From a virus, in the IMG/VR virus record IMGVR_UViG_3300036850_000051, positions 1-47,191 of that record: DNA of 47,191 bases; one strand, written 5' to 3'. Within the stretch, counting starts at the first letter, position 1; the number at the start of each line of letters is the position of its first letter. The notes beneath the pieces are model-generated. The model was not told where the DNA came from, did not search any database, and worked only from the letters and a program-made list of their open reading frames with translations. Of the stretch, positions 1-47,191 are shown piece by piece. Both the position numbers and the translations under genes were made by a program.

Positions 1-209
1 ATCGTACAGGCCGTGCTCACGGGCGAACATCTCAGAGCCAGCGAGGCCCTCGAGCAGCAGATCGAACGGCGTCAGCTTAGGCGGAGGTGGCGGAGGCGGA
101 TACGTCGCGCGGCGCGCGCCTGATGGCGGTAACGCATATCGGTGAGAATCGTCGCCACAGTTCCAGCGCCTCTGCTGCCGCACGAGTTCCCATCCTCTGA
201 ACACACGCG
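1..209. repeat. Terminal direct repeat, left copy
   Basis: These 209 bases are repeated at 46983-47191 with one difference (G at 87, A at 47069). The simplest reading is that the contig closes on itself, giving a 46,982 bp circular map from a circularly permuted or circular genome. The repeat lies inside a coding gene, which argues against a dedicated non-coding physical terminus, although a true short terminal redundancy cannot be excluded. Confidence 0.93.
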
Positions 210-354
210 TACGGGCGTTCGCCGACGCAGTTGACGGATTGCGCTCGACCAGGCCCGGAAGCCGCTGCGCGATCTGCCAATAGGTGAGCCCGCCGAGCAC
301 ATAGAGCCCGAAGGCCTTCAACGCTTCGAGCTTCTGCACGCGAGCTTTCCCCAT
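1..354 (-). CDS. Small helix-turn-helix protein, N-terminal part (gene crosses the circular join)
   Basis: The ATG at 354 overlaps the stop of the zinc-finger gene as ATGA. Reading down to base 1 gives 118 residues, and the frame continues at 46982 down to a TGA at 46872, for 154 aa in all. Residues about 10-55 (LKAFGLYVLGGLTYWQIAQR and following) look like a sigma-region-4 or resolvase type helix-turn-helix. A run of prolines follows, then a helical tail (FDLLLEGLAGSEMFAREHGL). Its place between the replication genes and the small terminase fits a DNA-binding regulator or packaging accessory, but this is inference. I do not recognise a named family. Confidence 0.8.
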   Translation of the reverse strand, partial: MGKARVQKLEALKAFGLYVLGGLTYWQIAQRLPGLVERNPSTASANARTRVFRGWELVRQQRRWNCGDDSHRYALPPSGARRATYPPPPPPPKLTPFDLLLEGLAGSEMFAREHGLYD

Positions 355-563
355 CAGCCCCTCCGAACGTCGTCGAAGAACGTCGGCGCGACGCGAACGA
401 CCGTAGCTCCATGCGATCGGACGTGCGCGGCGAGTTGCTCGAGCACCGCGGTCTCAAAGCCGCACGCCATGCAGATGTAGACCGACACGCTCGAGCCGTT
501 GCCCCAATCGACGCCGACCTCGACACTCGAGGCCGTTGCCGTCCCGCCGGGAATCTTATCCAT
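354..563 (-). CDS. C2H2 zinc-finger protein, 69 aa
   Basis: The ATG at 563 has a GGGAG Shine-Dalgarno sequence. The 69-residue product contains one motif with exact classical spacing: C31-x2-C34-x12-H47-x3-H51, with leucines at hydrophobic-core positions between the cysteine and histidine pairs. Single C2H2 fingers bind zinc and commonly DNA or protein; they are known in bacteria mainly from the Ros/MucR type, which has different spacing. The rest of the protein is unremarkable. It overlaps the methylase end by 8 bases and the next gene by ATGA, so it is probably co-translated. DNA binding is an inference from the motif alone. Confidence 0.75.
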   Translation of the reverse strand: MDKIPGGTATASSVEVGVDWGNGSSVSVYICMACGFETAVLEQLAAHVRSHGATVVRVAPTFFDDVRRG

Positions 564-1626
564 GCGTCGCCGCTCCCTGCCCATCGGCTGCCTCTGCCTC
601 TTGTGCCCATAGCCGCGCATCGTTGCCAAACACCGCCCAGCCCTCGACGCGCTCGCGGCCGAATAGCTCGAGGTACGGCCCGTGCGTCCAATGCTTTTCG
701 ATCAGCCGGCGGAACTCCTCCGGCTTCGCGCTGTGAACCTCACTCTTCCGAATGACCTGAACAGAGTCGGGAAGATCAATCTGCACATCGGGCAGACACG
801 AGCCGCGCGTCCAGATCGTCAGAATCTCGTGATTGCCGCCGGTGTAATTCCCCCAATTGCGTTCGACCTTGTCCCAAATGTACTGCTGCTTGTACGTGAA
901 GCCCCAGGCCTCGCCAACTTCGCGCGGCCCCGGATGCTGCAGGATGACCGGCGCCGTGGTCCACATCAACAGCACGGAGTCCGGCAGGGCGTGTGCTTGG
1001 ACCGGCAGCTTACAGAGATCCTCGATGGTCATGGTCGGGTAGTGCTCTTCGACGCCGACGCCGGATGGCGGTCGATCACCGTAGGGCCAGGACGGGTCCG
1101 CGTAAATGACGCGATACATGCCTTCGAGCTGCGCCTGCCCGTCGATGATGCGGCGCCGACGATCAGCCCGAATCTGTAGCCGCATCTCCCGCACCGTCAG
1201 CCCTTCGGCGCGCGCGTTCTCGAGATACTTTGTCTGCTCCGGGCGCTCGAGTGAGGCCACTTCTGCGGCGTGCGCCGGCGTCGGCGCCAGCAGTCGCTCG
1301 TGCTCTTCGACGTGCCGGCTAATGTAGCCGAGATTTTTGAGCGTCTGCAGCGCGAGGCCCGTGACGACCATCGCCTGATCGATTTTGTCGCGCCAATCCT
1401 CGCGCGAGTCGCTGTAGGCCATCAGGTCGCCAATCCAATACGGCGAGCCTTCATGTGAGGCGCATGCGAACTCGAGCGCCGCGCGCCAGCCCTCGAGGGA
1501 TGGGCGCCCGATCGGACTCGCCGACCGGGCGCCCAGGCGGAACTTCCCAATCTCGATCGGCCGCTTGTCGAACAGCAGTTCGATACCGTTGACGGTATCC
1601 AATCGAGCCAGGGGACGCTTCGCCAT
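556..1626 (-). CDS. MT-A70-type N6-adenine DNA methyltransferase
   Basis: This 356-residue protein has a C-terminal MT-A70 domain from about residue 168. It carries the catalytic motif as DPSW (177-180) in place of the usual DPPW, then a beta-strand of the form VLLMWTTAP, and the typical family ending HSAKPEEFRRLIE...GPYLELFGRE (about 298-325). The family transfers a methyl group from S-adenosylmethionine to adenine N6. The N-terminal 160 residues are helical and charged, and may be a target-recognition or ParB-like part. The start is an ATG four bases after the previous stop. No cognate endonuclease is nearby, so a solitary protective or regulatory methylase is likely. The DPSW change could lower activity. 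Confidence 0.88.
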   Translation of the reverse strand: MAKRPLARLDTVNGIELLFDKRPIEIGKFRLGARSASPIGRPSLEGWRAALEFACASHEGSPYWIGDLMAYSDSREDWRDKIDQAMVVTGLALQTLKNLGYISRHVEEHERLLAPTPAHAAEVASLERPEQTKYLENARAEGLTVREMRLQIRADRRRRIIDGQAQLEGMYRVIYADPSWPYGDRPPSGVGVEEHYPTMTIEDLCKLPVQAHALPDSVLLMWTTAPVILQHPGPREVGEAWGFTYKQQYIWDKVERNWGNYTGGNHEILTIWTRGSCLPDVQIDLPDSVQVIRKSEVHSAKPEEFRRLIEKHWTHGPYLELFGRERVEGWAVFGNDARLWAQEAEAADGQGAATHG

Positions 1627-1629
1627 CGA

Positions 1630-2142
1630 CTACTCGGCGCCGACTGCCGCCTGCCGCTCTGCGCCGAACTCGCCGGTCGCCAGCTCGCCGGCCGTGCTCT
1701 CACTGTCAGCGTCTTCTCCCGGCTTGAAGTCCGCCGCGCCGGCGTCGCCCTCCTCCTTCGTCACGCGAACGCGCAGCTTCTCCGCGCCCGGAATCCGCGC
1801 CAGCTCGATCCGCGCGTGCCGGTACACGGTCACGTTGCGCCGCTGCATCTCCTGCAGCGCGGCCTGGATGTCTGACTGCTCCTCGACGCGCGCGGCGTTC
1901 ATGGTGTCTCGATGATCGCCGATCGACTCGCAGAGATTATCGAGTCGGCGATTGCGGACCTGCTCCATGCCCGGCAGCGGTGCCGACCGCGGCGTGCGTG
2001 CGCGTGCGGGCTTTCGGGGCGTAGCCCGCGAACGCTTCGCGCTGGATCGACTTGCCTCCGCGGAGACCGCCGGCGAACTCGGTGCCCGCCCCGTGTACCG
2101 CTTTTTCGGTTTCCGGCGGGGCGATCGCTTCGTTTTTGCCAT
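1630..2142 (-). CDS. Basic-N-terminus protein of unknown function, 170 aa
   Basis: The ATG at 2142 is preceded by a strong AGGAG seven bases upstream. The first 60 residues are Lys/Arg/Ser/Pro-rich (starting MAKTKRSPRRKPKKR) and likely disordered and nucleic-acid binding. Residues 65-130 form a helical part followed by a basic beta part, and the tail is acidic and Ala/Gly-rich. It overlaps the resolvase reading frame by 206 bases, which is unusually long. I do not recognise the family; its position between resolvase and methylase suggests a DNA-metabolism accessory. Confidence 0.7.
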   Translation of the reverse strand: MAKTKRSPRRKPKKRYTGRAPSSPAVSAEASRSSAKRSRATPRKPARARTPRSAPLPGMEQVRNRRLDNLCESIGDHRDTMNAARVEEQSDIQAALQEMQRRNVTVYRHARIELARIPGAEKLRVRVTKEEGDAGAADFKPGEDADSESTAGELATGEFGAERQAAVGAE

Positions 2143-2641
2143 CGGACTGCTCCTCTCGCCGAAGACTGCCGCGCTCCATGCGCCGGCAGAACTCCGCCAA
2201 CAGCAGCGCGTCGGCGATCGCGTGCGTGACGGTCTGATGCGGGAAGAGCTGCTGCGCTCTCCGCTTCGAGATGTTTTTGTCTTTGCTCCGGCCGACGGTG
2301 CGATCGCCGCCTCGAGGTTGTAGGACGCCCATTACGCGCTGCCAGGCGCCAGGCGCGATTTCGTTGAATGGGAGTTTCACTGCGGCGAGCGCGACGAGCA
2401 CACCACCGTAGACCTTTGCGAAGGTGAACGCAGAAACCACGCCCATCTGCGGCGACGGCCCGGCCTTCTCGAGCACCGCGCGCCGCGGGTAGGAACGATC
2501 ACTGCCGCGGCCGATCAGATCGAGCAGGTCGAGCAAATCCCGCGGCGCCATAGGCATCTTGACGGCCTCGACAAAGGTCCCTTGCTCGTCGATTGCGGCA
2601 ATCCCGCCAGAAACGCCAGGGTCGATCCCGATGTAAATCAT
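1937..2641 (-). CDS. ruvC: RuvC-like Holliday-junction resolvase
   Basis: The protein opens with IGIDPGVSGGIAAID, the first RuvC/RNase-H-fold strand with catalytic D7. E58 (VLEKAG) and the THAIADALLLAE helix with H140 and D144 complete the metal-binding set expected of RuvC-type junction nucleases. The conserved domain ends near residue 155; the last ~80 residues (Gly/Ala/Arg-rich) are read through the start of the next gene in another frame and look like an unconserved extension. The start ATG has AGGAG eight bases upstream. Expected role: cutting recombination or replication junctions before packaging. Confidence 0.88.
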   Translation of the reverse strand: MIYIGIDPGVSGGIAAIDEQGTFVEAVKMPMAPRDLLDLLDLIGRGSDRSYPRRAVLEKAGPSPQMGVVSAFTFAKVYGGVLVALAAVKLPFNEIAPGAWQRVMGVLQPRGGDRTVGRSKDKNISKRRAQQLFPHQTVTHAIADALLLAEFCRRMERGSLRREEQSDGKNEAIAPPETEKAVHGAGTEFAGGLRGGKSIQREAFAGYAPKARTRTHAAVGTAAGHGAGPQSPTR

Positions 2642-2661
2642 GTTGCCCGCTCCTATTCTAG

Positions 2662-4083
2662 CTAAGAACGGCGCCCACGGCGCCAGTGTTTCGGCGGTTT
2701 CGGGCTGTCGTCGGCCGGCAGCGGCAGCGATGGCGGCTCGTCGCCGCCATCTGTGAACGTCGTCGTATCGCGGTCGATCGTCAGATTGACCGTGCCAGTC
2801 GGGCCGTTGCGCTGCTTCTCGACGATGAAATTCGTCATGCCCGACTCGCGATGATGCTTCCGGTGGAGGAAGCAGACCAGGTCGGCGTCCTGCTCGAGCG
2901 CGCCGGATTCGCGCAGATCCATGAGCTTTGGCCGCGGGTCCGCGCGCTTCTCGCTTTCCCGTGTGAGCTGCGAGAGCAGCAGCACCGGCACCGACATTTC
3001 GTCGGCGAGGATCTTCATGCGCCGGCTGATGTCTGTCACCTCATCGTTCCGCGAGGCGCCGCGGCGCTCGAGCGTGCCCGGCATGAGCTGAACGTAATCG
3101 ACGACGACCAGATCGAGGCCGCGGTCCGCCTTCAGCCGCCGGCACGCGGCGCGGATATCCCAAGCGGTTTGCCCGGCGCGATCATCGATCGCGATCGGTA
3201 GCTCCGCCATCGTGCAGGCCGCCGGCGCCACCTTCGCATAATCAACGTCGAGCAGAAATCCGCCCAGGATGCGCGACAGGGGAACGTTCGAGAGCTGCGC
3301 CATGAGCCGATACTCGAGCTGTTTCCGGCGCATCTCGAGCGAGAAGACTGCAACGCGCGCGCCCTTGCTGGCGGCAGCGACCGCGCTGTTCATCGCGAAC
3401 GTCGTCTTCCCGATCGAGGGCCGCGCGGCGATGACGATCAGCTCGCCAGGCTGCCAGCCGAAGGTCAGCTCGTTGATCGACTTGAAGCCCGTCTCGACGC
3501 CGGTCAGCTCGCCTTTGTGCTCGACGCGCCACTCGAGATCCTTCGCCAGCTCCGGGTACGAGTCGCCGAGCGTACGCATGCGGCTCTCGGCATGGCCGGT
3601 CTGCAGCTCCATCAACCGACGATCGGCGTCGATGAGGATGGCCGCGGAACCATGTTCGCCTGCGGCGACCAGGTCGAGCGTGCGGTTCGCGTGATGGACG
3701 AGTGCGCGCTTCGCCTGCAGATCCCGCAGGATCGCGGCGTAGTGATCGACGTTCGTCGAGCGCGGAACGCCATCGGCCAGTCCCGTGATGTAGGCTGGCC
3801 CGCCAACGTCGTCGAGCTTCCCCATGCGCTCGAGCTGCGTTTTGACCGTGAGGTAATCGACCGCGACCTTCTCGTCGCGCACGGCCCGCATGGCGAGGAA
3901 GATGTCCCGGTGCGCGCGGCGAAAGAAGGCATCGGCGCCGACCTGGTCGCAGACGTAATCGGCGGCCGAGCCATCGACGAGCGCCGCACCCAGGACCGAC
4001 TTCTCCGCGTCGAGGTTCCGCGGCAGAATGAACCCGTCTTCATCGCGTCGAGCGGGCGCCGGCAATACCGCCGCGGTCGTCAC
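2662..4083 (-). CDS. dnaB: Replicative DNA helicase, DnaB type
   Basis: From a GTG at 4083 (GTGA overlap with the previous stop, GGGAG eight bases upstream) the product is 473 aa. An upstream in-frame ATG at 4134 lacks a Shine-Dalgarno sequence. The N-terminal DnaB domain begins RNLDAEKSVLGAAL. The RecA-like domain has Walker A ARPSIGKT (about 220-227), Walker B LVVVDYVQLM (about 325-334), the LLLSQLTRE sensor strand and DLRESGALEQDAD with the arginine-finger region. It unwinds the fork as a hexameric ring. No primase or polymerase is present, so it probably recruits the host replisome. Confidence 0.95.
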   Translation of the reverse strand: MTTAAVLPAPARRDEDGFILPRNLDAEKSVLGAALVDGSAADYVCDQVGADAFFRRAHRDIFLAMRAVRDEKVAVDYLTVKTQLERMGKLDDVGGPAYITGLADGVPRSTNVDHYAAILRDLQAKRALVHHANRTLDLVAAGEHGSAAILIDADRRLMELQTGHAESRMRTLGDSYPELAKDLEWRVEHKGELTGVETGFKSINELTFGWQPGELIVIAARPSIGKTTFAMNSAVAAASKGARVAVFSLEMRRKQLEYRLMAQLSNVPLSRILGGFLLDVDYAKVAPAACTMAELPIAIDDRAGQTAWDIRAACRRLKADRGLDLVVVDYVQLMPGTLERRGASRNDEVTDISRRMKILADEMSVPVLLLSQLTRESEKRADPRPKLMDLRESGALEQDADLVCFLHRKHHRESGMTNFIVEKQRNGPTGTVNLTIDRDTTTFTDGGDEPPSLPLPADDSPKPPKHWRRGRRS

Positions 4084-4586
4084 GACCGCAGCTCCCGCTG
4101 CTTTTTCCGTGTGTGTTCCTGGTCCGACCGACATGCAGGATTGTGATTGCAGCCGATGGGACGTCCCAGCTCCGCCACTTCGCTTTGCAGCTCCGGCGGC
4201 GCCTCCGCCGAATCGGTAAACCGGTTCACGCTCGACACGAAGAGGCCGAACGGATGGCGGGCCTTCGCGAAGAAGGAATCATCACTCGCCAGGTACCGCA
4301 GGGCCCGTTCCTCGAGCTGCTCGATGGTCAGCCGTTTCAGCAGCCGCTTTGTCTGCGCGCGGTCGGCCTTATAGTTCCAGACGTATTGCCCACGCTGCCC
4401 GGCCGCGTAGCGCACGCCCCACGCGCGATCGAACGCCTGCTCAACGCGCTTCAGCTTCGCGCCGATGCCGACGCCGCCGGCGAGTAACTCCTGCATCTCG
4501 GCAAACAGGGCCGCGAGTTTCTCTTGTAGGTCGAGCGCGGCCTCGAGGAGCTTGGCAAGCTTGGCGTCTCTCGGATTGGCCGGCAC
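4080..4586 (-). CDS. Probable helicase loader or replication organiser
   Basis: This 168-residue protein begins at a GTG two bases after the previous stop and ends overlapping the DnaB start. It has an N-terminal helical or coiled-coil part (about 5-45) and then a compact segment with W, RYL and DSFFAKARHPFGLFVSSVNRF. That pattern resembles the C-terminal part of many phage replication proteins that deliver DnaB to DNA. The immediate, translationally coupled position before dnaB supports the loader role. This is inferred from context and general pattern, not from a decisive motif. Confidence 0.55.
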   Translation of the reverse strand: MPANPRDAKLAKLLEAALDLQEKLAALFAEMQELLAGGVGIGAKLKRVEQAFDRAWGVRYAAGQRGQYVWNYKADRAQTKRLLKRLTIEQLEERALRYLASDDSFFAKARHPFGLFVSSVNRFTDSAEAPPELQSEVAELGRPIGCNHNPACRSDQEHTRKKQRELRS

Positions 4587-4588
4587 GC

Positions 4589-4867
4589 TCAGGGTCTCGT
4601 CTGAAACCAGGTTTCGATATCGGAGGCAAACTTGAGCGCCGCCGCGGCGAGCTGAATCGCCTCGTGCCGTAGCTTCGACTGGTCGCGCTGACTTTTCCTC
4701 TTGAAGACTTCGGTTTCCAGCTCGCGCCATTCCTCCGTAATAACGCCATAGCCTTCGTGCGCGCTCGCGAAGCGACCGTGCAGACCGCGCGCCCGATCGA
4801 GTTCCTCGACGGCATCGTTCATCGCGCGCGCGTCACTGACAAGCCACCTGGCACCAACGTCCACCAT
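4589..4867 (-). CDS. MazG-like all-alpha NTP pyrophosphohydrolase family protein, 92 aa
   Basis: The ATG at 4867 has GGGAGGG upstream. The core YGVITEEWRELETEV...RHEAIQLAAAALKF has the helix-helix layout and acidic EExxE motif of small phage MazG/dNTP-pyrophosphohydrolase-like proteins, in which the acidic side chains bind magnesium and a nucleoside triphosphate. The second acidic motif is only partly kept, so activity is uncertain. It is the first gene after the gene-poor 4868-5463 region and heads the loader-DnaB-resolvase cluster, which fits nucleotide-pool control during replication. Confidence 0.55.
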   Translation of the reverse strand: MVDVGARWLVSDARAMNDAVEELDRARGLHGRFASAHEGYGVITEEWRELETEVFKRKSQRDQSKLRHEAIQLAAAALKFASDIETWFQTRP

Positions 4868-5320
4868 CGTCGCCCTCCCGCGCGCGCTCGCGCGCTGTTA
4901 CTAATGTCGGTGTTTCCCGAAGAGAAATCCAGACCCAGGCTAAATGCGAAGGACACATCCGTCTCGATGCCTTTGTCGAGACGGACAGCTCCCCACAGGG
5001 GCAGCCGCTCGCGCCGGCGGTCTCTTAGGTTCGTTGACCGCGGCGGCCCTGCGTTCGCGCGTGACGACACGCCGCAGGCTGGACCAGACTCTCGTCGCCG
5101 TCGCACGGCGTCCCCTGCGCGCTCTGGCCCTCGAGGCTCCACGCTGGCCGCTCTGCAGCTCCCGGTTGCGGCCTTGCAAACACACGCGGCCCCGGTGGCG
5201 TCGCTGGTGGCTCCCAGCCGCGTGTCCGCGCCGCTCGATTAATTGTGGCTGGGAAGGGCGAGGTCGGCTAGAATACATGCCGTCGCCGTCTTCCGTGACT
5301 GCACCACGGTTGAGCGGTTT

Positions 5321-5350
5321 GGCCGGCGCGTCGCTCACAGCGCGCCGGCC
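5321..5350. other. Perfect 10-bp GC-rich stem-loop
   Basis: GGCCGGCGCG (5321-5330) and CGCGCCGGCC (5341-5350) are exact inverted repeats with a 10-base loop. On the plus strand the stem is followed by GTTTTCG, terminator-like, although no plus-strand gene exists. On the minus strand it would sit in the leader of the 4867 gene, downstream of the candidate promoter. Confidence 0.7.
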
Positions 5351-5371
5351 GTTTTCGTCCAGGTCGGCAGT

Positions 5372-5401
5372 TTTATACACCTGAGTCGTCGAGCTGATCA
5401 A
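5372..5401 (-). promoter_or_regulatory. Possible sigma-70-type promoter
   Basis: On the minus strand TTGATC (5396-5401) is followed after 18 bases by TATAAA (5372-5377). The -10 is a 5/6 match and the -35 a 4/6 match. It lies at the upstream end of the gene-poor region and points to the 4867 gene and replication cluster. Sequence match only. Confidence 0.4.
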
Positions 5402-5463
5402 TCCCAAAGATGTAGCGTACCGGCGGCGCGCGGACTACTAACCGCTTCGCCGTTCGATCGCCT

Positions 5464-5694
5464 TCACGCCCGCCGGGCGCGATCCCCGGCGAGCGGCTCG
5501 AGCTGATCGTATAAGTCGTTGACCGCGGTCTGCAGATCCTTAATCGCATCGGCGATCGCCGCCTGCTTTGTGGGACCGATGCCGACGAGAAACCCGAACG
5601 GACAATCTTCGGGGTCTTCCCCGTCAAGGCCGATCCAGACTTCCCACTCAGAATCCGGCGCGAGCTTGTCGTTCGTGATCTTCACGCTGCTCAT
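5464..5694 (-). CDS. Unknown small acidic protein, 76 aa
   Basis: The ATG at 5694 overlaps the helicase stop as ATGA. The product has a beta-rich first half (WEVWIGLDGEDPEDCPFGFL) and a helical second half (KQAAIADAIKDLQTAVNDLYDQLE). This resembles other short phage proteins that lie beside replication genes, but I recognise no family. Translational coupling to the SF2 helicase suggests a related task. It is the last gene before the gene-poor region. Confidence 0.7.
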   Translation of the reverse strand: MSSVKITNDKLAPDSEWEVWIGLDGEDPEDCPFGFLVGIGPTKQAAIADAIKDLQTAVNDLYDQLEPLAGDRARRA

Positions 5695-7526
5695 CGTGCC
5701 CTCCTCGACTGTGCCAGATCGATCAGATCCGACGCGCGGCCCATCGTGATCGTCTTCGGATTGAAGGGCACGCGCAGCCGGAGCAGATAGGCGATCTGCT
5801 TTTGGCTGGCCGGCCGGTCACGCCAGGGTGCCGATCGGTCCTTGAGCTTCAGCACCGACTGGCGCTCTTGCTCGACGAACGTCTCCGCGAGTGTCAGGGC
5901 CGCGACGACGGTCGGGATCTGCGCGGCCATCGTGCGCTGCCGCACCAGGCCGCCGTCGCGCGGCCGGAGGGTCGCGACCAGATCGAAGTGTCCCAGCACG
6001 TCCGGCTGGACGACTAGGGTCTCGGTGCCGTCACCCCACGGGTACTGCAGCCGGTATCTATCGTCGCCCGTTTTGATCCAATTCATCGACACGACCTCGC
6101 GGAGCGCGCCCAGCTCCGGCACCGTCCAGACGTCGAACGTCGAGGCCTTCGCCGAGAGCTGCGCGAGCGTCATCCGTTGACCGGCGAGCGCCGCCTCGAC
6201 GTCGAACATCGGGAACTTCGCCCGGAGCGCCTCGAGATCCTCGAGTGCCTGGCCGAGCGGTTCGCCCTTCGTCTTCAGCCCCGGCGGCAGGCCGTAGAGC
6301 ACCGGCGCCGCCTGCAGCGAGTGCCGGCGCGCGACATCGACCATGTCGATGACGATGCAGTCCGGCTTTCCCGGATGGATACGCAGGCCGCGGCCCGTCA
6401 TCTGCTCGTAGAGCGTCGCCGACTTGGTCGGCTTCGCGTGCAGGATGCAGCGCGTGAGCGGGAGGTCGGTGCCCTCCGTCAGCACCATGCAATTGGTGAT
6501 GACGTCGAGCCGGCCTTCGGTGTAGGCGCGGAGGATCTGCCGACGATCATCCTTGGGGGTCTCGCCGCTCACGGCGCGCGCGCGATAGCCGGCCGTCTCG
6601 AACGTGCGAGCCAGCGCATGCGCGTGTGCAACGTCTACCGTGAAGGCGATCGTCGGCAGGTTCTCCGCGTGCTCGCGCCAGGCCGCGACCGCGAGCTGAT
6701 TGCGCCGATCGTTGTTGACCGCTTCGGCGAGGTCCTTCTGGTTGAAATCGCCGTGCGACGTCCGGACCGCGTCGAGCGAGCTGTCGGTCTCGATCACCCA
6801 CGGCGTGATCGGCACGAGCCAGCCGTCGTCGATCGCATCCTTCAGGCCGTAGCTGTAGGCAATCGTCTGGAAGACGCAGCCCAGGCCGATCGCATCCGTG
6901 CGGTTCGGCGTCGCCGTGACGCCGACGAGCAATCGGTCCTTCGGCGCCTGGTCGTCCCAGCCTTTCAGCGCCTCTTCCATCTTCAGGACGTCGTCGTAGC
7001 TCGCCGCCTCGACATCGCCCGACTCCGAGAGGTCGGCCGGCGGGAGAAAGCCAAGATGCACGAGTGCCGTCCGATACGACGGCGCCGCCGCATGGTGCGC
7101 CTCATCGACGATGACGAGCCGAAAGGTGTGGTGCTGCAGCAGCCGGAGGAGTCTCGTACACTTGCGCGCCGCGAGCGTCTGGATCGACGCGATGACGACG
7201 TCACTGTAGCGGTTCGCGTAGCGGTCGGCCTGCTCGATCGAGACCATCATGCCGGGGTTCGCCCGGCTGATCTTGTCGGCCGCCTGGTCGAGCAGCTCCT
7301 CCCGGTGCGCGATGACGAGCATCTGCGCGCCTTTGTGCTGGCCGGCGCGCATCAGCTCCTCGAGCCAGGCCTTCAGCCGCGGGAACTTGAGCATCGCCGC
7401 GAACGTAACGGTCTTCCCGGTCCCGGTCGGCTTTTTGATCAGAACGCGGTTCGTCCCTTTCTCGCGGGCGTCGGCGATCGCCTCGAGCGAGTCGGTCTGA
7501 TATTTCCGAAGCGTCGGCGCGCTCAT
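5691..7526 (-). CDS. Superfamily 2 DEAD/DEAH-box helicase
   Basis: This 611-residue protein carries the full SF2 set: a Q-like motif near KYQTDSLEAI (8-17), Walker A PTGTGKT (33-39), DEAH (141-144), TATP (204-207) and motif VI QMTGRGLR (375-382). The layout matches phage and type-I-restriction-like or RadD-like DNA helicases that use ATP to move on or unwind duplex nucleic acid. The C-terminal ~170 residues have no recognised domain; the end (RPASQKQIAYLLRLRVPFNP) is like the small terminal motif seen in several phage helicases. The start ATG overlaps the previous stop. Confidence 0.92.
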   Translation of the reverse strand: MSAPTLRKYQTDSLEAIADAREKGTNRVLIKKPTGTGKTVTFAAMLKFPRLKAWLEELMRAGQHKGAQMLVIAHREELLDQAADKISRANPGMMVSIEQADRYANRYSDVVIASIQTLAARKCTRLLRLLQHHTFRLVIVDEAHHAAAPSYRTALVHLGFLPPADLSESGDVEAASYDDVLKMEEALKGWDDQAPKDRLLVGVTATPNRTDAIGLGCVFQTIAYSYGLKDAIDDGWLVPITPWVIETDSSLDAVRTSHGDFNQKDLAEAVNNDRRNQLAVAAWREHAENLPTIAFTVDVAHAHALARTFETAGYRARAVSGETPKDDRRQILRAYTEGRLDVITNCMVLTEGTDLPLTRCILHAKPTKSATLYEQMTGRGLRIHPGKPDCIVIDMVDVARRHSLQAAPVLYGLPPGLKTKGEPLGQALEDLEALRAKFPMFDVEAALAGQRMTLAQLSAKASTFDVWTVPELGALREVVSMNWIKTGDDRYRLQYPWGDGTETLVVQPDVLGHFDLVATLRPRDGGLVRQRTMAAQIPTVVAALTLAETFVEQERQSVLKLKDRSAPWRDRPASQKQIAYLLRLRVPFNPKTITMGRASDLIDLAQSRRAR

Positions 7527-7729
7527 GAGAGCTTCTCCTTAAACAGATCCCACGCGCGATCGATCGCTGGCGCGGCCGAGTCGTCGCGATTCACCAACGG
7601 CAAGAGTCGCTCGACAGCATCGCGGATACCGAGCGGGTAGTTACCAAAACCCAGGCCGGTCCGAGACAGGCCATGGTTGATAAGGTCCAGAACGACCAGC
7701 TCGAGGCGACCCGAGACCGGCGCGCTCAT
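7523..7729 (-). CDS. Unknown small protein, 68 aa
   Basis: It begins at an ATG that overlaps the previous stop (ATGA) and ends overlapping the helicase start. The sequence is mainly helical (LELVVLDLINHGLS, then DAVERLLPLVNRDD and IDRAWDLFKEKLS) and of neutral charge. No family is recognised. Its coupling to the SF2 helicase is the only functional clue. Confidence 0.7.
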   Translation of the reverse strand: MSAPVSGRLELVVLDLINHGLSRTGLGFGNYPLGIRDAVERLLPLVNRDDSAAPAIDRAWDLFKEKLS

Positions 7730-7995
7730 GCCGTCGCTCCCTTCGACGGAGCCTGACCGAAGTGAATCCGTACGCCGCGCGGTATCGTCCAGACGGTCTC
7801 TTCGATATTGAACCCGCGGCCGTGCCCTTCGAGTTCCGCCAGGCGGTCTATGGCGGTGATCTGCACGACCTTCCGCCCGCGGCGGTAAGTCCCCTCGATG
7901 ATGCGCCCGTCGTCGGGATGAGAGAACCAACACACCCGCCCGATGCGGCGCGAGCGCAACGCGCGCGCCAGCGATCCGCTATTACTGGGCGTCAT
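7726..7995 (-). CDS. Unknown protein, 89 aa
   Basis: ATGA-coupled to the 173-residue gene upstream. A basic N-terminus (ARALRSRRIGRV) is followed by a beta-rich part (VCWFSHPDDGRIIEGTYRRGRKVVQITAIDRL, then EETVWTIPRGVRIHFG). It may be a small beta-barrel nucleic-acid binding fold, but I cannot assign a family. Confidence 0.68.
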   Translation of the reverse strand: MTPSNSGSLARALRSRRIGRVCWFSHPDDGRIIEGTYRRGRKVVQITAIDRLAELEGHGRGFNIEETVWTIPRGVRIHFGQAPSKGATA

Positions 7996-8513
7996 GACCG
8001 CCCTGCCTTCAGTGCCTCTTCAGGATCGACGTGCATCGCCGCGCGCCAGCCTTCGAGCGCCGCCTCCGCGTCAGCGATCGCGTTCGCCAGGCGCAGATAC
8101 TCCTCGACCTCCGCGGCCTTCAGTCGGCGGCAGATGCTCCGCTTCTCCTCGCCATAGGTCGAGAGCTTGAACCGCCGGCCCGGCTTACCGTTCTCGATCG
8201 CCTGCAGCAGCCAGGCGCTCTCGCGCTTGTGCTTCCCACGGAGCTTCGCGTGAACAACGCCGATTCCGTCAGTGAATGGACTCCAACCGTAGACGTCCTG
8301 CCCCTTTGTGTACGGAACGAGCCCGACGACCGTCACATCGACGGCCTTCTGCTCGCGCGCCTCCTTCGCGGCCTTCTCGAGTTGCTCGCGCAGGTCCTTG
8401 AGCGTGTCGGCGTGGTATTCCTGATCGTCGAACGTCGCGGAGAACTTGCCACCCTCCGAGACGTGAATCTGGACGCGTTCGTTGCCGAATACTTCCGATG
8501 AAATCACAGCCAT
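7992..8513 (-). CDS. Unknown early protein, 173 aa
   Basis: The ATG at 8513 follows a GGAG-containing Shine-Dalgarno sequence. Residues 10-35 look like a beta hairpin, 38-58 a charged helix, and 60-125 a mixed region with several Gly/Lys-rich turns. The C-terminus (KAAEVEEYLRLANAIADAEAALEGW) is a strong coiled-coil helix. No family is recognised. It follows the coiled-coil/TerS-like gene and precedes the helicase group, so recombination or replication accessory is a reasonable guess. Confidence 0.68.
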   Translation of the reverse strand: MAVISSEVFGNERVQIHVSEGGKFSATFDDQEYHADTLKDLREQLEKAAKEAREQKAVDVTVVGLVPYTKGQDVYGWSPFTDGIGVVHAKLRGKHKRESAWLLQAIENGKPGRRFKLSTYGEEKRSICRRLKAAEVEEYLRLANAIADAEAALEGWRAAMHVDPEEALKAGRS

Positions 8514-8549
8514 TGCCTCGTCTCCTCCCGGTTCCCGTCAGCGGGAACG

Positions 8550-9563
8550 TCAGTGTGTCTTCGTCGTCTTGTTGTGGCGGACGCCCGGCCACAGGTTCAG
8601 CCGGCCCTGCAGCGACCGCGCGTACTCGTTCAGCTTCGTCTGGTTGACCGTCAGGACGTCCCAGGGGATACCGTGCTTGCCGCCGATGACCGCCGCGATG
8701 AACGCCGCCTCGTCGAGAACCTCGCCACTGTGATAGTCGCGATCGACCGCGCCGGTCGCCTTCTGGATGTTCGGCTTGACCGTCTCGACCTGCACGTCGA
8801 GCGGCAGCTCCCGTTTCGCCGCGGCCTGCGTCCGGATGGCAACCGCGTCGCGCTTCGCTTGGATAGCCGCCTGGATTTTCGGCGTGTTCAGGAGCCGCGA
8901 GCCGGCCTGATCAGCGTTGCGATACAGCGCGCCGTGCGCTGCGCGCCTGGCGTCATTGAGCGCAACAAAGTAATCGACGAAGAGCTGCTCGCGCTCGCTC
9001 AGCCCGGCCATCGACGCCTCGCGGTCGAGCGCCGCCTTTTCCATCTCCGCCTGCTCTCGCTCCGCCTGCTCGCGGGCCTTGGCCTCCGCCTCGCGCCGCA
9101 GCCGCTCCTGCTCCGCGGCGACCCGCCGGCGTTCGGCCTCGACGTACCCGTTATGAAGCCGCTGCGCGATGCCGGCGGCCTCCTCGAGCGCCGACGTCGG
9201 CCGACCGCGCGCGCCGGTCAGCCGCTTATGGAAGCCGTTGACGACCTGGCAGATCGTCCAGTGCGACTCGACTTCCTTCCGATCGCCGTTAGCCTTCTGA
9301 ATGAACGACTGAATCGCTGTGTCTTCGGCCGCGGTTGTCGGCGCCGCGAGCTGCCGCGCCTGCTCGAGCGTCGCGATCGCGGCCTTCTCGAGCGCCTGCG
9401 CGGTCGTAAAGAACCCGGCCAGGTTGCGCAGGAACTCGCGGATCGCCGGGACGACCTTCGCGACGAATTGCTCATCCTCGCTCGCGCCGAACATCTCGGC
9501 GACCGTCTCGCTGTCGAGCACCGGCTGCAGCGCGCGCAAGGATGCCGTGGGTCGTTTCACCAT
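8550..9563 (-). CDS. Coiled-coil early protein with an embedded TerS-like helix-turn-helix
   Basis: This 337-residue protein has a helical N-terminus, a long charged coiled coil (about 140-185, AERRRVAAEQERLRREAEAK), then LSEREQLFVDYFVALNDARR...LLNTPKIQAAIQAKR (about 188-238). That segment strongly resembles the N-terminal DNA-binding domain of small terminases, including the one at 46294-46863. The C-terminal part (IPWDVLTVNQTKLNEYARSL...PGVR) matches the ending seen in coiled-coil proteins that accompany phage single-strand annealing recombinases. A good Shine-Dalgarno sequence precedes the ATG. Probable role: recombination partner with DNA binding; the function is inferred. Confidence 0.75.
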   Translation of the reverse strand: MVKRPTASLRALQPVLDSETVAEMFGASEDEQFVAKVVPAIREFLRNLAGFFTTAQALEKAAIATLEQARQLAAPTTAAEDTAIQSFIQKANGDRKEVESHWTICQVVNGFHKRLTGARGRPTSALEEAAGIAQRLHNGYVEAERRRVAAEQERLRREAEAKAREQAEREQAEMEKAALDREASMAGLSEREQLFVDYFVALNDARRAAHGALYRNADQAGSRLLNTPKIQAAIQAKRDAVAIRTQAAAKRELPLDVQVETVKPNIQKATGAVDRDYHSGEVLDEAAFIAAVIGGKHGIPWDVLTVNQTKLNEYARSLQGRLNLWPGVRHNKTTKTH

Positions 9564-9595
9564 CTAGTGTCTCCTCTCTGATGTGCTGCTTCGTG

Positions 9596-9796
9596 TCATG
9601 AGCCGTTTGGCCCTTCCGCAATGCGCGCGAGCTGTGTCCGCAGCGTCGCGACGTGGTTCAGCGCCGATCGTAGATACGCCTGCAGCGCGGGGTCGTACTG
9701 GCGCACCGTTACGGCCTGCGCGTCGATCAGCCGACTCTCGATCGCCGCCGCGTCGCGCTCGAGGAGCGCGAGCTGCTCGTCGGTTATGTGCTTCAT
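9596..9796 (-). CDS. Unknown small helical protein, 66 aa
   Basis: AAGGAG sits five bases before the ATG at 9796, which is preferred to the GTG at 9802. The product is almost entirely helical (ITDEQLALLERDAAAIESRL and LQAYLRSALNHVATLRTQLA), probably a short coiled coil. No family is recognised. Confidence 0.68.
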   Translation of the reverse strand: MKHITDEQLALLERDAAAIESRLIDAQAVTVRQYDPALQAYLRSALNHVATLRTQLARIAEGPNGS

Positions 9797-9805
9797 CGAC
9801 ACTCC

Positions 9806-10060
9806 TTAATCGTCAGTGTCTACATCGAGCCGTTCGCGAACGGCCGTGAGCGCGCACGATTCACAGAGCCGTGTGCGATGTAGGAGTCCCGGAGTGGCCG
9901 TCGCATCCGCCCAGCGCGCACCGCAGTCAGGACAGGTGTTCCACGTCTCTTGGTTCGGCTGGTTCCACGGATGGCACGAGCAAAGGCAGTACTCCGATCG
10001 CTGCTCGCGATCCATCTCGCGATCCGGGTGCGTGTAGTGTCCGCAACGGAGGCAGATCAC
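9806..10060 (-). CDS. Small protein with several zinc-binding cysteine pairs, 84 aa
   Basis: The GTG at 10060 overlaps the previous stop (GTGA). Four metal-binding pairs are visible: CLRC near residue 3, CLCSC about 26-30, CPDC about 43-46 and CESC about 67-70, with histidines nearby. It probably binds two zinc ions. The fold is not assignable by eye, and the role could be nucleic-acid or protein binding. Confidence 0.7.
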   Translation of the reverse strand: MICLRCGHYTHPDREMDREQRSEYCLCSCHPWNQPNQETWNTCPDCGARWADATATPGLLHRTRLCESCALTAVRERLDVDTDD

Positions 10061-10407
10061 TTCTTGCCTTTCCGGAACGCGGGCTCGATGCCGCGCGCTT
10101 TCCGCGTCGCCGCCGCCTGCCGCGCACCGCGCCGGCGGATGCGCGCGTCGATGCTCGCGCAGTGCCGCAGAATCGCCGCCATGACCTCCGGCGGCAGCAT
10201 CGTGCGAAACGGCGCCGCCTCGCTCGAACGCTGTAGGAAGACTGTCGTCAGGCCGTCCGCGCGGAACGTCTCGACGATCCAGCTCTCCCCGTTGCCGTAG
10301 AAGTCCCGCAGATGCACGGTTGAGCCCGAGCCGAGCGCCGCCGGGCTGTCGCCTAACTCGCGCCGCCGCCGACTGAATAGGTCAGTCGGGATCTTCGCTT
10401 CCTCCAT
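10057..10407 (-). CDS. Unknown basic protein, 116 aa
   Basis: The ATG at 10407 follows GGGAGAG. A central beta-rich part (GSTVHLRDFYGNGESWIVETF, then TVFLQR) is followed by a helix and a strongly basic tail ending RKARGIEPAFRKGKK. Basic character suggests nucleic-acid contact. No family is recognised. Confidence 0.67.
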   Translation of the reverse strand: MEEAKIPTDLFSRRRRELGDSPAALGSGSTVHLRDFYGNGESWIVETFRADGLTTVFLQRSSEAAPFRTMLPPEVMAAILRHCASIDARIRRRGARQAAATRKARGIEPAFRKGKK

Positions 10408-10426
10408 GTGACTCTCCCTGGCGGGC

Positions 10427-10651
10427 CTACGCCCGCCGCTTCGTCCGGGCCCGATTGAACAGGGCCGCCTCGTTTACGATCTTGTTGATGGGCCACTTAA
10501 TCGACACGCCGACTGCCGTGTCCCGCCGCGCGAGCCGGTCCTGCTCCGCGAGCCACGCGCGCGAAACCGGCGCGATCTGCCGTACGTGCGGGCGCCGGCG
10601 CCACAGATAGACGCCGGCGAAGACGGCCTCCGCGATCGCGAGAAGCCTCAC
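10427..10651 (-). CDS. Small membrane-associated protein, 74 aa
   Basis: A GTG at 10651 overlaps the previous stop (GTGA). The first ~17 residues (LLAIAEAVFAGVYLW) form a short hydrophobic helix followed at once by RRR, the pattern of an N-terminal membrane anchor with a cytoplasmic basic tail. The remainder is basic and has no recognised domain. An early membrane protein could act in superinfection exclusion or host takeover; that is only a guess. Confidence 0.62.
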   Translation of the reverse strand: MRLLAIAEAVFAGVYLWRRRPHVRQIAPVSRAWLAEQDRLARRDTAVGVSIKWPINKIVNEAALFNRARTKRRA

Positions 10652-10962
10652 GCGCGGCGCTCCTCGTCGCGGTATGCCGCCTCCTGGCAATCCGACCCGC
10701 CGCACGTCACGGAATAGCCGGCCGGGCGCGGCCGACCGCAGTAGCGGCAGACGCCGTTGTTGACGGAGTCCTGCCAGTGCAGCATCCGCTGCTCGCAGAC
10801 GCCCTGCAGCGCGATACACGCATCGCGCAGGTTGACCAGGTCGTGCCACGGCAGGTTCGCAAGGACCTCGTCGCGCGCGTCCGCCGGCGAGACGGCGCCG
10901 GTGTCCGTCCGCGTCTTCACGTCCGCGACGAAGTCCATGATCCGAACGAACGGTCCGAACAT
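10648..10962 (-). CDS. Small protein with C-terminal zinc-ribbon cysteines, 104 aa
   Basis: First gene after the promoter at 11035-11063. I chose the ATG at 10962 because AAGGA lies eight bases upstream; an ATG at 10971 is an alternative. The N-terminal 70 residues are helical (FVRIMDFVADVKTRTD, LVNLRDACIALQGVCEQR). The C-terminus has CRYC, then CGGSDC, a likely zinc site. No family is recognised. As promoter-proximal early gene it may be a host-takeover factor. Confidence 0.66.
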   Translation of the reverse strand: MFGPFVRIMDFVADVKTRTDTGAVSPADARDEVLANLPWHDLVNLRDACIALQGVCEQRMLHWQDSVNNGVCRYCGRPRPAGYSVTCGGSDCQEAAYRDEERRA

Positions 10963-11034
10963 GCTCGTCATCCTTTCACCGGGGAGCCGGCCGGCGCCGC
11001 GGGGTCCCGCCCGCGCGCGCCGGTCTACCTGCCG

Positions 11035-11063
11035 ATCATACACGAGCCCTGTATTGTTGTCAA
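11035..11063 (-). promoter_or_regulatory. Near-consensus sigma-70 promoter, minus strand
   Basis: On the minus strand a perfect TTGACA (11058-11063) is followed after exactly 17 bases by TATGAT (11035-11040), a 5/6 match. It is the best promoter in the window. The -35 box lies inside the dyad at 11054-11066 and the HNH stop codon lies within the TTGACA. Transcription would start near 11028 and lead into the gene at 10962. Confidence 0.85.
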
Positions 11064-11066
11064 CAA
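11054..11066. promoter_or_regulatory. Operator-like palindrome TTGTTG-T-CAACAA
   Basis: A perfect 6-1-6 dyad centred on 11060 covers the -35 box of the promoter. Binding there would block RNA polymerase. Closely related dyads are at 13850-13864 and 14999-15011. Confidence 0.6.
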
Positions 11067-11401
11067 CTCACGCGCCGATAGTGATTGCCGCGAATGTGCT
11101 CCAGGACGTTCCCTGTGATCTGTCGGTGGCAGCAGACGCACGCATGCGTCTTATGCTTCGCGAGCGCCGAGTCGCCGCGCCCGCGGAGCCCCCAGCCGCC
11201 GATATGGTGATGCACCTCGAACGCTCGACGCTTGCACCTCACGCGGCCGACCGTGACCTCACAGCGCCCCTTCGAGCGCCGCTTGACCTTGCGGCTCTCC
11301 GCCGCGTCGCGTGCCTCGTCGGCTCTGCGCTTCTCGTCGCGCGCGAGCTGCTGCGGCTTGCCCTTCCAATGCGGCCCGGTCCACGTCTGCGGGAAGGTCA
11401 T
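11060..11401 (-). CDS. HNH endonuclease-like protein, 113 aa
   Basis: The ATG at 11401 overlaps the previous stop. After a helical, charged N-terminus, the sequence C-x6-C then FEVHHHIGG (about 62-70), a loop, and CVCCHRQITGNVLEHI fits the beta-beta-alpha-metal HNH fold with structural cysteines and the catalytic histidine in the HHH triplet. Phage HNH proteins of this size can be free-standing homing endonucleases, or nicking factors in recombination or packaging. Sitting beside a RecB-like nuclease and an annealing protein, a recombination role is possible. Confidence 0.78.
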   Translation of the reverse strand: MTFPQTWTGPHWKGKPQQLARDEKRRADEARDAAESRKVKRRSKGRCEVTVGRVRCKRRAFEVHHHIGGWGLRGRGDSALAKHKTHACVCCHRQITGNVLEHIRGNHYRRVSC

Positions 11402-11622
11402 GACTGCGGCGCTCCACCGGCCGCGAGCTGGCGCAGCAGCGCCTTGATGCCCTGATTGCAGTCGTGTTCGGTCGGCCAGGTCGCATAAGACTCAGCGACG
11501 CTCACGGAGTGATGATCATCATTCACGACGATGAACCACCGCCAGCGCGTGCCCTGGTCGCTGATCTCGACGGGCCGCGCCAGGAAGAACGCGCGGACCG
11601 GCACTTTCGGTTTCTTCGCCAT
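11398..11622 (-). CDS. Unknown small protein, 74 aa
   Basis: The ATG at 11622 has GGGAG seven bases upstream. It has a basic start (MAKKPKVP), a beta-rich middle (FFLARPVEIS, WRWFIVVNDDHHSVSVAES) and a helical end. Small fold of unknown type, coupled to the HNH gene. Confidence 0.67.
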   Translation of the reverse strand: MAKKPKVPVRAFFLARPVEISDQGTRWRWFIVVNDDHHSVSVAESYATWPTEHDCNQGIKALLRQLAAGGAPQS

Positions 11623-11625
11623 GTC

Positions 11626-12213
11626 TCAGCTCCCGCAGCACGTCCGGATGATCCGCCGCGCCTCGTCGAAGTCGCGCCGGTGGGTGTGTTCCTCGAGCTT
11701 GAATTTCCCGTTGTCCTTCAGGTAGAGGCAGAGCCGCTGCAGCATCTCCGGCGGCAGGTCGGTCTCCGGCGAGGCGAGCATCGCCTGCAGCGCGGTCTGG
11801 ATTTGGTGACTCTTCTCGACGGCGCCGCTCTTGATCTCGAGGACACCTTTCACGCGGCGCACAATCACGACGCGATCGGGCCGCCCACCGAAGCGATAGA
11901 CCGGATGGATGAGCGGCTCCTCGACGGCCAGAATCTCCGGCTGAAGGATCTGCAGTGCCTTCACGTGCCCGAGCAGATAGCCGCGGAACTTCGAGACGCA
12001 GCTCTTGACGTCGAGCGCGCCCAGGTCGTAGTCAGCCGTCAGCCGATGCACCGCTTGACCGCGCGCGCTCGATTCCTCCGTGAACCAGGTGTCGTCGATC
12101 CAGCCCGTGCGCTCGAGCATGCCGGTAATGTGAGGGAGAACGGCGCCCGTCGCGAGGTCGATGTACTCGTGATTGATGCCGTCGAAGCGAAAGACGGGCG
12201 TCGGCCCCTTCAC
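11626..12213 (-). CDS. PD-(D/E)XK (RecB/Cas4-like) exonuclease
   Basis: This 195-residue protein begins at a GTG overlapping the previous stop (GTGA). It has the RecB-type nuclease signature: H56 in the first helix (ARGQAVHRLT), G-G-R-P-D113, then E126-x-K128 (VLEIKSG) and Q137 in the following helix (HQIQTALQAML). This family degrades one strand of double-stranded ends with magnesium. With the Rad52-like annealing protein two genes upstream it makes an exonuclease-plus-annealase pair, analogous to lambda Exo/Beta, for strand-annealing recombination or replication. Confidence 0.88.
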   Translation of the reverse strand: MKGPTPVFRFDGINHEYIDLATGAVLPHITGMLERTGWIDDTWFTEESSARGQAVHRLTADYDLGALDVKSCVSKFRGYLLGHVKALQILQPEILAVEEPLIHPVYRFGGRPDRVVIVRRVKGVLEIKSGAVEKSHQIQTALQAMLASPETDLPPEMLQRLCLYLKDNGKFKLEEHTHRRDFDEARRIIRTCCGS

Positions 12214-12476
12214 ATGAGCCTCCGCGGGATCTGGAAGATACGCTCCGCCTGGTCCAGATCGCGCCGCTCGAGAAACGCGCAGGAGGCCTTGACCAGCTCC
12301 GCGCGCAGCCCTTCCGGGTACAGCTCGAGCAGTATGCGCGCGACCCGCATCAGCGCGCCGCAGACGATCGCCGCCTCCGTGTTGGTCCGATACGGCAGGA
12401 TCGCCTTCTCGATAACGCTCTGGATGAAATTCATCTGGTCGAGTTCCGCGCGCGTCGGCTCACTTCGCTCCGCCAT
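12210..12476 (-). CDS. Unknown helical protein, 88 aa
   Basis: Between the annealing protein and the exonuclease, and GTGA-coupled to the latter. Entirely helical with a Cys/Ala-rich core (FIQSVIEKAILPYRT, AAIVCGALMRVARILLELYP). No family is recognised. Placement suggests an adaptor for the recombination pair; this is inference. Confidence 0.68.
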   Translation of the reverse strand: MAERSEPTRAELDQMNFIQSVIEKAILPYRTNTEAAIVCGALMRVARILLELYPEGLRAELVKASCAFLERRDLDQAERIFQIPRRLM

Positions 12477-12478
12477 AT

Positions 12479-13483
12479 TTAGCCTCCCTTTTCCGGCAGC
12501 CGGCCAGGCGATTCGATCGACGCGCAGACGAACTCATACTCGCGCCGTGTGACCTGCTTCGTCGAGGTCCAGCCGAACCGCCGATCGAGCCAGCCACGGA
12601 TCTCCTCTTCCGAGCGCCCGGAATTGCGGCTGATCGCCCACAGCCGCTTACGCTGCTTGTCGCTGATGACGTCGCCGCGCGTCACGTCGTGACCAGCCGG
12701 CGCAGCCGGTCCCTGGCGTCTCGGTGGCTCGTAGCGCGGGGGTTCTGGCCGCTGTGCCGGCTCGACGTCGTCGCGCGCGACGCGTCGATCGGTCGCGAGC
12801 CCAATCTCGCCGACGAGCAGCGCAGCGTCCCGCCGGCGCCACATCACGCGCTGCCGGCCGTCGCGTCCTTCGACGATCACGCGGACCCCGTACTCCGCGA
12901 TGAACCGATCCAGCCAGGGCCGCTCCCACAGCTCGAGGCCGACGCCGAGCCGCTTCGCGCAGCGGCGCAGAGCGGAGGCGACGGTAGACTCGAGCGCGTC
13001 GCCGTAGCTCTGATCCCGGTTCGTCTCGAAGTACTCCTGCTCGCCCATCGCGAACGCGACCGGCTGCCGATGCACATGCAACACATAGGGGCAGACGACG
13101 CTGTTTCCGCTCTTCATCGGTTTACTGACCGGGACGAGCGCCCAGCCCGTTCGACCGAACGCGCGATTGAACCAGCGCGTGTATGACGGGTGCGAGAGAT
13201 AGGGTTGCCCGGTCGGTTTGATCAGGACCTCCGCGACCTTCACCGGCTCGCTGAGGATCGCCTCTTCCTTCGGTGTCAGTTTCAGCTCGACGAGCCCCAG
13301 CTCGCCGAGCGCGAGATCGTCGGCGACGCGCCGCTCGATCGCCGCCTCGCCGTTGCCGCGCTCGAGCACACCGGTCCGGATCGCCGCGGCGGTCTCGCGG
13401 ATGACATGCTGCGCGCGGACGAGCGCCGTCGATTGCTTCGCCGCGCGAGACGCCCGCCGGCGCCGCGGCCGTTTCTTTTTCAT
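12479..13483 (-). CDS. Rad52/Mgm101-like single-strand annealing protein
   Basis: This 334-residue protein has a basic start and a core from about 75 to 200 (YLSHPSYTRWFNRAFGRTGW, then VAFAMGEQEYFETN, then YGDALESTVASALRRCAKRL). That layout matches the Rad52 superfamily, closest in pattern to Mgm101, with the conserved aromatic/glycine beta part and the Ala-rich helix ahead of a DNA-binding groove. Residues 230-270 are a Pro/Arg linker. The last ~60 residues (SDKQRKRLWAISRNSGRSEEEIRGWL) resemble the helical tail common on phage recombination proteins. It would anneal complementary strands with the nearby exonuclease. Confidence 0.78.
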   Translation of the reverse strand: MKKKRPRRRRASRAAKQSTALVRAQHVIRETAAAIRTGVLERGNGEAAIERRVADDLALGELGLVELKLTPKEEAILSEPVKVAEVLIKPTGQPYLSHPSYTRWFNRAFGRTGWALVPVSKPMKSGNSVVCPYVLHVHRQPVAFAMGEQEYFETNRDQSYGDALESTVASALRRCAKRLGVGLELWERPWLDRFIAEYGVRVIVEGRDGRQRVMWRRRDAALLVGEIGLATDRRVARDDVEPAQRPEPPRYEPPRRQGPAAPAGHDVTRGDVISDKQRKRLWAISRNSGRSEEEIRGWLDRRFGWTSTKQVTRREYEFVCASIESPGRLPEKGG

Positions 13484-13537
13484 CGGAGTCGCTTTCTGGT
13501 AGGATGGAGTCGCTTCGTCGTTTCCATCCTCCCGCTG

Positions 13538-13570
13538 CCGGCCGGCGCGCCTTGCCCGCGCGCCGGCCGG
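13538..13570. other. Perfect 13-bp GC stem-loop
   Basis: CCGGCCGGCGCGC (13538-13550) pairs perfectly with 13558-13570 around a 7-base loop. On the plus strand it is followed by TTGTGTTTCT, as in an intrinsic terminator, though no plus-strand gene is seen. On the minus strand it lies in the 95-base leader of the annealing-protein gene. It shares GGCCGGCGCG with the hairpin at 5321-5350. Confidence 0.7.
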
Positions 13571-13578
13571 TTGTGTTT

Positions 13579-13851
13579 CTACGCCCGTATTTCTCGCGCG
13601 CGCTGCGTGCTGAGATAGCGCCGCGTGTCTGGTTCGCCGCGCGCCATGAACTCGATCGTGTCCGCATCGGAGACGACGGCCGCGAAGCGGCCCATCTCCT
13701 CCATATAGATTCGTGCCAGCCGCGCGCGCTGCCGCTCGAACCGTAACGCCCCGATCTTCGTGATCACACCCTGGTAGCGCACGCCGTTTTCCTTGCCGCG
13801 GAAGATCGACGCACGCCCCAGGCGGCGGGGAGCCGTTGTCTGTCTGCCCAT
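13579..13851 (-). CDS. Unknown basic protein with a dyad over its start, 90 aa
   Basis: The ATG at 13851 lies inside the palindrome at 13850-13864, so a binder of that dyad could also control this gene. The N-terminus is basic (MGRQTTAPRRLGRASIFRGK). A beta part (GVRYQGVITKIGALRFE) is followed by a basic helix and TIEFMARGEPDTRRYL. The size and charge would suit a DNA-binding regulator, and self-regulation is a possibility, but no known helix-turn-helix is evident. Confidence 0.66.
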   Translation of the reverse strand: MGRQTTAPRRLGRASIFRGKENGVRYQGVITKIGALRFERQRARLARIYMEEMGRFAAVVSDADTIEFMARGEPDTRRYLSTQRAREIRA

Positions 13852-13864
13852 TGTTGCCAACAAT
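13850..13864. promoter_or_regulatory. Operator-like 15-bp palindrome ATTGTTG-C-CAACAAT
   Basis: A perfect 7-1-7 dyad centred on 13857. It covers the base just before, and the ATG of, the 13851 gene, and lies in the 14-base gap after the upstream gene's stop. It shares TTGTTG-N-CAACAA with the promoter site at 11054-11066. Here no good -10 box is present, so action on translation or as roadblock is possible. Confidence 0.55.
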
Positions 13865-13865
13865 A

Positions 13866-14090
13866 TCACACGTTCGGCCGGCAGGTCTGGTTGACCTTCA
13901 ACCGGCGAACCTTGTAGCAGCTCCGGCAAACCGGCGCGCCGCAGCCAGGACACGCCTCTTTATCCTCAAAGAGCGTGCTGACCTCGACGCCGCAATGCGC
14001 GCACTCGAAGCCCGGGTCGGGCCGCTCGCTGGCCTTGATCCGCGCGACGGCCGCCTCGATTCGAGCTTCCTCTTCTGCTGTGAAGGCCAT
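13866..14090 (-). CDS. Small zinc-finger protein, 74 aa
   Basis: The ATG at 14090 shares its last base with the previous stop (ATGA). After a helical start (AEEEARIEAAVARIKASE) come CAHC, then CPGCGAPVCRSC, four cysteine pairs that would bind two zinc ions in a cross-brace like FYVE, RING or rubredoxin-like ribbons. It ends in a basic tail. One of several small cysteine-pair proteins in this early block. Confidence 0.7.
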   Translation of the reverse strand: MAFTAEEEARIEAAVARIKASERPDPGFECAHCGVEVSTLFEDKEACPGCGAPVCRSCYKVRRLKVNQTCRPNV

Positions 14091-14365
14091 CAGTCCCGCC
14101 CGTCCGACGTGCCGGGCGCCACCTTCGGGCCCTCGAGCTGCGCGATGACGCCGCGTAGGACGTCCACCTTGCACGACACGCAGAGGTCAGGCTCGTCGCC
14201 ATCGCGATACGGCTGATTGATAGCGGTCGCGACGTAGAGGGTCTCCTCGCGCGGCGGCTCGACCGAGCCATCACCCTTCCAGCCGGCGACCTGGATCTCG
14301 AGCGCGACCTTCGCGCCCGACCTGGCACACGGCGCGCCGCAGCGATCGCACGTGTGATTGGTCAT
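14090..14365 (-). CDS. Small zinc-ribbon protein, 91 aa
   Basis: ATGA-coupled to the KTSC gene. CDRCGAPCARSG near the N-terminus and CVSCKVDV near residue 66 give the two cysteine pairs of a zinc ribbon, separated by a beta-rich stretch (VALEIQVAGW, TLYVATAINQ). Function is unknown; possibly nucleic-acid or protein binding. Confidence 0.7.
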   Translation of the reverse strand: MTNHTCDRCGAPCARSGAKVALEIQVAGWKGDGSVEPPREETLYVATAINQPYRDGDEPDLCVSCKVDVLRGVIAQLEGPKVAPGTSDGRD

Positions 14366-14961
14366 GCTGCTCTCCCGCCGTCGTCCGGCAGCGGCCACCG
14401 CTTCACCCAGCGGCCGGTCCCAGGGTCCTTCACCCATTGCTCTGTCCAGGAGCCACGCCACAGGGCCCGTGCCGCGTTCATCAGGTGCAGCGGCGCGCCC
14501 AGCGACCAGCCGTCTTCGCGCACGAAGATGACCTCCGGCTCGACGCCGTCGTCGCGCTTCGCCCGCTCCGGGGACTTCGCCAACCCCTCCGCGTCGATCA
14601 GGACGCGCGTCGGCGAGAACGTCGCGCGCTCGCGCTGATCGGACTCGTACGACGCCGTTCCGCAGTCTTCGCACGTCGCGCCGATCCAGCCCGTGCCTCC
14701 GCAATTCGGACAGGGCCCGGTCATCTTCGCCGCCTGGTACTTGCCCTTGATGTTCCGCGCGAAGAACGATCCGAGCGACGGCGCCATCCGGAACTCCGTG
14801 TAGAGCCCATCCGGCAGTCCGGCGTAGTGAAAGATGGCGCCGCTTGATCGGAACTCGACGGCGAGGATGCGTCGGACCGGGTCGTACCCGACCGCCGCTA
14901 GGTTGCTCGAGACGACCGCCTCGAGCGGGATGCGCAGGGCTTCCGCTGCTTCGCTTGCCAT
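14362..14961 (-). CDS. KTSC-domain protein with a zinc ribbon, 199 aa
   Basis: The first gene after the 15.0 kb promoter, with GGAGG six bases before the ATG at 14961. Residues 14-76 (VSSNLAAVGYDPVRRILAVE, then IFHYAGLP, then SLGSFFARNIKGKY) match the KTSC domain, a small fold of unknown function found in phages, lysyl-tRNA-synthetase-linked proteins and stress contexts. Residues 84-102 (CPNCGGTGWIGATCEDCG) are a DnaJ-like zinc ribbon. The C-terminal 80 residues are unassigned. As the leader-proximal gene it is likely expressed first after infection. Confidence 0.85.
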   Translation of the reverse strand: MASEAAEALRIPLEAVVSSNLAAVGYDPVRRILAVEFRSSGAIFHYAGLPDGLYTEFRMAPSLGSFFARNIKGKYQAAKMTGPCPNCGGTGWIGATCEDCGTASYESDQRERATFSPTRVLIDAEGLAKSPERAKRDDGVEPEVIFVREDGWSLGAPLHLMNAARALWRGSWTEQWVKDPGTGRWVKRWPLPDDGGRAA

Positions 14962-14978
14962 TGTGACCTCCGATCGGG

Positions 14979-15008
14979 AGGGTAGCAGGGGAAGGGAATT
15001 GTTGTCAA
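14979..15008 (-). promoter_or_regulatory. Early promoter candidate, minus strand
   Basis: On the minus strand a perfect TTGACA (15003-15008) is followed after 18 bases by TACCCT (14979-14984), a weak -10 with only T1, A2 and T6 kept. A start near 14971 would leave a very short leader carrying GGAGG before the KTSC gene. The eleven bases TTGACAACAAT are identical to those at the 11035-11063 promoter. Confidence 0.6.
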
Positions 15009-15011
15009 GAA
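14999..15011. promoter_or_regulatory. Operator-like dyad, imperfect TTGTTG-T-CAAGAA
   Basis: Matches 12 of 13 bases of the dyad at 11054-11066 and likewise covers the -35 box of a promoter. The one mismatch breaks the dyad in one arm. Confidence 0.5.
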
Positions 15012-15015
15012 CTAG

Positions 15016-15087
15016 GGGGTCTCCGGACATCAGCCTCGCAAGCCGGGGCAGGCTGCGTTCCCAGCGGCCGACTCCGGAGAGCACCCC
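15016..15087 (-). terminator. Branched stem-loop between late and early regions, possible terminator
   Basis: TCTCCGGA (15020-15027) pairs with TCCGGAGA (15073-15080), extended by GGGG (15016-15019) against CCCC (15084-15087) with a bulge. An inner CAGCC/GGCTG pair (15031-15035 and 15051-15055) can form a second stem. It follows the last lysis gene and precedes the early promoter, where a late-transcript terminator would be expected. The minus-strand tail is TAGTTCTT, a poor U-tract, so the call is tentative. Confidence 0.45.
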
Positions 15088-15094
15088 TCGAGTC

Positions 15095-15403
15095 TTACGA
15101 TAGCACTTGCGGCACGGTTGTCGCCGACGTCGTGACCGCCACCTTATGACCCTCCGCGATGAACTGCTCGAGATGGGCCTCGCTCGTGCGCTGCGGCAAC
15201 GCAAGCGCACCGAGAAGCTTCTGCCGGCTGGTGTACTTCTGATAGACCGACCAGGCCGCGGCTAGGACGACCGCCGACGTCGCCGTCACGTAGCGCGTCG
15301 CATCTTCCGGAGAAAAGATCCCCGCGTTCACGGCGTACCCGGCGAGCGCCGCCAGCGCCGTACGGATAACGGACCCGACGACTTCGCGCACGAATGGATT
15401 CAT
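15095..15403 (-). CDS. Holin-like membrane protein, 102 aa
   Basis: GGAGAGAG precedes the ATG at 15403. Two hydrophobic helices are visible (about 8-28, VVGSVIRTALAALAGYAVNA, and about 40-57, YVTATSAVVLAAAWSVY). A basic turn (YQKYTSRQKLLG) and a soluble tail follow. This fits a class II holin or a related phage membrane protein. It is the last gene of the late region, next to the endolysin cluster. The holin function is inferred from topology and position. Confidence 0.65.
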   Translation of the reverse strand: MNPFVREVVGSVIRTALAALAGYAVNAGIFSPEDATRYVTATSAVVLAAAWSVYQKYTSRQKLLGALALPQRTSEAHLEQFIAEGHKVAVTTSATTVPQVLS

Positions 15404-15415
15404 GGCTCTCTCCAC

Positions 15416-15973
15416 CTATTCCGGCGTCAACCGGATTGCGAATCCGAAGAGACGACCGACGTACGCGGGGAACTTCACGGCGGCCGGAGGCGGCGGTTCA
15501 GGCGTCGGCCTGGTCCTGATCTCGGTTCTGATCTCGCTCAGCTCACGCTGGACGCGATCGAGTTGCGCTCGCATGCCCGCGAGGTCGCTGCCGATCATCG
15601 CGAGCAAGTCGCGCAGCCATTCGTCCGTTGGTGGCGGAGGCGGCGGAGGAGCCGTTCCGACGTGGATGAAGACGGCGCCGGCCGGCTCCGGGTACGGTTT
15701 CAGATCGAAGGTCAATCCGTTCGCACCGCCAGAGTCAATCAACACATCGACCAGGAGCGGCTGCTGGTTCGGAATGTCCCAGGCGAGAATATCTTTGCTG
15801 ATGTCGTTCGGGTTGCCGCGCTTCCCGTTGAGTCCCCACGGATAGCCGAGTCGTTCGGCGACGGTGCGCACAAAGGGCAGCGGCTCTTTCCCCGCGCCGA
15901 AGCCCGTTTCATTTTTGACGGTGCGGAGCATCGCTTCCGCGCGCGCACGTTCCTGGTCTGAAATGGATGGCAT
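15416..15973 (-). CDS. Unknown protein of the lysis region, 185 aa
   Basis: Starts three bases after the endolysin stop. The N-terminus is helical and charged. The middle (VDVLIDSGGANGLTFDLKPY, VFIHVG) is beta-rich. An eight-proline linker (about 108-115) leads to a coiled coil (LAMIGSDLAGMRAQLDRVQR) and another proline run. This resembles a small virion or fibre-associated multimer rather than an enzyme. No family is recognised. Confidence 0.7.
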   Translation of the reverse strand: MPSISDQERARAEAMLRTVKNETGFGAGKEPLPFVRTVAERLGYPWGLNGKRGNPNDISKDILAWDIPNQQPLLVDVLIDSGGANGLTFDLKPYPEPAGAVFIHVGTAPPPPPPPTDEWLRDLLAMIGSDLAGMRAQLDRVQRELSEIRTEIRTRPTPEPPPPAAVKFPAYVGRLFGFAIRLTPE

Positions 15974-16336
15974 CTAGGCACGCCCTTCATGCGTGAGTGA
16001 GTAGTGATTGCCGTCCGGTTTCGGCCGGCCCTGTGAGTCTTTGAACCGTCCGCCCCACCGACACAGCTCGTGCAGGTTCTCCCACCAGACGCCGAGCGGC
16101 CGGTGCGCCTCCGACGATCGAAGCCAGCGGCCATCTTTGAAGAGGTTGAGGTCGATCGCGAGCCGATCGGTGTGAAGCGAGGCCTTGATGCCGGCGCCGG
16201 TCTTCGCGAGGCGCGCGGCTTCCTCCGGCGACCGGTACGCCTCTCCGAGCGTGACCTCGTAGCCCTGGACGCCGGCGTGGATAATGAGCTGGGCGACCAG
16301 CTCCGCGAAGAGCGATTGTTTCTCGCGCAGCGTCAT
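15974..16336 (-). CDS. Endolysin: M15 (VanY/L-alanyl-D-glutamate) peptidase
   Basis: I chose the ATG at 16336, a few bases after the previous stop; an in-frame GTG at 16360 is possible. The 120-residue product has the M15 zinc ligands in order: H55 and D62 in SLHTDRLAIDLNLF, and H111 in DGNHYSLTH. The YRSPEEA motif (35-41) is also characteristic. These enzymes cut peptide bridges of peptidoglycan, and this size is typical of single-domain phage endolysins. It has no signal peptide, so release would depend on the nearby membrane proteins. Confidence 0.9.
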   Translation of the reverse strand: MTLREKQSLFAELVAQLIIHAGVQGYEVTLGEAYRSPEEAARLAKTGAGIKASLHTDRLAIDLNLFKDGRWLRSSEAHRPLGVWWENLHELCRWGGRFKDSQGRPKPDGNHYSLTHEGRA

Positions 16337-16340
16337 CGAA

Positions 16341-16697
16341 TCATCGCCTGGAGTCGCCACTGACGCATGCGCGCCGCTCGTCGTTCGTCTGCGCGCCGTT
16401 GAGACAAATCTGCCGTAGCAGGCGAAGCTGCAGCCATTGAACCTCGAGCTGCTCTTGATGCTCTCGCGTGATCTGCGTCGCGACGCGCTCGATGACTTCC
16501 TCGCGCTGCCGGTTGATGCTCGCGACCGTGCGGTCTCCGCGCTCCTCGACGAAGACGTAGAGGAGCGCCAGGACCATCAGGCCGGGGATGCCGACCGCCC
16601 CGACCGCTTTGACTTGCCACGGAAGCTCGTGTCCGCGTCCCCGCGCGGGTGTCTCGTCGTTGGCCGTCAGACTCACCGCCGCGCTCCTTTTGAACAT
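16341..16697 (-). CDS. Membrane protein with coiled coil, lysis region, 118 aa
   Basis: One hydrophobic helix (about 28-48, AVGAVGIPGLMVLALLYVFV) is followed by a charged coiled coil (RTVASINRQREEVIERVATQ and on) and a C-terminal pair of cysteines. Just upstream of the endolysin, this layout suits an i-spanin-like protein or an accessory holin. Neither can be proved by sequence alone, and no lipoprotein partner (o-spanin) is visible. Confidence 0.65.
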   Translation of the reverse strand: MFKRSAAVSLTANDETPARGRGHELPWQVKAVGAVGIPGLMVLALLYVFVEERGDRTVASINRQREEVIERVATQITREHQEQLEVQWLQLRLLRQICLNGAQTNDERRACVSGDSRR

Positions 16698-16710
16698 AGT
16701 CCAAGGACAC

Positions 16711-16736
16711 GCCCGGCCATCGTAGCACGGCCGGGC
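16711..16736. other. Perfect 8-bp stem-loop between tail and lysis genes
   Basis: GCCCGGCC (16711-16718) pairs with GGCCGGGC (16729-16736) across a 10-base loop; TCCA/TGGA flanks can extend it. It fills the 45-base gap between the 17072 gene and the lysis membrane protein. No U-tract follows on the minus strand, so attenuation or RNA processing is more likely than simple termination. Confidence 0.5.
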
Positions 16737-16742
16737 TGGACG

Positions 16743-17072
16743 CTACGTGAGGACTTCCTCGTCGCCGTCGATCGTCAGCACCAGCACGTTGTTGGTGCCG
16801 GACAGCCCCGCGATGATCTCCGCGGCCTCGAGCACGTAATAGCAGAAGTGATCGAGCACCGCGTTCGCCGCGATGCTGAAGGCATCGAAGATCCGGACGG
16901 CCGCCGCGTCGGCGCCGATCGAGAGCGTCAATGTGACCGCGCCGCCGGACGGGTTCGAGACGTGGATATGCCGCACGATCCCGCGCCGGTTCGCCGGGAC
17001 GGTGTACTTCGTCGCCGCCACGTTCGAGACCTGCGCCGGCCCGTGCATCCGTTTCGCGATGCGTCCTGCCAT
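16743..17072 (-). CDS. Small beta-rich virion protein, 109 aa
   Basis: AAAGGAG precedes the ATG. The pattern YTVPANRRGIVRHIHVSNPS, LTLSIGADAAAVRIFDAFSI and a closing VLVLTIDGDEEVL is a familiar small jelly-roll-like phage structural protein found near tail-fibre genes. It is probably a minor virion or fibre accessory component. The function is inferred from pattern and place. Confidence 0.7.
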   Translation of the reverse strand: MAGRIAKRMHGPAQVSNVAATKYTVPANRRGIVRHIHVSNPSGGAVTLTLSIGADAAAVRIFDAFSIAANAVLDHFCYYVLEAAEIIAGLSGTNNVLVLTIDGDEEVLT

Positions 17073-17083
17073 GTCGTTCTCCT

Positions 17084-17332
17084 TTAGTTCGCCGCGCGCG
17101 CGGCAAAGAGCATCACCCGATCGGCGGGATCAAAGACGACCCCGTTCAGACTGCTCTGCGCCGCCTTGGCTCCATCAACGACCGCAGTGTTCGTCTGCGG
17201 GGACGACTGCGCGAAGTCGGCATCGACCTCGCCGCCAGCCTCGAATCCGTCCGATGTCGTCGAGACAAAGACGATTTTCGGTGTGCCGCCGATGACGACG
17301 ACGTTGCTTACCAGGACGAGCAGATCCGGCAT
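17084..17332 (-). CDS. Small virion-region protein, 82 aa
   Basis: AAAGGA lies six to seven bases before the ATG at 17332. It is beta-rich at the start (LLVLVSNVVVIGGTPKIVFV) with a later hydrophobic strand (VVFDPADRVMLFAARAA). It sits between the collagen-like fibre and the 109-residue protein, so a fibre accessory or chaperone role is possible. No family is recognised. Confidence 0.66.
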   Translation of the reverse strand: MPDLLVLVSNVVVIGGTPKIVFVSTTSDGFEAGGEVDADFAQSSPQTNTAVVDGAKAAQSSLNGVVFDPADRVMLFAARAAN

Positions 17333-17344
17333 TGTCGTTTCCTT

Positions 17345-18397
17345 TCATCCGATCTTCTGGAGTTCGAGCATAGTGTCGGCCATCACCTGCGTGGAGTTCG
17401 CCGTTTCGGACGCGTGCTTGAACTCCAAGTTTCCCGAGACCGTGACGACGACCATGCCTTCAACGATCGCCAGCATGTCGGCGTTGATCGTGTCCACGCC
17501 GGCGGACGCGGTCGTCGCCGTGTTCTTCGCGCGTTCCGACTTTCCTTCGACCAATTGCCCGACGTTCACTGCGGAGACCTGATCGCCCACGCCTGTCGCT
17601 GCCGCTCCGCCGGTCGAGACCATCCACCACGACAACACGAACGCGCCGGCCGTCCCGGTGTGATTGACCGCGAACTTAACGCCCGTCGTCGTGACACTGG
17701 ACTGATACCTCACAGTGTAGCGGAAACGCCACGTGCCGGCCCCGACGCCCGTCGTCGTCATGACAGTGGCGAGCGTCGTCGTCGCGTTCGCCGGCGCGTT
17801 CGCCGACAGCTTCTGCCAGGTGATATCCGCGCCGGCGGCGCCACTCGAGCCGTTGATGCGCGTCAGACCCGCGCCGCTGCCGGCACCCCCCGCCGGACCC
17901 GGCGGCCCAGGAATGAGGTACGGGAACTCCGGCTCCTCCGCGTCGAGTCCCGGAGGCCCAGGTATCCCCGCGGGTCCGGCTGGACCGGCCGCTCCGGCGG
18001 CCCCAGCGGGTCCAGGAGCGCCGGGGAACCCCTCCGGGCCGGCTTCCCCTTCCGGGCCGTCCAAACCCGGCGGGCCGGTCAATCCTGCCGGCCCTGGCGT
18101 GCCTGTAGGGCCGATCGGGCCCGCCGGACCCTGCGGGCCCAGGTCCCCGGGGAAGCCGTCCTCCCCGTCGAGCCCTGGCGGCCCAGGGGTCGTGCTGGCG
18201 GCTCCCTGCGGCCCGGCGGCGCCCGCCGCGCCAGCCGGACCGGGCGGACCAGGCTCGCCAGGCTCGCCGTCGATCCCGTCCACGCCAGGCAGCCCGATCC
18301 CGCCCTGCGGACCAACCGGCTGCGGCGCGCCGAGCCCGTCCTGCCGGCGGCCCGGTTGCTCCTGGCGATTGACGCGGGTCGCTTTGTCGCGCGCCAT
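17345..18397 (-). CDS. Collagen-like tail fibre protein, 350 aa
   Basis: Residues about 25-175 are Gly-X-Y repeats, many of the GPP/GPA type (for example [20 protein letters not shown]), predicting a rod-like collagen triple helix. Two short breaks occur (ASTTPG, and [12 protein letters not shown]). The C-terminal ~160 residues (from [20 protein letters not shown]) form a beta-rich domain of the kind that trimerises or binds at a fibre tip. Bacteria lack prolyl hydroxylase, so stability would come from charge and proline. Likely a host-contact fibre or a surface decoration. The ATG lies immediately before the stop of the giant gene. Confidence 0.9.
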
Positions 18398-21300
18398 CTA
18401 TCGCTCGCGCGGCGGACCGGCGACGACCGCAGTCGGTCTCGACGTCCGGCCCTCCGCGATCGCCGCGACGCCGGTCGTCGTCCGCTCGACTTGCGTCGCC
18501 GGGTAGTGGAAGATGACGCCGGCGACCGAGTTCAAGGCACGCCAGAAGGCCTCGTCGAGTTCGCCCTGCTGGATCTGCTGCCCGAGTCGCGAGAGCGCCG
18601 CAAACGCCCGCGCGCCGGCGGGCCCTTCGTACCCGTAGTAGCCCTGCAGGGCGCCCGAGACTTCACGCAGGCCGAGCATCGTCCCGGCGATATAGGAAAG
18701 CTGCTCGAGGATCAGACGCTTTGCGAACTCGTCTTCGTCGTCCTTCCTCCGCGGCCGGAGCGACTCGCGCAGGAGCAACCCCAGCGTCGCCGGCACGATG
18801 AAGAGCATCAGGTAGTCGGAAGCCAGCCGGCCGACTTCGGCCGGGTTTTTGATCCGCGTGCGCCGGCGCGATTCGACGGCTTGGTTGTACACGACGTTGA
18901 AGTAGCTGTAGAAATTCGTCCACAGCCGCATCATCGGCCCGCCGCGTTGCACTTGCGCGAGGTCCTTGATTTGGCCGCCACCCTGCGAGTCGAGCACCGC
19001 CTGGTCGGCGAGCGCGACGGCGCGATCCTCCAGCTCGCCACCGGCCATCGCCTTCTCATACGCGCCGAGCCAGGTCGGGACGTCGGCGATCCGCTGCATC
19101 TGTTGAATCATCCAGAAGTACGAGTCGGTGATGCCCTGCTTTGTGACCGTATCGAACGTCGTCTTGCGGAGCGCCTGTTCGACCCAGCCGGTGAACCGCC
19201 CGGTCTCGACGCCGACCTGATTCCGGATTTCGTTGATCTCGCGCTGCTGCGTGCGTCCGCGGGCGCGCATGAACGCGCTCTTCTCCGTGATCCAGTGGAC
19301 GGTCTCGACCATCGTGAACGGATTGCGGAGCCACCGCGCGAGGCCCTTCGCGACCCACGTCGGGCCGATGCGCACCATCGAGTTCGACAGCCCGATCGGC
19401 TGCAGGAAGGCGACGGCGAGGTTCCAGCCGAGCCCGGCGATCGTCGCACCCATGCGCACGTGATTGATCGCGCGCTCGAACCCATTGACCGCCGGCACGT
19501 CGCCGAAGGCCACGTCGCGGATGCTGCCGCGGATTTGCTTGTAGACCAGATCGCCCTGCGTCTCGAGGATCGCCTGCTGTACGTCGCTGTGCGCCAGTAC
19601 CCGCCCGACGTCGATCAGCGTCTCGTGATGGGTGAGGTCGTGGATGACCTGCGCGACGTGCTCGAACATCACCCCGAAGTCGAGCCGGACGGGCAGCTTC
19701 ACGCGCGCGATGCGTTCCTTCGTGTGGCCGCGCCGCGTCGTCGCCTGCGTATAGGCGGCCTGGCGCGCGAGGTTTGCCGCTTCGAGATCGAGCGCCGCGA
19801 TCGCTCGCGCCGAGAGCCGGTCGTCGTACTTGAGCGGGAAGTAGCCGCCTTTGATGGTGCCGGCCGACGCGGCGATCGGTGTGGCCTCGACCTTCTCCGG
19901 GGCGACGCCGTACACGCGCTCCTGCTTGGCCTTGATGTCCGGCCAATACGAGTCGAGGAAGTCGAAGACGCCCTGCACGAAATCGAGGTCCGCCGCCGTC
20001 AGCGTGTCGAGGATCGCCTGCACCTGTTGGTCGCTCCAGCCTTCGGCCCGCCGCACGCGATCACGGTTGCCGTCGTTCCCCCAATTGAGCGCGACCATGA
20101 GGCGCTCCATGCGCGACAGCGATCGCCCCACGGCCGGAATAGCTATTCGGGTATATAGCGCCTGTTTTTGTTTCCCAGGGAAGGCGCGCTCGACGAGCTG
20201 CGCAAAGCGGCGCGTCGCGTCCGCGTTCAGCTCCGCCTCCCGCGCGCCGGCCTCGTTGAGCGGGCGCATAATCGCCTCCCAGGCCGGCCCGCCATCGACG
20301 AACCCATCCAGCTCCCGGAGCATCGACGCGAGCTTGCGATGGCCGGCGAAGAAGTCGGAGACGGCGCGGCGGCGCTCGTCAGACGGCCGCCGGTCGCGCG
20401 CGGCGGCCCGCGGCGCGCGGCGCGCGTGCTCCCGGATGGAGTCGGCGATCCCGCCGGCGACCTGGTCCAGCTCGCGCTGTTCGGCCCGCCGCAAGAGGCG
20501 ACTCTTCAAGCGCGCCAGATGCACGATCTGCGCGAGGCCATCGGTGACGCCGATCAGCTCCTCGACGGTCAGCTCCGCGTAGTTTGTACGCCGCGTCTCC
20601 TCGAGCAGCTCCTCCGGTAGATCCACCGGCAGGCCTTCGCCCTCGAGCGCAGCGACGAACTTGCGGAGCGACGCGCGGCGGTCGAGCACCTTCTGGCTGA
20701 CCGGCGCGAACTCGTACCGATCGAGGATGCCATCGACCTGGTCGAGATACGCCTCGCCGGCGAGCCCCAGCCGCGCGCGGGCTGGCGGCTTGCCCAGGTC
20801 CTTCGCGCGGCGCACGCGCTGATCGACGTCATCGACCGTACGCGCCGCCTCACGGTAGAGCGCCAGGTTCAGCAGCTCTTCTTGTTTCTTCACGATGGCG
20901 CGATCGAAGTCCTGGCGCGCCGCCGCTTCAATTGCCTGCTGCGCCGCCCGCCGCGAGGCCGACCAAAAGACTTGCGGTCGCAGATCGCGGACCTTCGTGC
21001 GCGCGACGCGCGCCCGCGCCGCCTCGCGCAGCACCGCGGCCGGCGGAATGCCCGCGCGGATGACGGCCGGACCGCCGCGGCCCTTCCGCTCGAGCGCGCG
21101 CGTTTCGGCCTCCGCCGCGGCCGTCTCGGCGCGCGCGGCTTCCACGGCGGCCCGACCTTCCTCACGCGCCGCGCGGACGAATGGTCGCACCTGGCGCCAC
21201 AGCCGCCCGAGCGCGCGCAGCTCTGCGCGGATGACCAGCTCGCGATCTTCGTTCGACAGCGCGGTCTGCGCCTTTTCCTGAAGCGTGCCGTCGAGCAAGA

Positions 21301-24300
21301 GCGAACCGTGCTCTGCGAGCATCCGGCGTTCCGTCTCCGCCTGGATCGCCGCCTTCATCGCGGGCGCCTGCTCGATCGCGGCGAGCAGCTCGTCGCCGCT
21401 CGAGAACCCGAAGGCCGCGGCGACCGTGTCCGGGTCGAGCCCATCATTCCGCCGATAGATGTAGGGTTTCGGCAATCGCTTCAGCCGGCCTTCACCGTAG
21501 CGTTCGACGAGCATCCGGCGCGACAGCTTCATCGGCTCCGCCTCGAGGATGCCCTCGACGAGCGGGCTGCCGTCCGGTTGCGTGCCGCGTTGCATCGCCG
21601 CGAGCGCGCGATAGACCGGCTGCTGCTGGATCTCCTGGGTGACTTCGGTCTCGATCGCCGCGCGGCTCTCCTTCCACTGCGCCGTCTGCTCGCGCTGCAC
21701 TTCGGCCAGAATCCGGCGATCGACCTGTTCGCGCGCCGATCGCGACGCCTCCGCAATCTTCGCGCGGTACAGGTCGAACTCGGCCGCCGACATGCCCGCG
21801 GACTCCGCGGTCGTGAACATCGCTTCGACACGGCCCGCAGCTTCCGCCTCGAGGATCGCCTGGTCGCTCGCCAGCATGCGATCGAACACCTTGCGAACCT
21901 CGTCGGTGAGCTGCACGTTCAAGCCGCGCAGCGTCCGGTAGATGCCGAGCAGCCAAGCGCGGAAACGCGCGAAGGCTTCGCGTAGCTCGAGCGACGGCGC
22001 CTTGCCTTCCATCAGGTAGGCCTCGAACCCGCGCGCGAATTGTTCATGCTGCTCAAGCGTGACGTCGTCGCGCGATGCGACGCCCATCCACTTCAGCAGC
22101 GCGTTGTAGTCGGCGAGCAGGGCCTTCTGCGGCGCCGTGACCTGCTCCGGCGGGAGCGCGATCAGTTTGTCGGCCAGATCGCCGAAGACTTCAAGGAAGA
22201 AGTGCGCGCCCTCATGGAGAAACGTAGACAGATCCGCACGCTCGAGCAGGTTGATCGTCATCTGCCGATTCGGGCCCCAGCGAATCGAGCCGCGCTTGTC
22301 GCCCTGGAAGAGCACATCGCGCCCCTCCGCGGCGAGCGCCGTCCTGAGCGCGTTGAGCGTCGCGTCGCGGCTCTCCGGGACGGCCGGGTCGTATTCGGCG
22401 ACGCGCACCCCGGCCTGCGCGAGAATCGCCCGCGTCTCCTCGTCGGCGGTCGTCGGGATCACGGCGCCGGCGAACTCGTCGATGCCCACCGCGCGCTGCG
22501 GCTTCGACTCGAAGTACGGCACGGGCGCCTCGAGGAACGCCTTGCCGGCTTCGACCCCCTGCTGAACAACGGCGGACGGCACGTTGACGAATCCCTCGCG
22601 CACGAGCGCGGCGCGCAGGTTCTTTGCCGTCTGCCCCTTGCCCGCCCACTTGGCGAGCGCGCGCATGGAGGCGTCGAGCGCGTGCCACGTATCGAGCTGG
22701 CCGCGCCAGTCGGTCAGCGTCGAGTACTCGAGGACGGCGTCGCGCCAGGCCTCGAGCAGTTTCTTCGCGTGCTCGCGGGCCTCGTCGATCTCCTGCTCCG
22801 GCCGGATCTGATACGCGGCGTTGCGCATCCATTCGATATCCGTGAAGCGCGTCGCCGCGTACGCCCGCGCCGCGCCTTCGCCGAAGGTGAGCGTCTTCTC
22901 GACCGCCTTCACCCGGCGCCCGCCGGTCATGTGCTCGACGATATTGGCGAGCGTATACGGGACCTTCCGGCGATTCACCGTGAGCTGCGGCGGCGGATGG
23001 ATGCGCAGGACCTGGTCGTCGATCCACGCCTGGAACGCCGCTTCCTTGCCCCGGAGCGCCTCCTCGAGCGCCTCGCGCGTCTCGGTGAAGCTGACGTCCT
23101 TCCGGCCGATCGCTTGGATGCTCCGCTCGAGCCGCAGCGTCCAGCCGAAGGGCGGGAGTCCGTCGTCCTCGATCCAGTTCTCGACGCCGCGCCGGCGGAT
23201 GTGATCTGCCAGATCGGCATCGGTCTCTTCGACCGATGCGGCATGCTCAGCGATCGCGGCCCGGATCGCGTCGGCGAGCTTCGTGCGGTACGCGGTATCG
23301 GCATGGTCGTGCCGGGCCAGATGCTCGATCCCACCCGTCGCCTCGAGGAACGCCTGGAAGGCCGGCTGCGCGACGAACGGGACCTCCATGTTCGCGTCGC
23401 GCAGGATCGGCTCGAGCGTGATGCCCTGCTCCTCGAGGAAGAGCGCCATCGCTGCCGGCGAGCGCCGCAGGAGGCGAATCGACTCGGCCGGATCGGGTCG
23501 ATTGATGGCGCGGTCCCACAACTGATCGACGAGGCCGGCCTCGTCAAACTTCTGCGCGAGCCGGCGGAACCGATTGACGAGCGCCTGCGCGTCTTTCGTT
23601 TTCGCCTTCCCGTACTCCGGTTTGGGAAACGTCGCCGAGTAGATGTCCGCGTCGAAGACCGGCTGGCGCGCCGGGTCCCCGAGCGCGCTCGTGCCGATGA
23701 GCGTGACGTCGCCGTAGCCTTTGAGCGCCGGCGTCCCTTCCGGCAGGACCGCGATCGACGGCACGGCGATCCCGCCCATCCGTGCGGCGAACTTCAGATT
23801 GTCCGCCGAGAGCTGATGGATCGCGGAGAGTCGCGGCGCACCCGGCTGGTCGTACTGGACGATCTCGACCAGCGAGTCGTCGAAGACGACGAAGTTATAC
23901 GATCCCTCCGCCGCGCCGCCGCGCGAGAACGCATCCAGATAGCGCAAGCCGGCGACGCCCTGCTCGAGCAGGAGCTTCGACGCCATCTCTTGCGCCTTGC
24001 CCCAGGACGGCGGATAGTACACGACCCCGCCGCCGAACTCGGTGCGGTGCCGCTCGAGCGCGAGCTGCTGCAGGTCCCGATAGACCGTCTCGCCGGTCCG
24101 GTGCGGCGTCGTCTCGAGGTCGGCCCAGCCGGTGATGCTGCCGCCCCAGCGCGCCCACCAGGTCCGGAAGCCCTGATCGTCGCCGTTCTTTGCCAGCAGG
24201 TAGCCCTCGCGGAAGGTCTCCCTGGTGCCGATGTCTTCCTGCGCCGCCTCGAGCACGTGCGGTTCATTGAACAGCTCGAGCGCCTCCTCGAGCGTCGGAT

Positions 24301-27300
24301 ACTGCAAATCGGTGATCTGGATGCCGAGCGTCGTCAGCGCGCGCTTCACCTTCTCCGGCTGCTCGCTGAGCGGTTTGTCCCAATCGAGGAAGTCTTCGTT
24401 GCCGGGGATCTCGACGGTATAGGTGCGGCCGGGCCGCTCCGCCGGGATGACCTCGAGCTTGTCGCCGAAGAGATCGAGCGCCCGGAGCGCGGCGCGCCAG
24501 GTGTCCATGTCGTACTGATCGCGCGCCAGATCGCCGCTAAAGGTCTCGCCCTTCGCGTGCGTCTGCTCGAGATTGGCGATCGACTTGGTCAGATCCTCGC
24601 GGATGCGCGCCAGGCCTTCCTTCCCTGGCTTGACCCAATGCGTGCGCGCATCAACCTCGAGCAATCCCCGCTGCAGGTCCCGGTCCTGCGGCGTCGTCGT
24701 CGGCAATCCCTGCGCGTCCGTCGCGACGAAGTACAGTCCGATGTCCCGCTCGAAGAGATACACGCCATCGTAGGTAAGCCGCTTCGGGTGCTGCGGCCCG
24801 GCCAGCTTCGAGCGATACCAGTCGGCGACGCTGCGCTGCGAGGCGAAGTAGAGGCCCCAACCGTAGGCCTGCGCACCTTCGCCGCTCCCGATCGCGTTGA
24901 GCGTGAAGCGATCGAACCGATGCGGCGATCCGTGGAAGGCCGGCTGAAACAGTGTCGTCTGCTTGCCTTTGACCTTGGCGGCCTCCGGCGTGAGCGCGAA
25001 CGGCGCCTCGAACTCGGGCGTCGGCACTTCCGCTTCGCGCACCGCGCCCACTTCGCCGGGCAGCCGTGCCTGCACTTCGCCAGTCTCGAGCACGTCGGCC
25101 GCCGGCGTCGGCTCCGGCAGCTCGAGCAAGTCATCGAAAAGCGACTGCCCGAACTCCTCGATCTCGCCCTCTGTGGGTTCGACGGCCGGCGCTTCGGCCG
25201 CCGGCTCCGTCCACCACAGTTCCCCCGGGCGGACGTTCAGGAAGGCGTTCAGCACATCCATCGCCGCCGGCGACGCCGGCCCGGGCACGGCGAGCCCCTG
25301 GTTCTCGTAGTGGCCTTTGATGACCGCGTCCTCGAGGTCGGCCAGGAGCAGGTTCAGATCGGTGTACTTCGTCCACCGACCGGACGGGTCGGCCTCGAGC
25401 GACTCGCGAATCGAGTCGAGCGATCGACCGCCCTGGCCTTTGCCCAGGATGACGCCCGGCGCACCCTTGATGCCGGCGCGCAGCCGCGGCATGAACTTGC
25501 CGGCGCGTCGGCCGCGGGTGATGACGCCCTGGCCGGCCTGCAGCGACTCGAGCAGCCAGGCGACTTCGCCGGAGTAGCCGCCCATGCCCTTCGTCTCAGC
25601 GTCCAGGCCGATGCCGCCGGCTTTGGACACGGCGACGAGCAGCTCGCGCCAGCTCTGATCGTTTGCGAAGGATTCGAGGTCGCCGGCGATCTCTTGCGCG
25701 TGCGCGAGGCGCTCGAGGAAGCGCGCGGCTAGGACGTCGTCGTCGCCGGTGAAGCCGTTGCGGCGGGCGTCGTCGAGGAGCTGGTCGAAGTACTCGCGGG
25801 TTTCCGCGGGAACGAGCTGACGTTCGCCGCCTCGAGGACGCGCGATCGCGCCTGCTGGAGCGACAGCCCCGACGCCAACAGGCGCCAGAGGTTCCGCAAC
25901 ATCACGGCGTAGCTCGCCCCCTGGAGCAACGGCGGGTCCAGCTTCTTGGACTTTGCCGCCCCGGTCTTCGAGGATGCGGAAGCCGGTTGGTCCTTGGACG
26001 CCATAGGTCTCTCCCTGCCGCGGCTGATAGTCTACTGCTTCCGGTCCGACGAGTATGCGGCGCCGCCCCGTCCGGTCGAACACGACGAACTGCTCGCCGC
26101 GCGCCTGCATGCCTTGCTGCCGACGCTGCGCCTCGAGCGAGGCCGCCGATTCTAGGCTGCCGCCGATCTCGATTGCGCCTGGTTCGACGGCCTCGAGCGT
26201 CGCCGTGCCGGCGGAGGCCGCCAGGTCAGCGAAGCCGGGGATCTGCGCCAGGTCCTCGAGTCCAGGCTGGACAGCAGCCGGAGCGGGGATCGCCCCGGCT
26301 GCCGTAAGCGCCGGCTCTCGGACTGCACCCGCCGGCGGTGGTCCTTCCGCGAGCGATGGGCGCTCGACCGTCAGGCCGTACTCCGCGTAGAGCGCCGCCG
26401 GGTCGAGGCCGGCGCGCGCGGCGAGGCTGCCGATCGACGACTCGAAGAGCGCCGCGTAGGTCTCGGCCGTCTCGCGAGGCACGCCGGCGCCTTCGAGCTG
26501 CGCGAGGACCTGGTCTCGCACTTCCGCGCTGCGGCTCACGCCAGGCGCCGCCGCCTCCGTCATCGCGGCCGTGAGCTGCTCCTGAAACGCCTTGCCTTCG
26601 CGCGCGTTCATCTCGTCGGGCCCGAGCCGAAGTTCCTGAGCGAAAAAGGCGTGATGCTCCGTGCCGGCGAGCTTCACGGCGTAGCGCGCGGTCGGGATCT
26701 GCAGATCCTCGCCGGTGCGGATCGCCGTCTCGTACGCGTCGGGATCGCCGGTCAGCTCCGAGGCGACGTCGCGCGGGTCCAGCCCCTTGTCCTGCCAGTA
26801 CTGCGCGAACGTCTCGACCGGCGCGTACACGGTCGCGACCGGGCCGTCTTTCGTCGCCTGCTCGAGAAACTGCTGCGCCGCCGCCGGCATCCGCTGGATC
26901 GTTTGCGATTGACTGACGCCCTCGCCGAGCGCGACGAAGAAGGCCTCCGCCTGTTGCGCGCGTTGCGCCCGGCGCGCGTTCGCTGCCGCGGAGAGCGTCG
27001 GCCCCGGCGCGGCGACGAAGACGAAGCCCTGCGCCGCGGCGATCCCTTCCTGGACCAGATCGTCGAGGACGTCGGACGGCGTGCGGAGCTTGATGTCCTG
27101 GCCGGACGCGACCTTCCCCAGCTCGCCCGACATGATCGTGACGGCGCGTTGTGCGACTTCGACCGCGGTCTCGGCCGTCAGGACGCCAGCGTATTCCTTC
27201 ATCGCCGACGCCAGTGCCGCCCGCACGGTCGGATTGCGGAGCGCCTCGCGGATCGCGCCGCGCGCGGCGACGCCCTTCAGCTTGTCGAGGCCAGGGATCG

Positions 27301-28225
27301 ATCGGGCGAGGATGCCGAGCCCGACGACTTCCAGACCGGCATTAATGGCGCCCGCGGCAAACGCCGCGGCCTTCGCGACGGTCGGGTCGAGCGGCTTCCC
27401 CAGCTCGTCTTTGAAATCGAGGTACTCGTCATACGCGAGCCCAGCTTCCAGCTCGAATCCGAACTTGGCGCCGCCGATCGCTGCACCGACGCCCGCCCCG
27501 AATTTCGCGCCGGCGCCCGCGCCAGGCAGCGCGCCCGCGCCGGCGGTCGCCAGGCCGCCGCCGACGCCCCCGATGACGGCGCCGGTGGCCGCGCCGATCG
27601 CGGCCGGTGCCGCGGCGCTCTTGAAGCCGAAGAGCACGTTCGCGAGGAGCTGCGCGCCGCCTGTCACCGAGCTGCGGAACCAGCTATCCGCGGCACCGAG
27701 GCGACCGCCGTATTCCGCGTGAAACTTCTCGGCGTTGAGCTGGTCGCGTTCCGCTTGCGTGAGGTCGCGATAGAGCGACTGCGTTCGCAGGCCCGCGGCG
27801 CGCATCTGATGGACCGACTGCGCGAAGGCGCGCTGTGGCGCCGTGACGATCCACTCGAGCAGCCCGAGCTGCTCCATGTCGTCCTTGGCGAGCGCCGCAT
27901 TGTGCGGGTCGGCCGTCCACTCAGCGAGCGCCGGCGTTTCCTTCTGCATCGCGGCGTACGGCGTGGTATCGACCTTGACCCGCTTCGACAGATCGTCGAA
28001 GTTCCGCTCGACGACTTCTGGCGCGAGGCCCGTCGCCATCGAGAGCTTCCGGACGTCGGCCGCGCGATCGGGCGTCGTCGTCGCGGCTTCGATCTGCGCG
28101 CGGCGCATCGCCCGCGTGCGCGCGTTGTCGAGGTCGTCGAGCGTCTCGAGGAAGGGATTCGGCGGGGCCGGCGCCTGCTGCTCGTCGAGCGCGTCGAGCG
28201 CCTCGTCGAAAACGTTGAAGGCCAC
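18398..28225 (-). CDS. Giant internal virion / polyvalent ejection protein, 3275 aa (gp16-like)
   Basis: This 9.8 kb frame starts at a GTG directly after the previous stop. It occupies the T7 gp16 place, after gp14- and gp15-like genes. Visible regions: an amphipathic N-terminus; a Gly/Ala-rich hydrophobic stretch (about 190-255); an ADP-ribosyltransferase-like polyvalent domain (about 1096-1460) with [32 protein letters not shown] and the closing [16 protein letters not shown]; a linked polyvalent segment with [19 protein letters not shown] (about 1476-1550); a zincin-like HExxH (HEGAH, 2004-2008); long coiled-coil regions (2100-2620); and a conserved C-terminal domain (2790-2900) with a hydrophobic helix near 3138-3153. 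It is probably ejected with DNA, forming a channel and delivering enzymes. Enzyme activities are inferred. Confidence 0.88.
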
Positions 28226-29983
28226 TTAGCGGCGACTCCTGACGAGTGTCTCGAGGTAGAGGTCGAGCACGGCCGCATCAGACACCGGTCGATTCCGCGC
28301 GCGGAGCGCCTGTTCGATTTGCTCGCGCGTCGCCGTCGGGATGTCCGCCGCGGTGAGATTAAGCAGGCGCTTCTCCGTATTCAGGAACGGCTTGCCGCCG
28401 GGGAAGATGTTCCACCAGGAGCCGGGCACGGTCACGTTCTGCGCGAGCAGCGAGTCGATCTCCGACTGGATGTCGGTGTTCGTCGCTTTCTTCCCTCCGG
28501 CCTGCAGCAATTCGACGCGGCGATCGACCATGCGCCGAAGCTGCGCGATGGCTTTCCCCTGCGGCGTGTCCGGCTTCGCGTTCGGGTCGATCCCGTGGAG
28601 CGCGAGGGTGTCATCGACGAGCTGGACCTTCGTGCGAAACGGCGCCAGGTCCTTCTCGGTGGCGTTCCGATCGGCGTTTTTGATCGAGAGCTGCAGCCCG
28701 GCGAGCTGCTTGAACTCGACGTCGTCGAGCTTGTGCCGATAGTTCAGGAGGTTCTGCGAGGTGAAAATCTCCGGCGTGTCGGCCGCCTGCTGCATCAGCG
28801 CGTAGTAGGTCGGCAGGTCGGTCTGGATTGGCGTGCCGGCCGCCTTCTGCCGCGCGTACGAGAGCATGGCCGATCGCGTCGCCCCGCTGTAGCTCGCCCA
28901 CTGGACCGGCTGGATTGCCGTCACGTCGCCCGTGCGGTCGATGACGTCGTAGCCTTGCCGCATCGAGGCTTCCGCCGCCTCGCGCTCTTCGCGCTCCGAG
29001 ACGATGGCGTTGTGCTCGATCCGCTGCTCGACCAGGTCGCGGAGCCGGGCATCGTCGATCTGTCGCGCCTTCTCGCGCTGCTGGGTGAGCGTCCCGCCGG
29101 CGCGGATGATTTCGTCCGCGGCTTTCTGCGACTCGCTGCGCGCTGTGCCCTCGTCGAGCGCCTTCATGACGTTGTCGAGCTGTGTGCCCTCGATTTGGCC
29201 CTTCGTCGCCTCGAAGTACGCGGACGCCGCCTTGTCGTTCTCTTTGGCGAGGAGCTGACCGATGACGCCGACGTGAGTCTGTGAGGTCACGGCGCGGACC
29301 TGGGCCTCGATCATTTCCGGGCCCAGCCCGAGCGTCGGGCCGTTGGTGCGGATCGCCGTGACGGCCTTTTCCAGCTCGACTCGGACCATGCGCGGGTCGA
29401 GTGCATTCTGCATCGCCGCCTGGACGCTGTTCTCGACGTGCGACTTCAGCTCGCCGGCGCGAAACTCCTGCATCTCGCCGAAGACATGCCGGCGGACCTG
29501 CAGATCGATGCCCTGCCACTCCTGCGATCGCATCCGTTGAAACGCGGCCTTCTGATCGTCGTTGCCGAGCCCGGCCTCGAGATCGCCCGCGATCTTGTCG
29601 AACTCGTCGCGGATCTGCTCCGGCAGCGGCATCGCGTTCTCGCCCCTGATCGTCAAGGCGCCGCCATTCGGATCGTAGAGCCGCTGATTCTTCCAATCGG
29701 AGAGCGCGTTCGAGGCTTTCAGCAGCGCGGTCTGGTTCGCCTTGTCGCGCTCTTCTGCCTGGACGCGCGCGTAGAGCGAGACGCCCAGGCGGGCAACCTG
29801 CTCGCCGAATCCCGCGCGCGCCTCGAGCGTCTGCGCCTTGCCCGCTTCGCGCGTGGCCTCGAGGCGCCCGCGGGCCAGCTCCGCCGCGCCCCCTTCGGAC
29901 TCAAACGTCGCTGCGGCGCGCCGGCGCACGCCAGGCAGCGCCGTGGGTGAGACCTGCCGCTCGAGCCGCCGGACAGTGGGCAT
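28226..29983 (-). CDS. Internal virion protein, T7 gp15-like, 585 aa
   Basis: A long, mostly helical protein (coiled segments about 30-110, 190-250, 290-350) with two mixed regions and no enzyme motif. Its length, helical content and position between the gp14-like and giant gp16-like genes match the gp15 core protein of T7-type ejectosomes, which forms the periplasmic tube. The ATG lies just after the previous stop. Assignment rests on order and composition more than on a motif. Confidence 0.72.
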   Translation of the reverse strand: MPTVRRLERQVSPTALPGVRRRAAATFESEGGAAELARGRLEATREAGKAQTLEARAGFGEQVARLGVSLYARVQAEERDKANQTALLKASNALSDWKNQRLYDPNGGALTIRGENAMPLPEQIRDEFDKIAGDLEAGLGNDDQKAAFQRMRSQEWQGIDLQVRRHVFGEMQEFRAGELKSHVENSVQAAMQNALDPRMVRVELEKAVTAIRTNGPTLGLGPEMIEAQVRAVTSQTHVGVIGQLLAKENDKAASAYFEATKGQIEGTQLDNVMKALDEGTARSESQKAADEIIRAGGTLTQQREKARQIDDARLRDLVEQRIEHNAIVSEREEREAAEASMRQGYDVIDRTGDVTAIQPVQWASYSGATRSAMLSYARQKAAGTPIQTDLPTYYALMQQAADTPEIFTSQNLLNYRHKLDDVEFKQLAGLQLSIKNADRNATEKDLAPFRTKVQLVDDTLALHGIDPNAKPDTPQGKAIAQLRRMVDRRVELLQAGGKKATNTDIQSEIDSLLAQNVTVPGSWWNIFPGGKPFLNTEKRLLNLTAADIPTATREQIEQALRARNRPVSDAAVLDLYLETLVRSRR

Positions 29984-29986
29984 CGT

Positions 29987-30193
29987 CTATGGTTTCCAGT
30001 CGAGCAGCCGAACCTGCTCATGAAAGCCGCAGCGCAAGACCGCACATTCCACCGAAGGCGTCACGGCCCCATCGGCCGCGATCTGATGGTCGAGGCACGC
30101 GGCCGTGCCGCACGTCGGGCACGCGACGACGACGCGCCCCTTCCACGTCCACCAGGTGCCCCAGGTGCCGGGTTTCCCCTGCGGAATGTCCAC
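29987..30193 (-). CDS. Small zinc-binding protein, 68 aa
   Basis: The GTG at 30193 has GGAGGG upstream and lies just after the gp14-like stop. The product has a Trp-rich start (GTWGTWWTWKG) and CPTCGTAACLDH, then later CAVLRCGFH, which could bind one zinc ion. It is unusual to find a zinc-site protein inside the internal-virion cluster. Role unknown. Confidence 0.68.
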   Translation of the reverse strand: MDIPQGKPGTWGTWWTWKGRVVVACPTCGTAACLDHQIAADGAVTPSVECAVLRCGFHEQVRLLDWKP

Positions 30194-30195
30194 CG

Positions 30196-30834
30196 CTACC
30201 CTCCGCCGCCACGGCTGAAGCCGTAGCGCGCCATCACGAGCTGCGAGCCCGTCGAGAGGATCGAACCGGCCGCGCCCCAATTCGCCGAACTGCGCGCCGC
30301 CTTGCCCTGCTCGAAGCCGGCCTCGCGTGCCAGGCGACCGGATTCCGCGGCGAACTCCCCTTCCTGGCGTGCGATCCGCGCGCGCTGCCGGATGTCTTCC
30401 GCCTCGACGCGATAGCCCCAGGCCTCACGCGCCGCGTTCGTCTTGACCGTGAGTGCATCCAGCTCGCCCTGAAAGGCCGTGTCGGCCTGAACGTCCACCG
30501 CCGAGCCGTACCCGACGTCCACGTTCCCAGCGGCGATGCCGGCGCGTTGCTCGCCGACGAGCACCTTGACACGCTGCCGGAACCGGTTGGCGTCCAGCTC
30601 GCCGCGCGCTAGGGCGTCCTTCGCCTGCAGGTCGGCCACCGCCGCGTTGAACTCCGCGAGCGCCGCCTGTGACTCCGCCGCGCGCTGCGCGGCCAGGCCG
30701 GCGCGCTCCTCGCCCTCGCCCTGCCGCTGGAAGGCGCGCTGCTGCGCACGGCCGGCGCGGATCTGGTTGACCGCCGAGAACGCCGTGCCGGCGCCGGCGA
30801 GCGTGAGCGCGAGAATCGAGCTGAAGCCGGCCAT
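30196..30834 (-). CDS. Internal virion core protein, T7 gp14 family, 212 aa
   Basis: From the ATG at 30834 the sequence has a hydrophobic N-terminal helix (SILALTLAGAGTAFSAVNQI), a long helix of Ala/Gln/Arg (AQQRAFQRQ...DALARGELDANRFRQRV), and the family-typical GNVDVGYGSAVDVQADTAFQ...ELDALTVKTNAAREAWGYRV. This strongly matches the gp14-type virion core protein that inserts in the outer membrane during DNA ejection. It precedes gp15- and gp16-like genes in the expected order. Confidence 0.88.
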   Translation of the reverse strand: MAGFSSILALTLAGAGTAFSAVNQIRAGRAQQRAFQRQGEGEERAGLAAQRAAESQAALAEFNAAVADLQAKDALARGELDANRFRQRVKVLVGEQRAGIAAGNVDVGYGSAVDVQADTAFQGELDALTVKTNAAREAWGYRVEAEDIRQRARIARQEGEFAAESGRLAREAGFEQGKAARSSANWGAAGSILSTGSQLVMARYGFSRGGGG

Positions 30835-30838
30835 GCTC

Positions 30839-31192
30839 TTACGTCTTCTCCGCCTTGTCCCCGTCGTAGAGCTTCTCTGCCGCATCGGGCGCGGTCTCGG
30901 ACTCGGATCTCACGCTCAGATCCGTGATTTGGAGCGAGACCGACCGGCGTTCGCCCTCGCCGGTTTTGTTGCTCGAGACGCTCGTCACTTCCGCGCGCGC
31001 GTAGACGATCACCGACTTGCCGACCTTCGGCAGCTCGAGGTCCAGCTTGTCGAGCGAATCTTCGTCGAGCGTGAGCGCCAGGCCATAGGGGTAGATCGGG
31101 CCGTCCTTCGTCCCTTCGGCCAGGGAGGCGAACCTGTCCTCCCTGGCCTTTGGATCGATCTTCATGCTGACCATCTTTGTCGTGTGCGGCAC
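30839..31192 (-). CDS. Capsid staple protein, 117 aa
   Basis: I start it at a GTG (31192) directly behind the nozzle gene's stop because GGAGGT lies five bases upstream. The core IYPYGLALTLDEDSLDKLDL, then PKVGKSVIVYARAEVTSVSS and RSVSLQITDLSV matches the small capsid staple family that links capsid hexamers. The N-terminus is basic, and the C-terminal tail is acidic and probably flexible. Expected in the virion at the capsid surface. Confidence 0.82.
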   Translation of the reverse strand: MPHTTKMVSMKIDPKAREDRFASLAEGTKDGPIYPYGLALTLDEDSLDKLDLELPKVGKSVIVYARAEVTSVSSNKTGEGERRSVSLQITDLSVRSESETAPDAAEKLYDGDKAEKT

Positions 31193-31193
31193 G

Positions 31194-33410
31194 TTAACCT
31201 CCAAGCTCGACGCTCGGTACGACGCCGAGAATTGTGAGCGGCAGCGGGTCCTGCATCCGGATCAGCACACGCCCCTCTTTGTCGAACGCGGAGCTGAGAT
31301 TCAGCTCGAGTTGCCCCGTGTTCAGATCCGCCGTGCCCTCCCAGGCCGATGGCTCAAACTTGCGAAGCCGCGTCGCATCCGGCCCGGCGTAGAACGCGCG
31401 CGCGCTGCGATCGACGAGCAAGCTCACGGCCTGCACGCGCTTTTTCTTGTCTCGAATATTCGAGCCCTCGACGTCGAGCGAGAGTAGTTCGATCTCGCCG
31501 AAGCGGATTGGCAGACCGATATGGACGTTTGTGAAGTTTGCCGTCAACCGGATCTTGCCAGCCGTCACGGTGAAACTCGCGGCGGAGCTGCTCGTCGGAT
31601 CGCCATTGAAAATCACTTGCCCATCCGCGTAAACCGCGACGATCTTTCCGTTCAGATGGTCGAGCCCGGCGAACTCGTCGGCCGGCGTACCCGAGTACGA
31701 GAGTCCGGAGTCCACGAAGAACGACGTCGAATGCACGAAGCCGTCTTTCAGATCCCGCCGCTCGAGCTTCTCGATGTAGCGTTTCGTCGCGCCACCAATC
31801 GTCCGGCTGATGACACAGTACAGCACGTCGGTCTCCGCCTCCGGGATGACAACCGCATCCTCGAAGAGCCCGTCCGTGTCGTGCCGGTGCCAGCCCCATA
31901 TCTCCTGATCGGGCACGTAGGTCAGCCCGAGCAACACGCCGTCCGATCGCACGCACCAGATGATCGAGTCCGGGACCTGCTGATAGTCGAGCGAGACGAC
32001 GGTCACGCGCCGGAACAGATGCGTCGCGAAGATCGTCAGGTCGCGGCCGGCGAGCCCCTCGACTTGCTGATCGAAGCGCAGCTCGCGGACCACGGAGCCG
32101 CGGGCCTGCACGTAGAGGATCGCGTTCCCGACGACTGCCGCGCGGACGCTCGAGATACCGACATACGTCTCCTGGTCGGCGTTGATCGAGCTAGGCGTGA
32201 TTGGCGTCTTCGGCCCGCCTCCGCCGGTGACGGTCCACTCGCCGCCATCCGTGAGGAGAATCAGCCCGGCCTTGAGCGCGACAAGGTGCCGGATCGCGTG
32301 ATGATTGTTGCCGGCCAGGCGGAACGTGATCGAGTCGTCGTCCTGGAGCGGCGAGCTGATGCCGAAGTTCGACCGGAAGCCGATGCGCGAGCCGAAGATG
32401 GCGTCCGGCTCGTTGTTCGTGTTCGCGAAGAACCGGCGTTGCTGGTACTGCGCGGCCGTCGTCGGAAACTCGTTCGACGACTGAAAGAGCACGCGCGCGA
32501 CCGGTGGCGTGACGTCGAAGTCGGGGACGAAGCCGGTGTCACGAAAGCTGTTGCTCGAGGCGGTCCCGACGAAGCCGAAGACCCCATTGTTGTAGGGGTC
32601 ACAATACACGTAGTACTCCGCCGCGCCCGTCACGGCATTCCAGTTCAGCACGTTCGGCGCGGTGGGCGTCGGCTCCGCCGCGTTGGCAATCGTGACGGCG
32701 CCGGTCGGGTTGGACTCCTCGTACGTGTCGGCCGCCGCCGTCGTGACGACATACTTGTAGGTGAGCGTGCCGGCGGCGCCGGCGGTGCCCGTGAGCCCGG
32801 TTGGCGCGGCGATTGTCGGCGCGGTCGAGACCGTCCGCAGCACCCAGCGCGTCGTCCCCTCGAAGACCAGCTCGCGCGGTTGCTGCGTCAGGTGCGTCAA
32901 CGTGATGACGTTCCCGCTCTGGTTCCAATTCGGCAGCGCCGTGATCAGATACGGCGTCGGGATCTCATAGATCGCGCCGGTGAGCGCGTGCCAGAAGGAG
33001 GCGTTCGGCGGGACCTGATTCGTGTTGGCCGTGTGGCAGTAGTAATTCACGCCGGCCTGGACAACCAGGTCGCCGGGAATGTAGGCCGTCGCGCTCGACC
33101 AGGCCGGCACGCCGGCGACGGCGATCGCCGCGCCGTTCTTGAAGAAGCGGAAGTAGCCCTGCCCCATCTCGATCGCGAAGCCGATGCCGTCTGAGCCGAC
33201 GTAGCGCATCAGGCGCGTGCCGGCGGTCGTCGTCTTCGCCGCGGCGACGAACTTCAGGCCGGCGCGGTTCGAGACCCCGCCTTCGCGATGGACGAGAAAG
33301 TTGCGGCAGGTTCGCAGCCCTGTCTGGTATTTCGCCTGGTCGGCCCGAGAGTGCAGGACCGGCGCCAGCTCGCCGGCGGCAAACGACCGCTGGATGATCG
33401 ACTCGCCCAT
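31194..33410 (-). CDS. Tail nozzle protein (tail tubular protein B-like), 738 aa
   Basis: The start (IIQRSFAAGELAPVLHSRAD, then TGLRTCRNFLVHREGGVSNR) is highly characteristic of the nozzle / tail tubular B family in epsilon15- and BPP-1-type podoviruses. The middle contains a fibronectin-III-like insert (about 200-300, TGTAGAAGTLTYKYVVTT). The C-terminal half is a beta-propeller-like region (YVGISSVRAAVVGNAILYVQ). It forms the tail tip through which DNA passes, attached to the adaptor encoded just upstream. The ATG directly follows the upstream TAG. Confidence 0.9.
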   Translation of the reverse strand: MGESIIQRSFAAGELAPVLHSRADQAKYQTGLRTCRNFLVHREGGVSNRAGLKFVAAAKTTTAGTRLMRYVGSDGIGFAIEMGQGYFRFFKNGAAIAVAGVPAWSSATAYIPGDLVVQAGVNYYCHTANTNQVPPNASFWHALTGAIYEIPTPYLITALPNWNQSGNVITLTHLTQQPRELVFEGTTRWVLRTVSTAPTIAAPTGLTGTAGAAGTLTYKYVVTTAAADTYEESNPTGAVTIANAAEPTPTAPNVLNWNAVTGAAEYYVYCDPYNNGVFGFVGTASSNSFRDTGFVPDFDVTPPVARVLFQSSNEFPTTAAQYQQRRFFANTNNEPDAIFGSRIGFRSNFGISSPLQDDDSITFRLAGNNHHAIRHLVALKAGLILLTDGGEWTVTGGGGPKTPITPSSINADQETYVGISSVRAAVVGNAILYVQARGSVVRELRFDQQVEGLAGRDLTIFATHLFRRVTVVSLDYQQVPDSIIWCVRSDGVLLGLTYVPDQEIWGWHRHDTDGLFEDAVVIPEAETDVLYCVISRTIGGATKRYIEKLERRDLKDGFVHSTSFFVDSGLSYSGTPADEFAGLDHLNGKIVAVYADGQVIFNGDPTSSSAASFTVTAGKIRLTANFTNVHIGLPIRFGEIELLSLDVEGSNIRDKKKRVQAVSLLVDRSARAFYAGPDATRLRKFEPSAWEGTADLNTGQLELNLSSAFDKEGRVLIRMQDPLPLTILGVVPSVELGG

Positions 33411-36400
33411 CTAATTGCGTCCCGCGATCCAGTCGGCGTCCCCGTCCTTCGCCTGCTGCCCTTCGTTGGCCGCCGGCGCCTCCGCGTTCCGGAGCGCCGC
33501 GCGATACATCTCGAGACAGAACTCCTGCTTCCTCGAGTCGCGGGAGAGCGGCTGCGCGAGCGACGCCGCGATCTTCCATTGGAGTGCCGCCCGGAACAGC
33601 GGATCGCCGAAGAACGTCGGGCAAGTAATCCGGTCGGTGTACTCGAGCACGAGCGTGCCGCCGGTCGGGATAGGCTCGTCGGTGAAGATGAGCGGCCCCG
33701 TCGTATCGGAGCCGAGCCGGAACTTGATCGGGTTCGGATCGTGGGCGCGCCGCTGATCGGCCTGGCCGACAATGCGGCGCGCGAACATCATCTTCGACGG
33801 CGCGCGGTAGCTGTACTGCCAATCCTTGTTGACCGGGACCGTCGCCGTCCCGCCGACGAGCACGAGATTCGCGTAGGCCGTCGCCCACGGCCACGGGAAA
33901 TCACGGAGCACCGTGTTCACGTCCTGGAGGATGACGTCGCGTGCCTGCACGGCTTCCTCCGACGTCTCCGTCACCAGGTTCGCGATTTGCTTCGAGATTC
34001 CCAGGTGCTTCAGCGCCCGGTTGACGACCTTGCGCGTGTACACCTCGCAGACCTGGCCGCCGACCTCGCCCCAAATCATCGTGGACGTGTTCGACAAGAC
34101 CGTCGTGTTCTCGAGGTCCGGTTCGCCGGTCAGCGGAACGACCGGCGTGGGAACGGTCCCCGGCTCCGGCGGGTCGTCAGGCCAGGGGCCATCGACAGGC
34201 GAGGTCGGCTCGACGGGTACGTACTCCCCATTGCAGCCCCAGCCGTTATTGCATTCCGTCGTGCCGGCGAAGAGCGCGAAGTATGTGTAAACGACGCCAT
34301 TCGTGTTCAGGCTCGAGCCGACCGAGAACTGATCGGGTCCTCCGCCCGTGATGCCGAGCGCGGTCTCGGTGCCAAGCGACTGCGAGCTGTTCGATCCGGT
34401 GTGTGAGGGATCGCGCCAGAACCCCTGCGCCGCGGCTTCGCTCGCGACCATCACGAAGAGCGGACGCTTGCCGCCGGTGGTCGGCGCGAGATTGATCGTT
34501 CGCGACGCGGAGCCGTCGCCAGTCCAGCTCCCGAAATTGACGACGGCCGGCTCGCCGGTGTCTTTGTTGCCGTCTGACCGGCGCCACAGCGAGAAGGGGA
34601 AATTCTGGCCGACGATGCTATGAAGCGCCGTTTGTGACGTGAGCTGACCGGTCCCGAACGTCAGGGCGTTGGCAATCGCGGCGACCGTATCAAACGGCGC
34701 GATCGTCGCCGCCGCCTGTCCAGGGCCCTTCAAATAGAACCGCTTCGTTGAGACGTTCGAGTACTCCTCCGCGAAGAGAAACGCGAACCCCGGCAGCATC
34801 TCGGCATTCACGATCTTGTTGACGAAGGACGCCGTTGCTGCCTTGTGATTGAAGCTGCCGTTCAGCATGTAGCGCATGCCGGGGTCGGCGACGCCGACGT
34901 ACTGATAGGTGACGCCGCTCGCATTGAGCTGCGCCGAGCTGCCGGCAATCCGCACGCGATACCGCTGCTGCTGGGAATTGTCGCCTGGCGCCGGCGAGAA
35001 GGTGAGATCCTCTTGCGCGTCGCACGTCCGCGCGTTGATGCCCTGGCCGAAAGCCTCGTGCGAGCCGATCATCGTGCTCCACCAGATCATGCCGCCGGTG
35101 TTGCCCGTGAGCGGACGCACGAAGAACCAATTGACCGGTGCGCGGAACGTGATGTCCTGGCCGGTGCCGTTGCCGACGTAGGTGCCGCCCTGCACAATGT
35201 AGGGCGCGATCGGGCCGGCGAGCGCCTCCTTCGCCCACTGCGATCGCGGGTAGGGCGCATTGTGCTGCCCGACGCTCGACGGCGTGTTGTTGCCGGTGGT
35301 GCCGTGCTCGCTCGCCCGATAGTCCTCTGGCCCGAAAAGCCCGATCAGCTCGACCTGCGCGAGCAGGCTCGAGAGGTTGACCGTCCCGGCGTCGTTCCCC
35401 TTCTCGTACCGCAGCTCAATCGGCGTGGCGTCCGGAAAGTCCGGCGAACTCCCGGACGGCGTCCCGACGGTCTGCGCCGTGTAGAGCACGCTGTTCGCCG
35501 TCTCGGCGCCGCCCCCATCGATGACCGTGGTCATCACCTCCGGGTTCGCCGCGAGCTTGAAGCCCAGCCGACCATCCGCGCCGGCGCCGGTGCGGATCGA
35601 CCGCTTCGAGACAACGATCGAGGCGACGCCAACGGAGCCCGGTTCCGCATCGACGACGACGTCGCTGTCGGCATCGACCGCGGCAAGCGATTGCGCGGTC
35701 GAGGAGACAATCGTCGCGACGCCGGACGTCGTCCCGCCGGGGTTCTGGATCAAGACGCGGAAGTCGCCGGTCCAGGAGCCGCCAGCGTGATTCGCGCTGA
35801 ACTGTTTCGGGCGCAGCAGCGCGACCTTCGATCCCTGCAGGAAGTCCTGGCCGTTGAGCTGCTCGACGCTGCTCCGGGTCGGGATCTCCGCGTTCATCCA
35901 GTCGTCGATGTCGATCTCCATGTCGTTCGTATCGGAGACCGGATTGCCGACGAGCGATCGCGTGTGCCTGGACTGCCCGGTAGGCATCGCGACGTCGGCC
36001 ACTTTCGTGCCGCCGGCGTAGACGCGGAATTTCGGCACGTCGTACTCGATGAGCAGGTCGAGCTTGACCCAGGCGTTATGCGACGGCAGACCGGTCCATT
36101 CGACGAGCACGTTAGCGATCGTCGTCACGAGCGCGAAGGTTCCCGCCGTGCGAGAGAAGACGGCGAGCTGCCCGGTCGGTGTGACGCCCAGCGCCATGCC
36201 GGTCGTCGCCGTCGGGAAGCCCTCGCACATCCAGAAGTAAATCGTTTTGGCCGGGTCCGGCTTACGCAGCCGGACGTAGAGGCGCTCCCAGCTTTTCGGA
36301 CTCTCGAGCGCCGCGTCGTATTTGTTCAGGGTGACGGACTCGGTCTGGTTCGACGCGCCGCGGAGCGCGAGGCCCATGCCACCGGTGTGCCGCGCCGCGT

Positions 36401-36905
36401 CTCGGCTAACGTTCTGGCCCGGTGCGCCGCTCGCGCCGCTCGCGCCCAGCCCGGGCGTCTCGAAGCCCTCGAGCCATCGGCGTTTGGGGATCTCTGCGCG
36501 GTTATCAACGGGAACCGGTACGCCGCCAACGGTCGGGCCATCGCCGGCGCCAGTGTCGCCATCGGCCGCGAGCACGAACGAGCCCATCCAGTAGTACTTG
36601 ACGGTCGTGCCCCCGATGCCCAGGAAGCCGCCGGTCGTGCGCGAGAACGTCTTGACGTCGAGCGGATAGGGCCCGCCTTCCGTGCCGTACCCGGACCAGG
36701 GCGTCCAGGTAAACGGCGCCGATTCGGCATCCGGCTCTGTGTAGCCCCGGAACGGCGCTTGGAGCTGATCGGCCGCAAAGAGTGGCGCGAGGTTGGCGCC
36801 GCCGGCCGCGGCATAGAAGGCGGTCTCCGAGTCCACCTTCGCCTTGTCCGTCAGATGGACGTAGAAGCTGAGGTAGTGAACCTTGTTGCTGTCGAAGATC
36901 GCCAT
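33411..36905 (-). CDS. Fused lectin-like surface protein and tail adaptor (tail tubular A-like), 1164 aa
   Basis: Residues 1-890 are beta-rich and fibre-like: an N-terminal collar domain (about 1-150), a concanavalin/LamG-like part (about 170-340) and a further beta region with FSLWRRSDGNKDTGEPAVVN. A Pro-rich linker (about 896-930) leads to residues 955-1164 (VVNRALKHLGISKQIANLVT, then VLRDFPWPWATAYANLVLV, then WQYSYRAPSKMMFARRIVG), which clearly match the gp11/tail tubular A adaptor that joins portal and nozzle. Adaptors are normally free ~200-residue proteins, so this fusion is unusual. An internal GTG at 34043 with AGGT upstream could also yield the adaptor alone (210 aa). Confidence 0.85.
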   Translation of the reverse strand: MAIFDSNKVHYLSFYVHLTDKAKVDSETAFYAAAGGANLAPLFAADQLQAPFRGYTEPDAESAPFTWTPWSGYGTEGGPYPLDVKTFSRTTGGFLGIGGTTVKYYWMGSFVLAADGDTGAGDGPTVGGVPVPVDNRAEIPKRRWLEGFETPGLGASGASGAPGQNVSRDAARHTGGMGLALRGASNQTESVTLNKYDAALESPKSWERLYVRLRKPDPAKTIYFWMCEGFPTATTGMALGVTPTGQLAVFSRTAGTFALVTTIANVLVEWTGLPSHNAWVKLDLLIEYDVPKFRVYAGGTKVADVAMPTGQSRHTRSLVGNPVSDTNDMEIDIDDWMNAEIPTRSSVEQLNGQDFLQGSKVALLRPKQFSANHAGGSWTGDFRVLIQNPGGTTSGVATIVSSTAQSLAAVDADSDVVVDAEPGSVGVASIVVSKRSIRTGAGADGRLGFKLAANPEVMTTVIDGGGAETANSVLYTAQTVGTPSGSSPDFPDATPIELRYEKGNDAGTVNLSSLLAQVELIGLFGPEDYRASEHGTTGNNTPSSVGQHNAPYPRSQWAKEALAGPIAPYIVQGGTYVGNGTGQDITFRAPVNWFFVRPLTGNTGGMIWWSTMIGSHEAFGQGINARTCDAQEDLTFSPAPGDNSQQQRYRVRIAGSSAQLNASGVTYQYVGVADPGMRYMLNGSFNHKAATASFVNKIVNAEMLPGFAFLFAEEYSNVSTKRFYLKGPGQAAATIAPFDTVAAIANALTFGTGQLTSQTALHSIVGQNFPFSLWRRSDGNKDTGEPAVVNFGSWTGDGSASRTINLAPTTGGKRPLFVMVASEAAAQGFWRDPSHTGSNSSQSLGTETALGITGGGPDQFSVGSSLNTNGVVYTYFALFAGTTECNNGWGCNGEYVPVEPTSPVDGPWPDDPPEPGTVPTPVVPLTGEPDLENTTVLSNTSTMIWGEVGGQVCEVYTRKVVNRALKHLGISKQIANLVTETSEEAVQARDVILQDVNTVLRDFPWPWATAYANLVLVGGTATVPVNKDWQYSYRAPSKMMFARRIVGQADQRRAHDPNPIKFRLGSDTTGPLIFTDEPIPTGGTLVLEYTDRITCPTFFGDPLFRAALQWKIAASLAQPLSRDSRKQEFCLEMYRAALRNAEAPAANEGQQAKDGDADWIAGRN
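34041..34043 (-). promoter_or_regulatory. Possible internal translation start for the adaptor domain
   Basis: An in-frame GTG (codon 955 of the 1164-residue protein) is preceded by AGGT seven bases upstream. Starting here would give a 210-residue protein of normal adaptor length. The Shine-Dalgarno match is short, so this is a hypothesis. Confidence 0.3.
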
Positions 36906-36935
36906 CGCTGCCTCTCAGCCGGCGGCTGGGTGCGG

Positions 36936-37403
36936 TTAGCTAAAATCCTCCCCGAGCGGGTTGTGATCGCCGGTCGGGATGTTCGGCGGCACGTCATCGC
37001 GCCCGACCTGCATGCCCGCCGGTTGCGCCGTGGCGTGGCGCATCGCAACGATCGCATCATGCTCGCGGGCGATCGCCTCGTTCGGCGTCGTGACCTTCTC
37101 CGGCGTCTCCGGATCGACGCGCCGCATCCAGCGGCTCGAGAAATGCCGCGCCGCGCTGATGATGAACACGTCGCCTGGCCGGCGCCGCGTGTGGTCGTAG
37201 TAGCCCATCGCGATCGCCTCGACCTTGAAGCCAGGTTCCGGCGGCGGCTGACCTTCACCACTCTGAAGCGGCGGACGTGCCTTGGCTCGAGCGGCCGCGG
37301 ACGTCGCCGATGGCCGCGCTGCGGTGCCCGGTCGCGCAACGGCTTTCGGTGTCGCGGCGGGTCTCGGTGCCGGCCTGCCCCGTCGCTGTGGTTTCTTTGC
37401 CAT
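36936..37403 (-). CDS. Virion-region protein of unknown function, 155 aa
   Basis: GGGAGG lies six bases before the ATG at 37403. The first ~65 residues are Ala/Pro/Arg/Lys-rich and disordered. The conserved part VEAIAMGYYDHTRRRPGDVF, then FSSRWMRRVD is a small module common between capsid cement and adaptor genes in related podoviruses. The acidic tail is rich in Asn/Pro. Probably a capsid- or neck-associated protein. Confidence 0.72.
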   Translation of the reverse strand: MAKKPQRRGRPAPRPAATPKAVARPGTAARPSATSAAARAKARPPLQSGEGQPPPEPGFKVEAIAMGYYDHTRRRPGDVFIISAARHFSSRWMRRVDPETPEKVTTPNEAIAREHDAIVAMRHATAQPAGMQVGRDDVPPNIPTGDHNPLGEDFS

Positions 37404-37452
37404 CGGTGCCTCCCGTTTCTTCTTAGGTTTTTTGGGTTTCTTTCTAGACGGA

Positions 37453-37486
37453 GCGCCGGCAGCCGCAGACACGCGGCGGCCGGCGC
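37453..37486. other. 14-bp stem-loop after the capsid cement gene
   Basis: Arms 37453-37466 and 37473-37486 pair with a single A-G mismatch around a 6-base loop. It follows the cement protein's stop codon. No U-tract follows on the minus strand, so it probably acts as a processing or attenuation element and not as a full intrinsic terminator. Confidence 0.55.
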
Positions 37487-37515
37487 CATGCGTTCGTTGA
37501 CAGTCCTCGTCAGGT

Positions 37516-37959
37516 CTAGATCGCGTAGCCCTTCGCGTACGCCTTCTCCGCGATCGAGAACAGCGAGCGGGCCGTGAGCCAGGTCGTGACGGTGATCGAC
37601 GGCGTTGTGCCGCCCAGGGTGTAGCGCATACCGATGTACCGCTTCGTCGGCGCGCCCATCGGGACAGGGAAGAACCACCGCGTGCCGATCTTGAGGTCGG
37701 CTCGCGCGATGGCTCGAGACGCCAGGACATCGGGTGACGTCAGGTCGGCGTTCGCCGACTGGACGACCTCGAACGTGTACGTCTCGTCGCCTGTCGTCGC
37801 GTCCGCGGCGACGTCTACCGACATGCCGAAGCCCAGCTCCTCACCGGTGCCGACTTCGCGCTTCGGCGTGACGTCGCCGAGGTCGATCGTGTTCGTCGAG
37901 AATGCGGTCGCCGACACGGCCTGCGCGTCAGAGACCAGCAACAGAGCATCCAGAAACAT
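37516..37959 (-). CDS. Bbp16-like capsid cement protein, 147 aa
   Basis: The start MFLDALLLVSDAQAVSATAF, then NTIDLGDV, and the later GTRWFFPVPMG...KRYIGMRYTLGG match the Bbp16-type cement/decoration protein of BPP-1-like phages. This protein trimerises on the capsid to stabilise it after expansion. AAAGGAG precedes the ATG. It directly follows the major capsid gene, as in relatives. Confidence 0.87.
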   Translation of the reverse strand: MFLDALLLVSDAQAVSATAFSTNTIDLGDVTPKREVGTGEELGFGMSVDVAADATTGDETYTFEVVQSANADLTSPDVLASRAIARADLKIGTRWFFPVPMGAPTKRYIGMRYTLGGTTPSITVTTWLTARSLFSIAEKAYAKGYAI

Positions 37960-37983
37960 CGTGGACTCCTTTGGTTGACTGTT

Positions 37984-38026
37984 CGCCCATCGGGCGAGGC
38001 GTGCGGCCCGTACGCAGCCGCACGCC
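37984..38026. other. Tandem stem-loops between capsid and cement genes
   Basis: GGCGTGCGGC (37998-38007) pairs perfectly with GCCGCACGCC (38017-38026) around a 9-base loop. A smaller CGCCC/GGGCG stem lies at 37984-37996. Sitting just after the most abundant structural gene, they may tune the capsid-to-cement ratio. No U-tract on the minus strand. Confidence 0.55.
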
Positions 38027-38050
38027 CGCCCTGCGCTTACGTGGGCATCT

Positions 38051-39148
38051 CTACGTGATGGCCGCCTCCGTGTTGAGGATCGCGTCCACGCGCCGGATCG
38101 GCACGTTGCCGAACATCATCACGCGCTTGCCGGCAAAGTTCTCGAACGTGAGGCCTCCGCCGGTCGTGACGTCGGTGCGGACCTGCTTGCGCAGGAACCG
38201 CGAGACGCGCCGGTTGCAGTAGAAGACGCGCCGCCCGAGCTGGTTCGGGATGATCTCGTCCGCCTGCTCCATGTGGTCGGTGAGATCGGTCGGCGTGCCG
38301 CCGGCCAGGTCGCTCACGTCGATGTTCGCGATCCGGACGACGTACCGCCAGTCCTTGACGACCAGGCCCGTCTTCCACTGGTACCGCTCCTGCAGCGCCC
38401 GCATCCGGCTGCCGGCGATGCCGGCCGTGACCTCGACCGTGACCTCGCCGAAGTCCTCGTGCAGAATCCCGGCCTTCGAGCCCTTCGGGAAGATGCCGCA
38501 GACGGTCTCTTCACCCCACGCGACGAGCCAGATCGACGTGTTGTCCGATCCGACGCCGCCGGCGTTGATGATGTTGTCGGCATTCGTCGCGCCCGAAATC
38601 GCCGAGTAGCGCGGCGCCAGGCCCGTGAACTCCTCCGGCGCCAGGCCGCCGTTGCCGTAGATGAGCGTCGAGGCCATCTCTTGATTCATGGCCTCGAGGA
38701 ACGCCCGCGCCTCCGACAGCCGGAACGCGCTGACGTTGCCGTTCAGCAGCGCGAGGTCCTTGTCCACTTCGGACCAGGCCTCGAGCATGCCGGCCTGCTC
38801 GTCGATCTGCGCGGTCGTGCTCTTCGACGGCGGCACGCCCTGGTTCAGCATGCGCCAGAAGACCGCCGGCAGTCCGGTGCGTATTGTCACGCGATGCCCG
38901 GTCGGCAGGTTTCCTTCGCGGAACAGCGCGTCGTCGAGGATCTCGTTCGTCTGTGCGAGTAGCTCGACGATCGTCGGGACCTTGCCGTCCGGGTCGAGAC
39001 GCTTCGCCCAATCGGCCAGTGTCAGCGCGCCGGTGCCCAGCGTCGCGCCGATCATCCACTCCAGATCGGCGCCGCCGAACAGCGGCTCAATCACCAGCAG
39101 CCGCGCGACAATCGCGACGGCCAGCAGGATCAGGTATCGATTCAACAT
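38051..39148 (-). CDS. Major capsid protein with hydrophobic N-terminal extension, 365 aa
   Basis: From about residue 40 (ALTLADWAKRLDPDGKVPTI, then NEILDDALFREGNLPTGHRV, RTGLPAVFWRMLNQGVPPSK) the protein is a clear member of the epsilon15/BPP-1-type HK97-fold major capsid family. The first ~30 residues (NRYLILLAVAIVARLLVIEP) form a membrane-like helix that these proteins normally lack. AGGAG seven bases before the ATG at 39148 supports this start. An internal ATG at residue 32 gives a normal-length capsid but has only a weak GGAG three bases upstream. Confidence 0.9.
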   Translation of the reverse strand: MLNRYLILLAVAIVARLLVIEPLFGGADLEWMIGATLGTGALTLADWAKRLDPDGKVPTIVELLAQTNEILDDALFREGNLPTGHRVTIRTGLPAVFWRMLNQGVPPSKSTTAQIDEQAGMLEAWSEVDKDLALLNGNVSAFRLSEARAFLEAMNQEMASTLIYGNGGLAPEEFTGLAPRYSAISGATNADNIINAGGVGSDNTSIWLVAWGEETVCGIFPKGSKAGILHEDFGEVTVEVTAGIAGSRMRALQERYQWKTGLVVKDWRYVVRIANIDVSDLAGGTPTDLTDHMEQADEIIPNQLGRRVFYCNRRVSRFLRKQVRTDVTTGGGLTFENFAGKRVMMFGNVPIRRVDAILNTEAAIT

Positions 39149-39178
39149 GCTCAGGCTCCTAAGAACGGGTCGCGGGCT

Positions 39179-39904
39179 CTAGGCGCCTCGCTTCTCGTCG
39201 AGCGCCTTCGACGTCGGATGGTCATAAAGCTGCTGTGCGACATCCTTCGTCGAATCTGCGCCGGCCGAGCGCGCGTGCGTCGGCGAGTCCTCGCCCATCA
39301 TCCGACCGAGGTCGGCCAGAAACGCGACGACCTCGATATGGTTCCCGGCTCCTCCGCGTCCCATGAAGCGGAGGAATGACTCGCGCCGCGCGTGGCCGGC
39401 CGGCCGCAGCCGGTCGATCGCGAGCTTCGTGAGTCGCTGTGTCTCCGTGAGCTTGTCGCCGCCGTACTCCTTGTCGGCTCTGGTCTCCGCGGCCCATCGA
39501 TCGGCCTGGACCTTCACCGTCGCGACATGCTCCTCGAGCGCCGCCTGCGCGTCCTCATTGGACCAACCAGACTCGCGTGCGACGTCCTCGAGGTACTTCA
39601 GGTCGGCGTCATCGACGTACGCCTTCCCGGCGTCGGGGACCTTCAGCTCGTACTTCTCGGGTGCCTTTGACTCAGGAATCGCCTGGTCAGCCTTGCCCCC
39701 GGTTTCCGTTCCTGCCGGTGTGCCCTGAGCGCCTTCTACGACCGTCTTGCCCGTTTCCCCAGGCGTCGCGTCGCTTTTAGCTGCCGCGCCGCCTTTCGGG
39801 GTTTCCGCCGCCGCGCCCGCGGCCGGCTTAGCCGTCGCGGTCTCCGTACCGGCCGGCGCTTTGGGGTCAGCCTGCGCGCCTGTGGCCGTCGCGTTCGCTG
39901 TCAT
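39179..39904 (-). CDS. Scaffolding protein, 241 aa
   Basis: It begins at an ATG overlapping the Bbp19-like stop (ATGA). The N-terminal ~90 residues are Ala/Gly/Thr/Lys-rich and disordered. The rest is helical (DLKYLEDVARESGWSNEDAQ, EEHVATVKVQADRWAAETRA, KLTETQRLTKLAIDRL). Position directly before the capsid gene and this composition are typical of a podovirus scaffold that directs capsid assembly and then leaves. Confidence 0.82.
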   Translation of the reverse strand: MTANATATGAQADPKAPAGTETATAKPAAGAAAETPKGGAAAKSDATPGETGKTVVEGAQGTPAGTETGGKADQAIPESKAPEKYELKVPDAGKAYVDDADLKYLEDVARESGWSNEDAQAALEEHVATVKVQADRWAAETRADKEYGGDKLTETQRLTKLAIDRLRPAGHARRESFLRFMGRGGAGNHIEVVAFLADLGRMMGEDSPTHARSAGADSTKDVAQQLYDHPTSKALDEKRGA

Positions 39905-40278
39905 GCCTGTTCTCCCTCTGTCGCCGCCGCGGTCTGGACCGCCGCCGCCTCGAGCGCCTCGCCGCGGAGCCACGCGCGGCGCTCGCGCTCCATCAGCAAG
40001 TACGCCTCTTCGTCACTCTCTTGGACGTCGGCGAGCAGCTCGAGCCCGAAGTTCCGCCGGCCTTCGTTGAAGTGAATCCTCGCCGACGGGTCCCAGCTCG
40101 TACGCCACAGGCCCGACCGCTCGAGCAGCTCCGCGAGGAGATGCCGGCCGGCGACGGTTGCCATCACGGCCTTGAGCGCCGCGCGATAGCGTTCGCCCCG
40201 CTCCTTCTCCTTGCGTTCCGCGAAGCGGACCTGCTTCGGGTCGGCCGCGTTGCGCTGCAGCGATCGCTGATCCGCCAT
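39901..40278 (-). CDS. Bbp19-like protein, 125 aa
   Basis: The motif GRHLLAELLERSGLW, TSWDPSARIHFNEGRRNFGL and DEEAYLLMERERR is diagnostic of the Bbp19 family, found between portal and scaffold in BPP-1-like phages. Its role is not well established, probably head assembly. It starts directly after the portal stop and overlaps the scaffold start. Confidence 0.85.
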   Translation of the reverse strand: MADQRSLQRNAADPKQVRFAERKEKERGERYRAALKAVMATVAGRHLLAELLERSGLWRTSWDPSARIHFNEGRRNFGLELLADVQESDEEAYLLMERERRAWLRGEALEAAAVQTAAATEGEQA

Positions 40279-42018
40279 CTATTGCACCGCCTGGGCCGCC
40301 GCGCCGGCGATCCGGTCGAGCGCCGAGTCCTGGCCCATCGGCGCGCCGGCGGCATCCTTCGCCGCGCGCGCCATGAGCGCCGTCTGCTCCGCGGAGGCCT
40401 GTGCCTGCTGCGCCTCCGCCTGCGCCTGCAGGAGTTCGTTCGCCTCGTCGTCGGTGCGGACGATCCGCGGATCGACGTCGAGCATGTCCGCATAATTGTC
40501 AACAATCTTGAAGATATTGATCTTGTGCCGGACCTCCGGAAACGGCTCCATCATGGGCGCCACTGAGGCGACGAAGCGATCCTGGCCGGCGACGCCGACG
40601 AGCTTCTGCGCTTGCGCGAGGATCGAGATGTATTCGACCTTGAGCGTCACGCCCTGCAGCTCCTCCGGCGGATCGGGGATCAGCCCGGCGGCATCCATCA
40701 GCAGGTACGTGCGATCGACGAGCGGGTTGAGCAGCTCGTCGCTCGTGCGATCGAGGACCGGGCCGAGCGCCAGCAGTTTCTCTTCGTGGCGCTCCTCGAC
40801 CTCGCGCGCGGTCGGCCGGTCGGCGCCGAGCCGTTGGTCAGAGGTCGCGAGCATCAGGAACAGATCCTCGTAGAACGCGCGCCGAATGCGAAACTGCGTT
40901 GCGTTGATGTCCTCGAGCATCCCGGACAGATCGATATTGACCTCATGGATGGCGCGCAGCCCGTGCTGCGGCTCGCGCACGTACGTGATGTCCCCAGGCA
41001 GCAGCGACGTCTTCTGTGTCCGCAGCTCCGGCAGCCCGACGAGCGGCGGATCGACCTGCTTCTTGATGCCCTTGCCTTTCTCGCGCTGCATGATCTGGAG
41101 TTGCTTCACGTCGCCGAGCGACGTCATGCCCGGGCAATCGGTCCCGTACGTGTCCTCGCCCGTGACGTCCCAGCGCGGACAGAAGATCGGAAAGCTGCGG
41201 AAGCCGCTCTCGAGCAGGAATTTGTTTTCTCTGGCCTCGCCCTTTTCAAAGTGCGTGCTGGCAAACGGCAAATACCGCGCCTCCACGCGATCGGGGTCCG
41301 CTTCCTCGTTTGGCGTCACAACCCAACAGACTTCGACCGGCGACTGGTACTGGCCGCGGTCCCACAGATTCTTCACGGTGTTCGAGATGTTCGTCCAGTC
41401 GAGCGTCCGCGTGCCGACGCGAACGCCAAACAGCTCGACGACCTGGCGCACGGTCAGCTCGTACTCGCGAACGAAACTCGCTGCGATGCCCCGGCTGTCG
41501 GTGCCGATCGCGAAGCTCCCGATCGGATAGCTGTAGAAGCGCGCGATGTCCTTCACGTCCTCGAGCATGCCGATCGCGCCCGTTCCGAACACGCCCATGT
41601 CGCCATAGAGGATCGGGAACGTGGTGTAGAGGTTCGTGCCCGCGAGAACGACCTGCATCCGCTGGGTGACGATGTGCAGCCAGGCCTGGACCGGCTTGAA
41701 CTCGGCGAGCTGCTTATCCGGCGTCGTGAGCTTGAACCACGGTCGCGCCGGCGACGTCAGGCCGGCGTGCATCCCGGCCTGCAGCGTGCGCGCGGCGAAG
41801 CGGCCCGTCGAGTCGATGATGTTCTGGTTTCGCTTGTCGCCGCGGTTGCGATCCCCAGGCCAGAACCGGGTGCGCCGCGGCAGCAGGAAGTCCCCCAGCT
41901 CGCGCCAGTGCGCGTCGAAGGACGCACGCTCCGACCAGAGCGCGTCGCGGAGCTGCTGATACCGCTCGCGCTTCGTCGTCGGCCCGCTCGAGAGTCCCGC
42001 GTATACCGCGCTAGGCAT
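40279..42018 (-). CDS. Portal protein (head-to-tail connector), 579 aa
   Basis: The sequence LRDALWSERASFDAHWRELG, then DFLLPRRTRFW, LQAGMHAGLTSPARPWFKLT and DMGVFGTGAIGMLED is typical of the T7/epsilon15-type head-tail connector family. The C-terminal half has RIRRAFYEDLFLMLATSDQR and ends in an Ala/Gln-rich helical barrel, expected for the part inside the capsid. It forms the dodecameric channel for DNA packaging and exit. The ATG follows the previous TGA directly. Confidence 0.95.
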   Translation of the reverse strand: MPSAVYAGLSSGPTTKRERYQQLRDALWSERASFDAHWRELGDFLLPRRTRFWPGDRNRGDKRNQNIIDSTGRFAARTLQAGMHAGLTSPARPWFKLTTPDKQLAEFKPVQAWLHIVTQRMQVVLAGTNLYTTFPILYGDMGVFGTGAIGMLEDVKDIARFYSYPIGSFAIGTDSRGIAASFVREYELTVRQVVELFGVRVGTRTLDWTNISNTVKNLWDRGQYQSPVEVCWVVTPNEEADPDRVEARYLPFASTHFEKGEARENKFLLESGFRSFPIFCPRWDVTGEDTYGTDCPGMTSLGDVKQLQIMQREKGKGIKKQVDPPLVGLPELRTQKTSLLPGDITYVREPQHGLRAIHEVNIDLSGMLEDINATQFRIRRAFYEDLFLMLATSDQRLGADRPTAREVEERHEEKLLALGPVLDRTSDELLNPLVDRTYLLMDAAGLIPDPPEELQGVTLKVEYISILAQAQKLVGVAGQDRFVASVAPMMEPFPEVRHKINIFKIVDNYADMLDVDPRIVRTDDEANELLQAQAEAQQAQASAEQTALMARAAKDAAGAPMGQDSALDRIAGAAAQAVQ

Positions 42019-42156
42019 TCAGCCCTTCCGCCGCTTGAAGTACTCGATTTGCCGGAGCCGCTTGACGGCCGCCGCGTGTGAGAGAGGCCTCGACAGGCGC
42101 TTCCCTTTCTTCGATCGGACGATGTACTTGCCGCCTGTCGTCGGCCTGATCGTCAC
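42019..42156 (-). CDS. Small basic protein before the portal, 45 aa
   Basis: A GTG start (42156) two bases after the previous stop gives MTIRPTTGGKYIVRSKKGKR followed by a basic helix ending YFKRRKG. Short Lys/Arg-rich proteins of this pattern are often found next to the portal in related phages. Function is unknown. Confidence 0.62.
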   Translation of the reverse strand: MTIRPTTGGKYIVRSKKGKRLSRPLSHAAAVKRLRQIEYFKRRKG

Positions 42157-42157
42157 G

Positions 42158-42508
42158 TCAGAAGCCGAGCAGCGTCGCCGGCGCGCCAGCCGTGCGGATA
42201 CTGCGCTGACTCGGCGAGACCGTTCCCGTCGAGACACGCCCCGCACTCCCAGCGGCAGCCCGGCGGCGCGTACGCTGCGCGACGGTCTTCGCCTGCGCGA
42301 TGCTCGCGGCCGTCTCTCGGACGACGCTGGGGGGATTGGTCGCGGCGACCTGCTGCGCCGGCGTGCGCCGTTCGACCGGGGTCGGCGTGGGTGCGAGCAC
42401 GGGCTGCGTGCCGAACCGCTCGCCTTGTTTCCGCCGCCGGCCGAGAAAGAACCCGCCGACGCCGGCGCCGATGGCCGCACCGAGCGCGAGCGTGGAAAAG
42501 CCTGCCAT
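42158..42508 (-). CDS. Small membrane-anchored protein, 116 aa
   Basis: GAGAGAGG precedes the ATG at 42508. A Gly/Ala-rich hydrophobic helix (FSTLALGAAIGAGVGGFFLG) is followed by RRRKQ, then a Pro/Thr-rich disordered tail with basic patches. It could be an ejected or membrane-inserted virion component. No family is recognised. Confidence 0.66.
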   Translation of the reverse strand: MAGFSTLALGAAIGAGVGGFFLGRRRKQGERFGTQPVLAPTPTPVERRTPAQQVAATNPPSVVRETAASIAQAKTVAQRTRRRAAAGSAGRVSTGTVSPSQRSIRTAGAPATLLGF

Positions 42509-42543
42509 GCCTCTCTCCAAGTTATTCGGGTACCTGGCCCTAG

Positions 42544-42762
42544 CTAGATTTCACGCCGTTCAACGACTTTCACTCGCAGGGCCGCGCCGTTATTCGGATC
42601 GTTCACAGCCTTCAGAAACGCGTCCAGATACCGCTGGCCGATAAATTCGCCGACGATTTCTCCGTCTAGAGAGCCCGTGCGTGTCCGATACGTAAGAGCA
42701 AGTTTCACGCGGACGTGCGGTCCGGACGCCGTCCACTTCCCGCCCGGCGGTTTCTGCCTCAT
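42544..42762 (-). CDS. Unknown small protein, 72 aa
   Basis: I prefer the ATG at 42762 soon after the previous stop; an in-frame GTG at 42783 would add seven residues. Beta-rich (HVRVKLALTYRTRTGSLDGE) with one helix (QRYLDAFLKAV) and a basic end. It lies in the group of small genes between the terminase and portal. No family is recognised. Confidence 0.63.
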   Translation of the reverse strand: MRQKPPGGKWTASGPHVRVKLALTYRTRTGSLDGEIVGEFIGQRYLDAFLKAVNDPNNGAALRVKVVERREI

Positions 42763-42770
42763 CGCCTGTT

Positions 42771-43319
42771 CTATTGCCTCCACCGCTCGACCTGAATGCG
42801 CGGAACTCCTATGTCGTCGCCGACTTGAAAGTTAGTCGCGCATGTCTCGAGCCGATAGCCTGGCAGCAGATATTGGTTATCCGGAATCGGGACGGTGAAC
42901 TCAGTGTTCGTGACGGGCGTCGTCGTCGCGACGCCAGGAAAGAAATTGTAACTGCGCGACAAGCTCGCGATCTGATTCTGGCGCGACGGACTGAAGAAGT
43001 AGAGCTGCGGCGCGTCGGTTTCGATGCAGAGGCCGATCTCGCGGTTCGCGGCCGTGGCCGAAGTCGTCAGCGCAATGCGCACAGATAACAGACGCCATCG
43101 GTGCCCAGCTGGCACAGTTTCAAGCATCTGCGCGCCGGCGGCTGGGTCGGCGCCAGCGATTTGTACAATCTCGCCCGTGCCAGGTTGGAAGCGGCCTGCG
43201 GATCGGAAAGTACCCTGTGCTTCGACAGAGCGATACCAGCCGGACGAGAGCAGCGTTACGATCGCGGAGATGGCCGCGGCGATGGCGATCTGAGAAAGCC
43301 TGGTCCGTTCGGTAATCAT
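42771..43319 (-). CDS. Membrane-anchored or secreted beta-rich protein, 182 aa
   Basis: The ATG overlaps the GNAT stop (ATGA). An N-terminal hydrophobic helix (about 10-28, AIAAAISAIVTLLSSGWY) looks like a membrane anchor or uncleaved signal. A globular beta-rich domain (RFQPGTGEIVQIAG, RWRLLSVRIALTTS, EFTVPIPDNQYLLPGYRLE) with cysteines follows. It may be a virion surface or host-envelope protein. The family is unknown. Confidence 0.68.
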   Translation of the reverse strand: MITERTRLSQIAIAAAISAIVTLLSSGWYRSVEAQGTFRSAGRFQPGTGEIVQIAGADPAAGAQMLETVPAGHRWRLLSVRIALTTSATAANREIGLCIETDAPQLYFFSPSRQNQIASLSRSYNFFPGVATTTPVTNTEFTVPIPDNQYLLPGYRLETCATNFQVGDDIGVPRIQVERWRQ

Positions 43320-43888
43320 GTCAACCTCTTCACGTATGCGGTCTCGACCTCGACGTACCCCATGCGCTCGTAGAACCGGCCGACGTTGGTCTCCTTCGGC
43401 GCGACCATTTTAACCAACCTGAGCCCTTTCTGTCGCGCCCATTTTTCGGCGGCCCACAATAGCTTGGGGCCAGTCGTCCCGCGGCGGTGCTCCGGCTCGA
43501 CCCACCAGGCAATCTCATCCAGGAACGGCTTGCCGCTAATCGGGTCATTGAGGGGAAACGCGGCGAGCATGCCGATGAGCGGACGATGCTGGACGGTCAC
43601 TCCGTTCAACACAGCGGCGCGCTGTGCTTCGGCGACAAAGATCACGCCGACCTGCAGGCACCTAGAGACTAGATGCGCGAGCTGCTGCAGGTTAACCGTG
43701 AGGATCTCACCGTACTGTGTTTGCTCGAGGAAATGCCGTGCCAGCTCGAACACGCGCTCCGCGTCGTCGAGCCCGGCTTTGCGGATGACTATCTTCCCTC
43801 GCGCGCGCGTCGCCGCGCCAGTTTCTCGAGGCGCCGCGCCGCTTTCCCGCGGACCTTCGGATGCGCCCGGCGGAACGTCGCCCCCCAC
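43316..43888 (-). CDS. GNAT-type N-acetyltransferase-like protein, start uncertain
   Basis: The domain begins near IVIRKAGLDDAERVFELARH and continues through FVAEAQ...GMLAAFPL to PFLDEIAWWVEPEHRRGTTGPKLLWAAEKWARQKGLRLVK and NVGRFYERMGYVEVE, a clear GNAT fold. The RRGTTGPKLL turn stands where the acetyl-CoA pyrophosphate loop lies. No ATG occurs near the fold's start. I use the in-frame GTG at 43888, which lacks a Shine-Dalgarno sequence. Alternatives are a rare ATA/ATC start behind GAGGG, or -1 frameshifting from the overlapping 78-residue gene. Phage GNATs near terminase may modify host or virion proteins. Confidence 0.75.
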   Translation of the reverse strand: MGGDVPPGASEGPRESGAAPRETGAATRARGKIVIRKAGLDDAERVFELARHFLEQTQYGEILTVNLQQLAHLVSRCLQVGVIFVAEAQRAAVLNGVTVQHRPLIGMLAAFPLNDPISGKPFLDEIAWWVEPEHRRGTTGPKLLWAAEKWARQKGLRLVKMVAPKETNVGRFYERMGYVEVETAYVKRLT

Positions 43889-44025
43889 CGCGTCACGTTC
43901 GAGAGCCGGTATGTGGTCCCGTCGTGCTCCGAGACGATCGTGTCCCCGCTCTTGAAGGCCGGCCGTCCCGTCACGTGTTGAATTACCTCCTGCACCAGAT
44001 CCGTCGCCGGTCGCTTTTGCTCCAT
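43789..44025 (-). CDS. Unknown basic protein, 78 aa
   Basis: GGAG lies eight bases before the ATG at 44025, just after the large terminase. Beta-rich middle (DTIVSEHDGTTYRLSNVTRW) with a strongly basic C-terminus (RRLEKLARRRAREGR), likely nucleic-acid binding. The end overlaps the GNAT frame by 100 bases. No family is recognised. Confidence 0.7.
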   Translation of the reverse strand: MEQKRPATDLVQEVIQHVTGRPAFKSGDTIVSEHDGTTYRLSNVTRWGATFRRAHPKVRGKAARRLEKLARRRAREGR

Positions 44026-44054
44026 TTGTCGGCTCCATCGATCTGTCTGCTTCC

Positions 44055-45551
44055 TTACCGCGGCTCGAAGGGATTGAACTCATGCTCGACCTCGCCGCCT
44101 TGCGCCTCGAGCACGTACGGGTCGAAATCGTGCTTCGTTTTCGCGCCGTGCCGCAGCTCCTCCATCAGCGCGGCCGGCTGATCGGGCACGGCGAAGGTCT
44201 GCATCAGCCCGTCCGCCAGGTCGGGCGAGCGTCCGAGCCGCTCTTTGATTTGGTCCTTCTCCTCGAGGACGAACTTGCCGCCGATGAACGTGTACGTCGG
44301 CTCCGTTAGCTCGCCGACCAGCTCCGGGATGTTCGGTAGCGCGCCACCCGCCTTCACCCACTTCGCGCCCTCGAGCCACATCTCCGCGCGCCGGTTCTTA
44401 TAGCGGCGATCGAGCGCGGGATCGCTCGCGATGATCGGAATGACCGGATAGCCGGCCGTGATCAGGTTGTCCACGACGCCATGGCCCCAATGGCCCGTGT
44501 CGTCGATCAGAATCAGCTCCGCCTTCCAATCCGTGAAGCCCTTCGCGACGCGCGCGGCAATCGACGTCGTCCGCTGCACCCGCATCACAACCGGCCGGAA
44601 GGCCGCCAGGCCCTGCCGCGGGAAGATGACCGTTCGGTCGTCGCCGAAGCGCGCGACGTCTATACCCAGCCGCTTCTGACTCCAGTCGTAGGCGTCAGTC
44701 CGCAGATGCCGGTGCATCGCGCGCTCGACCTCCTCGACGCCGAGGAGCGCGTTGATTGAAGCCGGCGGGAACTCCCCCAGGACGTTGACCATGACCCAGG
44801 GGTTGTCTCGGCCGTAGCTCGCGATCTGCTGCTTGGCCCAATCGAGCTTGATCCGCGAGCTGCGCCTGGGATTGTTCGGATCGCCGGTGATCTGGATCAC
44901 GCGCCACAGATGCTTATCCACCGTGCAGGCGCGATACAGCGGGCCGGTCGTGTGCGTCGGGTTGCCGGACTGAACGACCTTCGTCTCGATGCCGCTCGCC
45001 AGGACGGCCTCAGCCGTCGTCATGACGGCCTGCGGGATGCCGCCCGACTCATCGAGCACGAACAGCACATAGTCGGCGTGGATGCCGGCCAGCGCGTCCG
45101 ACTGCTGCTGCGCGTCGGCTTTCTTCGGCCAGGTCCGCGCGACGGCGAACCAGGTCTCCGGATACTCTCGGTTGAAGACCCGGCTTTTGGTCCACTCGAA
45201 CGCCTCGCTGAAGAACGCCGACTTGCCGCGCCACTTGGCAATCTCCGGCCAGAGGTTCGTATCGAGGTTGTCGCCGGTGATCGACGTCGCTCCGACCTTT
45301 GGATGGCTCTGCGGATCACGTCCGCCGCGCGTGCCCAGGAAGTTCAGGATGAACCAAGCCAGGAGCGCCGTCTTGCCCGGACCCTTGCAGGCTTTGAACG
45401 CGATGCGCTCGATTGCGGGATTGGCGAAGGCCCGAAGGCCCTCGAGCTGCCACGGGTCGGGCTCGACCTGGAACTCCTCGCGGACCATCTCCTCCGGATG
45501 CGCCCGCCAGCGCAGCAGCTTTTCGCGCGCCCGCGCTATGAGGCTGCTCAA
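44055..45551 (-). CDS. terL: Large terminase subunit (packaging ATPase/nuclease)
   Basis: I place the start at a TTG (45551) that overlaps the previous stop (TTGA) with AGAGGT seven bases upstream, giving 498 aa; a GTG at 45614 would add 21. The ATPase has Walker A KACKGPGKT (about 53-61) and Walker B VLFVLDES with D167-E168. The RNase-H-like nuclease has D298 (GIDVARFG), D350/D351 (ILIDDTGHWG) and D447 (SPDLADGL). It cuts concatemers and pumps DNA into the head through the portal. Confidence 0.95.
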   Translation of the reverse strand: MSSLIARAREKLLRWRAHPEEMVREEFQVEPDPWQLEGLRAFANPAIERIAFKACKGPGKTALLAWFILNFLGTRGGRDPQSHPKVGATSITGDNLDTNLWPEIAKWRGKSAFFSEAFEWTKSRVFNREYPETWFAVARTWPKKADAQQQSDALAGIHADYVLFVLDESGGIPQAVMTTAEAVLASGIETKVVQSGNPTHTTGPLYRACTVDKHLWRVIQITGDPNNPRRSSRIKLDWAKQQIASYGRDNPWVMVNVLGEFPPASINALLGVEEVERAMHRHLRTDAYDWSQKRLGIDVARFGDDRTVIFPRQGLAAFRPVVMRVQRTTSIAARVAKGFTDWKAELILIDDTGHWGHGVVDNLITAGYPVIPIIASDPALDRRYKNRRAEMWLEGAKWVKAGGALPNIPELVGELTEPTYTFIGGKFVLEEKDQIKERLGRSPDLADGLMQTFAVPDQPAALMEELRHGAKTKHDFDPYVLEAQGGEVEHEFNPFEPR

Positions 45552-45754
45552 TCGATCGACCTCTTGCCAATCGGACGCTCCGGGACGGTCCCGCGCCAGG
45601 AGCAAGCGAGGCACTGCAGCATGTCAGTCGTCCGCGCTGGGAACTCCCTGCTCATCAGCTCATCCTCGCCGCAGCAGGGGCACAGCGGCCAGCCGTCGCG
45701 CCGATACTCGAACGTCTCGCGTGTCGCGGGATTGACGCGCTTTATATCAGCCAT
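45548..45754 (-). CDS. Small zinc-ribbon protein, 68 aa
   Basis: Two cysteine pairs, CPCC (about 25-28) and CLAC (about 48-51), in a short basic protein starting MADIKRVNPATRETFEYRRD indicate a single zinc ribbon. It overlaps the previous gene by 13 bases and the terminase start by TTGA. Possibly a packaging accessory, unproven. Confidence 0.68.
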   Translation of the reverse strand: MADIKRVNPATRETFEYRRDGWPLCPCCGEDELMSREFPARTTDMLQCLACSWRGTVPERPIGKRSID

Positions 45755-45906
45755 CGCAGCGCCAGCTCCGCAATGACGCCGATCGCAATCGCGCGCCAGC
45801 AGTCGCCGCAGAAGATAAAGAAGTCTGATCTAAACACGCCGCGGGCGTTCGCGCGCACCCGTGACACTCCGCAATTCCTGCAGCCGGACGGAGCCGTCCA
45901 ATTCAC
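45742..45906 (-). CDS. Small cysteine-pair protein, 54 aa
   Basis: A GTG at 45906 overlaps the previous stop (GTGA); an in-frame upstream start at 45948 is possible. The sequence has CRNC and later CGDC, enough for one zinc site, and a hydrophobic C-terminus (AIAIGVIAELALRWLI). The role is unknown. Confidence 0.58.
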   Translation of the reverse strand: MNWTAPSGCRNCGVSRVRANARGVFRSDFFIFCGDCWRAIAIGVIAELALRWLI

Positions 45907-46151
45907 AGGCGCTCGCTCTTGACGCGTGGCAGCAGTATGCGCGTCCACCAGGGCAGCCGGCGCCGGCGTTCGCAGCTCTCAAGGTCCTCGAGGCGCCGGC
46001 GCGTCTCGTCGTGCTCGCGCTCGAGGCCTGGTCTGCCTTTGCTCCGGCCGTTGCCGAGCACCAGCCCTTCGAGGCGCGCGAGCCTCTCGTCGATGGTCAG
46101 CCCTTCGACCAGATGCTCGCGTAGCGGCGTCCGTTTGCCTGGTGCCGCCAT
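45903..46151 (-). CDS. Unknown charged helical protein, 82 aa
   Basis: The ATG at 46151 overlaps the stop of the 47-residue gene (ATGA). The protein is highly charged and helical (TIDERLARLEGLVL, LEREHDETRRRLEDLESCER), ending in WWTRILLPRVKSERL, which could contact membrane or DNA. Found between the two terminase genes; role unknown. Confidence 0.66.
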   Translation of the reverse strand: MAAPGKRTPLREHLVEGLTIDERLARLEGLVLGNGRSKGRPGLEREHDETRRRLEDLESCERRRRLPWWTRILLPRVKSERL

Positions 46152-46294
46152 CAGCGACGCCGGCGGCGCATGCTCTTGATCGCCTGCGCGACGCCCACCG
46201 CATAGGGGTTCCGCACCCGGCCAGCGCCCTTCCGGAGAATGGCCTTCGCGATCCGGTGGCCCTTTTTCAGTGTGCGCTTCGAGATTTTCGCCAT
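46151..46294 (-). CDS. Small basic protein, 47 aa
   Basis: The ATG at 46294 overlaps the small-terminase stop (ATGA), and the stop overlaps the next start the same way. The product MAKISKRTLKKGHRIAKAIL, then RKGAGRVRNPYAVGVAQAIK, ends SMRRRRR. It is very basic with an amphipathic helix, so nucleic-acid binding is likely. Coupling on both sides argues that it is real despite its size. Confidence 0.65.
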   Translation of the reverse strand: MAKISKRTLKKGHRIAKAILRKGAGRVRNPYAVGVAQAIKSMRRRRR

Positions 46295-46863
46295 CACGCA
46301 CTCGCCTCCTCATCTTCACCAGCCAGGATCGCCGCGAGACTGTGCTCGTGCTTATGGAGGTGTTGCTGCTTCAGCCGACCCTGCGCGATCGCCATCAGCT
46401 CACGCGCCTTCAGGCCGTCGTGTAGCGTGATCGCGTCGCCGAACGGGCCCGGCTTGATGGACCTCACCGCCAGCCGCAGCGACTCCGGCCACCGCGTAAT
46501 CGGCAGCAGCTTACCCTCCGCGTCGAAGGCGTCGCCGATGTCCGCACGCGCCGCCAAGGACAGCAGCCCGATCGCTTCGTCGCCGTCCATCTCGAGGCGC
46601 TTCATGCGCTCGTTGCGGGCGTCGTTCAGCGCCTTCAGAACCTCGACTTTTCTCAACAGGCGCCAGGCGAGGGTCGCGGCGCTCTCCGGCATCACGTTGG
46701 GATGGATCGCGAGATAGGCGCCGGTGCCGTTGCCCCCGTTGTTCAGATACTCGAGCACGAAGGCGCGCTCTTCCGGTGTCAGCGTTTCCTGTTTCGGCGT
46801 CGCCTTGGCGCGAGAGCGTCGGCTTTTTGAGCGCCGTTTATTCCTCCGGGAATGTTTCTTCAC
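46294..46863 (-). CDS. terS: Small terminase subunit, 189 aa
   Basis: After a basic N-terminus (MKKHSRRNKRRSKSRRSRAK) comes the terminase-2 type DNA-binding helix-turn-helix (LTPEERAFVLEYLNNGGNGT, then ESAATLAWRLLRKVEVLKAL). The middle (GDEAIGLLSLAARADIGDAF) is the usual oligomerisation part and the C-terminus is His/Glu-rich. It recognises the packaging site and activates the large subunit. The start is a GTG nine bases after the previous stop, without a clear Shine-Dalgarno sequence. Confidence 0.9.
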   Translation of the reverse strand: MKKHSRRNKRRSKSRRSRAKATPKQETLTPEERAFVLEYLNNGGNGTGAYLAIHPNVMPESAATLAWRLLRKVEVLKALNDARNERMKRLEMDGDEAIGLLSLAARADIGDAFDAEGKLLPITRWPESLRLAVRSIKPGPFGDAITLHDGLKARELMAIAQGRLKQQHLHKHEHSLAAILAGEDEEASA

Positions 46864-46871
46864 TGATGGGT

Positions 46872-47191
46872 TCAGGGTAACACGCCGGAGTTAGAGCCGG
46901 GCTGCGGCTTCGCTTTGGCGCGAGCGTCCTCACGCGCCCAATGGGCGAGCGCCGTTCGCAATCCACGGATGCCGTTGGCCGCATCGTACAGGCCGTGCTC
47001 ACGGGCGAACATCTCAGAGCCAGCGAGGCCCTCGAGCAGCAGATCGAACGGCGTCAGCTTAGGCGGAGATGGCGGAGGCGGATACGTCGCGCGGCGCGCG
47101 CCTGATGGCGGTAACGCATATCGGTGAGAATCGTCGCCACAGTTCCAGCGCCTCTGCTGCCGCACGAGTTCCCATCCTCTGAACACACGCG
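46872..47191 (-). CDS. Small helix-turn-helix protein, C-terminal part (gene crosses the circular join)
   Basis: This is the end of the gene that begins at 354. In the join-closed map it runs from 354 through 1 to 46982 and ends at a TGA at 46872. The new part after the join is a helix (AANGIRGLRTALAHWARED) and a Lys/Pro-rich tail ending GSNSGVLP. Within the repeated 209 bases the right copy has Ser where the left has Pro in the polyproline run. It ends nine bases before the small terminase GTG. Confidence 0.8.
   Translation of the reverse strand, partial: RVFRGWELVRQQRRWNCGDDSHRYALPPSGARRATYPPPPSPPKLTPFDLLLEGLAGSEMFAREHGLYDAANGIRGLRTALAHWAREDARAKAKPQPGSNSGVLP
46983..47191. repeat. Terminal direct repeat, right copy
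   Basis: Second copy of the 209-base repeat at 1-209. The single mismatch (A at 47069 against G at 87) changes a proline to a serine in a polyproline run of the gene crossing the join. It is therefore a real population variant or a sequencing error. Confidence 0.93.

What the first reader, a model, noticed from the sequence alone, without database searches (positions are those of the whole stretch)
18398..28225. 3275-residue ejected protein with ADP-ribosyltransferase-like and metalloprotease-like regions
The gp16-position protein is about 2.5 times the length of T7 gp16. It has an ART-type polyvalent domain (about 1096-1460: [10 protein letters not shown]-like [23 protein letters not shown]) and an HExxH zincin-like site at 2004-2008 in a context ([20 protein letters not shown]) seen in polyvalent proteins. 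If ejected with DNA, the cell would receive both activities before any phage gene is expressed. Not a new class, but the combination in a podovirus ejectosome deserves testing.
Basis: partly seen in the sequence, partly recalled or inferred. Interest (0 to 1): 0.8.

Follow-up and report, generated by a model that had tools for sequence, protein, structure and literature searches.

The report
Phage injected protein with swappable effectors
A short-tailed phage encodes one giant protein, probably injected with its DNA, built like a cargo container: a constant frame with a built-in protease holds exchangeable enzyme modules, here a predicted ADP-ribosyltransferase and a predicted nuclease-like domain, and a short glutamine-ending tag that may be a cutting site precedes each module.

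Summary
The 3275-aa minus-strand ORF sits in the gp14/gp15/gp16 position and has both motifs at the stated residues. An AlphaFold model of 1088-1462 has the ART fold; its best PDB match is a domain of the cyanophage A4 pre-ejectosome. The zincin residues (H2004, E2005, H2008, E2061) are invariant in relatives. The kind is known: a polyvalent protein (Iyer 2017). The zincin is not an optional second weapon but part of a constant frame (LPD22/N-terminal block plus zincin/C-terminal core) shared with BPP-1 Bbp10 and hundreds of viral contigs. Between the two blocks is a bay of 19-2040 aa whose content changes even between frames about 60% identical: ART, PBECR5, PBECR1, GGDEF, GNAT, DUF7178. New here: a Phi-x-Q motif, typically LFQ, sits just upstream of the zincin (75/86), ART (17/17) and PBECR5 (22/23) modules, against 16-28% background. 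It recurs in a held-out set (43/48). The same ART outside the family lacks it (Q at -3 in 2/48 versus 30/32). Best reading: junction or processing sites, probably for the resident zincin. Ejection, cleavage and enzyme activity are untested.

The parts
18398..28225 (-). 3275-aa gp16-position polyvalent protein (P0001)
   Evidence: phrog_9880 at 1795-3266, E=0
27827..28105 (-). LPD22 domain, residues 41-133 (constant frame)
   Evidence: Pfam PF18834 E 1.3e-15; found in 77 of 98 relatives
27476..27628 (-). glycine-rich hydrophobic stretch, residues 200-250, possible membrane-inserting region
   Evidence: sequence; weak glycine-zipper hit E 0.22; inference
26354..26995 (-). N3 block, residues 411-624 (constant frame, end of the N-terminal part)
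   Evidence: found in 82 of 98 relatives
24971..26308 (-). residues 640-1085, start of the cargo bay; block shared only with close kin
   Evidence: 10 of 98 relatives; function unknown
24944..24952 (-). junction motif 1, LFQ 1092-1094, just before the ART
23846..24943 (-). ART (ADP-ribosyltransferase-like) module, residues 1095-1460
   Evidence: AlphaFold pLDDT 88; PDB matches 9k3a_B Z 10.3, tankyrase 2 Z 8.2; alignments A2, A4
24932..24934 (-). H1098, predicted NAD-site histidine in strand 1
24848..24850 (-). Y1126, predicted NAD-site tyrosine in strand 2
23879..23896 (-). N1444 to D1449, third-motif strand of the ART
   Evidence: N1444 at the start of the strand; D1449 in 49 of 62
23846..23854 (-). 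junction motif 2, YDQ 1458-1460, between ART and PBECR5
22352..23842 (-). PBECR5 module, residues 1462-1958; invariant H1470, S1490, E1906, K1908, R1911, E1917
   Evidence: Pfam PF18814 E 3.8e-15; A3, A5; model pLDDT 88.5
22304..22312 (-). junction motif 3, LFQ 1972-1974, just before the zincin
21860..22294 (-). zincin-like metallopeptidase domain, residues 1978-2122 (constant frame)
   Evidence: A1
22202..22216 (-). HEGAH 2004-2008, zinc-binding and catalytic motif
   Evidence: invariant in A1 15/15 and A5 25/25
22043..22045 (-). E2061, predicted third zinc ligand
   Evidence: invariant in A1 and A5; in a helix after the HExxH helix in the model
18401..21859 (-). C-terminal core, residues 2123-3275 (constant frame)
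   Evidence: A1; HExxH-to-stop length median 1247, sd 89, in 107 relatives
28226..29983 (-). gp15-position internal virion protein (context)
   Evidence: phrog_10475
30196..30885 (-). gp14-like internal virion protein (context)
   Evidence: phrog_418; PF24072 E 2.8e-4

Best explanation
This is the large internal virion (ejection) protein of a BPP-1-like podovirus, built as a polyvalent protein. A constant frame, made of an N-terminal part (LPD22, hydrophobic stretch, N3) and a C-terminal part (zincin plus a core of about 1150 aa), serves packaging and ejection. Between them is a cargo bay whose modules are exchanged between phages; here it holds an HYD-type ART and a PBECR5 domain. The protein is ejected with the DNA. 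The resident zincin cuts at Phi-x-Q junctions (LFQ1094, YDQ1460, LFQ1974) and frees the modules, which then modify host targets before phage genes are expressed. Shown here: architecture, exchange of cargo, conservation of active-site residues, ART fold, enrichment of the junction motif. Inferred: ejection, zinc binding, cleavage at the motif and its timing, enzyme activity and targets.
For: Synteny with gp14/gp15/tail-tube genes, and the same gene order in BPP-1, Caulobacter SR18, Carin1 and Pseudomonas AF. HExxH to stop is nearly constant (sd 89 aa) while the bay varies 19-2040 aa (sd 495) in 107 members. Frames about 46% (N-terminal) and 58-64% (C-terminal) identical carry different cargo; L023, core 64% identical, carries GGDEF. 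Pfam tally of 54 bays: ART-PolyVal 19, PBECR5 14, DUF7178 8, GNAT 4 (Acetyltransf_7), LPD23 3, GGDEF 2, MuF_C 2, PBECR1 1. ART fold; an ART-like domain is already solved inside the cyanophage A4 pre-ejectosome, 9k3a_B residues 1418-1605, Z 10.3. Invariant H2004/E2005/H2008/E2061. Junction motif: before zincin 75/86, ART 17/17, PBECR5 22/23, background 16-28%; strict [LF][FYN]Q 45/86 before zincin against 10/747. Held-out genomes: 43/48. Same ART outside the family: Q at -3 in 2/48 against 30/32, Fisher 2.6e-17. LFQ is written with 16 different codon strings, so selection acts on the protein. Iyer 2017 (PMC5512222) proposed MPTase self-processing of polyvalent proteins.
Against: No experiment. 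Proline follows Q at two of the three junctions in this protein (Q1094-P, Q1460-P) and in many relatives; most endoproteases avoid proline there, so the cut may not be right after Q, or the motif may not be a cut site. N4 vRNAP, which also has an MPTase, is packaged uncleaved according to PMC5512222. The relatives are not independent, so Fisher values overstate the case. Within this one protein two L[FY]Q sites are not rare (0.93 expected); only position and family recurrence speak. D1449 varies in relatives (49 of 62). Foldseek E-values for the ART are weak (best 0.027).
Confidence: 0.55

Rival explanations
1. Same architecture, but Phi-x-Q is not a cleavage site. It is a linker or beta-edge element that joins modules to this frame, for example to let the chain unfold and thread through the tail. 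The zincin acts on something else.
For: Proline often follows Q. In the ART model F1093-Q1094 begin strand 1 (residues 6-13 of the model), and L1972-F1973 form a short strand or bridge in the other model.
Against: The same ART outside the family lacks the Q (2/48), so the ART fold does not need it. The same motif precedes three unrelated modules.
Confidence: 0.22
2. The junctions are real cut sites but for another protease, such as a head-maturation protease; PHROGs labels the neighbour at 39179-39973 'protease', and BPP-1 bbp18 in the same place is annotated so.
For: phrog_458 'protease' E 1.4e-25 for 39179-39973; bbp18 'protease'; T4's prohead protease cuts after a hydrophobic-x-E motif (own knowledge), which is similar in form.
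Against: The 264-aa product looks like a scaffold protein by eye and no catalytic motif was recognised. The motif tracks proteins that carry the zincin core.
Confidence: 0.1
3. One reading: ART and zincin are two co-injected attack enzymes, the zincin cutting host proteins.
For: Both active sites are conserved. Iyer 2017 leaves room for effector MPTases.
Against: The zincin is present in every family member examined, with or without recognised cargo, and is fused to the constant core. That is how a housekeeping part behaves, not an exchangeable weapon.
Confidence: 0.08
4. The domains are structural leftovers: ART and PBECR5 folds serve as packing modules of the ejectosome without enzyme activity.
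For: An ART-like fold is part of an ordered pre-ejectosome structure (9k3a). D1449 is not invariant and N1444 stands where PARPs have the catalytic Glu (alignment by eye).
Against: H1098, Y1126 and the GEG motif are kept across alignments diverged to about 30% identity (partly selected for), and modules are exchanged for quite different enzymes such as GGDEF and GNAT.
Confidence: 0.05

Closest known systems
Bordetella phage BPP-1 Bbp10 and the Rauchvirus-like family (phrog_9880)
   Same: Same position after gp14/gp15 homologues, LPD22, zincin and C-terminal core (38% identity over the core)
   Different: 2052 aa; its short bay holds a PBECR1 domain instead of ART plus PBECR5
Polyvalent proteins of phages (Iyer et al. 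2017, PMC5512222)
   Same: Many disparate domains in one chain, MPTase hub, ART of the HYD clade, PBECR, LPDs, encoded among virion genes
   Different: That paper's text does not mention Bordetella, BPP-1 or internal virion proteins and names no junction motif among the passages read
Cyanophage A4 pre-ejectosome protein (PDB 9k3a chain B; taken here as the counterpart of Anabaena phage A-4L ORF27)
   Same: An ART-like domain inside an ejectosome protein; best PDB match of our ART model (Z 10.3)
   Different: 16% identity over aligned residues; no Pfam hit; no HExxH seen in A-4L ORF27. The paper itself was not available
Burkholderia phage JC1 gp69 (DarB-like, 4515 aa; PMC9144972)
   Same: Giant polyvalent-type podovirus protein found in virions by proteomics (51 unique peptides)
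   Different: DarB-like antirestriction type; not compared by sequence here
N4 virion RNA polymerase
   Same: Giant injected podovirus protein with an MPTase in its C-terminal half (PMC5512222)
   Different: No detectable homology of the core (hhalign probability 0.1%); packaged unprocessed
T7 gp16
   Same: Genome position and presumed ejection
   Different: No homology to the core found; T7 gp16 has an SLT domain, for which P0001 shows no Pfam hit

Membership tests
Polyvalent proteins (Iyer 2017) | two or more domains of disparate predicted activity in one chain | tested here: met
   LPD22, ART, PBECR5, zincin
Polyvalent proteins (Iyer 2017) | encoded among late/virion genes | tested here: met
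   gp14/gp15/tail tube/portal neighbours
Polyvalent proteins (Iyer 2017) | delivered into the host with the DNA | not testable with these tools
   needs virion and infection proteomics
ART superfamily, Tox-ART-HYD2/ART-PolyVal clade | ART fold | tested here: met
   model pLDDT 88; 9k3a_B Z 10.3 and PARPs Z about 8 over 110-117 residues, rmsd about 3; Foldseek E only 0.027
ART superfamily, Tox-ART-HYD2/ART-PolyVal clade | H in strand 1, Y in strand 2 | tested here: met
   H1098 and Y1126 in those strands, 62/62; the set was partly chosen by these motifs
ART superfamily, Tox-ART-HYD2/ART-PolyVal clade | D in strand 5 | tested here: inconclusive
   D1449 present here, 49/62 in relatives; it lies just after the modelled strand, N1444 at its start
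ART-PolyVal (Pfam PF18760) | reaches Pfam's gathering score (a detection limit, not a biochemical feature) | tested here: not met
   16.2 bits against 31.2, though 19 of 54 relatives' bays match PF18760 at E<=0.001; filed as ART-PolyVal-like, not as a Pfam member
PBECR5 (Pfam PF18814) | reaches Pfam's gathering score | tested here: met
   56.8 bits against 25
PBECR (BECR-fold RNases) | BECR fold | tested here: inconclusive
   the best PDB matches of the model are ART-superfamily chains, 7yw4 (Tpt1) Z 7.8 and 8htf Z 6.6
PBECR (BECR-fold RNases) | conserved active-site histidine | tested here: met
   H1470 24/24, although the model puts it in a strand rather than the N-terminal helix
Zincin-like MPTases | HExxH plus a downstream Glu ligand in a later helix | tested here: met
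   H2004, E2005, H2008, E2061 invariant; helices in the model
Zincin-like MPTases | match to a solved zincin fold | tested here: inconclusive
   Spartan E 0.49 by profile; neprilysin Z 3.1 in a model of 676 residues
T7 gp16 | sequence homology | tested here: not met
   hhalign probability 2.6%, core against T7 gp16
T7 gp16 | N-terminal SLT transglycosylase | tested here: not met
   Pfam SLT found in T7 gp16, not in P0001
N4 virion RNA polymerase | homologous MPTase/C-terminal region | tested here: not met
   hhalign probability 0.1%

The most novel reading that the evidence does not exclude
These ejection proteins are self-processing polyproteins. A family-wide junction code (Phi-x-Q, best LFQ) marks the N-terminal edge of each cargo module and is read by the resident zincin. 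Modules can be swapped freely as long as they carry the tag, and other polyvalent classes use another tag ([RPM][FY]S).
Probability: 0.42. Interest if true: 0.82.

Novelty: new variant of a known kind. Interest (0 to 1): 0.62.

Why it matters
How phages deliver and release several early-acting enzymes from one injected chain has been open since polyvalent proteins were proposed in 2017 with an assumed but unlocated self-cleavage. The motif gives three exact predicted sites in this protein (fragments of about 114, 41, 57 and 145 kDa) and candidate sites in many relatives, including those of cultivable phages of Caulobacter and Cobetia, so the question becomes directly testable. It also gives a ruler for finding unknown effector modules: whatever lies between the N3 block and the LFQ before the zincin is candidate cargo.

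Tried and rejected
DNA-level relatives in GenBank phages: none. Homology of the core to T7 gp16 and to the N4 vRNAP C-terminal half: none found. Homology of the PBECR5 module to the ART by profile: none (probability 1.6%), although its model resembles ART chains. Sequence relatives of ART or PBECR5 in the PDB: none significant. Foldseek with the 676-residue PBECR5-zincin model against the PDB: nothing at E <= 0.001; against viral models: large phage proteins. The idea that the motif is a DNA recombination site was rejected: 16 codon spellings. Promoter/terminator scan: chance level. Papers: the A4 pre-ejectosome paper is not held; the BPP-1 head paper names no Bbp10; no held paper mentions PBECR5.

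Full report
WHAT IS THERE. The window is a 47,191-base IMG/VR virus record. The ORF at 18398-28225 (minus) encodes 3275 aa from GTG with a good ribosome-binding site. It follows genes for tail tube proteins, a gp14-like internal virion protein and a gp15-position protein.

DOMAINS. Pfam gives LPD22 (41-133) and PBECR5 (1466-1661), both clearly significant, and only a sub-threshold ART-PolyVal hit. The ART was therefore tested by alignment and structure. Relatives align over 1088-1462 (A2; A4, 62 sequences). The AlphaFold model has pLDDT 88. Its best PDB match is chain B of the cyanophage A4 pre-ejectosome (Z 10.3, rmsd 5.0, 153 residues), followed by tankyrase 2 and other PARPs (Z about 8, rmsd about 3, 110-117 residues), ParT (7.8) and MbcT (7.5); Foldseek's own E-value is weak (0.027). 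The A4 region probably corresponds to the C-terminal part of Anabaena phage A-4L ORF27, which has YHGT...GTYFS there. H1098 and Y1126 lie in strands 1 and 2. Iyer 2017 describes the clade as H, Y and D in strand 5; D1449 is present but varies in relatives, and N1444 sits at the start of the strand. The counts of H and N in A4 are inflated because that set was filtered for them. The zincin residues H2004, E2005, H2008 and E2061 are invariant in 15/15 (A1) and 25/25 (A5) sequences.

CONSTANT FRAME AND CARGO BAY. Relatives found through the C-terminal region alone include Bordetella phage BPP-1 (Bbp10), Caulobacter SR18, BL94, Jess A and RapA, Cobetia Carin1, and Pseudomonas, Xanthomonas and Vibrio podoviruses; those examined have a matching HExxH. 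A scan of viral contigs returned 533 relatives, a lower bound. Among 107 members with all frame blocks, the length from HExxH to the stop varies little (median 1247, sd 89), while the bay between N3 and zincin ranges from 19 to 2040 aa (sd 495). The sets fetched with zincin patterns are biased towards keeping HExxH. Three contigs with cores 58-64% identical and N-terminal parts about 46% identical show no match to the window over 1095-1965. Contig L023 (core 64%) carries a GGDEF domain there. BPP-1 carries PBECR1 and SR18 a short ART. Tallies over 54 bays are. ART plus PBECR5 in the same order is also in L185, L186/L187, L188 and L232, so the combination is uncommon but not unique.

THE JUNCTION MOTIF. 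While reading the module edges I saw LFQ just before both the ART (1092-1094) and the zincin (1972-1974), the only two L[FY]Q in this protein, and YDQ (1458-1460) before PBECR5. In 86 non-redundant members Phi-x-Q (Phi = L, F, Y, I or M) lies within 20 aa before the zincin in 75, before the ART in 17/17 and before PBECR5 in 22/23; random windows of the same proteins have it in 16-28%. The strict form [LF][FYN]Q: 45/86, 10/17 and 10/23 against 10/747. The strict motif peaks sharply: 60 in the 20 residues before the zincin, 8 or fewer in any other 20-residue bin within 240 residues. In a held-out set from bacterial genomes (under 70% identity to any earlier member) it is before the zincin in 43/48, background 119/576. 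The same ART in proteins without this frame has Q at -3 in 2/48, against 30/32 inside the family; other polyvalent proteins often show [RPM][FY]S at that place. Sixteen codon spellings of LFQ speak against a DNA-level cause. Relatedness inflates the P values, but recurrence before three unrelated modules, its absence outside the family and the held-out test are hard to explain by descent alone.

HOW IT MOST LIKELY WORKS. Packaging and ejection with gp14/gp15 follow from synteny and precedents: JC1 gp69, a 4515-aa podovirus protein, is in virions, and the A4 pre-ejectosome holds an ART-like domain. Processing by MPTases was proposed in 2017. The motif supplies candidate sites, giving fragments of 114.5, 41.3, 56.6 and 145.3 kDa. 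Against it: proline after Q at two sites, and N4 vRNAP is packaged unprocessed. Cutting by another protease remains possible; PHROGs labels the scaffold-like neighbour at 39179-39973 'protease'.

PBECR5. The module extends beyond Pfam's hit: a further region (1704-1955) co-occurs with it in all 11 other PBECR5 members, and invariant residues lie at both ends (H1470, S1490; E1906, K1908, R1911, E1917). The model's three best PDB matches are ART-superfamily chains (Tpt1 Z 7.8; a bacterial effector Z 6.6 and 6.5), the next being 4.7. PBECR5 may thus be an ART-like fold with H1470/S1490/E1917 rather than a BECR nuclease; this is a lead, not a result.

VERDICT. Observation confirmed; kind already known; interpretation corrected (the zincin is frame, the cargo is ART plus PBECR5); a testable junction code is new here.

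Noticed in passing
L066 (ORF residues 1090-1454), L097, L258 (ORF residues 1335-1906): An ART module is inserted inside the zincin, between the HExxH helix and the Glu helix, in at least two lineages.
   Followed up: partly
L155, L176, L131, L135, L216, L207 (non-family polyvalent proteins): The same ART and PBECR5 modules are preceded there by [RPMTK][FY]S instead of Phi-x-Q: possibly a second junction code tied to another protease.
   Followed up: partly
window 22352-23842: The PBECR5 model resembles ART-superfamily folds (Tpt1) more than anything else listed; Pfam's BECR label for this family may need checking.
   Followed up: partly
L011 (BPP-1) 9487-9747: The well-studied phage BPP-1 carries a PBECR1 domain at 643-729 of Bbp10, in the cargo bay before its zincin.
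   Followed up: partly
window 28226-29983: The gp15-position protein is 585 aa and has no Pfam hit, whereas BPP-1 bbp11 is annotated with a transglycosylase and Carin1 gp33 as lysozyme; the wall-degrading domain seems missing.
   Followed up: no
window 33411-36905: 1164-aa ORF with tail tube A (phrog_394) only at its C-terminus (960-1163); about 950 N-terminal residues are of unknown kind.
   Followed up: no
window 17345-18397: Collagen-repeat protein directly downstream, in tail-fibre position (Pfam Collagen, E 2e-17).
   Followed up: no
window 39179-39973: phrog_458 'protease' hit on a protein that looks like a scaffold; the label is doubtful.
   Followed up: no
L310 (Acidobacteria MAG contig): 59% identical core in a contig binned as Acidobacteria: a weak hint at the host group of the window's phage.
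   Followed up: no
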